Shown here: positions 1 through 64,000 of the stretch, one piece after another
Layout: each line of letters begins with the position of its first letter
Position numbering within the stretch: the stretch's first letter is position 1
Origin: Branchiostoma floridae
Taxonomy: Eukaryota; Chordata; Leptocardii; Amphioxiformes; Branchiostomatidae
Reading direction: 5' to 3'
Assembly: GCF_000003815.2 (NCBI RefSeq)
Contig: NC_049982.1
Span: 30,974,407 to 31,038,406, forward strand
DNA length: 64,000 bases
The notes under the pieces: generated by a model
What the model was told of the DNA's origin: nothing
The model's input: the letters and a program-made list of their open reading frames with translations, nothing else
The model's database searches: none
Position numbers and translations under genes: made by a program

Positions 1-181
1 ATAGTTTTGTGTTCTGGAAAAATCTGCCCTAAGCTGTGATTGGCTACTGACAGAAGAAGAAAGAACGCACCGCAGAAACAATAACCTACCGGGGTAACAT
101 TTGTGGTAGTCCGTCATCATTGTGACTCTTGTTACTTTTTTCATGTCTTTAATCCTTATGGTTTTCTTTTTCTTTCCTCAG

Positions 182-361
182 AACAACGTCTTGGGTTTCT
201 CATCTCCAACTGGCACCGCCGAAATTCAAAACATCCAGTTCCGGGACCCCTTCAGCGAGTTCGCCCGCTCCATCCGCGACTGTGTCGTTCTACGAGACTT
301 CAGGGTCCTCGTACAGAGAGTGCACCGGGACTTCACACTACTCAGCCAAAAGTACCAATAG
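182..361 (+). CDS. Last exon of a candidate IL-6/CNTF-type cytokine (5' part outside window)
   Basis: A pyrimidine-rich acceptor ending TTTCCTCAG at 181 opens a 59-codon phase-0 exon ending in TAG. The product would be secreted and signal through a class I cytokine receptor if the family call holds. The end of the peptide (FARSIRDCVVLRDFRVLVQR, then VHRDFTLLSQKYQ) is amphipathic and aligns with the last exon of the complete gene at 11396-15451: both start near an [ML]GF motif, share RDP, an RD..VV..F..L core and D.T.L near the end. In CNTF and CLCF1 the receptor-binding helix D has the same place and pattern. The upstream exons lie to the left of the window, so signal peptide and other helices cannot be checked. 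An unrelated helical protein is the alternative; the paralogue match makes coding very likely, the family name less so. Confidence 0.62.
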   Translation, partial: NNVLGFSSPTGTAEIQNIQFRDPFSEFARSIRDCVVLRDFRVLVQRVHRDFTLLSQKYQ

Positions 362-1195
362 AATACCTCCTAGAAATCACGTGGTCTTCACGTGGCTTTC
401 TTATAGAAATCACGTGATCGTCGCGTGACACGACGTATGCTTCGAAAGCATTAACGTAGTCATTCCGTCCTTTTTTTATTTATTTCTGGTATCCAGTCAG
501 GATTCAGAAAAAAAGTTGGCTCAATATATGAGCTGGTAAGCTTAAATTATTGTTGGAAACATAAAATGAGTCCAATACTGGTTTGCTAGCGTATTGTGTC
601 AACTGTAATGTGCAATATTACTTATTAGGAGCGTATACATTCCAGTGAAAATTATATTCCTATAGACCCTTCGGTGAACATGAAAATTTATACGATATGA
701 ATAAGAAATATTCTATGTCATGCGAATGTGAGAAATATTTTGATATCAAGTTCAGACAGTTTGTTAACTTATTTATTTATCTATCTATTTATTTATGTTA
801 CTTGTGTGGTCATATTATAACTTATGGTGAGCTAATTTATGGTGACTAGGGACCATAGTACCTTCTTGTTTCTTAATTTATTTGAGATATTTATTATAAG
901 GCTATAATACTTTGTTGACAAACCAGCGAAGATTATATTCGCTGTTATATTGTGTGGATCTATCTTTTATATGTTTCAGAGAGTTTCTATCTATTTATAT
1001 CTATTTATAAGTTTGTAATGTTCAAACTTTTTATGTGTTGTCGGGACCATATGAAATGAAAGATTTATACTATTTATGACATGTTTTATTTATGAATCTG
1101 GGTACGAATTTTATAAACGAAGTTAATAATTTATTGACAAATATGCTGCTGTTATAAGACAAGTTCGATTAATAAAATTGAACACGTCACTTATA
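362..1195 (+). other. Probable 3' UTR with poly(A) signal
   Basis: AT-rich stretch after the stop codon at 359-361 with no supportable ORF. AATAAA at 1171-1176 is the first well-placed poly(A) signal. The stretch contains several ATTTA pentamers. The UTR assignment is inferred from position. Confidence 0.45.
769..797 (+). promoter_or_regulatory. AU-rich element (overlapping ATTTA motifs)
   Basis: TTATTTATTTAT at 769-780 and TATTTATTTATG at 786-797 are overlapping AUUUA pentamers that include the UUAUUUAUU nonamer class. Such elements destabilise cytokine mRNAs in vertebrates. The place in the presumed 3' UTR of a cytokine-like gene fits, but AT-rich DNA can produce them by chance. Confidence 0.4.
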
Positions 1196-1561
1196 CATTT
1201 TGTTCTTTGTTGTTATTTTTCACCCAAACATTGCCTGGTAACCACTCACCACGGGTCGCCTTAGGTGAAACTTAAGCTTATGGGCTCAAGATAACAATAT
1301 TGCATAAGAGCAAATTTGAAGAACATATTGTTTGGTACACCATACTCTATGTGTTTGGTCATCTGTTTAACCTTGATCACATGAATTTTATAATGAAGGC
1401 AATTTAAAAAAAAAAAAAAACTTTTGTTTTTGTTTTTTCATTCGCACGCTCACATCATGACTGTGTTTACACAATATCTCACTAGCTGGGGTTAATGACC
1501 CATTCTCCGAGACGGCTCAATAACTGTACATATAGGGTTGGCCACTTGGAGTGCTATATTA

Positions 1562-2063
1562 GGCCACAGCAAGTAAATTTTATGGATGACATCAGCGCGC
1601 GCTTTAGTTTTCGCCTGATTCCAGAAAAAAAACAATGTTTTTTTTTCTTCTGCAAGGATGGTCAACATGACGATAAAGTATCAAAATGAGCAAATATATT
1701 GTGTTGTAGCCTAATAATTGTACTTGTAGAAGTGACACTTGCGAGGTACCCAGGACTGTAGTTCTGAGTGAAGCTATGAGTGTGGTTACCAACTTTGTTG
1801 GTGATGTCAGTCTACCACACTAATGTCACTTTTACCACACCAGTACATGTCTTGAATACAGGAATGAATGCCTTGTTGGCTCTGATACCATGTTTTGTCC
1901 CTTTAATTCGTTTTACAACAGTCTTCACAACTTTATGGTGACTATTTTCTAAAATGTAGCCATCTTGTTTTTTCTTCACCTATCTTGTTTTTTTTTTTCG
2001 CCCTATCGCACTATTTTCGCAGTCTGCAGAGGATGTCATCCATAAAATTTACTTGCTGTGGCC
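1562..2063. mobile_element. PIF/Harbinger-like MITE, copy 1
   Basis: Perfect 32-bp terminal inverted repeats begin GGCCACAGCAAGTAAATTTT and end in GATGACATC. They are flanked by TTA at 1559-1561 and 2064-2066, a 3-bp TWA target duplication as in PIF/Harbinger elements. No transposase is present. The interior resembles 14100-14420, a partial copy in the cytokine gene. Confidence 0.75.
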
Positions 2064-2177
2064 TTAGTCAGGCAAGCTCTTATCAGTTTGGGGGATTTCT
2101 AGAGCTATGAAGGATGTCATCTATACTATCAAATCTTCCAACCTTCCACTCTTTACAGTAAACTACATCTCGTATCT

Positions 2178-2378
2178 CACGAACACACCTACAGCACAAG
2201 ATCCGCAAAACGCAATGACTTCAAACTAACAAAACCAAAAACAACAGCTGCAACGAAGTCTTTTCTCTACCGGTGCTCAAAATCCTACAACACTCTTCCA
2301 CAACATATCAGATCATCCGTTCCATCATCCTTCAAACTACTCATCAAAGACAGGCTAAAAAGGACTCAAACATTCTGA
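2178..2378 (+). pseudogene. 3' end of a non-LTR retrotransposon RT ORF
   Basis: An open stretch ends HIRSSVPSSFKLLIKDRLKR plus a short tail and TGA. It matches the usual C-terminus of CR1/L2/Rex-type reverse-transcriptase ORFs: an HxYxTRSA-like start, a YNTLPQHI box and a terminal FK..IKD.L. It is followed by a short 3' tail and tandem AACAATA units to about 2548. It is a 5'-truncated insertion with no RT core. Confidence 0.65.
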
Positions 2379-3293
2379 ACTGGTAGCACATTGAAATTGA
2401 TGTAAATATGTATATACTATGTAATGTTATGTGTATGTGTACCAATGTAATTGTGTATGTTTTAATGTATGACCCCAGGAAGAGTAGTGGATGCACATGT
2501 GTATTCACTAATGGGTGTCATTTTAACAATAAACAATAAACAATAAATCAACGTACCCACAGAGAAGTGATCCAACGCATATAGTTATGTAAGGTCAAAA
2601 ATAAATGCTGGTATATTCCATATCACATTTTGATTACAGATAGAAATTACATAAGCGCAAATATCTTCATAAAATGAGCAAAGAAATACAATAGTACACA
2701 TTTAGTACGCGTTTTTCATCACCTATTCAAAGGTTGATCAGAGTGAGAAATACAGTGTTAAAACTTCATCACGCAGATATGAGATTAAAAAGTGTGTGTC
2801 CATTGCCGATCGACACCCCTCCTGGGGCCTTCAAAGATAGTGTTGGCAGGTTTTTGCTAGCTATAGGGTTTATCGGGTTACTCTAGAAGTAGAGGCGCTT
2901 GTTGGTATTGACGCTTTTATCGGGCTTTCTTCAAACAAAACGTAAAAGAAAACAGAAAAGAGAAAGCCCTATAAAATCATCTAAAATACGTAAAAAAAAA
3001 CAACCAGATGCGAACCTCTGCTTAGGAAATTAGTCGGGTAACCGAAAAAAATATACTTTTAAAATGTTCTCAAGGTCACCATGTGCCCAGTACTGCGCTT
3101 CAAATATAAATCGCTAGAAGGTGCACCTAATCATGCAGATATTAGGGTTTTCATTCTCCTGTGTCATTAAGGTTATAGCAACTGAACCATGGTACGGAAG
3201 CATATCTAAGTCACTTTTCTTAGCGAAGCTTTACTTTAGAAAACGTAAAACTCACGGCAAAATTGTTTGAATTGTTGAAAAGCTTAAAATTAA

Positions 3294-3698
3294 AGCCATG
3301 TTGATCTAATTGTAATGATGACATCCGCTCGCGCATGAATTTTCCGCCGTTTCCAAACAATCCGCCGTTTCCAAAAATCCAAACATTCTGTAAATCGTAC
3401 AAAGCAGCTTCAAAAAAAGGAAATATGAGCCGTGGATTGCAAAAAACAAATATTAGAAACCCATAATAATGTCATAGAATATTCCATGTATACTAAGGCC
3501 AAAGAAGATGTACATGTGAAGACTCTATTATTCGGTATACTATGTTGTGTGTGTTCAGTCATATGTTCAACCTTCCTGGCCCCTCAGATTTCATAATAAA
3601 TGCAATATTTTTGTCGATTTTTTTCTTTTTATTCGCACGCTCGCATCAGTTTTTGAGTTACCAGAGGATGTCATCCATATAATCTAATCAGTATGACC
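3294..3698. mobile_element. PIF/Harbinger-like MITE, copy 2
   Basis: The left end runs AGCCATGTTGATCTAATT and on to GATGACATCC; the right end GGATGTCATCCATATAATC is its inverted counterpart. TAA flanks both ends (3291-3293, 3699-3701). Same family as the copies at 23132, 55290 and 60381. Confidence 0.7.
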
Positions 3699-3712
3699 TA
3701 AGGCTCGTATGT

Positions 3713-3831
3713 TACTACTCTCCAAGCAGAGGTTGTTGGGGAAAATCGTGACCGGCCGGTCGAAAAAAGAAAAAAATCATGAAAGGAAAAGGTCACGATT
3801 TTTCCCACCAACCTCTGCTTGTAGAGTAGTA
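3713..3831. mobile_element. Short foldback element
   Basis: Inverted arms of roughly 40 bp: TACTCTCCAAGCAGAGGTTG with GGGGAAAATCGTGACC on the left and the complement ending CCAACCTCTGCTTGTAGAGT on the right, separated by an A-rich centre. A half copy lies near 8476-8510. Non-coding. Confidence 0.6.
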
Positions 3832-4450
3832 TGTTACGTCAATTTGACCTGAGCTCCCGGTAATCCACGTGTCTGGTTGCCTATCTTGTCGAAAGATCTT
3901 GAAATCCATCAGCGATTTAGTCAGGTTTTCTCATGTGCTCAAGTAACGTTGTATAAAAGTTCTAAATCAGAAATCAACTGGCTGATTTTTTTATATTTTT
4001 TTATTCAACATCAAAGTACAGAACAGGACAGAGAGGTAATACACTCTAGCAGTACGCTGATATTCACATCACCTCTCAAAAAAAAAGATAACTGACAAAA
4101 AACAATAAATGACAATATCAAAACAAACAGTTCACAGCTCAGCTATTTACATATAAGTCAGGTTACAAGGTAGTTGCAAAACGTTTCGTATGTACAATAT
4201 ATAACTGGGTTAACTATAAGATGCTGCAGTTTGTAGAATGTGATAGGAAAGGTGAACCCAACAATAGTAGATGGATACGGGCTGATTCGGATAACCTATT
4301 GAAGTAAAGAGTATTGCCTAGCAGGTTCTGTAGATTGCCGAAAAAATTAATTCTGTATTGTTGATATGTAGGGCAGTATGACAAAAAATGGCTGATTAAT
4401 AACAACCAACTGGAACCTTTCTGGCCATTATAAATGTGTAAATGAATGAT

Positions 4451-4553
4451 AGCCTGAGTACCATCCTCCGTAGTGACCGCCCGCTCAATACTTTTGCTTA
4501 ACATTGCTAACCTCGGATATCCAGCGGTAACAACGGAGGATGGCACTCAGGCT
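4451..4553. repeat. Small inverted repeat (foldback)
   Basis: AGCCTGAGTACCATCCTCCG at 4451 is matched in inverse by CGGAGGATGGCACTCAGGCT ending at 4553. The hairpin is about 100 bp and borders the GGAT minisatellite. Confidence 0.5.
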
Positions 4554-4599
4554 AGATGAATGACGGAAGAAATGAAGGAATCAATGGAAGTATGAAGGA

Positions 4600-4890
4600 A
4601 TAAAGGGATGGGTGAATGTAGAAATGAAGGGATGGATAGATGATCGAATGAATGAATGGATGGACGCAACGATGGAGGGATAAAGGAAGGATAGATAAAT
4701 GGATAGATGGTTGGATGGATGGATGGATGGATGGATGGATGAAGAAATGGATGGATGGATGGATGAAGAAATGGATGGATGGATGGATGAAGAAATGGAT
4801 GGATGGATGGATGGATGAAGAAATGGATGGATGATCGAATGAAGGAAGGAAGGAGAGAAGGAAGGAATGAAGGAAGGAATGGATGATTTA
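4600..4890. repeat. GGAT/GAAT minisatellite
   Basis: Dense GGAT, GAAT and GAAGAAATGGAT units. The period of four makes all frames open for a while, giving Ser-Ile-His-Pro or Trp-Met-Asp-Gly strings that are not proteins. Confidence 0.9.
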
Positions 4891-5562
4891 AGACATAGAT
4901 GAATAAAGGAATCATGTCAATGAAAGCCTATATTTATGTGTCTGACGACAGTCTCTCAGATAACACATACCATCATTGAAAGTAGGAAAGCTGCTTGGCA
5001 CTTTTTACTGTGAAGTTCGCTGAACGATATAATGTAAGATTTCAGCAGGGATCATTGCACTGTTGGTCAGTGACATGTCTGACATGTGGTTCTGGGATTT
5101 GCTGTGAACTTTAATGAACCTATAAACAGGTCAATGTTCCCTGATTCAACGCGCAGGTCTTCTAGAAGGTCAATCTCATGTTCGGCAACCTATTTCGCAA
5201 TGTCACGACTGGGTGTGGGAGGGGGGCACCGATTGAACTATAAAATTCCACAGAGAACACTCACCGGTGCCAATGTCCTTGCTGGTACGAAATTAGCGAT
5301 CCCACAGCTGTAAATACTTGTAAATAAGATAGAAGTCGAGTTACGGAAATATTTTGAGACTCCGTTCTAAGTGTAAACGACACCTTATACAAGTACTCTG
5401 CTCTAGAGTGGAGTGAGGCAGGACAACTCAAGGTGTATTTTTTATGGTGTTATATGGTACAAACTGTACATAAGTCAATGTATAACCTGTTACCTGAACG
5501 TATTTAGCAGAACATCAGAATCATCTTAAAGTTATACTTCCAGACATAGTTTGAACCAGTCT

Positions 5563-5905
5563 TTGAGAATTCCGAAAGTTAAGTTAGATTCAGCGAAAAG
5601 AACACTTGCATATAGAGGCGCAGAAAGCTGGAATGCACTCCTACTTGCTGTGAAAACTACATCATCCACAGTCCACACACAAAACATTGTTCAATAACAT
5701 TGTGTGACCTCTGACCTCCATCCCCTTAAGTTAACGACTTGGAACGGAAATGGATATAAGTGGTTTTACTTTTGTTGTATTATGTAATTATTGTATTGCA
5801 TGTATGTATTATTTTTTTTTCTGTATCCAGGGTCTCCATAAAAAGCAGTGTCAGTCACTGATGGAGCTAACCCTGGTAAAAGAAGACATAAATAAATAAA
5901 TATAA
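5563..5905 (+). mobile_element. 3' end of a non-LTR retrotransposon (5'-truncated)
   Basis: 5563-5697 reads as an RT C-terminal tail (LAYRGAESWNALLLAVKTT before a stop), the usual 'RGA..WN.LP' box of CR1/L2 ORFs. A 3' UTR and AAATAAATAAATATAAATA tail end near 5905. Nothing upstream encodes an RT core. Confidence 0.6.
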
Positions 5906-6688
5906 ATAAATACGCATAAGCGGTATGACGGAAACATAGGATCCGGGCCGTAGAAAGAAGTAATATAGGAGAAGGTGAATCTATATTGTTTGCATAAACC
6001 GTCTGTATAACAGACTTAAACGACACATGTCGACACCATGTTCAAAATATGTGCGTTTTTTTTTACAGGGAAGTTTGCTGAACAATGTTTTGCTGAACAA
6101 AGATTTGGGTTCATCGCACCTTCGGTCAGTGACACGTATGCTGGAGACGTTCTGTACTTGGTGTTTTGCTGTGACCCTGAATAACCTATCCAAAGGTCAA
6201 TGTTCTTTGGTTCACCACGCAAGTCTTTTAGAAGTCCAAGTTCAGGAACAAATTTTGCAATGTCACGACTGGGTGTGGGAGGGGGGCGCTGTGGGTGTCA
6301 CCTGTTTGACGAATCACTATGAAACTGGGAAAGCGCTGACTGGGACCGAAAAATTAAATTCCCTAGTTGTAAATGGTTTCATTATTTGCTTAGGCACCCG
6401 GCATGGCGTAACACACCCGAGTTGTAAGATCTGGAGTTTTACGGAGATTTGGACATGGTGTATGTTGAGACTTTTCGAAGCGTAGTCGACACCAGTATAC
6501 CCGTAGGACTCAGCTAAGGGTGTAAAAAACTCCATTACTTTTATGTCAGAACCCCCTTATTGATTTAAATGGCTCCAGTTCTTCCTTTCAAAGACACAGA
6601 ATAAGGTAATAAATTGACGTTCCCGGTCAGAACAGAAACCTCCAATAAAAAGGTACTTGCCGCGTAATAATGACCGCACGTGGTGTAA

Positions 6689-6880
6689 CGCTAGTTTACC
6701 TTTATCCGCTTGGTAACCTATATCCATTATGTCTAATACCATGGTACATAGGGATACTAAGTGGGTGGGCGGTGGTTTTAATCTAGAATATTGCATTTTG
6801 AATCCACCGTCCGTCGACTTGATAACCTAAATACCCTCTACAACGGATATAGGTTACGCCGGATAAAGGTGAACTAACGT
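6689..6880. mobile_element. MITE of the 'TTCACCTTTATCC' family, copy 1
   Basis: The left end CTAGTTTACCTTTATCCG with GGTAACCTATATCC is matched by an inverted right end (GGATATAGGTTACG then GGATAAAGGTGAACTA). Other copies are near 13548, 22776, 34750, 38795 and 51226. Confidence 0.65.
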
Positions 6881-7884
6881 TATACGTAAACTGTGTACAC
6901 AAACTGTGGGTATATAAGCAAAGCACAGGACAACGCGTTCTAGATAGGAATAAAAAAGAAAAGATGCGTGTGGAGTGTGTACAAAAAAGTGCGTGTTACG
7001 TTGTAACAGACGCACAGGACACTGGTTCTAGATAGAAGAGATGTAAAACAAGACAAGATGTATGTAAAGTGTTACAAAACTGTGGGTATAACAGAAACAC
7101 AGAAAAACGGTTCCAGATAGAAGTAAAACAAGACAAGATATAACGTCATGTTAATTGTGAACAAAAACTTTGATTCTAACAGAAACACAGGACAGCGGTT
7201 CTAAAAATAGGAGTAAAAAAGACAAGATGTATGTAAAGTTTGTGCCAAAACCGTGATTCTAACAGAAACACAGGGCAGCGGTGCTAGATAGAAGTAAACC
7301 GAAACAAGTATGTAAAGTGAGTAACGTTACATCATGATTGAAAGATGTGCTTTTTTTTTACAGTGAAGTTTGCTGAACAAGGTAAGATTTGGGGTTCATT
7401 GCACCTTTGGTCAGTGACATGTATGCCATGGAGTCGTTCTGTGACACTGAATAACCTACCCACAGGTCAATGTTCGCTGGTTCATCACAACTTCAAGTTC
7501 AGGAACAAATTTTGCAAGGTCACGACCGTGTGGGAGGGGGGCGCTGTGGGTGTCACATGTTTGACAAATCACTATGGAATTCTGGGAAGGCGCTGACTGG
7601 TACAGAATAACAACTCCCTAGCCGTAAATCAACAACTACATGTACCTAGCTGAGTATAGAGTAAAATTTTGTGCGGTCGTTCATTTTGTGGAGTGTTCGG
7701 CTCACAACATAGAGGTTCCACGGGTTCGAGTGTTGTCACATCACAAGTCTTGTGTATTGTGGAAAGGCAATTTACACAACTTTCTTTACTTTACACAGGT
7801 GCAAACATCGGCAAGGGGAAGTCCATAGGGTTTGGACGTTAACTGGAGGTCCCGTATTGGAGAAAAGAAGAGAGACAATGGAGA

Positions 7885-7931
7885 GAGACACACACAAACA
7901 CACATACAGAGAGAGAGAGAGAGAGAGAGAT
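7885..7931. repeat. Purine-rich simple repeat
   Basis: (CACA)n followed by (GA)n. Low complexity only. Confidence 0.85.
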
Positions 7932-8532
7932 CTGCTCGGAGAGGAAGATCAGACAAAAAAGGCAGCCTGGTAACAATTCTGATCGGACCGAACATGGGCA
8001 TTTTACAGCCAGCCCTACCAAGGATATCCTTTCTGTAAACCTATTTTTCCAAGTGGACTTTCTGATAAAATAAAAGTTAAAACCAACCCCTTCAAATTCC
8101 GGGCGTGTATCAATAAACTGGGCGGGAGGGCAACAAACCCTGCACCGTATGGATGTCAGGGGTCTCGCGATGGTATAGTGTACAGTTTTATTGTGAAAAT
8201 CGTGACCTTTTTCGTATGTGTCGTATATCTGTCTTAGCTCTCGTGTCCTGTCGTAGATCTAGTCTTAAAGTTAAGATCCTTGATATTTGATAACAATTGT
8301 TTGTGAGCATGATTTCGAATATGGTTTCTTTTTAACTTGCTAGACTTCAGCTTTTAGTGCAATTCTCCCAAGAGGAGTATATCCAAATGCCAAAACAATT
8401 CAGACTTGACACAAAAGTCTGCAACGTTAAATATGTCAAAGATGCAAAGAAAAAGACGGCATGTAAGAAATGGGTCACGATTTTCCCATCAACCTCTGCT
8501 TGGAGAGACGGTATGGTGACCATCGCGGCAAT

Positions 8533-8731
8533 CCAGTACTGTAAATGCATTTAAGTTCACGTGGATTTAATTTTGCGTTAGCGGGAAAATAGAGTTTTTG
8601 CGGTGGTTTTAAGTTCACGGTAGCGCCATAGACTTTAGTTAAACATCATGATGGAAATTTTTTTGCGGTGGTTTAAAGGTCGCGGTGAAGTGGCCACCGC
8701 ATAAACCGCGAACATTTCTGCATTTACGGTA
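8533..8731. mobile_element. MITE with TACTGTAAATGCA ends
   Basis: TACTGTAAATGCATTTAAGT at the left is matched by TTTCTGCATTTACGGTA at the right, with a G-rich, TTTTTGCGGTGGTTT-containing interior. Non-coding foldback element. Confidence 0.55.
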
Positions 8732-10496
8732 TCTTGCAGAACGCGCGTAGACAACATTCCGTCACCAGTGGGGTGTTTGTCGGCCACATGTACCTAATTG
8801 GTTCTAAACGTCCTTGGCGATCGATTTGGTGACCTTATTTCGATCTCCAAGCAGATGATAGTATAGGAAAGGAAAAAATCGTGCCATATTCTTACGTTCA
8901 AATCTTTAAGCTTTGTCAATATTCGGCCTAGTCCCTTTCAACATATACATAAAAGTTTCCTACCCCTTATAACGAGATTTTTTCTTCAAACCGTTTGAAT
9001 GCACTTTATCTAGATAGGTACACATACAGAAAAAAAAGACATATGTACACATAAGCGAGGCCCACAACACACAAATTTAGATACACATTTACTTTACGTG
9101 GTGTGCTTTTAGAGAACAGTGAAGAATGCGCTAAGACAAGAATGTGCATTTGGAGAATGCACTTGTGATCTTACAAAGGTTTTTGTTTGATTTTGTAATA
9201 GAAAGCTTCGAAGACTGGTATGATTATATACTCTTAATGGAAACAATATTTAGCTTAGGCGAATCCTTGTAAGATCTATGAATTGTGTTACGTTCTATAT
9301 CCGCAAAAAAACTATTAGCATGTACGTTATATACAACAATGAAGTATGCTCTTCAATTGGGAAAAAGGTACGCTTCTATAAATTTTGTTACGGTCTATAA
9401 CAAGAAAATTAATAAGCCTGCACATTGTACAACAATGACAGAAATATCCTCTTCAATTGTAAACAAGATACGTTTCCTAGTGTCCCATATTTCTATAGCA
9501 CAAAACAAATTCATATTTCGTAGGCAATTATTAGATAGACCATGTAATATATGTATACGATCAACATTTTGTATCACTGTGATTGTACTTCATGAATTAT
9601 TAATTATCACAATGATCCGCGCTTAGCTTGAAAGACCATAAACGTATGTTAAAGTATTTCATAAATTCATTGATTAAACTGAACTTTAACGCTCTACATG
9701 TATTGATGTGAAGGTACGTGTATGGCGAATAATGCTAGAACTCTCTGTACCCCCCCTCCCCCTCGTTCAAGAAGGAGAGAAATTGCTTTGTCCCAAAAAA
9801 TAGATTGTTGTCTGGTTTCCTGCAATAATTAGCTAGAGGAGACATGTGGTTTAAAAATAGATTTTTTGGCTTAAATTAGAAATTTTGTTCTTTATTTAGC
9901 TCGTCCTTCGTTTGACATAACGAGCAGCGTCTCCTTTTTTGAAAAACTCCATACACCGAGAGTGTTTCTTATTAGTGAAAACAGCAGACGGCCGTCCTCC
10001 AAGGAAGCTAGAAATATTAATAGACTCAAATGCGCTAAAAATAAGTGCGCTGACAGAAAACGGAATTTATAATGCTGTCGGAAGACGAGGGCCCGCGGTG
10101 TATTAGACGTGGGATGGTACAAAATGGGGTCAACTAATACCGGTGGGGAGTGCGGGGGTATGTACAAAAATGCGGTCAGATACAGCGTCACTATACGAAG
10201 ACGACGTTTAAAACACACTTTTACAAACTATAAAACGATTCTCTTGGTCAATTGTTCAACTTTCACATACTTTGGATACTTCAGGCATTAGAAGCGCCCC
10301 CTACCATGCAGTTCATGAGAACAACTTTCAACACAGATTCGTTGAATATGGATGATTGCGGACTTGAAAAAAACTTACAAAAAAGATCGGTCGAAAAAGA
10401 AAAAAAGGACCCACTACGTCAACCTATCGGAAAAGTGGCGGACAGTATTATTCATAGATCTATAGTATACAGAAAACTGAGAAAAGGAACGGATAA
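8732..10496. other. Gene-free AT-rich stretch
   Basis: Only short unsupported ORFs and homopolymers (for example the C-rich tract near 9750-9765). I see no splice-supported exon, RNA gene or clear repeat ends. Confidence 0.5.
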
Positions 10497-10964
10497 GGCC
10501 GCAGCAAGTAAATGTATGGATAAAGTCCTCTGCAGACTACAAAGTTAACGAGAGAGCGAGCGAAAAAATACAAGACAAAACGAGTAAAACCAGAGATATA
10601 GCTTTTCAAAGAAGACACCATAAACGTTGTAAGAAGAAAGAATTGAAGCAACAAAAAATTATATCACTTCCAATAATTAAAGTCTTTTATTTCTGTATTC
10701 AAGAGGTGCGCAAAGTGACACGAATGTGGTAGACTGATATCATCTACAAGTTCACAACTACAGTGATGGCTACCACGATGGTGCCACGTTTAATGTCGAA
10801 CTTGTTTTCTTTGCTTGCTACATTTTCCCACTAGTGTCACTTTTACAAGTATAATCAAGGCTACCACACAAGGCTATCTCTGATTTTTAGTACGTTCTTG
10901 TCATGTTAACCATGTTTTCCTTTGCAAAATCAGGCAAAAACCATAAAACATCATTGCTGTGGCC
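10497..10964. mobile_element. PIF/Harbinger-like MITE, copy 3 (diverged)
   Basis: GGCCGCAGCAAGTAAATGTA at the left pairs with the diverged right end ATTGCTGTGGCC. Flanks are TAA and TAG. The TIR is close to that of the copy at 1562-2063. The 98-aa ORF that reads into the left end is therefore not a gene. Confidence 0.6.
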
Positions 10965-11302
10965 TAGATCCAAAAAGTGCAATCTTTTTTTTTTTGGGGG
11001 GGGGGGGGGTAGAGGTTAAAGTTACTGCCATTTGGTCCTAGTCGGCATTCAAATTTCTTCAAGAGCCATGTAACGACGACCATATTTAGATGTAAAACAA
11101 GAATCTAGGCGATATATAAAAACCATTCGCTTGTTAGAAAAGGAAGTAGGTTGAAGAACTGAAAACAGACAAGTTGTTGACAAAGCTATCTGGTGGTGCG
11201 AAGTCACAGAAAGGTTTTGTGGGAGGGTCTAGTCCCGACAGGACATCCGCACACCTACTGCGTCGCTGATCAAAGACTCTATCCATCAACAACCTTCATT
11301 TC

Positions 11303-11345
11303 TATATAAAAACCTTCTTCGGTCATAATCCGCACTTAGTTCAGA
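11303..11345 (+). promoter_or_regulatory. TATA box and start region of the cytokine gene
   Basis: TATATAAA at 11303-11310 is followed about 27-30 bases later by TTAGTTCAGAACG, a plausible initiator. The first ATG is at 11396, giving a 5' UTR of about 55-60 bases. The spacing is that of a classic TATA promoter. The start site itself is inferred. Confidence 0.6.
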
Positions 11346-11395
11346 ACGTTGATCGACCGAAGCAGACACGTACACCCTTTGGAACTACTAGAGAC

Positions 11396-14300
11396 ATGTT
11401 TGTCAGCAGTGCTTCCTTTATAATGTCTGGTGAGTTGGAATGCTGTATAGATTCATTTTCTTACATATAAGATGTCTTTAAATGATTGTAACTCACTGAA
11501 TAAATTTGCATACTTGTGAATTTGCCTTCAAAAGGTAAAGGTAAGGCACGAGGTTTATTAGCCTCCGTTGCAGTCATTGAATGGGGCTGTTTTATCTTTT
11601 TATTTGGGGGGGGGGGGGTGCGATTTTCAACGTTGGCTATGTTATCTTGTGCCGGGAAAGGGAGTTTGCCAGGATAGGGAGTTTCGCTCATTTTCGGCAC
11701 TAGAGAACATAGCTAACAATGAATTCGGGAACCAACGCCACCTCCACCCCCTAAAATAAAAACTAGCCCTATTGGAAGACCGTAACGGAGTCTAGATCTT
11801 CACAATGTTTTGAAGTGCAATACATTTGGTTATTTTTGCTGTGTTGATTTTAAAAATCATAAGACTGAAATGTAACACATGTCGTATGTTTTTATAGGTT
11901 TATATTTGATGGCGTCGGGACTTCTGCTATTCCTCGTACCGTGTGTAACAACTCGCAGTCTACGACCAGTCCGGGACGTTGAGAAGACGCCGTGTCAACT
12001 GTTTACCGACATGTACACGATTACCATACGACTAGCGCTAGACGTCAACAACACGCATTCTGTTTTGGTGAGTGTTTCACTTTTCTGTTCCAAAATTTAT
12101 TTTTCTCTGCCCTTTTTTTCCCCATATCTAACCCTCTCTACATCTATATGTACACAAGTCATCGTCACTGTAAAACGTTACAAATTTTGGTACAAATTAT
12201 TCAAAAATGAAGCCAAATACGTCTTGGCAGGAAAGTTCATCTGTTTTGGTAAACAAAAGTCATTGGAAGTTTTGTAATAATAAGTCTTTTGTTCAGAATG
12301 CATTTTCTACATTGTATTATCAAGGAGGTTTTTACCTCCTTGGTTTAATTGAAACCAAGACCATTCATGTAAACGATTTTTCGAAGAAATATAGAATAAA
12401 TTTGTAAAGAAAATTTTAAGTTCTTTTTCCTATGTAGATCATGTCAACCACTTGCTTGAATCGATTTGCATATAGCGAGCTATTCAAAGAATTTGCGCTA
12501 ATTCTAACCAAAAGCGTTTATCATCTTCTTTTCAGACTGAAACATACGGGGGCACAGCGTCGGTTGCGGGAAGTTTCGGCTACGGATTTACCCTAGACAG
12601 TCTGGATACAGTATTGCGGATGCCGTACAGAAACTGGACAAAACCCGGGGTAGGTACCGATATGTGATAACATGTGCATAATAGGTATCATATTTAAGGA
12701 TAGGGAATAGTTTTTGGGACAGTCTTGGTTCAATGACGTCAATACAAAAATGGGGGAGAAGCCTCCCTTATAAGTTAAAAATAACCAAGACGTCTGGTTG
12801 AACGAGGGTCTCTATTGAGGGACCTGGCAAATTTAGGACGGCCAGCGACGCTTACCGGTAAATAAAGAAATATAGGTAACTGACAAGTGTATTTTTACGC
12901 GCTATGCTAGATTTGGGGACTACAATTGGTAAAATAAGGCCTCGAACAACAAGTGACTTTCATTGTGACTTTTGCGCAACGATAACAACGTTAGCGTTCG
13001 AGTTGCGTCCCTTACGCAATGATCTATAAATGCTATACTTATGTTATACTTAACAACGATTCCCGAACAATTCAGGGCATTGCTTATCATGCATATTGAC
13101 GCCGAATTCGAGTATATCTACTTAGATTGTCATTTGAAATATCCGCGGCATGTAGATATTTAGCAACTTAGCAACAAATCTCAGTTTTTGTTTTGTTATA
13201 AGGTTGTAAAACATGAGCGCAACACCATTTCATCTACTCGCTACCATATGTGATACTATATCTCAATAGCAGATCTAGACACCCGACTGTTAGAGTGTAG
13301 TTATCAGCGAGGAGTTTATACGAACAGTATCAGATAAGCTCCTTGCTCTAACATGGGTCAAGGGACATATGGCTTATGTAACTAATTAGTACCATCTGCA
13401 GGCGAATTTGCTTACCGCAAACTAAGGTGTCCCTTGAGAGTTGGCTGAGATGCTAGAAAGTTGGAGCCTCAAATACGAAGTTGCTAAAAAATGTAAAAAG
13501 AAAAGTATTTTGAAAGGGAGTAATTAAATTGTGAAGAACGCTTGTTCACCTTTATCCGGGGGTAACCTATATCCGCTAAATCGGAATATTCAGGGATATC
13601 AGGTCGACGGACGGTGGTTTCAAAGCACAGTATTTTGAAAAAAAAAGCAATTTCAAACTACCGCCCTACATGTTTTTTTAAACAACGGATATAGGTTACC
13701 GCCGCGTATAAAGGTGAATTAGCGTTAAAGTGCAGATGTGTCTTGATGCTACATTGCAGTGTATGCTGGATCCTGACCGTTGAGTTTTTATTTCCACAGT
13801 ACCTTTTCGAGTGTCGACAAACCAGAGGCAACGGCACGTGTCCTCCTCCACTTAACTACACCGTAAGTACAACAAAACTTGTTTGTAGAAAACTACTGCG
13901 ACGCTGGGAGGGGGTACTCTTGTGACGTCACTTCATGGCTAGTCACACATTGGGGAATGTGAGCTGGAAATGCAGTTTACGTTTCATGTTCGAACAATAG
14001 GGGGCGCTTCGTCCGTAATGAACTTTTAGTATTTCCATATAACATAGCGTTATGCATATTACCCAAATAACATTTTGCCACTATTCTTTGTCGTCCTTTC
14101 TTGAACAAGTCAAACTAGTTCGATACTTGTAGAAGTGTCACAAGTGCGGTAGCCTTGAGTGTAGTTTCCAACTTGGTATTTAAGTGTCTAGCTACCACAA
14201 AAGAGTCACTTTGTTCACTTCTTAAATACAGGAATAAAGACTTCTTGGCTCAGAATGCCACTTCTTTGGGTCACTACAATTGCTGTTACAACGTTTATGG

Positions 14301-15451
14301 TGTCTAATTTGGAAATTTAGACATCTTATTTGTTTTTACTCGTGTAGTTTGTTCGTCCACTCGTATTCTATTTGGTGCATGCAGTGGATGTCATACATAA
14401 AATTTATTTTCTTTGTCCTAAGATGTTTATCTTTTTATCCCTAAACAGGTCGCAGAAAAAGTGAATAGATTCCACACAGATTTGAGAACGTTCCGTACAT
14501 ACCTACACGAGGTTCGGGACGACGAGGCAGAAGGGGAGGGTTCCGATACGGCGTTACTCGAAGTGATGACTCAAACAACCAACAGAATGGAGTCGCTGCT
14601 GACAAGCATAAGAATAACGGTAAGAAAAAAAAAAACAACTTATCAAGGAAGCTAATTTGTTTTGATAGTAATCAATACTAAACTTTCTTCCAACATAAAG
14701 GTGTACAAAGATGTACAAAGATTAAGTTTTCAACGACTGTCTGTCGCCTTCTTAAGGGTCAATAATGACCGATCACTTCGAAACGTAAACTCAAGAGTTA
14801 CAGACATGCGATCTTGAACATACGTGACGTCAGCAATTGGTCAAACGTGTCAGGAAGTTTATATTCCCCCGTTTCAGTCTAGTAAATGCTAGAGACCTGG
14901 AGTGCTGAAAAAATCTATAAAAAATCGGAAAAGGAATTCCGATTCCTTTTCCATTGGCTACGATATATTACATTACGCATGCGCAGTGCCGGGCTTGTTT
15001 GGTACCAAAACTTGAAATATTCATATATAAGAAAATTGACGATAACTGGCAAAAACATTATCAAAGTCATAAAATAAAGTGTACTGTTGTTATAATGGTT
15101 TAATGTCGATATAGTCATTTGTTTAATGTCATTGCCCATTCACACTTTACAATGTATTTGAGTTTGCTAGATACCGTACATCCTGTAAGTGTAATTTTTG
15201 CGTTATCATCGAAAGAAAAATGTATTTTTTTAAACAAAAATTTATTTTCGATATCTCTACAGGCGCAAGCCATGGGATTCGCCATCTTGGATGACGTCCC
15301 AACGGGAGTCATGACGTCAACAGAAAGGGATCCAACCGGAGAGCTGCTGAGACGGTCACGTGACCAGCAGGTCGTCTGGGAGTTTCTGTGGTATCTTCGG
15401 TGGGCGGCGAGTGACATCACGTGGCTAAAGCACAGACATTGTGAACAGTAA
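11396..15451 (+). CDS. Candidate IL-6/CNTF/CLCF1-type four-helix cytokine, six exons
   Basis: Exons 11396-11429, 11898-12067, 12536-12649, 13800-13862, 14449-14619 and 15263-15451 give 246 aa. All sites are GT-AG; intron 1 is phase 1 and the other four are phase 0, the pattern I recall for IL-6/G-CSF-like genes. Residues 12-30 are a hydrophobic signal peptide (GLLLFLVPCVTTRS). The mature part has Cys44, 111, 120 and 244, and N-glycosylation sites at Asn62, 101, 117 and 125. Probable helices: A about 38-60, C within exon 5 (EKVNRFHTDLRTFRTYLHEV, then LLEVMTQTTNRMESLLTSIR), and D in exon 6 (QQVVWEFLWYLRWAASDITW). Exon 6 starts near MGF, and its order resembles the end of CLCF1/CNTF. It would act outside the cell through gp130-like receptors. 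The last exon has a paralogue at 182-361. Met16 is an alternative start. Gene structure is strong, the family moderately so. Confidence 0.75.
13548..13722. mobile_element. MITE of the 'TTCACCTTTATCC' family, copy 2 (in intron 3)
   Basis: TTGTTCACCTTTATCCGGGG and GTAACCTATATCC at the left; CGGATATAGGTTACC and AAAGGTGAATTAGCG at the right. It lies wholly inside intron 3 of the cytokine gene, on neither splice site. Confidence 0.6.
14100..14422. mobile_element. Partial Harbinger-like MITE in intron 4
   Basis: The interior matches 1720-2063 (TACTTGTAGAAGTG, ACAGGAAT, TTGGCTC blocks). It ends in GGATGTCATACATAAAATTT, the right TIR. The left end is missing. It stops about 25 bases before the exon 5 acceptor. 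Confidence 0.5.
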
Positions 15452-16330
15452 TATTTCAAAAAGATCAGAATATATGTATACATAATGTATATAATTGTGA
15501 ACAGAGATTATACAAAGTTTATATTTATGGACGGAATGGTGATTTTAAGTAAATTTGATTTGAGTAAATTAAAATTTGACATGAAATGAAATTTGTAAAA
15601 CGTTGTGAGAACATACTCTATAGAAATGTGTAACTGTATCATTATTCAGATTTGACTGCCATTGATTAACGACACCACGTGCTTAAGAACAGTGTAAACA
15701 TTTTATGTTGGATTTTTCTATAGTCAGCCTGCTGGCAGGTTTTCTCTGTATATCAAGAAAGTTAAAATGTAACTTAAGTTCGCTGACAATATTTATGAAT
15801 TTGAAGTCAATGCAAATTTCCTTTCTTGTAATCCCATCTGTGCTATGAGAAATCTCCGTTACATGCGGTTGTTTTTAAGCCGCCACTCTATGTTGAAAAT
15901 TATGTCTATGTCTACTTTATATGACGGAAAAGAGAAGGCATGTTTTTGTTGATTGAATATTACGACTATGTGGATCATTTTAGTGCTTTGCTTAGCTGCA
16001 GTGTTCCAATTATTCATTCAGAAAACGAGATATCAAAACCGGAAGTTCTGTTGTAGTGCCGCAGAAAGCCGCTAGGAGGTCCTTAATTGAACTAAAACTT
16101 CTTCTTCTTGACCACTAACCGCCTAGCAAATACCATAAGGGTCTATCAGCAGCTTCTTGAGTTATGCTGCCCACTTATAGACATCAAAAACAACAGTTAA
16201 CAAGTGGCCCTAGTACCTTTGGAAAGGCAATTTATGTGTAAATTTTTTTTTTCTATTTGCTTTTGGACAGACGAGGACGATGTGGCACTGCACTCAAGTT
16301 TTGTAACTTATATTAACAATGCCACATACA
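15452..16330. other. Cytokine 3' UTR and flank
   Basis: AT-rich sequence with a few ATTTA motifs soon after the stop (near 15520-15530 and 15790). I find no clear AATAAA in the first kilobase, so the 3' end is not placed. No other coding signal. Confidence 0.35.
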
Positions 16331-16470
16331 CGGTACAGACAGAAGGGAAGTCGTGTAAAGTGCCTTTCCCAAGGGCACAACGTCGGGGGCACGGTGGGAA
16401 TCGAACTCAGGACCCATAGATTCCGAGCCGAACGCTCTACCAGATACGCCACGCCCGACGCCACATGTGT
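16330..16470 (-). mobile_element. tRNA-derived SINE head
   Basis: The reverse strand reads like a tRNA: an A-box-like GGCGTATCTGGTAGAGCG and a B box GAGTTCGATTCCC. A full cloverleaf is not kept and the flank continues as SINE body. The same head recurs at about 31130-31205 and 20690-20780 (reverse), and the body at 18565-18970 and 19625-19900. Confidence 0.6.
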
Positions 16471-16768
16471 AAATGAGTACCTAGCTTCAGTTATTTCCCT
16501 TCGGTAGGATGTTAGATACAGGTCCCGTGTTTAAGTGGAGCCACAACTTGAGCACGTAAAAGACACCCCCCCCCCCCATACAAACACACTTAAGGAAAAT
16601 AGCAGGGGACCTTCCAAGTGTAAGTGTATCATGAATATCTGTTCGGATATATAACTTATTCTTCTCAGTACAAAAGAGGCGGTTTAGGCTAACGAAATAT
16701 TTCCGAACCTGCGACCGACCGGACTATTTGTGGAAACGCAAAAATAGAAATGTATACGTAAGAGCATA

Positions 16769-17346
16769 CGAGGGGCGTGCAAGAAGTAATGGCCCTGACC
16801 CATTTCCCATAGCAGGAGATTAATGAAACTTGGCACAGATATTAGTCTTTCTCTTCATAGGAATCACCCAGAGTTATGCATTTCTCCCATCGTTTGATGC
16901 AGCTCTGGACACCGTTTTTGTAGGACACCCCAGGTTGGTCCTCCAACAGATGCCTCATCAATGGCAGAAGAGGGACGACCAGGTCTGGGAGCTGTTTCCA
17001 CAGACTTCCGGCCACGTTTGAATTCAGGATGCCAGCGTTTTACAAGGTCATATGATGGGGCATCATCACCATAAGTTTCATTTATTTCATCAAAAGTCTT
17101 CTTTGGTGTGCGTCCTTTCAAATACAAAAACCGGATCACTGCGCGACACTCAACTGGTTCCATTTCACACCTGGTCCATTTCGCACCTGACTAAGTTCAA
17201 ACACCAGTAAATCAGAAACCACAATTAGTTCAGAGCTGTCTTTTGCAACATAACCCATAGAAATATGAATCATTACACATACAAAATTTCATTTAGATCA
17301 GACGACTGGAAGTGGGTCAGGGCCATTACTTCTTGCACGCCCCTCG
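16769..17346 (-). mobile_element. Internally deleted Tc1/mariner-type element
   Basis: Perfect 34-bp TIRs begin CGAGGGGCGTGCAAGAAGTA and continue ATGGCCCTGACCCA. TA dinucleotides flank both ends (16767-16768 and 17347-17348), the mariner target. The 578-bp body carries only the start of a transposase on the reverse strand, so the copy is non-autonomous. Confidence 0.88.
16864..17163 (-). pseudogene. Truncated mariner transposase, DNA-binding half
   Basis: The ORF starts MEPVECRAVIRFLYLKGRTP and continues with TYGDDAPSYDLVKRW and APRPGRPSSAIDE. These are the N-terminal helix-turn-helix and linker of mariner-family (SETMAR-like) transposases. After about residue 70 the frame runs into unrelated sequence at an internal deletion. 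The catalytic DDD/DDE domain is absent, so it cannot catalyse transposition, though it might bind TIRs. Confidence 0.8.
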
Positions 17347-17794
17347 TATAAACAAATAATGCCCACGGCTATTCTCTTAACGTCTTGTGTAGTTTGCTGT
17401 CTTTTATATCATACTTTTCGTTCCCGGAGGCTACTCAGCCGAGCCCCGGTATGAAAATCTCACGTAGGCCTTACTGGGTATACAATACAAACAAATAAAC
17501 AAACAAACAAGTTCATTAGGCCCCCTTAACTTTCTACTAGACGGCGATCGGGCTGCGATCTCACTGCGACCAACGTCACGGGCAAATGGCTCACTGTTCA
17601 ACCTGACATAGGCTATGTGTAACCTTCACACTCGGTATATTATACAAAATTAAAAAGTGTGACCGAGAAGACAACAAAACGCAGAAAGTGTGAAAAGATT
17701 CGTTTCTTTTCTTTTCTAGACAACTCGTTCTGCAATCTGTCAAATTAAGTCGCAGAGAGAGCGCGGCAAGAGCGCCGTCCTAGTGGAAAGGTGG

Positions 17795-17998
17795 TATTAT
17801 ACCCCCCTCACATGTAGCGAAAATCGATCGGACGACGAGTGTGCGAGCTCTAAATTGCGAGGAGGCATGACCCTGACGAGAAGGAGGGAAATCTACCATT
17901 TTTTCGTTGGCATCAGGGTCATGCCTTCCCGTGATTTAGAACTTGTAGACTCGTCGTCCGATCGATTTTCTCTACATGTGAGGGGGGGGGGGTATTAG
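17795..17998. mobile_element. MITE with ACCCCCCTCACATGTAG ends
   Basis: ACCCCCCTCACATGTAGCGA and AAATCGATCGGACGACGAGT at the left are inverted at the right (TCGTCGTCCGATCGATTTTC, CTACATGTGAGGGGG). An internal hairpin around GGCATGACCCTGA adds a second stem. Relatives are at 32067-32305 and 36663-36822. Confidence 0.7.
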
Positions 17999-18333
17999 GG
18001 ATCACATTTATTCATCACTTTCTCCATCCAACCACTGCTTGGAAAGTATGCACCAGTCTGGTACGGCTTAGAAACGCTGGTACCTTCACCAGCATACGAT
18101 TCTTCGTCAAGAACCCTGCTGCTAAAAGTCCTAGTTTCCAGACCATGTTACCCGCCTACTACGTACGGCCACCTTGTACAAAACATGGTTTCAATGAGAC
18201 AAGTATGACCACAGGGTCAAATGTTTCCAAAAATACCAGTGTTCCTGGTTGTTATCTCGGTCGCATCTCTACTACGTCGGTACAGAGGCGTGACCTGTCT
18301 TCAGGGTGTAAAAATAGACCGGTGGACTACAGT

Positions 18334-18510
18334 AATCTCCAAGCAGATCCTAAGGTAGCATAAGATAGTAGCAAAAGCTGGCAGAGGAGTGAAGCTGGCC
18401 TAGGAGTGTGCATGCGACCGTTGCCCGTCTGACTCCCTTTGGCCGGCTATACTCCTTAGCCAGCCTTGATACTATCTTACGGCACCGTAGGATCTGCTTG
18501 GAGATTAGAC
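18334..18510. mobile_element. Foldback element
   Basis: AATCTCCAAGCAGATCCTAA then GATAGTA on the left, and TACTATCTTACGG then AGGATCTGCTTGGAGATT on the right. The centre contains further self-complementary GGCTGGC/GCCAGC blocks. Non-coding; shares CTCCAAGCAGA with the element at 3713-3831. Confidence 0.6.
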
Positions 18511-18564
18511 TACAGGAGAAGATTTTCAAAGAGTTTATAGTGTCGGGTATACGGAAGATATCTT

Positions 18565-20800
18565 AAGTAGCGTCGCGTAGTGTAGCGGTCGGGTGTTTGA
18601 CTCAAGGCCCAGTCCTAAATTCTAGTCCAGTGATATGCTCTGACGCTGTGCCCTTGGGAAAGACACTTATTCACGGCTTTTTGAACGATATTCAGGTGTA
18701 AATTAGTACTTAGCTTCGGTCAGCGCCGTCCCTCGGATAAGACGTTAAAATGGAGATCCCGTGTTTGAGGGAAGCCAAACCTCAAGAGCGTTAGAAAAAC
18801 ACAACCGCACTTATAAAACGAGTAGGGGTCCTTCCTTCATTTTGTCCTGGTGTATGTGGATCAGTCAAATTTGTTCGGATATGAAGTGTGTACTATTCAG
18901 TACAAAACGTTTGTGTTGGTCAACATAAGGCGGTTTATCGGAGCGATATGCAGTACAAGCAAACAAACAAACAAGCAAAAATTATTACGAAGCCAACAAT
19001 AGCATCAGCCATTGCTTTTTTTTCTCAAAAACCTACACAACTTCCTCCCTACATAAATACCTTTTAAAAATCATTTAAACGGTATTTCCTGGACAATGGA
19101 TACAAAACGGCAAAGTCAATCAGCAGGAGGGCCGAAATTGACCATAACCTTTTTTTTTTGAGAGAGAGAAACGGCGCCAAAAAAGTTCTCACTTTTGTCT
19201 CTCTTTACTACTATAAAGCCAGAAATTGTTGAAGTTCGATCACTGAGAAGAAGTTGTCTGCCCTTACATGTGGTTTAAACATCTGCAGTTCAGTTCCACA
19301 TCGCTAGAGACCGCTTATGTACTATCTACTTTCTTCATGTACAGTTCAACATTCAACTGCGATTTAGAGGGTATTTCACTTGGCTTCGTTATAGTAGAGG
19401 TATGTTGGCGTCCGTTAACGGCGGTAGCTTTATTGTGCGTTTTTCGCCATTTGTTTTCCTTCCGGTCAAACTGAACAGGTTATAGGAACTCGCAGTGTTA
19501 TCATTGAATTGAAAATCAACGTAGAATTATTAAAGTGCACCATAAAAAGGAGCTTTACAAGAATAAAGGATATTCATTCATTCTTTTTATAGTGCTGGGT
19601 ATACGCAAGTAATCTCGTAAGCGACGTCGCGTAGCGTAATGGTCGGGTGTTTGACTCCAGGCCTAGTTCTGGATTCTAGTCCACTGATATGCTCCAACGT
19701 TGGGCCCTTGGCCATATAGGATAGACACTTTTCACGGCTTTTCCCAATTCACTCAGGTGAAGCGCCGAGTCTCTGTTAGGGCCGTCCCTTGGATAGGTCG
19801 TTTAATGGAGGTGCCGTCTTTGAAGAGGCAGCCAAACCTCGAGCGCAGTTGTATCTTAGAAGTCTCCCTCCCCCCACCAAAAAACAACAACAAAACAACA
19901 ATTACACAGGATTTCTTGGACAAAGGACACAAAAACGGTACGTTCCGTTGTAGTACAAAAGTCGACCGCCAGGAGGGCGAAAATCCACCTCGACCTTTGG
20001 CAACAGAAATGGAGTCAAAAGTTTCCTCCTTTTAATTTCTGTTTACCACTATAAAACCTCACTGACCATAAGTTTCCTGCTCTGACAGGTGGTTTGTAAT
20101 GATTAGTCTGGACTTCTCTCTCCGTATTTGCAGTTCACTTCCGCATCGCTAGAGGCCGTTTATATACTAACGGCTGGCCAAAAGGGAATTTCTCACAGCT
20201 AACAACACGCGTCCATGCAGTTTAATTTTTTGGCTCGGATCTCCTTTAGTAATACATCAATGAGACCTTGAAAATTTTTGACTAGTAACCTTAAAAGATT
20301 TCAAAAGAATACTTTCAAAGAGATCGCGTAATACATGAATAAGTGTTGCCAAAATCTTACATGTTGCCCTATAAACTGAGGGGTTAGATATCCCGTTGAT
20401 ATCTGCATTATAACCTTTTTTTAAATTTACATTTACACACCTGTGGAAGGATTGACATAACAGGTAACTATCACCTTTTCAAGATGTCAACCCAGGAAAC
20501 CAAAATGTATGGTTTGACCCACTCACACCGGGAAGGACCCCTATTATTTTCGATAAGTGCGGCGGGTTCTTATACATGCTCGGGTGTGGCTCTCCTCAAG
20601 ACACAGGACCTCCATTTAACGTCCTATCCGAGGGACGGCGCTAGCCGAAGCTAGGTACTCATTTTTGAAGTGAAAGTCGTGTAAAGTGCCTTTCTCAGGG
20701 CACATGATCGGTGACATGGCAGGTTTTAAAAACACGGGTCCTCTTGGGCCTGAGCCGAACGCGCTGCCTATTACGCCACACAATCCCAGATAATAGCACG
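18565..20800. repeat. Cluster of SINE-like repeats
   Basis: Forward copies at about 18565-18970 and 19625-19900 share GTCGCGTAG, GGTCGGGTGTTTGACTC, CCAGTGATATGCTC and TGCCCTTGG; a reverse copy spans about 20510-20790. Each ends in an A/C-rich tail. ORFs here are not conserved between copies. No gene seen. Confidence 0.5.
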
Positions 20801-21239
20801 AGGTCTTGCACACATTTTATCCACATCGTTGTAAGAATGTCTGACTCACATTCAGGGATACCAGTCTTGACTTGTTTTATTTAGAGAGGGAAAAAAAGCA
20901 TCTTGGTCAGACTCTGTGAACAGTGGAAATTTAACAAGGCGACGACATTGTCGAATCTGTGATCGCAAACCGGATGCTACGTTCAGGACAACGTGTTAAC
21001 ATGTTGTCATTGAGAGCTCTTACCATTTGACCGTAACTAATCAGGTTGCAAGTGTCCTTAAAAATGTCAATGAGTGAAGTCTGGTATCCGGATACGTAAT
21101 AGTTTTCTGTAAACCACTATAGAGTTTCCAAAGTGGAGTAAGCGCGTTAGATTTTTTCCCGGAACTAAAAAAAAACAAAAACAAAAACAAAACTAGAGTT
21201 CGGCGACCTCATACCTCCATGAAAATTTAGAGCTTTCGT

Positions 21240-22275
21240 AAATTTCATGCAATTGACTAAGACATTAACATAATTTATGCATGGTGTTGTTCATCATTGA
21301 CAAACGTACACATTTCATAATTATAAAATTCCCATTATTAATCATAAAGCGGTTTTGCAATTTTTACTTAAATTATGCAAATAAGTTCCTCATTACCATA
21401 TTTGGTATATGCTTATATTTCACCTATCATAATTAACATGTGTTACATTTATTGAAGTCCAGTTATTGCAAACAATGGAATTATACAATTTCCTCATTAA
21501 TTATGCAAATTAAGTCCTCATTTGCATAACATGTATATCATTATGAACATCTTTGCCTAAGGTACCCGCATGCCTAATATGATGCCAATCCGTCAATCCT
21601 TTCTGCAGTTATCCTCTTTGGAGTGTCTTGACCAAAACGCCCCTGCAGTTCCCAAATTAAATGTTAGGGGGCTGAAACTTGCTTCACTTTGTCATGAGAC
21701 TAAAAGATATCTACCACCCAAATTTCAAGACCATATCACGTCCAAGACAAGAGATACATAGAAAAAACTGCTATGATTGAATGTTGTCATTAATTATGCA
21801 AATTTGCTCCTATTTTGCAAAATTAGTATTTCATTTTGTACAACATTGTCTGAGGTACCTACTACCAAAAATCATGAAAATCCGTTGTTCCCTTCTTGAG
21901 TTATCCTCTTCAGAAATTTTTGACAAGAATGCCCCTGCTATCCCCAAACTAGACGCTAGGGGCCCAAACTTATGTCACTTCTTCCTGAGCACAAGAGCTA
22001 TCTAATACTAAAAAATCGTGACCATAGCATGTTCAGAACACCAAAATAGCAAAACCGGAAGTTGCGCTGCAGTACCAAGGGGAGCCGCTAGGGGACCCAA
22101 AATCTAATCATTTCGTGCTTTCATCACACCCTACCAACACACCAAGTATGAAACCAATCCACCCAACCGTTCTTGCGTTATTTTGTTTACACACACACAG
22201 ACAGACACACACACACACACACAAACACAGGGTAAAATATAACCTCCATTCCATTACATTTGATGGAGGTAAAAA
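21240..22275. repeat. AT-rich dispersed repeat with TTAATTATGCAAAT units
   Basis: Several TTAATTATGCAAAT blocks and two internal copies of a 'CCCCTGC..CCCAAA...AGGGG' block. It ends in an ACAC run and GTAAAATATAACCTCCAT. The same end occurs at 63770-63910, and a related start near 29235-29290. No coding signal. Confidence 0.55.
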
Positions 22276-22775
22276 CATTCGAGTGGTTGAATAAGCAGCT
22301 CATTTTCGTAGAATACACAGTTTAGGAAAAGGATACAATATTTCTTTATTGACTGAACGTTTGTCACAACTTGCTAAAATGTTCAAAAGGAAATGGGGGG
22401 ATATAGAATTAACAGTTCTGCCACCCCCCACCCCCCAACAAAAACACATTGCACCTCCCCTTTCAAAATTTTTTTGTTTGGACTTCAATAATTTCACTGA
22501 AACACATGCATATGGAAAGTTTTACGTTGAATGTTTACATATTGAGTCTCTTTCGCGAATGTGCGAAAAATTGAGCGAACATTGTCTTCCCAAGAAATAA
22601 TGAGATGATAATTCATATTAGATTTTATTTTCCACATTTTCGGTCAGTCACACGAATTTATCTCTTCCTAAAACGCACAGATGTGAATATCATCGCAACG
22701 TCTCGTTTTGACGGATGTTATCTTAGTAAATATATTTACTAGTGTTCGTTTCTGTTCATTTGCTAGAAGATGAAA

Positions 22776-22952
22776 GCTAGTTCATCTTTATCCGTGGGGT
22801 AATCTATATATATTTTGAAAAACATGGTATTTTGGGTATAAGGTTTCAAAGAGCAGCTTGAAACCGCTGTATATCGACTTGATTTTCCTAAATACCCTGT
22901 TATTTCTAAATAACGGATATAAGTTACTCTGTGGATAAAGGTGAAGTAGTGT
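22776..22952. mobile_element. MITE of the 'TTCACCTTTATCC' family, copy 3
   Basis: CTAGTTCATCTTTATCCGTG with GGGTAATCTATAT at the left; AACGGATATAAGTTACTCTG and GGATAAAGGTGAAGTAG at the right. Confidence 0.6.
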
Positions 22953-23131
22953 AACCACATTATCCTACACATATACAGAAAATACAGATATTAGCACGTC
23001 TTTTGCAGTATTCCTTAAAAAATCACAGCAGCACAATAAGAATACGTAAAGATCACAATAGGTTTACTTTCCTACAAATGCCGTTTCTTTGCCGTTATAA
23101 TAATACGTAACAGTGTTTTGAAAAACGTTAA

Positions 23132-23541
23132 GGCCATGTTGATTTGATTATGTGGATGACATCCGCGCGCGTATGAATTTTTGCCCCCCCCCCCCCCAAA
23201 AAAAAATTCAACAATCGTACAAAGCAGCTGTAAATGATCATATATATGCCGTGTATTGACCAAAAAATAATTAAAAAAAGGAAACCAATGTCATATAGTG
23301 CCATGTAAATTTTGAAATCAAAGAAGATGTGAAAGAATGTTTAATTTAACAAAAATGAAAATAAAATCGCATTGTTCGGTATACCATAATCTATATGTTA
23401 GGTCCTTTGTTCAGCTTTCTTGGCCATATAGCATTAGATTTCGGACTGAAGGCATTTTTTATTTACAAATGCTTTCTTCTGTTTACAAGCTGGCTTCAGT
23501 TTGGGGGAGAATGTAACCCATATAATCAAATCCACATGGCC
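23132..23541. mobile_element. PIF/Harbinger-like MITE, copy 4
   Basis: GGCCATGTTGATTTGATTAT at the left; ATATAATCAAATCCACATGG at the right. Left flank TAA, right flank TAC. Interior blocks match 3294-3698 (TTCGGTATACCATA, AATCGTACAAAGCAGCT). Confidence 0.65.
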
Positions 23542-24015
23542 TACATAATGCTTCTTTAGCTTTTTCACTCCTGTAGTGCTGCCGTCTACTGGTCTTGGTC
23601 TACGCTATTAGAGGTAGCTGGGTTTCCTTGCTGAAATTGACAACAGCAACGTAAAATGTTTAAGTATACAAATTACAATAGGCAAAATTGAAAATGTGCA
23701 AAAAAGCAAAGAAAATGGAACTTCTGACGAAGCGAAAGGATTTTGAAAAATATAATAAAATAAAATAAGATAAACTCCACACCTTAAATGATCGCACATC
23801 GTCAGTTTTCCCTGAAAGAAAATGGCAAATGTATCGTAATTAAGTTTATACATGAAAAAAAAAATGTGTGCAGCTGTAGTTCACGGTGAAATGCGCAATA
23901 TAATGATTTTAGGTTCGTTGAATAGATCAGTTTTTTTTCAGGCACACCAACGTTACTTTTTAAAAGAAATTTCTCCGTTAAGGATTGCCAATACGATTCC
24001 TGCATAATAGCGCGC

Positions 24016-24083
<68 letters not shown>
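24016..24083. repeat. (GT)n microsatellite
   Basis: Nearly pure TG dinucleotides with a short TATG interruption and a TCTG end. It lies about 170-240 bases beyond the 3' end of the repeat-peptide reading frame. Confidence 0.95.
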
Positions 24084-24256
24084 CTGTCTGTGTATGTGTG
24101 CATACCAAAAAGACTCATCATACAGTATATTTGAATATCTGATGACTGTACCACTATAATACTACAATGGCCATTCCACATCAGTGATGTACGCAAAATT
24201 GGTAACGCTATATAAAAATGACAAAAATTAATGGCAATTTTTAAAGAATAGACCAC

Positions 24257-27200
24257 TTACGATCTTTTACCCATGCTGTAGCCGATGCTTATCCGTTTGC
24301 CGAAGTGTCTGCCGTACCCTGCATTCAGTCTTCCGAGTTTAGAGCCGGAACCTCCCCCTAGACGCTTCTTCAACGCCCTTCCGAAGATTCCCGCGTGAAA
24401 TACAGAATTGTCGTAACCAGAAGAACCCGTGCCGTCGTCTCCTAGACCCCACTTTTTCTGGACGGTCTTTTTGTCGGCGTCCCGTCCGAAGATTCCACCG
24501 TACGCTGCAGAACTGTCGTACCCAGAAGAACCCGTGCCGTCGTCTCCTAGACCCCACTTTTTCTGGACGGTCTTTTTGTCGGCGTCCCGTCCGAAGATTC
24601 CACCGTACGCTGCAGAACTGTCGTACCCAGAAGAACCCGTGCCGTCGTCTCCTAGACCCCACTTTTTCTGGACGGTCTTTTTATCGGCGTCCCGTCCGAA
24701 GATTCCACCGTACACAGCAGAATTGTACCCAGAACTAGAAGAACCCGTGCCGTCGTTTCCTAAACCCCACTTTTTCTGGACGGTCTTTTTGTCGGCGTAC
24801 CTTCCAAACACCCCGCCGTACGCAGCAGAATTGTACCCAGAACTTGAAGAACCTGTGCCGTCGTCGCCTAGACCCCATTTTTTCTCCATGTTCTTTTTGC
24901 CTGGAGTATAGCCACCGCCACCGTAACGTTTCTCCAGCGCCCGTCCAAACGCCCCTCCGTACACGGCCGTCTGATAACCACTGTCCGATCCACCACCACC
25001 CAAACCCCACTTCTTTTGAATGTTCTTTTTGTCGGTGTCCCGTCCGAAGATTCCGCCGTACGCATCAGAATTGTAGCCCCCAGAAGAACCCGTGCCGTCG
25101 TCACCTAGACCCCACTTTTTCTGGACGGTCTTTTTGTCGGCGTCCCTTCCAAATACCCCGCCGTACGCAGCAGAATTGTACCCAGAACTAGAAGAACCCG
25201 TGCCGTCGTTTCCTAGACCCCACTTTTTCTGGACCTTCTTTGTATCGGCGTCCCGTCCAAAGATTCCACCGTACGCTGCAGAATTGTAGCCCCCCGAAGA
25301 ACCCGTGCCGTCGTTTCCTAGACCCCACTTTTTCTGGACGGTCTTTTTGTCGGCGTCCCGTCCGAAGATTCCACCGTATGCTGCAGAACTGTCGTACCCA
25401 GAAGAACCCGTGCCGTCGTCTCCTAGTCCCCACTTTTTCTGGACGGTCTTTTTGTCGGCGTCCCGTCCGAAGATTCCGCCGTACGCTGCAGAACTGTCAT
25501 ACCCAGAAGAACCCGTGCCGTCGTCTCCTAGTCCCCACTTTTTCTGGACGGTCTTTTTGTCGGCGTCCCGTCCGAAGATTCCGCCGTACGCTGCAGAGCT
25601 ATCGTACCCAGAAGAACCCGTGCCGTCATCTCCTAGGCCCCACTTTTTCTGGACGGTCTTTTTGTCGGCGTCCCGTCCAAAGATTCCGCCGTACGCAGCA
25701 GAGTTGTCGTACCCAGAAGAACCCGTGCCGTCGTCTCCTAGACCCCACTTTTTCTGGACCTTCTTTGTATCGGTGTCCCGTCCGAAGATTCCGCCGTACG
25801 CTGCAGAACTGTCGTACCCAGAAGAACCCGTGCCGTCGTCTCCTAGGCCCCACTTTTTCTGGACGGTCTTTTTGTCGGCGTCCCGACCAAATATTCCACC
25901 GTACGCAGCAGAGTTGTCGTACCCAGAAGAACCCGTGCCGTCGTCTCCTAGTACCCACTTTTTCTGGACGGTCTTCTTGTCGGCGTCCCGTCCGAAGATT
26001 CCGCCGTACGTTGCAGAACTGTCGTACCCAGAAGAACCCGTGCCGTCGTCTCCTAGGCCCCACTTTTTTTGGACGGTCTTTTTATCGGCGTCCCGTCCGA
26101 AGATTCCGCCGTACGCAGCAGAATTGTAGCCCCCAGAAGAACCCGTGCCGTCGTCTCCTAGACCCCACTTTTTCTGGACGGTCTTTTTATCGGCGTCCCG
26201 TCCAAAGATTCCTCCGTACGCAGCAGAATTGTCGTACCCCGAAGAACCCGTGCCGTCGTCTCCTAGACCCCACTTTTTCTGGACGGTCTTTTTATCGGAG
26301 TCCCGACCGAAGATTCCGCCGTACGCAGCAGAATTGTCGTACCCCGAAGAACCCGTGCCGTCGTTTCCTAGACCCCACTTTTTCTGGACGGTCTTTTTGT
26401 CGGCGTCCCGTCCGAAGATTCCGCCGTACGCAGCAGAATTGTCGTACCCCGAAGAACCCGTGCCGTCGTTTCCTAGACCCCACTTTTTCTGGACGGTCTT
26501 TTTATCGGAGTCCCGACCGAAGATTCCGCCGTACGCGGCGGTATTGTCGTACCCAGAAGAACCCGTGCCGTCGTCCCCTAGACCCCACTTTTTCTGGACG
26601 GTCTTTTTGTCGGCGTCCCGTCCGAAGATTCCGCCGTACGCTGCAGAACTATCGTACCCAGAAGAACCCGTGCCGTCGTCTCCAAGACCCCACTTTTTCT
26701 GGACGATCTTTTTGTCGGCGTCCCGTCCGAAGATTCCGCCGTACGCTGCAGAACTGTCGTACCCAGAAGAACCCGTGCCGTCGTCTTCAAGAACCCACTT
26801 TTTCTGGACGGTCTTTTTGACGGTGTCCCGTCCAAAGATCCCGCCGTACGCAGCAGAATTGTACTCAGAACTAGAAGAACCTGTACCGCCGTCCCCTAGA
26901 CCCCACTTTTTCTCCACGTTCTTTGTGTCAGCGTCCCGTCCAAAGATTCCGCCGTACGTAGCAGAATCTTACCTAAATCGATAACCACATCGTGGCCCTC
27001 CTAATCCCCACTTTTTCTGGACCTTATTTTTATCGGCGTCCCGACCAAAGATTCCGCCGTACGCTGCAGAACTGTCGTACCCAGAAGAACCCGTGCCGTC
27101 GTCTCCTAGACCCCATTTTTTCTGGACGGTCTTTTTGTCGGCGTCCCGTCCGAAGATTCCGCCGTACGCTGCAGAACTGTCGTACCCAGAAGAACCCGTG

Positions 27201-28075
27201 CCGTCGTCTTCAAGACCCCACTTTTTCTGGACGGTCTTTTTGTCGGTGTCCCTTCCAAATACCCCGCCGTACGCAGCAGAATTGTACCCAGAACTAGAAG
27301 AACCTGTGCCGTCATCGCCTAGACCCCACTTTTTCTCCATGTTCTTTTTGCCTGGAGTATAGCCACCGCCGCCATAACGTTTCTCCGGCGCTCGTCCGAA
27401 CGCTCCTCCGTACATGGCCGTCTGATAACCACTGTCCGATCCACCACCACCCAAACCCCACCTCTTCTCAATGTTCTTCTTTTCCAGATCACGTCCGAAA
27501 GCTCCTCCGTACGTAGCTATCTGTGAACCGCTGTCCCATCCACCATAGCCACTGTCACCCCTTAAACCCCACCTCTTCTGAATGTTCTTCTCTTCCAAAT
27601 CACGTCCGAACGCTCCACCGTACATCGCGATATTCCACCCTCCCCAACCGCCGCCTCCACCATTTCTACCGTCTTCCCTTAGCCCCCATCTTTTCCTCAA
27701 GCTTCTTTTTGCCGTCACCTTATTCTCCTTCGCGTTCTTTGTGTCGGCGTCTCTACCGTAGAAGCCTCCTTGCGCCGCGACGTCGGAACCAGACGAGCTC
27801 GAACTACCCCACACGAAACTATCCCCACCCCAACTGCTACCTCCCCATCGTTTTTCAGGCTCCTGACGCTTTCTCAAACCACCACCCCACCAGTAAGGAT
27901 AAAAAGGAGCCCAGTGGTAATTACTGTTGTGACTTTCCGAAGGGTAGCTGTTGACCCCCCAGCGTTTCTGGACGTTGGTCGTCTGATCGGAAGCGGTCTC
28001 TGGGTCGGCGGAGACCAATGCACATGTCCCCGCCAGAGTGAGGAGGACGATCCCGTAGACGGTGCACACACCCAT
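24257..28075 (-). CDS. Giant multi-copy amidated-peptide precursor (about 33 units)
   Basis: ATG at 28075 begins MGVCTVYGIVLLTLAGTCAL, a clear signal peptide. An acceptor (CTTCTCTAG) lies just upstream, so the 5' UTR is probably spliced. About 33 units follow, mostly 35 aa (105 bp): W-G-L-G-D-D-G-T-G-S-S, a GYDSSAA-type stretch, YGGIFGR, DADKK, TVQKK. Every unit starts with Trp after KK or KR, and FGR is almost invariant. This suggests release of a Trp-to-Phe peptide amidated at Gly, assuming single-Arg cleavage. Classic signals also occur: GGGGYTPGKK twice, GYGRHFGKR and ISIGYSMGKR near the end. The frame is interrupted by one in-frame TAA at 26969-26971. The final TAA overlaps a strong donor (GTAAGT, minus strand, 24255-24260), so a further exon may exist. 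I cannot assign a known neuropeptide family; a secreted Gly-rich structural protein is the alternative. Confidence 0.72.
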
Positions 28076-28358
28076 TGCCGTGTCTGCTTCGCCTAGAGAA
28101 GTGAATGCATGAAATACATGAACTCGAGAGCTCATCTGACAGTGTGTTTACTTGGTAGAAATTAGTCTTGATAAAGATGACCTGTAATTTCCTGCACAAG
28201 AAATTGTTGACTGAACTGACCATCCTTGTCACAGAAGCAAAATTAATTTTCCATTCCTTAACAAAGCATGGAGTTCATCAGTGGAAAATGTGGGGAAGTC
28301 TACTTGTTTTGGAAACAGTTCAAGTTTATTCATGATTAAAGACTTTTATTGTATACTA

Positions 28359-29934
28359 GGGGTGGGTACCGGTACAGAAAATTCAGGTCCAGGTCCGGTT
28401 CAGGTCCAAAGGATCAGGTCCAGGTCCGGACCTGAACCTGGACCTTATTCAGTATGACTCATACCAATGGTCCATTTCACTACAAAGAAATCTGTTTGGT
28501 GGAGTATTAGACTTACACTGGCGTTTTAAAATCCTACAACGCTAACTGCACCTGTGAGATTGGCTGTAAAAATTGGCAGAAATTACTATAAACTTCACTC
28601 TACTTCACTCTTGTCATTTTCTTCCACCTGCAAGCACAAAAAACGTGTGAATGCATGATAAAATAATCTGTTAATTTTCTAACCGGTCCAACATCCGGTC
28701 CACCTAATTTTTTCAGGTCCGGTTTTTCTGGACCGGTCCAATAAGAAAAACCGGTTTTGTACCGGTGTGACAGCGTTCTCGCCCCCCCGTGATCTCGCCC
28801 CCCCGGGGGCGAAATCACTAGCGATCTCGCCCCCCCGGGGCGAAATCACTAGCGATCTCGCCCTCCCCGGTTAGCGATCTCGCCCCCCTATCTCGCCCCC
28901 CTTTAGCGATTTCGCCCCCCCCCCCAAAAAAAACGGGTTTACATGACATTTAGAAAGTTGATTGGTATAAATCACAAAATGCAGTTTCAGAATGATATAA
29001 GTTCACGAGTTTGATACATAATTCCATTCATAGTATCAATATTAACGTAATTACATGGTAATTAAAGATAGTTGAACTTGTTTCAGACAAGGAGGGTTGG
29101 GTCCTTTGTATTCCCATTATTGCATATACCTGAGTCTTGACATAAGATGTATTTCATTGTATTCGCCTGTCCTCAAGCAACCTATATATCTCCAATATGA
29201 AGTCTCTACCATGAAGTGACCACAAAAGAACTATGTAATGTCTTTATTAATTATGCAAATATTAGGTATTAATTAGAATAACACACATTTTGGTATATGC
29301 ACCTGGCCAAGAGATATCTTCACCTCCATCATGACTGTTTTTTCTAGTATTTAGGAACTGATGCATTTACCCGTGCTTTCTTAAGACTGGTACTTTACCA
29401 GTGTTTGTGTAGCATTTAGCAACAGCTATATCAACTTGCGCGTAGATAGTGTTTATAATGACAAACTATTATTCACGTGTGTTTTTGTTAGTGCTTTGGA
29501 AATGTTTCCAGCACAAGAAAGAAAACACTGTGACAAATTGAAAACATATAGCTGACGTATTCCGTACCATAGACGGTGTTGATTTATACGTTCGCAGTAG
29601 CACTGTTTTTATGCCACCTCAGCTGCAAAAATTGTCTTTTTCATTTCAATGTCATGTTTGCACCGAACAATATAGTATCGACTTTCGAGGTATGACATCT
29701 TACGGTACGGTAATAAGGTTCCATATAGGTACCAGGTAACACACCATATACGTTACTCCCCAGGTGCAGTATAGTACCTGGTAGCGCACCTGTAATATGT
29801 AGTAACCAGCTGCTTTTTTTTGGGGGGGGGGGCGAAAACGCTAAAGGGGGGCGAAAACGCTAGTGATCTCGCCCCCCCGGCCGGGGGGGCGAGATCTCTG
29901 TCACACCGGTACGCTGTACCGATACCCAGCCCTA
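28359..29934. mobile_element. Composite inverted-repeat element with ACCGGTAC ends
   Basis: The left end AGGGGTGGGTACCGGTACAG is the inverse of the right end CTGTACCGATACCCAGCCCT. Just inside are repeats of AGGTCCAGGTCCGG. Inverted CTCGCCCCCCC/GGGGGGGCGAG blocks (28770-28925 and 29830-29898) suggest a second element nested in the first. No transposase ORF. Between them is AT-rich filler with a TTAATTATGCAAAT block near 29250. Confidence 0.5.
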
Positions 29935-30369
29935 TTGTATACATTCAATCATTTATTCAATATTCATTCATTCGTTCGTTCATTCATTTATTTCAGCGCA
30001 GCAATTTATATAACAGACCCTATGTACGATTTTCCAAAGGGCCGAACAGTGTCCTTCCCGCCTCTTATACGACGTATAAACTCTTCATACACTTACATGT
30101 AGGCAAAGAGGAGCAATTCTTTTCAATAATGGCGTTGCTGCCCCTCCCCATTGCCATATGTATATCCACGATGCTTATAACTTATATCTTGTCTTACAAA
30201 TTTTACAAACTTATATCTTTATCTATGACAAATTCAGTGATCCGCGCACACCCCAATGATATGTTAGCACCGTCTACCAACCGCAAACACGATATTTTTT
30301 CTTGGCCTTTTTCTACTATTTGCCTATTGGACAGACAGGACAATGTGGAACTGCACTAAAGTTAGTACC

Positions 30370-30545
30370 TGGCCATTTCGACCGCTTTTTCTCGGTCCCG
30401 ATTTTTTTCCCATTGACGTAAGCATTAAGCGACCTGTTCTCAACGACCACCTGGCCAACGCGACCGCGACCGGCCCAAATTGGGACCCATAACGACCGCA
30501 TTATTTTCAAAATTGAGGTTTTTTTATCGCCGAAATCGGCCAGTT
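30370..30545. repeat. Dispersed 'CGACCGC..GGCCAACGCG' repeat
   Basis: Blocks ACCGCTTTTTCTCGGTCCCG, CCATTGACGTAAGCATTAAG and GGCCAACGCGACCGCGACCG recur in inverse at 47865-48130; a short related piece lies at 40100-40175. The LTR retrotransposon is inserted in one copy of this repeat. Confidence 0.6.
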
Positions 30546-31490
30546 TGCGTCGATGTTATGTTTAGAATAAAAATGGCGGCGGTAAATGGGTGGGTCAATA
30601 TGGCAGTCTACTGTAATATGGGAGGAATTTTCGTTGTACACATGTAAGAAAATCCGAATTTAGTTGTTACAGAACTTTTTAAAATCCATATCATTATAAA
30701 TTGAATGGATGCTGAAACGTATATAGCCTCATACTTTTTTAAAGAAAGATCTGTGTAGCTCATACCTTTTTAACAGAGATCTGTGTGAGTGCTTTTGTCC
30801 AACTGTATTGTACATTCACCCGTGGGTTAGTACGCTATCGGGACGTACCAGGCATCGAATTCGAAAGGTGCACCGTAGTTATTTCAGATACGGCGATCAA
30901 GAACACGTAATAAAGGCTTGTATGGTAACTGACAGCATCAAAGTTCCCTTACTAAAACGTTAGTGTACAAATATTGAGCTTTAAAACACTGTATCGCATA
31001 AAAGCTCGATAAAAGCTTGGGTTAGATTTACAATTTACAGTGTGCGTGTTGTATTTGACATTAAATACTTCCCTTCTTTGCGTGTGTTCAGTGTGCTTGC
31101 TATTTGCCATTTAACACACAGGAAACCATTTATACTTTACATCGGCGGGTATCGAACTTGGGACCTCTAGATTTCGAGCCGAACGCTCTACAAATTACGC
31201 CACACACTAGTACTTAGACTTAGGCTTAGCAACGTTTACTGTTAAATATTGTACATATTGTACCCAATTCAGGGAGGCTTGTATAGCTCCCCCTGCCCAT
31301 GTACTTTTGAGGAATGATAAATAAAATAAATTGCTAAATATGCTACGATATTCCACTTGACTCTTTACCCACATTTTCCCCATAACCTAGAATGTCAGGA
31401 GGTCACGGAAAACATGCGGGTATAGATTAGTATACGGTCTACCATAACCTAAGTACTGTAACAAATTCTAGGACAAGAAAACTCACATAC

Positions 31491-31642
31491 CTTGATATTT
31501 TTAGTCGTCTTTGCGGACAGGAAAAAAATAAAAGCTTGCTCCGTAACAGTAGGTCGATGCGTATCGAGGACTCTGTTCTTCCGAAGAGGAAAGCTAGCAC
31601 CGCAATCGCGGACCAAAAATTCGGTAGCAGAAGTAATGGCAT
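31491..31642 (-). CDS. Candidate signal-peptide exon (first exon of an unplaced gene)
   Basis: Fifty codons plus two bases begin MPLLLLPNFWSAIAVLAFLF and end at a consensus donor (AAG, then GTATGTGAG). The N-terminus has the length and hydrophobicity of a signal peptide. A TTATTTAAA element lies only about 20 bases upstream of the ATG, rather close for a TATA box. I could not find the next exon. It shares strand with the peptide genes nearby but resembles none of them. Confidence 0.25.
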
Positions 31643-31879
31643 GGGGGAGCTTGGAAAGGATTTAAATAAGCCACCATGGGTGACTAAGCGCTGGTGAGTG
31701 ATCGTTAATTACCCGAAAAATTGTTATGACGACTTAGGTTCGCGCAAAGGGCGCAGCGGATGTGTGTAATTTCAGTAAATACGGGATGACGCAGCAGAAA
31801 TTTGGTATGAATAATTATTCTCAAGGGTACTAACTACTGCCTTATTTTGAAAGTAAATTGAAACATAAACATTTGTTCT

Positions 31880-32069
31880 AGGGCGCGGTCGTTGCACGAT
31901 TTTGATGCCATAGGACTTTCAAGCAGGCCGTGACAGAACCAACCACCGACATGGACCCAAAACAGCGTTTTGAGCATCAAGACAGTTGAACTTTGCAAGA
32001 GACGTATATTTTTGCCCAAAGTTAGCGATGTACATAGCGATCGCACGACCTATGTGACCGCGCCCTAAT
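31880..32069. mobile_element. MITE with GGGCGC-GTCACATAGGTCG ends, copy 1
   Basis: The left end AGGGCGCGGTCGTTGCACGA faces the right end CGATCGCACGACCTATGTGA plus CCGCGCCCT. The interior shares TTTTGATGCCATA, CAAGCAGG and GTGACAGAA blocks with copies at 55752-55968 and 60767-60980. Confidence 0.65.
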
Positions 32070-32305
32070 ACCCCTTTCACATTTAGCGAACATCGATAGG
32101 ACGACGATTCTGCGACAATCGCCAGAGCTTCGGTTATAATGATAACTTTATTGCACAACAATTGTACAAGGTACAAAGCATGGCTTATGTGTGACAGGGA
32201 CGGTTTTCAGGTGAAAAATACGCGCAACCCTCAGTTGATCTGAAATATGGCCGATCTTCCATCGATACGTCCGAAGATCGTGGATAATGTGACAGGGGTA
32301 TAACG
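32067..32305. mobile_element. MITE with ACCCC-TTCACAT ends, copy 2
   Basis: TAATACCCCTTTCACATTTA and GCGAACATCGATAGGACGA at the left; TCGATACGTCCGAAGATCG and ATAATGTGACAGGGGTATA at the right. It abuts the preceding MITE directly. Confidence 0.55.
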
Positions 32306-34169
32306 ACACTAAATTTAAGCTTTTTGTCCATTATACAGTACATAGAACAGTGCTATATGAGTATGAATAGCATGGTCCATTGTTGATTTGCAAAGAAAGT
32401 CCAAACTCAGGATGTCTTATCTTAATGTTATAATGCCGTTCAAGAAACAAATGCTTGTACATAAAGTTTGGTCAAGGAGTATTCGTATATTTATTCATAC
32501 AGATAAAACTATTGACATGAGTTTCTTCTGTATTCCAAACGCACTATGTTGCAGAGTATTACACATATTATAGATTCATTTTTCAACATATTAGTCATAC
32601 ACACATACATATATATACTATTATAGTATATATGATTTTTATATAAGCCAACTTTTTGTACTTGCGTCAACTTTATTATACAGTTATAGAGTGCAATCTA
32701 AGCTGTAACATACACTCTTGCATAATTTCAACGCCTTTTCGATGAGACACGAACTACGTATACACGAGTCATACACACTCCTGTCCTTTATTTCAACATA
32801 TTAGCCATATACAATGTAACCACATATATAAAACTAGCTTAAAAGCTTTATTCTATACCTCTATTTTGTACTCTGTGTAATAGTTGTTGCCATACATTGC
32901 ATCATATACAATTGTCGTGCAATAAAGTTCTTCTATAAAGTACTATAAGCTGATTTATATAAGCCCACTTTCCGAACTTGCGTCAACACTCTTGCATAAT
33001 TTCAACGCCTGTTTGATGAGACACGAGCTGTACGATTCACGCACCCTCTTGGCCTTTCTAAGTATGCAAATTACCAAACAATCAACCGTCATTTCCGTCA
33101 TTAAATTAGCATACTAATGAGGAACATTATCAGTGGTGCCATGCGGGATACATAATTATAATGACATGACCAGTTGCTGTGCAAGTTTCGCCTTTTTCTG
33201 GTGACCGTTTATTTTTCACATATTTCAGTAATTTCTTTATTTTCTATGCGACAAATTTAAGTTAGTGTCTTAAGGAACATGCAGGTTTTTATTCATTGAA
33301 GCAATCAAAGGTACAACAACTTTCGTATCGTAGTCTAAAAACAGATATACAACTTGTACAAATGAATCATAAAATTCTGCTTACGAAGCAATACAGACTA
33401 ACATGAGTAAATCCATAAAATCATTCACATTTCTTCTCGCTTACTCTAAAGAATTTAACACACTCAGTTCGATACATAAATCCAATTGCATTCTGGGAGA
33501 AGATAACTGTTACTGTGTACAATATGTCAAATGATGTGTTTGCCGCCAACATCCCGGCCGGGCCCGGTGTGGAAATTTGACCAAAGGCATATCTTAAGAT
33601 CTCATAATACTAACACAGGTACGGACATAAAACATTGTTTTCTTATTAGAAAAGATATTGACACTAATGTATGGCTTACCAAGATTTTTGCAATCCTATT
33701 GTTTAGTCAATAGCATCCTTATTGTAATTATTTTTTATTCCTTTGGCTGGCATGAGGTTGCCCGACTATCTGAGACTATCATATATGGCTGGCCTTGGGA
33801 GAATCTAATATTTCTCCTGTATCCCTTTCTGTAGTTTTATTATACGAAAGTCACTGTACTTTTTGTCATGTCAATAAAGCTTCTATAAGGAGGTCAAACC
33901 AGACCTCTTTACAAATAGCCATAACTATATAGTATTAGAGAATATTGTTAATAACTGTTCATTGTCACTTGTATATCTTCTATGTTCATACCATGTTCTT
34001 GCAATTAGCCCTCGGGCATGAACTTGGAAATAAACTTTTTTATCTATAAAGCTACGGCCGGTAAGATTTTGTGTCACAACGACAACGATGCAACAATTTT
34101 TCCTCGTCTGATATGAAGATCATGCTACTTGACTGGGAAGGGGGTTCTTTCTTTTGCAGGATGACTCAG
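32306..34169. other. 3' flank of peptide gene A, unit-specific repeat
   Basis: No coding signal. About 33170-33530 matches 36870-37250 and 50160-50520 (AGTTGCTGTGCAAGTTTC, ATCATTCACATTTCTT, CTACATTCTGGGAG-type blocks). This shows that the duplicated unit around genes A, B and C extends beyond their last exons. Confidence 0.5.
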
Positions 34170-35868
34170 TTACCGACGCCCACCAAAACGATCCCAGAAC
34201 GCATTCATCTCCTGTTCGAGTTCCTTGTCACTAAAAAGAGAGAAAAACACAATAAAACAAGAAATTGAAGATCTTGTAAGGTTTACCTCAAAGTGTTATT
34301 CCGTGAAATAATATAATGTCGTCAAAATATTCAAACATTTTTTGGTGAATTTTTTAATGCCGTAACCTGATACATCACAAATCTTAGTGACTTTCCTTTC
34401 CTATTCCCTTTGTCAATCTCAGCTATACCTCCTCCTGTGTACACTATATTACACACAGTAACGTTCTAGGGATGACCAATCACATCGCTACTGACAGGTC
34501 ACCGACAATTACTAGTGACAATTATTAGTGTATTTCGATGATATTACAATTTGAAACTACAGCACAATATTCCCAAATATCATTTTTAAGTAATAAATAG
34601 AGGTTACTCCGCGGATAAAGATAAACTAGAGAAATAGCTAGGCTGCCTTTTGATTAAAATGTTGTCTTATAATCCTTGTTTATATATTTAGTTCTGTCAC
34701 AGTGTTACTGAAAACCATCCGACAAACATACAAGCAAACATGTGCACTAACGCTAGTTCACCCTTATCCGTGGGTTAACCTATATCTGTTGATTTCAATA
34801 TATCAAGGCTACGAACGATGGATTCCACTTGCAATACATTCAAAATATTGTAGTTAGTATGAAAATATTGCACCGTTCGTTGAAACAATTTCATGAATAC
34901 CCTTGGTTTTTTTAATAACGGAAATAGGTTACCCTGCGGATAAATGTAAATTAGTATAATTACAAAAGAAAATACCACAAACTTGCCTGCAGACCCATCT
35001 CCATCGTCCAGTCCGCGAGTTGTACCTCTTATGACAGTCGTCTTGAGTTCTGGTGTGCAGATCTGTACACATATGGACACAACAATGAAATATGACGTTT
35101 CAACATTTTTGAAATATGTTTCTAATATGTTCCTTTATAGAGCATGTGCAGTAAATGTAGATATTGCACACACATTGCAGTGCTTTTGGATCTGATATAA
35201 AATTGCAAAGTTATGGATAAACAGTGTATATTCCTTTATCATATGGGTACTTTTCTCCCTAACACACCCCAACAGTTTTTGCCACTAAGATGACCAAACG
35301 GGGCCCAAACGGCCATGATTATGCTTTGTGTAGATCAGAAATACCTTCTTTTGCATTTGTCGATTACTAGTATGATAGTACATTGCTTTGCAACTATATT
35401 GACAAAGTAAAGTTGTTAATAATTTCTGCTCATTAAACTGCATCATGATTCATGCAAAAAGACCAGAAGGGACATTTTTTTGCATTAACGGTTACCGTAC
35501 TAATTTCATAACCTACAATGCCCCCCCTTTTCTTCTGTTCGGTTATATAAAAATAAACTTATGAAAAGTCCTATACGAGATTGGCAGTCTGGTTTCTCCT
35601 GATTTTAGCAGCAGTGTTGCCCAGCTGTGTCGGACAACAATTTATTATTCTTATAATGTACAACTAATGAACGTTCGTTCTAGTAGGTATACTTGCTTTA
35701 GTAAGTCAACAACTTACCTCTCACGAGATAGTCGGTGTTGTCATGATGACGTTTCCACGCCTTCGACGTCACTTTGTCTCTCTTAGCGTCTTCACTGCCG
35801 TCCACCATCGTCAATGCCACAAGCAACAGAAACACCATGGTCCACATGTAGACCCACCTAGACGCCAT
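34170..35868 (-). CDS. Peptide gene A: secreted two-cysteine Trp-rich peptide, 95 aa
   Basis: Exons 35868-35718, 35062-34987 and 34230-34170 join in matching phases (1, then 2). The signal peptide is MASRWVYMWTMVFLLLVALT plus MVDG. Dibasic KR follows SEDA and precedes HH. Exon 2 encodes Cys60 to Cys75 with 14 residues between (CHKRYNSRTGRWRWVC), presumably one disulfide loop in the lumen or outside the cell. Exon 3 encodes EMNAFWDRFGGRR; its G-R-R end could be an amidation signal. Intron 2 has a GC donor (CAG, then GCAAGT) where genes B and C use GTCAGT. Exon 1 is a fusion: its first part matches exon 1 of genes B and C, its last part (DNTDYLVR) matches exon 2 of gene B. I recognise no family. 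A peptide hormone or a cationic antimicrobial peptide (RWRW motif) are both possible. Confidence 0.68.
34750..34955. mobile_element. MITE of the 'TTCACCTTTATCC' family, copy 4 (gene A, intron 2)
   Basis: CTAGTTCACCCTTATCCGTG at the left; ACGGAAATAGGTTACCCTGC and GGATAAATGTAAATTAG at the right. It lies about 30 bases from the two-cysteine exon, the same place as the copies in units B and C. Confidence 0.65.
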
Positions 35869-36109
35869 GCTGGCTTTATATAAAATGATCTGTATACGCA
35901 CTTAGAGTTGACTGTTTGGTAGTGCAGTCACGGGCGAACTGGTGCTCCCATGAATTTTGTGTGACTTATAGCTAGTCCTACGCCCGGCTACGGCCATTTA
36001 GAACACGAAGGTCAAAATTATTGACAGGAACCTCTTGTTAATAGCGCAAAGAAAAGTCAATCGGAAGCACAGGAACAGCTTTGAACTATAAATAGCTTGT
36101 CAAAGAGTC

Positions 36110-36665
36110 GGGCTAATAGCTTAATGGATAGAGCGGTCAACTTCCGGAGCTTAGATGTCCTATTCCCAGTCATATCTTTTTTAATGTTAATATCCATTCC
36201 CTATCATTATAGTTCTTGCTAAGGCCACATTACCTAGATTATATGCATGGCGTGTGAATGAAAAAAAGTTTGTCCCCCCTCCAAAAAAAGTTGTCTTCAT
36301 CATGAAATCTAAGTTGTTAGAAAGGTTGAACAAAATTTGCGTCAATCCAACAATTGAAGACCGATAGGCGAGCACAGACATAGTTATTAATCATCGAGCG
36401 CAAATCGGATGGCGAACGCCCGTCAGTCGAGCGACGTTCGGGCGACGTTCGTCTGACTTCCGTTTGTTTACAAATATTGAATTTCTGGGAATGTGAGGGT
36501 AATTCTAACATTGTGGGACCCTGTGGTAGTATGTAGGATGGCTTTGTGACACACTTTCCCTTTCTTTTGCATTTCTATATGCCCGCTCATTCCATTCATT
36601 GGTTAAAAAAATTCGACAACAAAATAAGCATAACCAAGAAGTCATGGAAAGTTCATTATCATAGA
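36110..36665. other. Gene-free stretch between units A and B
   Basis: A tRNA-like fragment (TAGCTTAATGGATAGAGCGG near 36118-36137) and a partial Harbinger-like MITE interior (about 36240-36340). No exon seen. Confidence 0.4.
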
Positions 36666-36822
36666 TTTATTCACCGTCGATCGCACGAGTCTTGCTTATA
36701 TGTGAGGGGGGCAGTTTTTGGGCGAAAAATATGCAAGACCATCTTAAGATCAGCCAACCTTCCTTTGATCGCGAAGTACGTGCGAAGATAAGATCGTATA
36801 TAATGTGAGGGGGGGTATTACG
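36663..36822. mobile_element. MITE with CCCCTCACAT ends, copy 3 (diverged)
   Basis: CGATCGCACGAGTCTTGCTT then ATATGTGAGGGGG at the left, and ATAATGTGAGGGGGGGTATT at the right. It is a scrambled relative of 17795-17998. Confidence 0.4.
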
Positions 36823-37844
36823 ACGAACATTATCCGTGGCGGGATACCTAATTATCATGCCATAACCAGTTTATTATTATCAATTGATTTATTTATTTAT
36901 GCAGAACAGTTGCTGTGCAAGTTTCACCTTTTTCTGATGACAGTATATGTTTTACTTGTTTCAAGACTTTCTTATATTATATATGCAACACATGAAGCAT
37001 ATTGCCGTAGAGTAACATACTGGCTTTAATTCATTACCGCAATCAAAAGTACAGCGAATTTCGTATCGTCATCTAAAAACAGATATACATAAAGAACATT
37101 AAAATTTTACTACACAATACAGGCTAACATGAGTGGTTCCATTAAAGCATTCACATTTCTTCCCGGTTGCTCTGAAAAAAAATAAAAACGTTCAGTTTGA
37201 TAGATAAATTCAACTACATTCTTGGAGGTGATAACCGTTACTATGTACAAAATACAAAAATGTCTAGACCTTAGAACCACTAGTGTAAATTTACTTTAGA
37301 CTCAGCATGTTGACTTATAAATATCTATTGATAATCATACATGTAGGTACGTAATTCGTTGGTGTAAACGGTGTTGGTTTATAAGCCAGAAATATCGCTG
37401 TACTTTTGTTGTGTCAATAAAGAGTTCTGTATTACAATTAGGTATGGCTTACTGCTCCAGGCACATACACATAGGCAGCTTTAATTTCGGCAACAAAAAG
37501 TATCATATGATTACCAACAAAAGACACAGAACGTAAAGGAATTAGTTATATGAATAAGGACTGTGTTTACTTGATAAATATTTTTATTTTTGGTTTCCAC
37601 AAACATACCGACCGGGCCCCGGTTTGGAAACCGTAGCATAACCGGTTTCCCTATCTTTTCTAATCACAAAACAACGTTAATGTATTGACGTGCTTTTTTC
37701 ATCGTAGGAGATGTCATATTTATCCACCTATCAAAAACTACATACAGTAGGCCTCATTTGCAGACTCTACCGGGGCTGACTTTTATTCTAAGGGGTCGAG
37801 CTTGCTGGTTTGCGATTTTCAACTTTGGCTTAGCTTCTCTAAAG

Positions 37845-37915
37845 TCGTGGAAGGTAGTTTGCCGTGGAAGGTAGTTTGCCGTGGAAGGTAGTTTGCCGTG
37901 GAAGGAAATTTCGGC
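37845..37915. repeat. Short tandem repeat, 17-bp unit
   Basis: Four units of GGAAGGTAGTTTGCCGT in a dispersed repeat that also occurs near 11585-11720. Non-coding. Confidence 0.7.
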
Positions 37916-38201
37916 CCAACGCAAAGCACACCCCCACCCCCCATGAAATAAAAGCCAGCCAAAGAAATATGACTAAATCACTAAATCCCCCCCCCCCCCA
38001 CACACACACATGCACACTAGCTATGACCCTGAAGGAGGTACCCATACAAAGCTATGAACTGTCACATCGATGCAGCAATGTGTTCTTCTTCTGATGTGAA
38101 GACCATGCCACGTACATGAGAGGTTATATTTTTTTACTGTTGCAGGATGAGTTATGTACAAAACGCCAACCTGCACGGTCCTTTGCTGCTGTGGAACGAA
38201 G

Positions 38202-41200
38202 TCATTTGCTGCTGTGACTAAAAGAAAGAAAGAGAGAAAAAAAAACTATCAAACTAGAACTTGAAGATCTCTCATACCTCCGTCAAAATATTCCAACCTT
38301 TGATGAATCTTACGTCACCATAACCCTTACAGGTGTTAATGATCCTTCCCTTCTTTACCGTAAAGTTTACCCGTTTAGTCGATCCCGCAGCTATCTCCAC
38401 CCCTTCCCCAAATAGAGACGGTTGACCAACTGTACATAAATCATACCACACTGCTTTTAGTAATTGGGGTGTTGGTCTTAAATACTGCCATGGGTTCGAA
38501 AATGACAACGTTTCTTCGAGACCCAAATGACTGTTCTCATCGCAATACTTTGAAGATATTGCAATTTGAAACCACTGTCCGTTGACTTGATGTCCATTAA
38601 TACCGGTTTTAAGCGACGAATATAGGTTACCCCGCAGATAAAGGTGAACTAACGTTAAAAACAAAATACCCCAGACGTATTGTTGTTAAAATACTACCGT
38701 ACAATCTTTGTCGATGCTAACTTCTTCAATAACCTTACTGAAAATTCTTCGACAAACAGACAACAATTGCAACATGCGACGAGTGTGAAATAACGCTAGT
38801 TCACCATTATTCGAGGAGTAGCCTATACCCGTTGTTTTGAAATCAGGGTTTGCGGGGTATATGAAGGCTACGGATAGTGGATTCAGATTACAATATATTC
38901 AAAATATTGTAATTAGTTTTAAACTATGACACCGTCGATTGACTCAATTTCCCTAAATACCGTTAGAATTTTTTTTTTTTGATAACGGAAATAGGTTACC
39001 CTGCAGATGAAGGTGAGCTGATGTTACGATACAAAAGCGAAGACCAGATACTGACCTGCAAACCCATCTCCATCGTGCAGACCACCAGTTGTATCTCTGA
39101 TGACAGACGCGTTGTGTTCTGGTTTGCAGATCTGTACAAGGTAGAGACACACCACGTATTTCTTGGATGTCAATGTTGAAACAATGTTACGGCAAATGAA
39201 CTGGTAAGTACCCCAAAAGATCTTTTTTTCATCCAAACAGAGATATAGTAGGGAAATAATTTCGTCTCGCTGTAAACAATTGAACATACGATGTTGGCGT
39301 TTTCTTTTGTACAACCAGTACTGTCTCTCACCTGCTTATACCTTTCGATGCCCGTCGGACATCTTCTTCAAGGCTTCTGACTGGATTACTGCTTCTCGCC
39401 TCTTGGTAGCCGATGTAGGTGGCGCTTTTGCGTCGAGAACACAATCCCTAATGTGGCTAAGTTTCTCTCCCCCCCCCCCCCCCCGTTTCATCACTGCGTT
39501 CTGGTCACAAAAGCACGAACAACATCGGCTACGTATAGCGCCAAGAATCAGCACCTCACTTAGAAGCTCTGAGGAAGATATCTGATATACATTGAAACGT
39601 CAGCTAGAGAAAGATATTACCGATTGTGCAAAAAAGCTACAATATCTAATAGGCATACATGCTCTAGTCAGCAACTTACCCCTCACGAGATAGTCGGTGT
39701 TGTCTTCAGTCGCCTTCTTTCCAAGACGAGCCGGCCATCCTTGCACGTTACGTTTTTCCTCATGAAAGAGTTTCTCTAATGTCTTGTCTGGGAATTAAAA
39801 AAGATTCAAATTTAATACGGAATACTTGAAAAAACTTGCAAAACATGACATTGTTTCAGCATCATTATTATCTTCGCCGTATATCAGTTTCCAATACAAA
39901 AAACAGCCTTTTCAAATATAGGTAGAAGCCCAGGAGTCGTATGAATGGTAAACTGTATTACAATAATTAAAAGCTATAAAATTTAGTAGTATCATGGCAA
40001 TAGCTACATAAGATTTATATAGATCTACACTGTATTTATAAGTCAACATTACATGCATGAATGGGAAGGCAAACCTATGCTATTGCATATACAGTCAAAC
40101 CTGCCCAAGACGACCACCCGGGGGACCGGGAAAAAGCGGTCGATTTGGTCAAGTGGTCGGTTAGAAGAGTATCGACTCACAACATGCCCGATGCATAGTA
40201 TAAATGGTTACCGTTGTGTTTGATGGCAAATATCAAGCACACACACGTGTGTAAGGGTAGTGGTAGTGTGGTAGCTGGTTTCGATGGCGTCCCTTACATG
40301 GAGTTCGTGCGATTAGCTGCCGATGTTAGTTCGTACACACAAAACCCAAGAAAACACGAGGAGTCGGTGCTACGTCGGTACTTCTTTGTTCACTCTCTCT
40401 CTCTGATCTTAACTCTCTCCAATCTCGCTGTGTACAATAGTGCTGCTCTCCTATTTATATGTTTCCTTATCTATTAGTGAAAGTTACATTTTTCTGTGTC
40501 TTAATCATGATGACTTATATCCTGGGCAGTTGATGGGAAGCCACAGGACTGTGTCCCAAATATGGTGATGTCCTTGTACAGATCGTGCTAACTGACCAAA
40601 GAGCCCTGCTCCCCACCGGAGGAACGGTGATTAACACTCTCCTGGGTAATGGCTCACAGTGTTCCTTGTGCCATCCCAGAACTTAGTGAGAGTGACTTAC
40701 AAGTTTGGTATCTTCTAGACATGAGTGTACATGCACATACTGCACTCTATTACATCCTCCCCTTTCAAAACAGAGCCGTCCCGGCGACGTTATTATAAAG
40801 ATATATATCAATATAGTTAACATTAGTACAAAACTAGAAATAATATATAATTGTTACAATAATAAATGAAAACGGAATTGTTACAGTGTTATCGACGGTT
40901 ATATAAAAGCGACGCTTAATAAGAATAGAAAAATACGATCGTTTCTTAACATACAAGTTGCAACGGTTACATAACTTTTTCTTCTACTTAATTATTTTCA
41001 CAATTCATCTCATAATTCGTCATTTCCACAGTTCATATCATCATGATCTCATAAACTTTCAGTTCATATTTCTTCTCTTCTCTTGCTTCACGGGTTCTTC
41101 TCTCGGTCGTCGTCTCGACTCGTCTGCACAGGTGAACTCGTCCCCCGGCCCGTCTTCATACTGCACGCAGGTCCCGAACTTGCGGTGATCCTTCCGATAG

Positions 41201-44200
41201 TCCCCCGGGGCCCTGTCGGATGTACCGCCGGCGTTGAACACTTTTACGCTGTAGAAGTCCTGGTTGAGGTTGATCTGCAAGCCGTTGTCCTGGAGACGTA
41301 GGTGACACGGTTGGGTTCCCAAAGAGCCGTGAAATCCTGCCATCCGCACTGTGCCTGTATGGGGAAGAGGGACGAAAACACACAACGCAACAGCCCGACC
41401 GCTCTAAATTACCTGACACTTATTTCTCCTATTATCTTAAAGGTAATCTCAGATCACCTGTAGGACATATCTCGCTATATGTTCCTGAGGGTCTGTACTA
41501 TCTTAAACTCATAAGCACAACTAGTTCTATATCTCAAATTTAGCAAGAAAACCAACCAGTTCATCTAACGGTGAGCTCGCTCCCATCTGAATAAAATCCA
41601 GTCCCCGAAGTCTGGGTTTCCAAGAAGACGAATCACCGGACTACAGCCCTCTAACTACTCATTCCCCGAACTGGCTGGAAATCCGAATGGCCGAAACAAT
41701 GTTTTACTTCATAGAATACCGTCTACCAAGATTTGAAACATCGAGTGCAGAAATCCTGTTGCGCGCTGTCTGAATGATTCTACAGTCCCTGTCGGACTTG
41801 CCTCTATCCTATTTTGCCAGTTTCCATACCGATCGGGTGGTACACCACGATTGGCTCTAATCGGATATCGGTTCCGTTCCTCGTCATCAGGTTGGTCAGG
41901 TATAACTTCTACCGGGTCAGGTGGCGGAATATCAGGATTGTCCACCGGTACGTTCACGATCGGCGCAATGGGTACATTTACCGGTGCTACAGGTTCGTTT
42001 ATGAGTAAGACTGGTATTTCCTGATCATCGTTATCATCATCACTGCCTTCATGGTTACCCTCAGTATCATTTATTCCGTCTACAGGGATTTCATTAGTCG
42101 GTGGGTCACGCCTTTTTCTGCGTTTGACTTCTCGAGGGGCAAAAGTACAAGGTGTTAACATGTCACGGTGTAAGGTTCTTGTGGGGCCTTCTCCCCTTTC
42201 AGGCGAGACCACGTACACAGGCATATCTTCATTAGGCTGGCTATCGACCACGTGAGGTATAGCTTCCCATCTATCCTTTAGTTTATGCCTACCTCGAAAT
42301 TTCTTGTTTAATATCAAAACCCTTTCTCCTGGTAGTAATGGAGACGTTTTGGCAGTGCGATCATAATTCTTCTTCTGACTAGCTTTAGCTGCATCAGAGT
42401 GTTCTTTGGCTACATCATAAGCGTATTTATACCGTTTCCAATGATCCTTGACCCATTCGTCATAAGTCATTTCCTCGTCTTGTGTGTCATTAAGATCTGT
42501 CCCTAGCGTGAGGTCAATGGGGAGCCGTGCCTGTCGGCCAAACATTAGGAAGTACGGAGAGTACCCTGTAGTACTGTGAACGGTGTTATTGTATGAGTGC
42601 ACTAAATCAGGTAGATATTCTGTCCATCTCCTTTTCTGCTCGGATGTCAAAGTTCCTAACATGTTAAGTAGCGTCCTATTGAACCTTTCACACTGACCGT
42701 TCCCGGGTGCGTGATACGGAGTGGTTCTAGATTGGGCAGCTCCATACAATTTACATAACTCACGGATAGTGGATGACTGAAAGTTAGCGCCCTGGTCTGA
42801 GTGGAGCCTTCTAGGAAAACCGTACGGCATAATGAAATGTTTCCAAAGAGCTTTGGCTGTTGTGGGTGCTGTCTGGTCCTTGGTAGCCACTGCTACACTA
42901 AATTTGGTGAAGTGGTCTGTTATTACTAATATATTTTCATGTCCGCTGCTTGATTGTTCAACTTTTAAGAAATCCATGGCAACTATCTCGAGGGGAGCAG
43001 AAGTCTTTATGCTCACCAATGGGCTGCGATTGTTAGGGATTCGGGTTTTCCTTAGACAGCATCTTTCACACGTGCGAACCCAATGTCTGACATCTGCGTC
43101 CATGCCAGGCCAATAGAATCTCATGCGCAGCAAATCAATGACACGACTGGCCCCAAAGTGGCCTGCTTGACTGTGTACAAGGCTAAATACTTCCTGTTTG
43201 AGTGCAGCAGGAAGAACCAACTGCCATCTACCCTCCTGAGCAGCTGAGTCATAAGCTGTCCTATATAGTACGTCATTTCTCAAATGTAAGCGTTCCCATT
43301 GCTGTAGTACCTTATGCACGTCTGGAGTCTCTAGATTACGTTCTCGATCATTAGGGAGGCGACCCCGTTTCACATAGTGATGTACCCTCTCTAGAGTGGG
43401 ATCGTCTTGCTGCTGTTGTGCTAACCTTGTCTTAGTGTACCCTGACAATGGCGCACCAGGTTCCTGATCAGAAAGGGGTTCTTTCACTATCTTCTCTGGA
43501 AGGGTAGGTTTTGATGTAGGCCTGTATCTATCACAGAAAATTTTGGTTACCTGAGCCGTGACAGTCACCCTGTCATCACTTTCCTGGTCTACATTATTCC
43601 TGTCCGCGAGACGTGATAATATGTCTGCATTAGCATTATCTTTTCCTGGTCGATATTTGATCTCGAAATTAAAGTTGGCAAGTCTCGCCACCCAACGCTG
43701 TTCTATCGCACCTAGTTGTGCTGTATTAAGGTGAGCCAGCGGGTTGTTGTCGGTGTAAACTGTAAACTTAGAACCATACAAGTGATCCTTAAACTTCTCT
43801 GTTACGGCCCATTTCAATCCTAGCAGTTCCAACTTAAATAAACTGTAGTTCTCCATGTTCCTTTCCGCTGGTCTAAGTCCTCTAGAGCCATATGCAATAA
43901 CTTTCTCTTTCCCATCCTGCACTTGAGATAAAACTGCCCCAAGCCCTTCATGGCTAGCATCAATGTACAATACAAAAGGTAGGCTGTAATCAGGGTAAGC
44001 TAACACGTCGGCGCTCATTAAATGCTGACGTAAAGTATCAAATGCCTTCTGACAGTCATCTGTCCATACAAACGGTGGAGGGTTACGCTGATCTTTCTTC
44101 TTGCCTGCGGTTAACCGATGCAGGGGGGCGGCTATTTTACTAAAGTCCTTTACAAAACGGCGATAATAGGAACAAAAGGCAACGAACGACTTTACGTCTC

Positions 44201-47200
44201 TGCTGGTTTTTGGTACTGGCCAATCACGCAATGCGGAACATTTCTCTGGGTCCGTGGCTACTCCATCTTTCGAAACCACGTGACCTAAATACTTTACTCT
44301 TCTTCTGAACAAATGACACTTGTCTGGCCGAAGTTTTAATCCGTATGACTTGAGTCTAGTGAAAACTAAGTCTAGGCGGGACAAATGTTCGTCAAAATCT
44401 TTGGAGAAAACAATGATGTCATCTAGGTAAATAAGCAATATCTCGAGATTCTGGTCTCCTAGGCAACGCTGCATTAATCTACTAAATGTTGACGGGGCTC
44501 CGGTCAAACCCATCGACATGCGATCAAATTCGAACAAGCCGAACGGTAGGCAAAAAGCAGTCTTTTCTCGGTCCTTCTCATCCATTTTCACCTGCCAGTA
44601 CCCACTAGCTAAGTCCAGGGTCGAAAACAGGCTAGCCCCCTGCAGCGCGTCTAAGGATTCCTCGATACGCGGTAACGGAAATGCATCCTTATGTGTCTTT
44701 GCGTTAAGCTTACGATAGTCAACACAAAATCTTAAACTTCCATCCTTCTTACGAACTAGTACAACAGCTGATGCCCAGGGACTACAGCTCTCCCTGATCA
44801 CACCCTGTTCTAGCATATCATTCACATGTTGCTTGACTTCCTGGTACAGAGCGGGAGGAATTCTTCTGTAAGGCTCCCTGATGGGAGGTGAATCACCAGT
44901 TGGTATCCTATGAGTAACTGCATCCGTACAGCCGAAATCATGTTTATGTGAGGAGAACACATCAGAATGTTCATCTAGAAACTTTTCCAATTTGTGCTTC
45001 TGTTCTTCTGTTAAGTCTGCACCAGACAAGTCAACTTTAGGCTTAATACTAGTACTACTATGGACCTGGGCTTCTTCCTCCTTGGTACAGGAACGGAAGT
45101 CTACACGAATCTCATTCTGACTAACTTCTGCAAATTCTATGTTCCCCTGAGGTTGGACCTCGGCTTGGTACAACTCTCCCAAGACTGCATTGTGGCTTAT
45201 TCGAATGTCATATTCTGCGACATTGGCTACTCGGACAGGCACTCTGCCATGCCTAACTTGTGCATAAGTACGTGCTACAAGAATATCCCTGGGAAGACAA
45301 CCTGCTTCTGGGGGCTCAACTAATACGGAGTAGGGTTTGCCGTCTGGCCCAGGGCGTGTTCTACAAAATAAGATCATCTCATGTCCGGCTGGTACAGTCA
45401 CTCTATCTTTGCCGGCCAGACGTGCGAGACCTACTCGCCCATCCGCCCTAGCAAACGACTCTTGTTTCTTGATACACTTAATGGTTTCCTTCCATGCCTG
45501 GTCCAAATTTTGCTCCTCATCCTTAACATCTACCCCTGTTGGTTGGTCCCCGAATCCTTGCAAAACATTCATACCTAAAACACCAGGTGCTGGCCCTTCC
45601 CCCTCATCTTCTACAATGATTACTCCCCGTTTTGGTAACACTTTCCCCTTGAATGTGACATCTAATTCGCAATACCCAACGCACTTGATTGGCAGGCCAT
45701 TTGCCGCGGTTAACCTCAGCCAGCTGGCTGTGTCCTTCAGTCTTTCTCCGTTACTCCCAAAGTGCATTCTAAAACAGCTATGCGTCATGGTGGTTACTTG
45801 AGATCCTGTGTCAATCAAACACGGCACAGTTTTCCCCTCGAAGTTTACATCTCTTATTCTACACCCCCCTACTGTTCTACTTAACAAAGAATCATTCTTG
45901 ATACTATCTACTTGGTCTCTGCTGGATTCAGCTGCCTCCTGCTGCTCCTCAGAGTTTACTTCACTATTGATGCTTTTCACTATTGTGGAGTCGTGATCAT
46001 TTACTACAGCGGACCCTACTGTCTGTCCACTCCGCTTACCAGGGCCCGTGGTTGCGGAGTGAGTTAGTTTGGGTTGACCGCGGGATTTGCCAACCTTACA
46101 TCCTGACGTCCGTCACTTCTACAGTACCTCTCTATGTGACCCACTTGGTCACAGCGATTACAGATCGGCCGTCCCGAAGCAGGATCCCGCCTATTTCTGG
46201 GGAAAGGACCTGTCGGGCCGCGTGCAGCCTGATTGTTGACGTTCATGGGAGCTGGGCGCACAACTAGCCTAGCTATCTCCTTACGGATATCTTCTAGCGC
46301 TCTGGCAGTGTCCATTCGGAGACGCGACAATTCATCCGCCTCGCCTCCCATTGACATTTGCTGGGTCTGAACAGGCCTTGTACTCGCCCCCCACTCTCCA
46401 CTAAGATGGAAAGCTTCTTCCTTTATTTCTCGAAACGTTATAGGGTTATCGGCGGGGGCTCTCATAACCTCCCTTCGCAACTGCCGGCGAAGCCATTCAT
46501 CTCTTATGCCATCTAAAAACCTGTCTCTCAGGATGACGTCATTATCGGCCAAGGGCTCACCCCTCCGTCTATCTGCTCTCTTCAGTAACTCTTGTAGGGC
46601 CAGAGCATACTTTTGCAGGCTCTCACGTGACAGTTGAACACGGGAGTAGAACTGGCCCATTATTACTGACACAGGGGCGGTGTCCCCAAACGCCTCGATG
46701 AGCCTGTCCTTTAGCCTCTCGACATCCGCACGGTCGCCATTAGACAACACATTAACTTGTCTACGGGCCTCGCCCTCTAGCTGTCTATACAATAACCCGG
46801 CCCTGTGCCCTGCTGGCACGTTAAACAACTGGAACGCTCCCTCGACCTCGTCAATCCACTCCTCGACAGTCATACTTGTTCCTGTCCCCGTGAATTTTGG
46901 TAACTTCCTGTCAAATGGCGTGTACCCCAGTCCGACGTTTAAGCCAGCTAATTGTGGATTTGCAGGTACGTTCTGGTTAATCGGAGGGTTCGGATCTACA
47001 GGCGCGTTCGGATCTACAGGTGCGTTCGGATCTACGGGTGCGTTCGGATCTACTGGCGCGTTTGGATCTACCGGTGCGTTCTGACCATTCGGAACTTCAT
47101 CGTTTGCGTTCTGGTTATCCATCATGAATTACTAGTATGTCTCACACAAGAAATCTCAGAGCGGTCAGGCAAAAGCGTGTGTGTTTCCTCCTCAAACCCA

Positions 47201-48574
47201 CAAACAAGGCACTTACCTCCTGTCTTCAGTCCTCTGTAGCGATGATGGTGCTCTCGACTCCTCAGGTCCTCCGGGCGGTGCACTTGCAACTAATCCCAAC
47301 CGCTGATCCACCAGATGTAAGGGTAGTGGTAGTGTGGTAGCTGGTTTCGATGGCGTCCCTTACATGGAGTTCGTGCGATTAGCTGCCGATGTTAGTTCGT
47401 ACACACAAAACCCAAGAAAACACGAGGAGTCGGTGCTACGTCGGTACTTCTTTGTTCACTCTCTCTCTCTGATCTTAACTCTCTCCAATCTCGCTGTGTA
47501 CAATAGTGCTGCTCTCCTATTTATATGTTTCCTTATCTATTAGTGAAAGTTACATTTTTCTGTGTCTTAATCATGATGACTTATATCCTGGGCAGTTGAT
47601 GGGAAGCCACAGGACTGTGTCCCAAATATGGTGATGTCCTTGTACAGATCGTGCTAACTGACCAAAGAGCCCTGCTCCCCACCGGAGGAACGGTGATTAA
47701 CACTCTCCTGGGTAATGGCTCACAGTGTTCCTTGTGCCATCCCAGAACTTAGTGAGAGTGACTTACAAGTTTGGTATCTTCTAGACATGAGTGTACATGC
47801 ACATACTGCACTCTATTACACGTGCATCCGCCGCCATCTTTATTTTGAACATATCATCGTAATGGCAGTCAAAATCCGACGCAAACTGGCCGATTTCGGT
47901 ACAAAATTGTGCTAGTTATCATCGAAAATCGATGACACCTCAATATTTGCAAATGACTCGGTCGTTATGGACAGGTATTTGGTCCTGTGCGGTCCCAATT
48001 TTGGGCGGTCGCGGTCGCGTTGGCCAGATGGTCGCTGTGAAGAGGTCGCTCAATGCTTACGTCAATGGGGTAAATTTTCGGGACCGAGAAAAAGCGGTCG
48101 TAATGGACAGATGGTCGCTGAGAAGAGTTGCTTACTGTTATTACATGTTACCAGCCTGATTAATCTTCAAGATCCCAATCTTAACCCTATTCAAACCGGC
48201 CTTTTGGGCATCCTGGGACGGTTTTTGTGTGACGTAAGTATCACGTCATTATACGATTCTATTGGTTAGAAATGAGAAAACACTCCCGGAAGACTTCAAC
48301 CTGTGTCGCAAAAATGTTACAGAAAATGCTCACAGAATATTGATTAGGTTCTACAGTATGTACTGTTAAAAGTACGTTGGTTCTAACCTTTTCTGTTACG
48401 ATGAGCTGACGCTTCCTTCAGCCGTTTTTGTTGGGGATTATTGACATGATGACGTTTCCACGCCTCCGACGTCACTTTGTCTTTTTTAGTGTCGTCTTCA
48501 CTACCATCCACCATAGCCGATGACACAAGCAGCAGAACCACTGTGGTCCAGATGTAGATCCACCTAAAAGCCAT
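38202..48574 (-). CDS. Peptide gene B: two-cysteine peptide plus candidate amidated peptide
   Basis: Exons 48574-48388, 39787-39680, 39131-39056 and 38217-38202 join in phases 1, 1 and 2 to give 128 aa. The signal peptide is MAFRWIYIWTTVVLLLVSSA plus MVDG. Exon 2 holds EEKRNVQGWPARLGKKATED: cleavage at KR and GKK would give the amidated nonapeptide NVQGWPARL. Exon 3 encodes Cys108 to Cys123, again 14 residues apart (VCHQRYNWWSARWRWVC). The last exon aligns with that of gene A at DNA level but stops early, leaving only SHSSK. Intron 1 holds a complete, recent LTR retrotransposon in the same orientation, so exon 1 and exon 2 are now 8.6 kb apart; correct splicing is not certain. The exon 1 donor (AAAG, then GTTAGA) is weak. 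The role of the product is unknown. Confidence 0.6.
38795..39021. mobile_element. MITE of the 'TTCACCTTTATCC' family, copy 5 (gene B, last intron)
   Basis: CGCTAGTTCACCATTATTCG at the left; ACGGAAATAGGTTACCCTGC and AGATGAAGGTGAGCTG at the right. Same site relative to the two-cysteine exon as in unit A. A separate right-end fragment lies at 38610-38660. Confidence 0.65.
40250..40754 (-). repeat. 3' LTR
   Basis: 505 bp. On the element strand it begins TGTAATAGAGTGCAG and ends CTACCCTTACA. By eye it is identical over its whole length to the copy at 47316-47820. Confidence 0.95.
40755..40765 (-). other. Polypurine tract
   Basis: AAAGGGGAGGA on the element strand directly abuts the 3' LTR, the standard plus-strand primer site. 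Confidence 0.85.
41059..41385 (-). CDS. Third ORF downstream of pol, possible captured host exon
   Basis: 108 aa, GC-rich, between pol and the 3' LTR. It contains MAGFHGSLGTQPCHLRLQDN and KFGTCVQYEDGPGDEFTCAD, with four cysteines in all. It has no signal peptide or transmembrane segment, so it is not an evident envelope gene. A CTTCCCCATACAG acceptor-like site precedes the cysteine-rich part at about 41357. It is either an element-specific ORF3 or a transduced host exon. I do not recognise the domain. Confidence 0.4.
   Translation of the reverse strand: MCVFVPLPHTGTVRMAGFHGSLGTQPCHLRLQDNGLQINLNQDFYSVKVFNAGGTSDRAPGDYRKDHRKFGTCVQYEDGPGDEFTCADESRRRPREEPVKQEKRRNMN
41709..46067 (-). CDS. pol: Pol polyprotein (protease, RT, RNase H, integrase) of Ty3/gypsy element
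   Basis: Read by a -1 shift from gag; the pol frame is open from the slip site at 46067-46073. Its first possible independent codon is a GTG at 45980, from which 1423 residues follow (numbers below). Protease: DTG at 57-59 in CLIDTGSQ. RT: YLDD at 518-521. RNase H: LYIDAS (Asp674), ELLGLKWA and TDNNPL. Integrase zinc finger: His936, His941, Cys971, Cys974. Catalytic triad: Asp1003, Asp1062, Glu1098, with 35 residues between the last two. No stop or frame break occurs, so the enzyme set looks functional. It copies element RNA into DNA and inserts it. No chromodomain is evident; the C-terminus is acidic and proline-rich. Confidence 0.93.
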   Translation of the reverse strand, partial: LTHSATTGPGKRSGQTVGSAVVNDHDSTIVKSINSEVNSEEQQEAAESSRDQVDSIKNDSLLSRTVGGCRIRDVNFEGKTVPCLIDTGSQVTTMTHSCFRMHFGSNGERLKDTASWLRLTAANGLPIKCVGYCELDVTFKGKVLPKRGVIIVEDEGEGPAPGVLGMNVLQGFGDQPTGVDVKDEEQNLDQAWKETIKCIKKQESFARADGRVGLARLAGKDRVTVPAGHEMILFCRTRPGPDGKPYSVLVEPPEAGCLPRDILVARTYAQVRHGRVPVRVANVAEYDIRISHNAVLGELYQAEVQPQGNIEFAEVSQNEIRVDFRSCTKEEEAQVHSSTSIKPKVDLSGADLTEEQKHKLEKFLDEHSDVFSSHKHDFGCTDAVTHRIPTGDSPPIREPYRRIPPALYQEVKQHVNDMLEQGVIRESCSPWASAVVLVRKKDGSLRFCVDYRKLNAKTHKDAFPLPRIEESLDALQGASLFSTLDLASGYWQVKMDEKDREKTAFCLPFGLFEFDRMSMGLTGAPSTFSRLMQRCLGDQNLEILLIYLDDIIVFSKDFDEHLSRLDLVFTRLKSYGLKLRPDKCHLFRRRVKYLGHVVSKDGVATDPEKCSALRDWPVPKTSRDVKSFVAFCSYYRRFVKDFSKIAAPLHRLTAGKKKDQRNPPPFVWTDDCQKAFDTLRQHLMSADVLAYPDYSLPFVLYIDASHEGLGAVLSQVQDGKEKVIAYGSRGLRPAERNMENYSLFKLELLGLKWAVTEKFKDHLYGSKFTVYTDNNPLAHLNTAQLGAIEQRWVARLANFNFEIKYRPGKDNANADILSRLADRNNVDQESDDRVTVTAQVTKIFCDRYRPTSKPTLPEKIVKEPLSDQEPGAPLSGYTKTRLAQQQQDDPTLERVHHYVKRGRLPNDRERNLETPDVHKVLQQWERLHLRNDVLYRTAYDSAAQEGRWQLVLPAALKQEVFSLVHSQAGHFGASRVIDLLRMRFYWPGMDADVRHWVRTCERCCLRKTRIPNNRSPLVSIKTSAPLEIVAMDFLKVEQSSSGHENILVITDHFTKFSVAVATKDQTAPTTAKALWKHFIMPYGFPRRLHSDQGANFQSSTIRELCKLYGAAQSRTTPYHAPGNGQCERFNRTLLNMLGTLTSEQKRRWTEYLPDLVHSYNNTVHSTTGYSPYFLMFGRQARLPIDLTLGTDLNDTQDEEMTYDEWVKDHWKRYKYAYDVAKEHSDAAKASQKKNYDRTAKTSPLLPGERVLILNKKFRGRHKLKDRWEAIPHVVDSQPNEDMPVYVVSPERGEGPTRTLHRDMLTPCTFAPREVKRRKRRDPPTNEIPVDGINDTEGNHEGSDDDNDDQEIPVLLINEPVAPVNVPIAPIVNVPVDNPDIPPPDPVEVIPDQPDDEERNRYPIRANRGVPPDRYGNWQNRIEASPTGTVESFRQRATGFLHSMFQILVDGIL
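46028..46061 (-). promoter_or_regulatory. Frameshift-stimulating hairpin
   Basis: On the element strand CACTCCGC (46061-46054) pairs perfectly with GCGGAGTG (46035-46028). The loop can form a second ACCA/TGGT stem around CGGGCCC. The stem starts five bases after the slippery heptamer, the usual spacing for -1 frameshift stimulators. Confidence 0.75.
46064..47125 (-). CDS. gag: Gag of Ty3/gypsy element
   Basis: 353 residues starting MMDNQNANDEVPNGQ, with five VDPNAP-type hexad repeats (residues about 17-47), then a retrotransposon gag/capsid region with FDRKLPKFTGTG and YSRVQLSRESLQKYALALQE. A CCHC zinc knuckle CNRCDQVGHIERYC binds the element RNA. It forms the particle in which reverse transcription occurs. 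The stop codon TAA (46066-46064) overlaps the frameshift signal. Confidence 0.9.
   Translation of the reverse strand: MMDNQNANDEVPNGQNAPVDPNAPVDPNAPVDPNAPVDPNAPVDPNPPINQNVPANPQLAGLNVGLGYTPFDRKLPKFTGTGTSMTVEEWIDEVEGAFQLFNVPAGHRAGLLYRQLEGEARRQVNVLSNGDRADVERLKDRLIEAFGDTAPVSVIMGQFYSRVQLSRESLQKYALALQELLKRADRRRGEPLADNDVILRDRFLDGIRDEWLRRQLRREVMRAPADNPITFREIKEEAFHLSGEWGASTRPVQTQQMSMGGEADELSRLRMDTARALEDIRKEIARLVVRPAPMNVNNQAARGPTGPFPRNRRDPASGRPICNRCDQVGHIERYCRSDGRQDVRLANPAVNPN
46067..46073 (-). promoter_or_regulatory. -1 ribosomal frameshift slippery site
   Basis: C CCA AAC in the gag frame (X XXY YYZ rule), immediately followed by the gag TAA. Slipping back one base continues directly into the pol frame. 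Confidence 0.82.
47296..47313 (-). other. Primer-binding-site candidate
   Basis: Two bases inside the 5' LTR the element strand reads TGGTGGATCAGCGGTTGG, starting with the TGG expected opposite a tRNA CCA end. The tRNA was not identified. Confidence 0.6.
47316..47820 (-). repeat. 5' LTR
   Basis: 505 bp, matching 40250-40754 throughout. It should carry the promoter and the start of the element RNA on the reverse strand. Confidence 0.95.
47865..48130. repeat. Dispersed repeat that hosts the LTR element
   Basis: Inverse copy of 30370-30545 (CGCGGTCGCGTTGGCCAGAT, TTACGTCAATGGGGTAAAT, ACCGAGAAAAAGCGGTCG). Short ORFs across it are not genes. Confidence 0.6.
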
Positions 48575-49539
48575 GCTGGCTTGATATGAAAGGTTCTAGA
48601 GTGTTTGATAGTGCAGTCACGAGCGCATTGGTGCTCCCATGTATTTTGTGTGACTTATAGCTAGTCCTGTGACCATTTATCATTCGAAGGTCGCGGCTAT
48701 TCATAGTGCACAGATAACTGTTATCCGCAAGAGGCACATGAATAGTTTTTAATTAGAAACATTACCACTTCAAAGAATCAGGTGCATTTAATGTCCATAG
48801 TTTCACACACCGTACAACATTTTGCCTTTTTTCATAGCCCATTTCAGGCTAAGGTCACAACCGGGGCCCGGCCAGGCTGTTTGTGGAAACGAAAACTAGA
48901 AATGTATACGTAAAAATATGCACAAATAGTGCACACGACTATTCTCTTTACGTTTTGTGTAGTTTTGTGTCTTTTCGTTCCCGGAAGCTGCCCGGCCGGG
49001 CCCCGGTTTGGAAATGTCACTTGAAGAAGGCCTTCAAGAGCTTCGATGTCCCATCCTATATTCCGTTTTCTATTATCATAAATAATCATTCTTCTTACAT
49101 TGATTTGATTATATGAATTCTCTGGAAAAATCAAAACTAATAGAAGAGTGCGAATGAAAAAGAGTTTGACCCACCCAAAAGTTGAACAAATGACCGAACA
49201 CATAGAGTATAAATACAGAACAATAGATTCTTCATTTTTGTGCTTTAATAGCTTCTTCTCGGGAACTGAAATTGACAATTGCATAATATCTTTTCCAATG
49301 TTTTTCTGTCTTAAATCTGCATGTAGTTGCTAATTTTGCATCTGCTTTTTAATATGTATACGATTTTCAGCATGGCTGAAAGCTTTTTTTTTTCTTTTGC
49401 AAAGGCCAAAAACTGATGCAAGCAGATGCTAGGAACTAGTTTCATTTTTGCGCCATTTTCTCCTCAATAGTGAGTAAGTAATAGTGAGTGAGTGAGTAAG
49501 AGCAAGTTAGTGAGCTCTTCGGAGCGGGTGTTTCCATAA

Positions 49540-49890
49540 AATGAATGAAAGGACAACACAACAGGAGAACATAACGGACAAATTGCGATTGTATTTTGTT
49601 CAATGTTGTTACAACAAGAGTTAGTATTGTTTTCCTAGGGTAAGGTAATCTACTTTGTTGCTTGCGACAACGGCCGCTGGTTGCACCCTTGCGATTTACT
49701 CATATTCTATTATACTCATATACTAGACTCAATTGAGGAAATGTCTATATCACGTCGTTTCGTGTACGTGAAACATAACGCCTTCACTAGTGACAGGCAC
49801 CCTCTAAACATATTCCAAGCATTGTTTACTCATAGTCCAGATGATTTGATAACATGGATACATACACATATAGATATATAAGGGCTTATA
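49540..49890. repeat. Relic of a family-2 3' region between peptide genes B and C
   Basis: Blocks ACAGACAAATGGCAATTG-like, TTGTTTTCCTAGGGTAAGGT, GGCCGCTGGTTGCACCCTTG and GTGTACGTGAAACATAACGC follow the order seen 3' of gene D (53870-54430) and, in part, gene E (59060-59590). No family-2 exon was found next to it. Confidence 0.55.
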
Positions 49891-51225
49891 GAAAACCGCC
49901 CATAGTAATATATATATATATAATACTGTAGACCGTTTTTATATAAGCCCACTTTCTGTACTTGTGTCAACTTGATTACACCTTCATATACTTCAAACTA
50001 AGCTGCAACACCAATTTGATGAGACACGATCTAATAGGATTGTACAGTATGCAAACTACCAGACAATCTGCTGTCATTTCCGTCATTGAATTAGCATACT
50101 AACGACGAAAGTAACCCATGACGTAATACGGGATACCTATAAACTATCATGCCGTGACCAGTTAGTTTATTAATTCATTTATCTATGTTGACTAGCTGCT
50201 GTGCAAGTTTCCTCTTTTTCTAATTACCGTATTTTTTTTTTTACATATTTCAATGATTTCTTATATTCCATATGCTGTAGAGGAGCATACGGGCTTTTAT
50301 TCATTGACGCAATCGAAAGTACAGCGACTTATCACCGACTAAAAACATATACAAAATTAATCTTCTGAAAATTCTTGTTACTAAACAATGCAGGCTAACG
50401 TGAGTATATCCATAAAATCATTCACATTTCTTTCCGCTTGTTCTGATAAAGAACTTAATATTTTCAGTTCAACAGATAAATTAAACTACATTCTGGGAGG
50501 AGATAGCCGTAACTGTGTACAAGTAAGTAAATATATCAAAGAATGTTTAGACCTTGATAATAGCCTTCGGCTAGATGGGTAGCCCTGGCTGTATTTCTCA
50601 CTATACAGACGAATACATCTAATGAAAAACCTTAGACATTTCCAAATTTGGGCCTGCTAATTAGGGATTTTTTCTCTGTTGCAGGATGAGTCAGTTACAG
50701 ACGCCCACCTGCACGATCCCAGAATGCATTCATTTCAAGCTGGAGTTCGTTGTCACTAAAAAGATGATGAAAAAAAAAACAATTATAAAGAAATGTAGAG
50801 TGTTACATCACCTTCAAAATCATTCAAATAATTTTGGCTGAATGTCGTACCCCCAGACATAACAGATGTGTGTGTTTAGTAATTTAGATCAATCCCAGCT
50901 ATATCCCCCTCCCCAATACGGAGACGGTTGACCAGCTGTCCATGGACTGTACCACACAACTTTCAGGAGTAGGGGTGTCGGTATTTAATGCTTCAGTTGC
51001 AGGGGTCCCCAAATGACAATATTTAGTCGAAGCCTTCACGTTGCAATATTTTGAAGACGACGGTTATAAGTTACCCCGTGAACTAGCGAAATACTTCAAC
51101 CGCCTTGTAATCAAGGTGTTGCCAAGAATTACAGTATATGCATTACGTTTTGCCATAGCCTTGTTGAAAACCCTTCGACAAACAAACAAGCAGGCAAACA
51201 ACAACATGCCACGAACTTGACCTTA

Positions 51226-51443
51226 TGCTAGTTCACCTTTTTCCGTGGAGTTACCTATATCCCTAGTTTTTGAAAACAGGGTTTACCGGCATTGGGGGAT
51301 ATCAAGGCTACGAATGGTTAATTCAAATTGTAATATATTCAAAATATTGTAGTTAGTCTTAAACTATTGCACCGTCTGTTGACTCAATTTCTCAGAATAA
51401 AGATAACGGAAATAAGTTACCCTGCGGATAAAGGTGAACTAGC
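51226..51443. mobile_element. MITE of the 'TTCACCTTTATCC' family, copy 6 (unit C)
   Basis: GCTAGTTCACCTTTTTCCGT at the left; ACGGAAATAAGTTACCCTGC and GGATAAAGGTGAACTAGCG at the right. About 30 bases from the damaged two-cysteine exon. Confidence 0.65.
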
Positions 51444-51714
51444 GATACAAAAGTGAAGACAAGACACTGACCTACAATCCATCTCCATCGTCCAGACCGT
51501 GAGTTGTATTTCTGATCACAATCGCCTAGGGTTCTGGTACACCGACCTGTACATACATACAGTATGTATAGACACAGCTATGACATATAACAATTCCACA
51601 TTCGTAAAATACGCTTCTAAACTGCGTCTTTTTTTTCAATTTCCCAAAACACCCTGTTTTGTTTAAATAGATAGAGGTGAACTAGCGATACAAAGTGAAG
51701 ATAAAACCACGACG

Positions 51715-51984
51715 ACCATGTACAACCACGACGCACCTGCACCACTCAACAGTCTACTTCCTGAACCCTATATACATCGACGTGAAACCCGCCTGTCTAC
51801 ATCTCAACACTGCAACGCCTTGGAGCCTGTGAAATCAGCTACTACATCGCACCGCCGTACCTTCCTCACGGCCACAACAAAACTCTGGAACTTACTGCCT
51901 CAGCACATAGTGACACTTAGGGACAAACAGAAGTTTAAGACAAGTATCAACAACCACTTCAGCGACCTACGTCAGCGCCCTTAA
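51715..51984 (+). pseudogene. RT C-terminal fragment of a non-LTR retrotransposon
   Basis: 88 codons including RRETRLSTSQHCNALEPVKS and a TKLWNLLPQHI box, the usual end of CR1/L2-type ORFs. 5'-truncated. It is inserted between the two copies of the two-cysteine exon of unit C. Confidence 0.65.
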
Positions 51985-53229
51985 GGACAGCTGCTAATGC
52001 TGAAGATCGGAGTATGACTACATAGATAAAAAAAAAAAACACTGACCTGCAAACCCATCTCCACCGTGCAGACCACCAGTTGTATTTCTGATAACAGGCG
52101 CTTTGTTCTCTGATATGTAGATCTGTACATGTAGACAGAAACAATGAAATATGACATTTCAACATTCAACACAAGTTTGCAAATATCGATTCAGATTGAT
52201 ATTTGCGAAAAACGTTCAAAATCTTTTATTTCTTATTTCCGGCGTTCTTTCAACGTGCACCCAAAACATTTTACTGAAAGAGTAGTTAACAGAACATTAT
52301 TTTCGTTCAGATCTGTCTGCAACTTCTAGACCGCATTCAAAGAAGAATTCGTCCTGGCCATTGGCAATCAGTTAGCATCTAAGCTTGACCCTCTCTCACA
52401 CAGGCGAATCGTTACAACCCTGTTCCTTTTACCGGTAATTCCATAGCTGTTGGTCCAATGATCTCCGGTGAAAGCCTTTCAGCGCAACACCATAGGTTTT
52501 CTTCATACTCACATTACTACACTATTTAATTGCCGGTTTCCAAGCCCTTCTACAGCAACAGTTGATTTCCCCGAACAGCGAAATCATGTAACTCTCTTAA
52601 CGACAACTATGTCCTTACTGTCTACAACTTATCAGCCTTCAAAACAAATGTCCACCGCTATCTCCGTGCATAATTATTTCCAACTCCTTAGTTTATTGCC
52701 TTGTACTGGTCTTTTGACCTTGCTTTGAACAATCTCGTTGAAATATTCGACAGTATGTACTTTTAAAAGAACATTGGTACAAACCTTTTCCTGAACGGAT
52801 AAACGGATCAACCTTACGTTAAACGGATGTGTCCGTCAGCCGATTTTGTTGGAGATATTTCACAAGATGACGTTTCCACGCCTTCGACGTCACTTTGTCT
52901 CTATTAGTGTCGTCTTCACTGCCGTTCATCATCGTCAATGCCACGAGCAAAAGAAACACTGTGGTCCAGATGTAGACCCACCTAGGCGCCATGCTGGTTT
53001 GGTATGAAAGGTTCTAGACACGCACTTATTTACTGTTTGATAGTGCAGTCATGAGCTCAATGGTGCTCCATGCAATTACGTGTAACTTATAACTAGTCCT
53101 GTGACCATTTAGAATTCTAAGGTCATGAATATTCACAAAAAAACTCTTATTCAAAGGAAAAAGGTTTTGAATCAGCAAAAATACCAATCAAAGAATAGTT
53201 TTCCAAGTTTCCAATGAGCTCGCACATCA

Positions 53230-53329
53230 NNNNNNNNNNNNNNNNNNNNNNNNNNNNNNNNNNNNNNNNNNNNNNNNNNNNNNNNNNNNNNNNNNNNNNN
53301 NNNNNNNNNNNNNNNNNNNNNNNNNNNNN
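53230..53329. other. Assembly gap (100 N)
   Basis: Exactly 100 N, a conventional placeholder; the true length is unknown. It lies beside a long tetranucleotide repeat. Confidence 1.
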
Positions 53330-53456
53330 GATAAAAGGATACTCGATATTACTACCTGTATATCAGGGCTCCTTATACGCGGATAAGCGAGTGAAATGAC
53401 CTCTGTAGTAAGGGTGTGTGTGTCTATGTGTGATAAAGTGCTAAAATCATAAGATC

Positions 53457-53605
53457 GAGTGAGTGAGTGAGTGAGTGAGTGAGTGAGTGAGTGAGTGAGT
53501 GAGTGAGTGAGTGAGTGAGTGAGTGAGTGAATGAGGGAATGAGTGAGTGAGTGAGTGAGTGAGTGAGTGGGTGGGTGAGTGTGTGAGTGAGTGAGTGCAC
53601 GAGTG
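53457..53605. repeat. (GAGT)n microsatellite
   Basis: More than 30 GAGT units with few interruptions. Reverse-strand Leu-Thr-His-Ser ORFs here are artefacts. Confidence 0.95.
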
Positions 53606-53915
53606 AATAAATGTTCAGTATGTCGTCTTTTTCTAAATATTTCAATACCTATAGGCCAAAATTGCATTCGTTAAGTGGTTCTTTCTCAAAAGTTAAATTT
53701 AGGAGACAATGCCCTCTTTGTTTGCATAGAATACCCGGCAAACCATTGTATGGCGTAACACACCACTAGCCATACGGACCGTGTACTGTCAGAGATTCGA
53801 ACTAAGCATCTCCATGGTCAACAAACACACCACCAATATAGTATTTTATTTCTATCAAAATAGAAAGGAAAAGAATGGACAGAATCAGAAGACAACAGAC
53901 AAATGGCAATTGAAC

Positions 53916-53921
53916 TTTATT
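53916..53921 (-). other. Poly(A) signal downstream of gene D
   Basis: AATAAA on the reverse strand within a block conserved 3' of gene E (59071-59076). It lies about 1 kb beyond the 78-base candidate exon. Confidence 0.5.
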
Positions 53922-54897
53922 ATATCTTGTAACGACAAAAGCTTATATTGTTTTCCTAGGGTAAGGTAATATTCTTGTGTTCTTTCTAGAGAAATTCGTC
54001 TTCTTATTCACCTTTATTTCACTCCTGTGTACAGTTGAAACGTGTTTAAATGCTTATCTTTATGTTTAGTATTGTACATATAAGATTAAATGTATTCCAT
54101 GTAAATATTGTGGTTGCTTCTACAGCCTAATTATTTCAAAGCTATCGAAAAGCAATTAAAAACTGTTCTGTTATGTTGCTAAGTTTATATCGTGCGACAT
54201 CGGCCGTTGGTTGCACACTTGCGATTTAGTTATGTTCTCAACTTGCAAAGCTGCCGTACTACATTGTACTGTAAGTCAGAGCTTTATTACAAAATAAACT
54301 CATTTGCCTGCATTTCTATATCACGATGTTCCGTTTACGTGAAACACAAGCACTTAACGCCTTCACTAATGACTGTCATTGTCTAAACATTTAAGAATCG
54401 TTTACTCATAGTTCATGTAGATTTGATAATATATGAATGACATCTTCTACGAAACCAAGAACTGATGCGAGCGTGCGAAGTGAAAAAAAAATAGACAAAA
54501 CTTACATTTATCATAAAATCTAAGTTGTAAGGAAGGCTTATCAAATGACATAATATACTAGTTGTATAAATGTATACTGCTCAAAAGATTCTTCATCTGA
54601 AAGATTTTTCGTTCATACTCGTATCTTTTTTGGTCTGGAAATATACGTTGGCATTCTATAACATTACGTTTTATCTTTTTCGTTTCCGAAACTTATGGCA
54701 TACATTTCTTTATTTTGCTGTTAGTTTATTCGATTTACATTATTGTTAAAACTAGTCGAAAATTAATGATTCCGGGGATCATCCATTTAATCACATCAAA
54801 ATGGCCGTATCAGAGAGAACCTAATGACTTCCCTAGTAAACTTCAGCGGTTTCCACATTTACGGTTTGAATGCTACAGTAACCATTCTGTGTCATCT

Positions 54898-54975
54898 TTA
54901 GGTAGCCCAAGGATTGGATGAACACATCTTGACGTCATCCACATAGGCAGTCTTTACCCATGATTTGGCGGGCGC
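54898..54975 (-). CDS. Candidate alternative terminal exon of the gene D unit
   Basis: Acceptor ATTTCAG followed by 25 codons and TAA in phase 0: KSWVKTAYVDD, then a single Cys and SSNPWAT. The copy at 60015-60092 has the same length, the same Cys, and a stop at the same place spelt TGA. Codon-wise differences between the copies are concentrated at third positions towards the end. The upstream exon of gene D ends in phase 2, which does not fit this frame; a phase-2 join would stop after about seven codons. The partner exon is unknown. Confidence 0.4.
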   Translation of the reverse strand, partial: APAKSWVKTAYVDDVKMCSSNPWAT

Positions 54976-55289
54976 CTGAAATAGATCAAGAAAAAGGGTA
55001 AAAGTAAGATTATAATATCAATAATGAGACAAAGTATAAATGAAATATCCCTGTGCTTTAAGTTTAGGCTTAACTTCCAGTACTTTCGATACCTAAAGGC
55101 CCAAATCAACCTTGACTTTCGGGCCCACGGCCTCTATACATATACCAAATGCTATTTCAATCTATACGATATTGTTGTGGATACATACACAGAGAGAAAG
55201 AGAGAGGGACAGAGAGAGAGAGAGACAGAGACAGAGAGACATGCAGAGAGAGAGGCCAAAAAATTTGCCTTAATTTATCATTCTGGCAA

Positions 55290-55716
55290 GGCCGTGTTGA
55301 TTGGATTATATGCGTGAAATCAATTTTCTGCAAATTTTTCGGCCAGCACCCCCCCACCACCCACCCCCCCAAAACACACACACACATTAAAAATTTTACC
55401 ATACCGTACATTTTACAAATCAGCTTAAAAATGAGCAAATAGATTGCAAAACTAAACGGCTGTTACTGTTTTTGAGCTCGAGAGTCAGTCCCAAAGTCAA
55501 AGAAGAAGTAACATAACAAAAGAATATATTATCCGGCATACCATACTCTGTGCATGTGTTTAGTCATTTATTCAACATTCCTGACCACTTATTTATAACA
55601 TCTCACAAGGAAGGCAACTTTCTGAATAAACTTTTTTTTTCATTATTCGCATGCTCACATGTTATTTTTTCAGTCCCATCCATGCCATCCATATGCTAGT
55701 TAAATAAAAGATGGCC
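55290..55716. mobile_element. PIF/Harbinger-like MITE, copy 5
   Basis: GGCCGTGTTGATTGGATTAT at the left; CCATCCATATGCTAG and ATGGCC at the right; right flank TAA. The copy at 60381-60729 occupies the same site in unit E. Confidence 0.6.
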
Positions 55717-55751
55717 TAATGACAAGAAAAAGACAACTCCTTTTATGATAA

Positions 55752-55968
55752 GAGCGCAGTCACATAGGTCGTACGATTTTGATGCCATAATATTTTTAAG
55801 CAGAGGATTTTTCAAGCAGGTTGTGACAGAAACAACTACTGACATGGATCCAAAACAGCATTTTGTGTACAAAGAGTTCAAGACAGTTGAACTTTGTTTT
55901 GAAGGAGTCGTGCATTTTTGTCCTCCAAAATGCCCGACGGATCGCACAACATATGTGACCGCGCACAA
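55752..55968. mobile_element. MITE with GCGCAGTCACATAGGTCG ends, copy 2
   Basis: GAGCGCAGTCACATAGGTCG at the left; GGATCGCACAACATATGTGA and CCGCGC at the right. It lies directly next to the last exon of gene D. Confidence 0.65.
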
Positions 55969-55974
55969 CAGAAG

Positions 55975-57535
55975 TTACCATTCTTCGGATGAAGAGCTGG
56001 ATGAACTGACTGGACCGGGAATGCAGAGCGTTTTCCAGAGCTTGTTCCTTACCCCCCACTTGCCTCTGCGGAACATAAAGAAATGTTTTAACCCTATTCA
56101 GACCGGGGGGGGGGGGGGGGGGCTTTTGAGGCCTGGGCCCCCTTCTATGTGCTATAACGCCAAAACCGCTTACCCTAAAACCACAAAATTTTGTGAGTTT
56201 TCCCAAAAAATTTTTGGGAACAATTTTGCGAAGTTTGACAAATTTTCTATTTTTTCTTGGTGCCATGGCAACCATTTTTTGACAGGGAGTTTTGCCAAAA
56301 ACACAATTTTTGGTTCTAACCATGGATTTTTCCCATTTATTTGCTATATTACCGCGATTTTGTTACATAAATAAAATCTTATATTATTCCGCATATCTTT
56401 CCTAATTATATATGCCCAAATTATGAAAATTTGAGGACCTCCTCAGCCCCAAATCCAAAATGGGGGACCGAATGGCCCGATCAAAAATAACAGGCTAATT
56501 TTCCCTTAAAATNNNNNNNNNNNNNNNNNNNNNNNNNNNNNNNNNNNNNNNNNNNNNNNNNNNNNNNNNNNNNNNNNNNNNNNNNNNNNNNNNNNNNNNN
56601 NNNNNNNNNNNNGGTATCTCGCATCATATGCCTTCCAGAGGGATAATGCCAAGTATGTGTTCAGAACTTGATTTTACAAGCTTCCTGGGAGTATTTGAGA
56701 GTTGTACACATTTCAATGTACCTTTGAGTGTACTACTAACGTTATATAGCTAGAAGGTAAACATTACAGTAATACTGTAGAAGGTAAACAGTTTATCAAC
56801 AGAGATACAGACACTCTATTTGGAATATCCAGTTCTTTCGGACCCTCGCAATGACTAACGTTACATAGGGCAGCATGTTCCCTTGCTTTTCATGCAGAAA
56901 CAGGGTATACATCTACAGGGTTGTTAGTCCTGCAACTCTAACGTGTGTGAGGTACCTTCTCGAGACCATTTATTTTCAAAAGTCGTGTACAACCCCAACA
57001 GACTTGTCCGACCTTGGGTTGAACCTAAGTCTCCCAGCTACCACTTATCTGGAACAAGAAGATCAACTACCAATTGAGCTACAGGGACATCCCTCTGCTT
57101 GAAATGTTGTCTTTCATGTATACCTTACCTTTCCTCAGATGAACTAGATTCCTCAGATGAATCCAGAAGCTTGTCGCAAAACCACTCTTTCAGCCCACGT
57201 TTGCGGTACAGACTCCGTCGAAGCCTTTCCTCTCGCTGTAGAGTCTTCAAGTGTTTCTCACGGTTCTGAAACTTATGCTTTCCTTGCAAGGAGGTACCAA
57301 GGGACCTAGTCTCTTCCTCTGTTGCTTCTCCACCCGAAGTAGTCTCGGAGGTGTGCTCGCTGTCTTCTTCAGTTGACACTATTTCGTCGAACATCTTGTT
57401 GAGCATCTCCATTGCCTCTTCGTCCATGTCTTCAGCACCTGAAGCCCCGGCATCTTTGACTACCTGCCTTCTTTGACCAGAAGCAATGAAGGCAAAGGCC
57501 AAGATCGCTACTATAATCAGTTTCAGATCAGACAT
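55975..57535 (-). CDS. Peptide gene D: acidic propeptide with C-X29-C peptide, 165 aa
   Basis: Exons 57535-57129 and 56065-55975 join in phase 2. The start MSDLKLIIVAILAFAFIASG is a signal peptide; TTATGCAG just upstream of the ATG is the acceptor of a 5' UTR intron. The propeptide (about 21-110) is rich in Glu, Ser and Thr. At RKR (111-113) cleavage would free a C-terminal peptide starting GLKEWFCDKLL, with Cys120 and Cys150 and 29 residues between. Its second half (RNKLWKTLCIPG) comes from the last exon, which ends in a Ser run and EEW. The order of signal peptide, acidic propeptide, dibasic site and disulfide peptide suits a hormone or defensin-like antimicrobial precursor. I recognise no family. 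Gene E is a tandem paralogue. A 100-N gap lies in the intron. Confidence 0.7.
56106..56122. repeat. Poly-G tract
   Basis: Run of G following AACCCTATTCAGACC. The same lead sequence occurs at 48185-48200, so it belongs to a dispersed repeat. Confidence 0.8.
56513..56612. other. Assembly gap (100 N)
   Basis: Exactly 100 N within the intron of gene D. Any exon hidden here would be missed. Confidence 1.
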
Positions 57536-57744
57536 CTTCCCAGATATTCCTTGTACCTGCATAAGAAATATATGTACTTGCCAACACATAGATAGATTTC
57601 TTCTTCTTCGTAATTCCAAAGCAGCGCAATGTTGAATGTATGTAATGTCTAGCATTATCAAGAATGCTTTGGCAACACAGGCTCTACTACCAGTACTAGA
57701 GTTTGGAGGAAACAAGCTCTATGATGGCTACTACTACTACTGCA

Positions 57745-59060
57745 AGTGAATCTATAAAAAAAAAACAGCAACAAAATGACTATACTCATAAATGCACAAT
57801 ACAAGATACTGCTCAGTCCATCTTGACAATACATAGTGGCAACAAAGGAAGCAATGGCCATGTATCGGGAGCTAGTCTTACCTCAGAGTATGGTCAAAGA
57901 CTGGAACGATCCAGTATACCAGCACACAAGTGAATGGTGCGCAACTGTAAGTGCCAACTTCTTTATACGCACGAAGTGTTAGATAGAAAATTACTACATG
58001 TAATTACTGTAATTCTACCACTATTGTTGTGTCACACTGCTCTGTATTCAATTATTCTCCCAGTGGATTGTGAGTGAATAGTCTAGCCATGGCAACAATG
58101 CTTCATCAAGGAAGTTGATTTGTCATCTGTCCAGAAGATATAGTACACAACATCGTCGGATTGGATTTGGTATGTCACAGTTTATAACTCAACATAGTGC
58201 ACATTGCACTAAATATTTTTCTATATATTTCTATCTATCAACAACAGGTTGCTTTAGTTCTGTCCTGACTTGGTAACTTTGTGAATTATGCATGACTTGT
58301 AGTTACAGTAATATTACTGAACGTTGCTGAAACTTGACTATGAATACCAATGAACGTCTCCTTGGTACGTGAATAGAAAGAAAAATTCTTCAATACAAAC
58401 GGAAAAATTGAAGTTACGGTCCACCTGCAAATCAGGTGGTTTTAAAGTAGTATTTGTTTTTTACATTGCGCTGTGATACATTTCGATTTATGTACAGATA
58501 ATTGTGCATAAGTAGGATCGGAGCCTAACATCTGAAGCAACAGGTTTGAAATTTTTTACCGATGGACATAAAACCACATCTGCTTACAGATGTTAACTCC
58601 CTCTAATGTTTAACAGGGCTACCCTGCTACTTCTTCTGTAACGTTTAGTTCCGGCATAGTCTAGTTGCTCGCAAGAACGTGCTGTCCGTTTAGTAACAGC
58701 CTCCAAATTTGCAACAGCCAACTTCGTAAGTCTGGACTCGTGAACTCTTGGCTGAGTACGTCTAGGTAGATTCCGTGCCACATTGAAGTGTTATCGATAA
58801 CTGTGGTGGGTTCTTTAACATGCTGGAGGTGTGGTCCTCCTCAAAAACGGTACCTTCATTTAACATCCTATCATAGTGATGCCCCCAACCGTAAGCGGGT
58901 ATTGATGAGAAACCCAGTGGAAAATGCCTTCACCAAAAGACACAATATCTGGAACTGTAAGGTACTTGAACAATCCTGACCACAAAACCACTAGTGCTGC
59001 GCAACTGATACAGTATTAAAAGAAACGAAAAGACAAAAAGAAGAAAGGAACAGAAAAATG
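57745..59060. other. Upstream flank of gene D
   Basis: 57560-58430 resembles 62230-63720 upstream of gene E (for example CGGAACGATCCAGTATACC-type, ACAACATCGTCGGA and TTGACTATGAATACCAATGA blocks). It is the duplicated promoter side. I see no coding exon; the 5' UTR exon must lie in here but is not placed. Confidence 0.45.
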
Positions 59061-59070
59061 GCATTTGTAC

Positions 59071-59076
59071 TTTATT
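59071..59076 (-). other. Poly(A) signal downstream of gene E
   Basis: AATAAA on the reverse strand in the block shared with the 3' side of gene D (53916-53921). Confidence 0.5.
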
Positions 59077-60014
59077 GTTTGTTGTAAAGACAATAGCTAA
59101 ATCATCTTCATAGGAAAATGTAATGTGCATGTAGTTTCCAAAGTCGTTTTATGCTACGTCTCTATCTAATTATGCTTATATTTTACGTTTTTGAGTGTAT
59201 ATAAGACTTCCATGCAGATATTGTGATATTACCTGTCAAATCATCTCCGCACTATCGGAAATCTTCTTAACAATTAAAGATACATTCCTTCGTAATGTTG
59301 CTCATCTGACTTCTGATAACTACAAGGCCGTTGGTTGCACACTTGCGAGTAGTCATATTCTTTACTTGCAAAGCTGCAGAACTTGTTACATCGTATTATG
59401 AGTGAGTCAAAAGTTTATCACTAGGTGTATCTCTAGATATACTCATTTGCCAGCATTTCTATATCACGATGATTCGTGCACGTGAAACGTAAGAACTTAG
59501 AGCCTTCACTAGTGACAGTCATCGTCTAAACATGTCAGCATTCAGTTTCTTTACTCATTGTCCAAATTGATTTGATTACTAGTATATGTATGACATTCAC
59601 TAGGAACCCCAAAACTGATGCGAGACTACGAATATAACAAATAACAAAAAAGTTGCCTATATTATGAAATCTAAGCGGAAAGGAGGTAGGACCAAACAAA
59701 CAGAGGATTGTATATTGAACAAAACATTCTTAACCTTTCTTTCACATTTTTTTTTACTTGGACTAGACGTTGGTGTTGTATAAAATGTTGCATATATTTG
59801 CTTTTTTGTTTTGTTTTTGCTGATTTGTATAAAATACAGAATTGTGAAGGTTGAAAACCTTGTTTTGGGAACAGCCGAAAATTTATGCTCGCTGGATGCC
59901 ATACTTTAAATCAAATCAACATGGCCATACAAACCTCATGCCTTTCCTAGTTAACTCATGCTATTTCCACATTTAGGACATGTGTACTAAGTTGACCACT
60001 CTTCAGACCCATCT

Positions 60015-60092
60015 TCAGATAGCCCACGGGTTAGATGAACAAATTGTAATGTCATCCACATAGGCAGTCTTTACCCATGCTTTGGAGGGCGC
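60015..60092 (-). CDS. Candidate alternative terminal exon of the gene E unit
   Basis: Acceptor ATTTCAG, then 25 codons and TGA: KAWVKTAYVDD, one Cys, SSNPWAI. It parallels 54898-54975 in length, frame and cysteine position. As there, the phase does not match the known upstream donor, so how it is used is open. Confidence 0.4.
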   Translation of the reverse strand, partial: APSKAWVKTAYVDDITICSSNPWAI

Positions 60093-60380
60093 CTGAAATA
60101 GATCAAGAAAAGGGGCAAAAATTAAGATAATAATGTCAATAATTCAGTTCAAAGTGCAACTTTAATTTTTTGTGGTTAAGGTGTAGACTTTTTGCTTTAG
60201 GTCAAGCCTTAGCTTCCTATTCTTTATTACCAAGAGGCAAAAATCAACCTTGACGTTCGGGCCCACAGCCCTACACACATACAAAATAATTTCGCAATCT
60301 ATACGATATTATTTTGAATATAAACAGAGAGAGACAGAGACAGACAGACAGACAGAACAACAATTTAACCTCTATTTTAA

Positions 60381-60729
60381 GGCCATGTTGATTGGATTGG
60401 ATTAATCTTCTTTTGTGCAGTTAACCAAAAAAGGATTCGACGATGCTGTATAAATCGTACGAATCAGCTTCAAAATGAGCAAATAATATTGCAAAAAACG
60501 GTAGTGACAGAGTCAGTTCCAAAATTCAAAGAAGAAGTAAAAGAACAAAATAATCTATTGTCCGGTATACCATGCTCTCTGTGTTAGTCATTTAATTCAA
60601 CCTTCCTGACCACTTATTTATTATATCTCACGGGGAAAGCATCTTTCTGACGAAACTTTTTTAATCGCAAGCTAACAGGTTATTTGTCAGCCTATAGGAT
60701 TTCATCCATATAATCAAATCAACAACGCC
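60381..60729. mobile_element. PIF/Harbinger-like MITE, copy 6
   Basis: GGCCATGTTGATTGGATTGG at the left; CATATAATCAAATCAACAAC at the right. TAA flanks both ends (60378-60380 and 60730-60732). Confidence 0.65.
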
Positions 60730-60766
60730 TAATGACAGGAAAAAGACAACTTCTTTCATGGTCAGG

Positions 60767-60980
60767 GCGCAGTCACATGGGTCGTGCGATCGTCGCACGA
60801 TTTTGATACCATAGAATTTTCAAGCAGGCAGTGACAGAACTAACCACCCAAATGAATCCACAACAACATTCTTTGTACCAAGACAGATGAATTCTGCAGG
60901 ATACGTGCAAGTTTGTCCTCCAAAATGCCCTGAATTAGTGCTCGTGCGACGATCACACGACCTATGTGACTGTGCCTTTA
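60767..60980. mobile_element. MITE with GGGCGCAGTCACATGGGTCG ends, copy 3
   Basis: GGGCGCAGTCACATGGGTCG with TGCGATCGTCGCACGA at the left; TCGTGCGACGATCACACGAC and CTATGTGACTGTGCC at the right. It abuts the stop codon of gene E. Confidence 0.75.
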
Positions 60981-60981
60981 G

Positions 60982-62216
60982 TTACCATTCTTCGGATGAA
61001 GAGCTAGAGCTGGCTGAACCGGGAAGTAGACCACCGGGAAAGCAGAACGCTAGCCAGAGATTGTTCCTTACCCCTCGTTTTCCCCTGGGCCTGGTTTGAA
61101 ACATGTTAGAAACAAAGAAATGTATAAATAAAAACGTCTAACGTGTACAATAATTCTACTTTGGTGAGTTTTGAACATGTGCACAAAGCTCTACATTACA
61201 ACCGCCTCGCAACAAAGCTTCCACAGTTCACTCGGTTTGTCCTTCGTCTCAAACTATGATATTAATGGTATACGTACAGATACGTTTTTTTACAACCTTG
61301 CTTAATTATTTACTACTTGAGAGTTCTACATGCTGTATGTTGTTTTGAGTACATGCATCGTGTCTTGGATAGAAGGGAAACATGAAAGTATAACAGTAAT
61401 ACTGTAGATGTTAAACTGTTTATCAACAGAGATACAGACACTTTATTTGTAATATCCAGTTCTTTCGGACCCCTGCAGTGACTAACGGCACGGCACATAG
61501 GGCAGCAAGTTTATCTGTTTTTAACGCAGAAGCGCTAGCAGAGTATATTTTTTACAGGGTTTGTAGTCCTACGACTCTAACGTATGTGAAGCACTTCCTC
61601 GAACCCATCTACTTCCAAAAGCCGTGTGCAACCCCAACCGACTTTCCGTACCTAGGATTGAACCTATCTTGGTCTCCGAGTTGCTAACTGGAACCAGACG
61701 CTTAATTGTGGGGTTATAATTTCTACCAGTTGAGCTACAGGGACATCCTTCTACTTGAAATGATGTTCGTTTATGTAAATCTAACCTTTCCTCAGATGAG
61801 CTATATTCCTCAGATGACTCCAGCAGCTTGTCGCAAAACCAATCTTTCATCGCGTCTTTGCTTAGCAGACTCCGTCGAAGTCTTTTCAAACGCCGTAGAG
61901 TCTTCGAGTGCTTCTCACGGTTGCGACACTTATCATGCTCTCCATCCAAAGAGGTACCTAGGGACCCAGTTTCTTCCTCCGTTGCTTCTCCACCCGAGGT
62001 AGTCTCGGAGGTGTGACCGTCGTCTTCTTCAGTTGACACCATCTCGTCGAACATCTTGTTGAGCATCTCCAGCTCCTTGAAGAAGTTCTCCAGAGCTTCT
62101 TCGTCCATGTCTTCAGCATTCGAAGCGCCGGCATCTTTCACTACCTGCCTTCTTTGACCAGAAGCAATCAAGGCAAAGGCCAAGATTACCACTGTAATCA
62201 GTTTCAGATCAGACAT
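60982..62216 (-). CDS. Peptide gene E: acidic propeptide with C-X29-C peptide, 177 aa
   Basis: Exons 62216-61786 and 61084-60982 join in phase 2. It starts MSDLKLITVVILAFALIASG (signal peptide), with an ATCCAG acceptor upstream for a 5' UTR intron. The acidic propeptide differs from that of gene D by an inserted NFFKEL-type segment and an extra Cys97. Basic residues RRLKRLRR (108-115) precede DAMKDWFCDKLL; the RKR of gene D is not kept, so processing may differ. Cys128 and Cys158 keep exactly the 29-residue spacing. The last exon encodes RGKRGVRNNLWLAFCFPG and ends in a Ser run and EEW, as in gene D. The donor GTTAGA is weaker than the GTAAGG of gene D. Function unknown; secreted. Confidence 0.7.
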
Positions 62217-62229
62217 CTTCCAAGATCTT

Positions 62230-63760
62230 CCTTGTACCTGGATAAGAAATAAATGTACTTACCAATATATAGATAGGTTTCTTCTTTTTCGTAATTCCAA
62301 AGCAGCACAATGTTGAATGTATGTTCTGTCTAGCTTAAAATATCAAGAATGCTTTCTAAACACAGGCTTCTACTACAAGATTTGAGGAAACAAGCTATAT
62401 GACGACTACTACTACTACTACTACTGTCAATCAATCTATAGCGTTACAGACTACGACATTGACTGCATAAAGAACAACAACAAATTTACAACACTCCTAA
62501 ATGTACAATACAATATACTATTTAGTCAATCGATAAATTATGGCAATGCGTAGCAGTAACAAAGGAAGCTATGGCCATGTATATGTAGCCTTACCTCAGA
62601 GTATCAAAAGACCGGAACGATCCAGTATACCGGCACACAAGGGAATGGTGCGCAACTGTAAGTGCCAACTTAGATAGAAAATTGCTATATGTAATTACCA
62701 CAGCCCTACCCCTAATGTTGTTTTTTACTCTGGATACCAGACCCCAGCCCGATCTCAAAAATATCTATCGTGTAGGGGTCTGGCCTTTCTCTCAGTTTGC
62801 CCAAATAGTGGGCAAAATCCTAACCAATCGAACAGCAGCAGGATCAGCAGGAGGCAATTTACACCCCTCCCTGATTGGTTAAAAAACAGCTGTTTTTTTT
62901 TTAATCTACAAGTGTTACAGTGACCACTAAGATATGAAATGTAACTGTAGATAAGACACCACACGTGCTGCTGGGTTAGAGGCTGTTACATAAAGATCCC
63001 AGTTAAGCAAATGTAACATGACAATTAAAGGTGCACAGCTTGCAGTTTTTACAAAAGTACTCCTGTTATTTTGAAAAATAACTCAGTACACCCTTGAGCC
63101 ATATCTATACCGTGACTCGCTACATTAATAGCCTGCTGACCAACTGTGTTGCGTTGTAGCTGACTACCTTGGGTGTGAGTGGTTATTAATCCTAGGTTCT
63201 CCTACCTCTGATGAAGGGCCTTTTGAGAAAGTTTCTACAGTCATCAGGCCATCCCCCCCCCCACACACACACAAAGATGTTTTTGAGATCGGGGTGGGGT
63301 CTGGTATCCAGTCTATTGTTGTGTCAGACTACCCTGTATTCAAGCAGTGGTCTGTATGTAAATAGTCTAGCCATTGCAACAACGTTTCATTGACAAGTTC
63401 AGTGGTACGTCATCTGTTCAGAAGATATAGTACACAACATCATCGGAACAGATTTCATATGGCACGCTTTATAACTCAATACAGTGCCCAATACACCGAA
63501 TATGTTTTATACAGCAACGGGATTATAAGAGTTATATTATAACTTTATTCCTGTTTTGACTTTGTAACGTTTTGTTGAATTATGCATAACACGTAGCTAA
63601 GTTCAGTATCATTATGGAATGTTCGGCTCAAACTTGACTATGAATACCAATGAACGTTTCTCCTAGTACGTGATTAGAAATAAAGATTCTTCAATACAAA
63701 TAGAAAAATTCAAGTTACGGTGTACGTGCAAATAATCAAATGGTTTTAAAATTCAACAAG
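62230..63760. other. Upstream flank of gene E
   Basis: Parallel to the upstream side of gene D. An inverted GATCTCAAAAATATC/GATGTTTTTGAGATC pair with GGGGTCTGG blocks (62745-62790 and 63265-63310) looks like an inserted inverted-repeat element. No exon recognised. Confidence 0.4.
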
Positions 63761-63769
63761 AGAAGCCGC

Positions 63770-63910
63770 TAGGGGGCCCAAAATCTAATCATTTCCAGCT
63801 TTTGTCACACCCTTCCAACACACTAAGTATGAAACGAATCCACCCAGCCGTTCTCGAGTTATCTTGTTGACAGACAAACGCAGGGTAAAATATAGCCTCC
63901 ATGACATGAC
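63770..63910. repeat. Dispersed repeat shared with 22080-22270
   Basis: GCCGCTAGGGGGCCCAAAAT, CACACTAAGTATGAAACGAA and GGTAAAATATAGCCTCCAT match the end of the repeat at 21240-22275. Confidence 0.6.
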
Positions 63911-64000
63911 ATGGAGGCAATAAGAGTGCATTCATACAGTTCCAAATTGGTATTCATGTATTTATTTATTAAGATTTACAGAATGGTATATTTTTATTAC

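Follow-up and report, generated by a model that had tools for sequence, protein, structure and literature searches.

The window analysed here, a stretch of 64,000 nucleotides from the lancelet Branchiostoma floridae, contains a complete six-exon gene (gene A) and the last exon of a tandem neighbour, paralogue B. Rfam and tRNA scans of the whole window were empty. The features, in window positions unless marked otherwise, are as follows.

182..361, plus strand: last exon of paralogue B, with helix D and the stop codon; homologous to gene A exon 6
L022:7406-7454, 7941-8125, 8572-8676 and 9607-9774, just outside the window: the other four exons of paralogue B
11303..11311, plus strand: putative TATA-like box TATATAAAA, 93 bases 5′ of the gene A ATG, a pattern match only
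11396..11429, plus strand: gene A exon 1, with the start codon and the N-terminal part of the signal peptide; the phase-1 intron that follows is common to paralogue B
11898..12067, plus strand: gene A exon 2, with the signal peptide core and presumed helix A; phase 0, intron common to paralogue B
12536..12649, plus strand: gene A exon 3, A-B loop; phase 0, homologous exon in B
13800..13862, plus strand: gene A exon 4, 63 nt with two Cys and two sequons; phase 0, lacking in paralogue B
14449..14619, plus strand: gene A exon 5, which presumably encodes helices B and C; phase 0, with a 36% identical piece in B
15263..15451, plus strand: gene A exon 6, from the end of helix C through the C-D loop and helix D to the stop codon; homologous exon in B

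The same pattern search gave a second TATA-like match at position 11113.

How secure is gene A? The sequence-only reading had proposed six exons joined at five junctions into 246 amino acids, and this is what we found: all five introns are GT..AG, their phases are 1,0,0,0,0, and the frame runs without a stop across the joined exons. Each of the five donors agrees with 6-8 bases of a 9-base consensus, all five acceptors contain 12-15 pyrimidines per 18, and the G+C content is 0.51 in the exons versus 0.37 in the introns. When the exon pattern was slid along both strands, the frame was open in 40 of 115,000 placements, including the true one. The secretion signal and the four glycosylation sites of that reading were also borne out, the former as a hydrophobic stretch at residues 11-25 (mean hydropathy 1.99; the cleavage site is a guess) and the latter as sequons at residues 62, 101, 117 and 125. 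Its four cysteines apply to the mature chain; the full product has five (residues 27, 44, 111, 120 and 244), and because Cys27 lies within the presumed signal peptide, four are left after its removal.

The decisive support for the gene model comes from paralogue B, through shared intron positions and a protein-level pattern of conservation. B encodes 228 amino acids in five exons, and its protein is 32% identical to that of A across 118 residues. Its four introns (phases 1,0,0,0) fall in the same alignment column and phase as four of the five introns of A, and identity between the two genes is 0.43, 0.57 and 0.31 at the first, second and third codon positions (208 codons). The divergence between A and B is high, which would suit a gene-model artefact or a decayed gene, but the matching introns, the codon-position pattern, the canonical splice sites and the intact frame leave that explanation practically no room. 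Gene A is therefore a real, protein-coding gene, and the A/B pair is under selection at the protein level.

What kind of protein do these genes encode? Single-sequence searches gave few clues. The gene A protein had no match in Pfam, and B matched only the plethodontid receptivity factor family (PRF, PF06875), over its helix C-D part, with an E value of 0.011 and 15.7 bits versus a curated cut-off of 22. Human CLCF1, too, finds its best Pfam family in PRF. Such a cut-off is not diagnostic here, because human CTF1 likewise falls short of its own (18.6 versus 23). The match alone proves little, since a further candidate gene, C (described below), matches an unrelated family at a similar E value (0.0096); we regard it as a weak, independent pointer to the CNTF/CLCF1 side. 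Searches of PDB sequences with A, B and A+B listed no cytokine among the matches, which says little because a CNTF query fails to list CLCF1 at E 1. A whole-genome search with PF01291 gave no match, but neither did it in any of 14 control genomes. A single match to the NCBIfam models, which are prokaryotic, was taken as chance (E 0.11).

The signal appeared when the two paralogues were combined into one profile. In hhalign, A+B matched a CNTF+CLCF1+CTF1 profile at 90.6% (score 46.9) across 168 columns that run from helix A to helix D; the comparison made the other way round, with CNTF+CLCF1 alone, gave 87.1%. None of 1,300 shuffles reached this score: the maxima were 24.1 for 400 column shuffles, 28.1 for 400 seven-column block shuffles and 24.5 for 500 block shuffles of the template. 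In a matrix of eight class I sets (28 pairs), the pairing of A/B with the CNTF set was the highest (87.1), and the runner-up was the CNTF set with LIF/OSM (45.0). Placement on the CNTF/CLCF1 side of the IL-6 family, which the sequence-only reading had put forward, is thus supported. The individual sequences give far less, A reaching 4.5% and B 5.6% against CLCF1. The pair scores 62.6% against CLCF1, 13.9% against CNTF and 0.1% against CTF1, and 13.4% and 10.5% against CNTF+CTF1 and CLCF1+CTF1, respectively; these drops indicate that the signal depends on CNTF and CLCF1 jointly. In pairwise comparison with CLCF1, the real score was reached by 4 of 1000 shuffles for A and by 1 of 1000 for B. Searched with the A+B HMM, CLCF1 outscored all 1000 of its own shuffles and CNTF 998 of them. 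One alignment shows the likeness just before helix B, in LEWRNLGDEERM (B), LEVWRSLNDKLRL (CLCF1) and DQWSELTEAERL (CNTF), and a Trp in gene A exon 3 is aligned with one in B, CLCF1 and CNTF.

Could A and B instead belong to a different lineage of long-chain class I cytokines, either a private one or that of GH/PRL, EPO, leptin, IL-6/IL-11 or the amphioxus GH-like hormone (GHl), with a likeness to CNTF/CLCF1 that reflects deep ancestry only? EPO and leptin do score slightly above most of their own shuffles with the A+B HMM (real score reached by 20 and 34 of 1000, respectively), and the structural matches described below mix CLCF1, prolactin, IL-27 and IL-11. Against this, A/B reaches 0.1-1.1% with the sets for LIF/OSM, GH/PRL, IL6/GCSF, IL11, EPO and leptin (0.2-3.6 when these were composed slightly differently), and the single Pfam match of B is PRF. 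Membership of the GH/PRL family, at 0.1%, was not supported. GHl, reported from amphioxus, is a type-I helical cytokine of 208 amino acids (PMC9010856). The comparison with GHl used its two printed primers, which mismatch every exon of A, B and C at nine or more bases, and on this basis identity with GHl was not supported. Overall, we consider another lineage unlikely.

The gene structure is consistent with a class I cytokine. Genes of this class generally have intron phases 1,0,0,0, as does B, and A has 1,0,0,0,0 with the one extra exon that B lacks. The sequence-only reading had likened this layout to CLCF1 and CNTF; its phases stand as the general class I pattern plus an exon, but the six-exon layout is not CLCF1/CNTF-like, because CNTF has two exons and human CLCF1 three. 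The CLCF1 count is that given in PMC8780587.

The predicted structure of the gene A protein is of low confidence. The first AlphaFold model (pLDDT 46.6) shows the long-chain pattern: its helices have 29, 29, 35 and 28 residues, and the A-B and C-D loops are long. In Foldseek its first-ranked match was human CLCF1, at a non-significant E value of 0.12, and none reached E 0.001; by title, 14 of the best 16 rows were class I cytokine entries, several of them mutants. The query TM-scores of the cytokine rows were 0.17-0.25, low because this model is not compact. A mature-only model (pLDDT 40.8) lost helix A, keeping only a short helix at mature residues 12-18; its top matches were not cytokines, and IL-27 entries made up 2 of its best 16 rows. 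This uncertain fold and the generic helical matches of the mature-only model are what one would see if A and B were secreted helical proteins other than cytokines, matching the profile through convergence of amphipathic helices. We give this little credence, because shuffles and block shuffles, which preserve the composition and, in part, the local pattern of helices, score far below the real alignment, other four-helix cytokines do not score, and the exon phases agree with the class I gene pattern. With good probability, then, gene A encodes a secreted helical cytokine of the long-chain class I type that is homologous to the CNTF/CLCF1 branch, and this invertebrate chordate carries at least two such genes in tandem.

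If so, the product would lose its signal peptide and fold into an up-up-down-down four-helix bundle, with helix A at about residues 43-71, B at 126-154, C at 160-194 and D at 217-244. Faces of helices A, C and D might then bridge class I receptors of the gp130/LIFR/Domeless type, and such bridging would putatively activate JAK-STAT signalling. The 63-nt exon 4 would place a segment rich in Cys and sequons in the A-B loop of gene A, and this insert may separate the receptor specificity of A from that of B.

Is the cluster larger than two? A candidate gene C (L021:1452-1751, 2984-3049, 4027-4197 and 4515-4712, with phase-0 introns) was assembled by eye around weak matches. Its 171-nt exon is followed by GTAAGA, as in gene A. 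Its similarity to A+B is weak, being reached by 29 of 2000 shuffles (hhalign 0.5%), its sole Pfam match is the unrelated family already mentioned, and adding it to A+B gave a CNTF match of 88.8%, no improvement. C is a possible member of the tandem family, and B. floridae has at least two tandem cytokine-like genes, perhaps three. Five neighbouring host ORFs were scanned with Pfam: they encode a leucine-rich-repeat protein, a C-type lectin and an LRR-TIR-ZU5 protein, and two had no match. One of the latter, which lies some 196 kb upstream of the window, resembled SFI1, though by eye only. IL-6-family loci are linked to TBC1D10, POLD4 and RAD9A; none of the ORFs scanned here is known to us beside such genes.

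To our knowledge, the CNTF/CLCF1 branch of the interleukin-6 cytokines has so far been reported from vertebrates only. With a located non-vertebrate gene pair similar in sequence to CNTF/CLCF1, the origin of the family can be tested. We are inclined to think that the chordate ancestor already had a CNTF/CLCF1-like cytokine, which lancelets kept as a tandem cluster, so that the IL-6 family predates vertebrates, with CNTF/CLCF1 closest to the ancestral form and A and B as the missing ligands of invertebrate-chordate gp130-like receptors. The IL-6 family is defined by shared signalling receptors such as gp130 (PMC13203501). There is also a lesson of method, in that diverged tandem copies can jointly carry a signal absent from each singly.

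How do A and B compare with known systems? The plethodontid receptivity factor family is matched by B, below the curated cut-off, and not by A. Of 12 cytokines compared pairwise, human CLCF1 scores best with A and with B alike. It is also the top Foldseek row, is collinear in helices B, C and D, shares the stretch LE(V)WR.L.D and has a signal peptide. It differs in its 225 amino acids, in having three exons versus six (A) and five (B), and in lacking the exon-4 insert. FxxK at the start of helix D is a motif of the LIFR-binding cytokines (LIF, OSM, CNTF, CT-1 and CLCF1); CLCF1 has it there, whereas the aligned residues are LLRR (LxxR) in A and FARS (FxxS) in B. Human CNTF shares a profile match that, jointly with CLCF1, extends from helix A to helix D; it also shares the stretch W..L..AER and a phase-0 intron close to where helix A ends. 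It differs in having no signal peptide and in a single-sequence similarity to A that is within chance. Among invertebrates, Drosophila Unpaired (Upd) is described as a putative helical ligand of the gp130-like receptor Domeless (PMC7378365), and by description the lancelet proteins would resemble it as putative invertebrate ligands of this kind.

Is the candidate cytokine gene (gene A) a real gene? We conclude that it is, and that it is one of a tandem pair. The sequence-only reading had described six exons with intron phases 1,0,0,0,0, and direct joining of the exons bore this out: all borders are GT..AG, the phases are as described and the product has 246 residues. The protein features that had been listed were likewise recovered, namely a signal peptide (seen by hydropathy), four cysteines in the mature chain, with a fifth lying within the presumed signal peptide, and four N-glycosylation sequons. 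The G+C content is 0.51 in the exons and 0.37 in the introns, and 93 bases upstream of the ATG there is a TATA-like match. When the exon pattern was slid along both strands, it was open at 40 of 115,000 placements, the true placement being counted in. The window (contig C4, bases 30,974,407-31,038,406) belongs to a 431-contig genome totalling 513,431,437 bases.

A tblastn search with the product of gene A over a 274-kb stretch (200 kb upstream, the window and 10 kb downstream) found one exon-5-like and one exon-6-like piece, which led to gene B. The tandem genes, partly in numbered stretches of flanking DNA (L021, L022), are as follows.

Gene A: window 11396-15451, + strand; six-exon candidate cytokine gene
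Gene B: L022:7406-7454, 7941-8125, 8572-8676, 9607-9774 and window 182-361, + strand; five-exon paralogue, intron phases 1,0,0,0, product of 228 aa
Gene C: L021:1452-4712, + strand; possible, very divergent third tandem cytokine gene with phase-0 introns

BLASTP aligned the products of A and B over 118 residues, of which 38 are identical (E 6e-14, for a search space of two sequences). In a MAFFT alignment made without any knowledge of introns, the four introns of B fell at columns 17, 80, 142 and 200, matching introns 1, 2, 4 and 5 of A in both column and phase. Exon 4 of A, which contributes two cysteines and two sequons within the predicted A-B loop, has no counterpart in gene B. Identity between the two genes over 208 codons was 0.43, 0.57 and 0.31 at the three codon positions, the pattern to be expected when selection acts on the protein. 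The upstream gene C, much more divergent than A and B, is possibly a third copy of the family; in the 40 kb downstream of the window, tblastn at an E-value of 1 found no further copy.

Several other features of this neighbourhood were observed. By eye, tttcccaagggcacaacgtcgg is common to window ~16335-16380 and L022 ~5220-5260 in opposite orientations, and both sites seem to lie in copies of a dispersed repeat. A long secreted precursor resembling those of neuropeptides, with many KKWGLGDDGTGSSGYDNSAAYGGIFGRDADKK-type repeats between dibasic sites, is encoded at window 24257-28135 (- strand); a 388-aa part of it gave nothing above the Pfam cut-off. Retroelement gag and pol ORFs occupy window 41709-47125 (- strand; the part tested matched reverse transcriptase at E 1.1e-34). 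Tandem small secreted proteins alike by eye, with the common end motif K(E/D/S)WFC(D/N)KL, are found at window 57125-57715, window 61569-62216 and L002:1371-1769 (all - strand), and the one compared with Pfam gave nothing above the cut-off. About 35 kb upstream of gene B is a C-type lectin domain (L019:2158-2682, + strand; PF00059, E 4.3e-13). From L009:9727 to L010:2867 (+ strand), an open frame of 1,047 residues encodes a Toll-like-receptor-like protein with leucine-rich repeats, a TIR domain (E 1.2e-20) and a ZU5 domain (E 6.4e-21), a combination that is not known to occur in vertebrate Toll-like receptors.

To which family do A and B belong? Gene A had no Pfam match. Gene B had one among 24,736 families, under the cut-off (PF06875 PRF, E 0.011), which is also the best family for human CLCF1 as a control; this match alone proves little, because an unrelated family matched the doubtful gene C at E 0.0096. 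In pairwise local alignment with CLCF1, the score was reached by 4 of 1000 shuffles for A and 1 of 1000 for B; eleven other cytokines were mostly at chance level (EPO-B 28/1000, CNTF-B 62/1000). An HMM of A and B scored CLCF1 above all of its 1000 shuffles, followed by CNTF (2 of 1000 shuffles reaching the real score), EPO (20), leptin (34), PRL (49) and IL-11 (67), with more than 67 for the remaining cytokines, GH being outside the results given. Conversely, an HMM of CNTF, CLCF1 and CTF1 gave A 9.2 bits, reached by 0 of 2000 shuffles (maximum 5.5) and 0 of 2000 five-residue block shuffles (maximum 9.1); with LIF and OSM added, one in 2000 of each set reached the score. Among 5,501 ORFs from the region scored with the three-member HMM, the final two exons of B came third and seventh and A's exon 5 came ninth, each by itself non-significant.

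The putative family signal became clear when profiles were compared with profiles, all family members in them being human and all E-values referring to one template, not to a database search. The profile of A and B matched that of CNTF, CLCF1 and CTF1 at 90.6% (score 46.9) in an alignment that covers helices A through D with 168 columns, against 0.2-3.6 for five other cytokine sets in the first run. Controls stayed below this score: the maximum was 24.1 in 400 column shuffles, 28.1 in 400 seven-column block shuffles and 24.5 in 500 template block shuffles, and the reversed alignment scored 15.0. Among the 28 pairs of an eight-set matrix, A/B with the CNTF set was the highest (87.1 in that direction), the CNTF set with LIF/OSM giving 45.0 and A/B with the other six sets 0.1-1.1; a separate comparison with CLCF1 and CNTF gave 87.1%. 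Against single human members, the pair gave 62.6 for CLCF1, 13.9 for CNTF and 0.1 each for CTF1, LIF and OSM; it gave 13.4 with CNTF+CTF1 and 10.5 with CLCF1+CTF1, and A or B alone gave 4.5 or 5.6 with CLCF1. The assignment to the CNTF/CLCF1 family proposed from the sequence was supported, and by sequence A and B most likely represent an invertebrate member of this branch.

The structure models offer weak evidence for a cytokine fold. A single-sequence model of the full product of A (pLDDT 46.6), which is not compact, places predicted helices at 43-71, 126-154, 160-194 and 217-244, the A-B and C-D loops being long and the B-C loop short, as in the long-chain pattern. Foldseek with this model against 350,542 chains returned human CLCF1 first (E 0.12), and 14 of the 16 top rows were class I cytokines by title (CLCF1, prolactin, IL-27, IL-11 and CNTF; several mutants), with query TM-scores of 0.17-0.25. 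In the model of the mature chain (pLDDT 40.8), helix A was mostly lost, and the best hits were unrelated, with IL-27 entries in two of the 16 top rows.

In the portions available of a 2026 survey, IL-6-family cytokines are reported only from vertebrates, and strict membership is defined by receptor use (PMC13203501). According to excerpts of a 2022 review, amphioxus has a GH-like cytokine together with several other type-I helical cytokine genes that are quite divergent and unnamed there (PMC9010856); the mere existence of helical cytokines in lancelets is therefore no novelty. The GH-like primers printed in the available part of PMC5376476 fit none of A, B and C, and identity with the GH-like gene was not supported. 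The available sections of PMC9049855 and PMC7378365 do not mention a CNTF/CLCF1-type gene in amphioxus, nor do titles or abstract beginnings among the matches listed in open-licence PMC, which does not prove that none has been published.

How might these proteins act? Judging from their family, A and B would most likely be secreted ligands that join gp130/LIFR/Domeless-type class I receptors, and such bridging would lead to JAK-STAT activation; for A, secretion is suggested by the signal peptide. The extra exon 4 may set the specificity of A apart from that of B. At helix D, where LIFR-binding members have an FxxK motif, A shows LxxR and B shows FxxS; neither is therefore expected to copy the LIFR contact directly.
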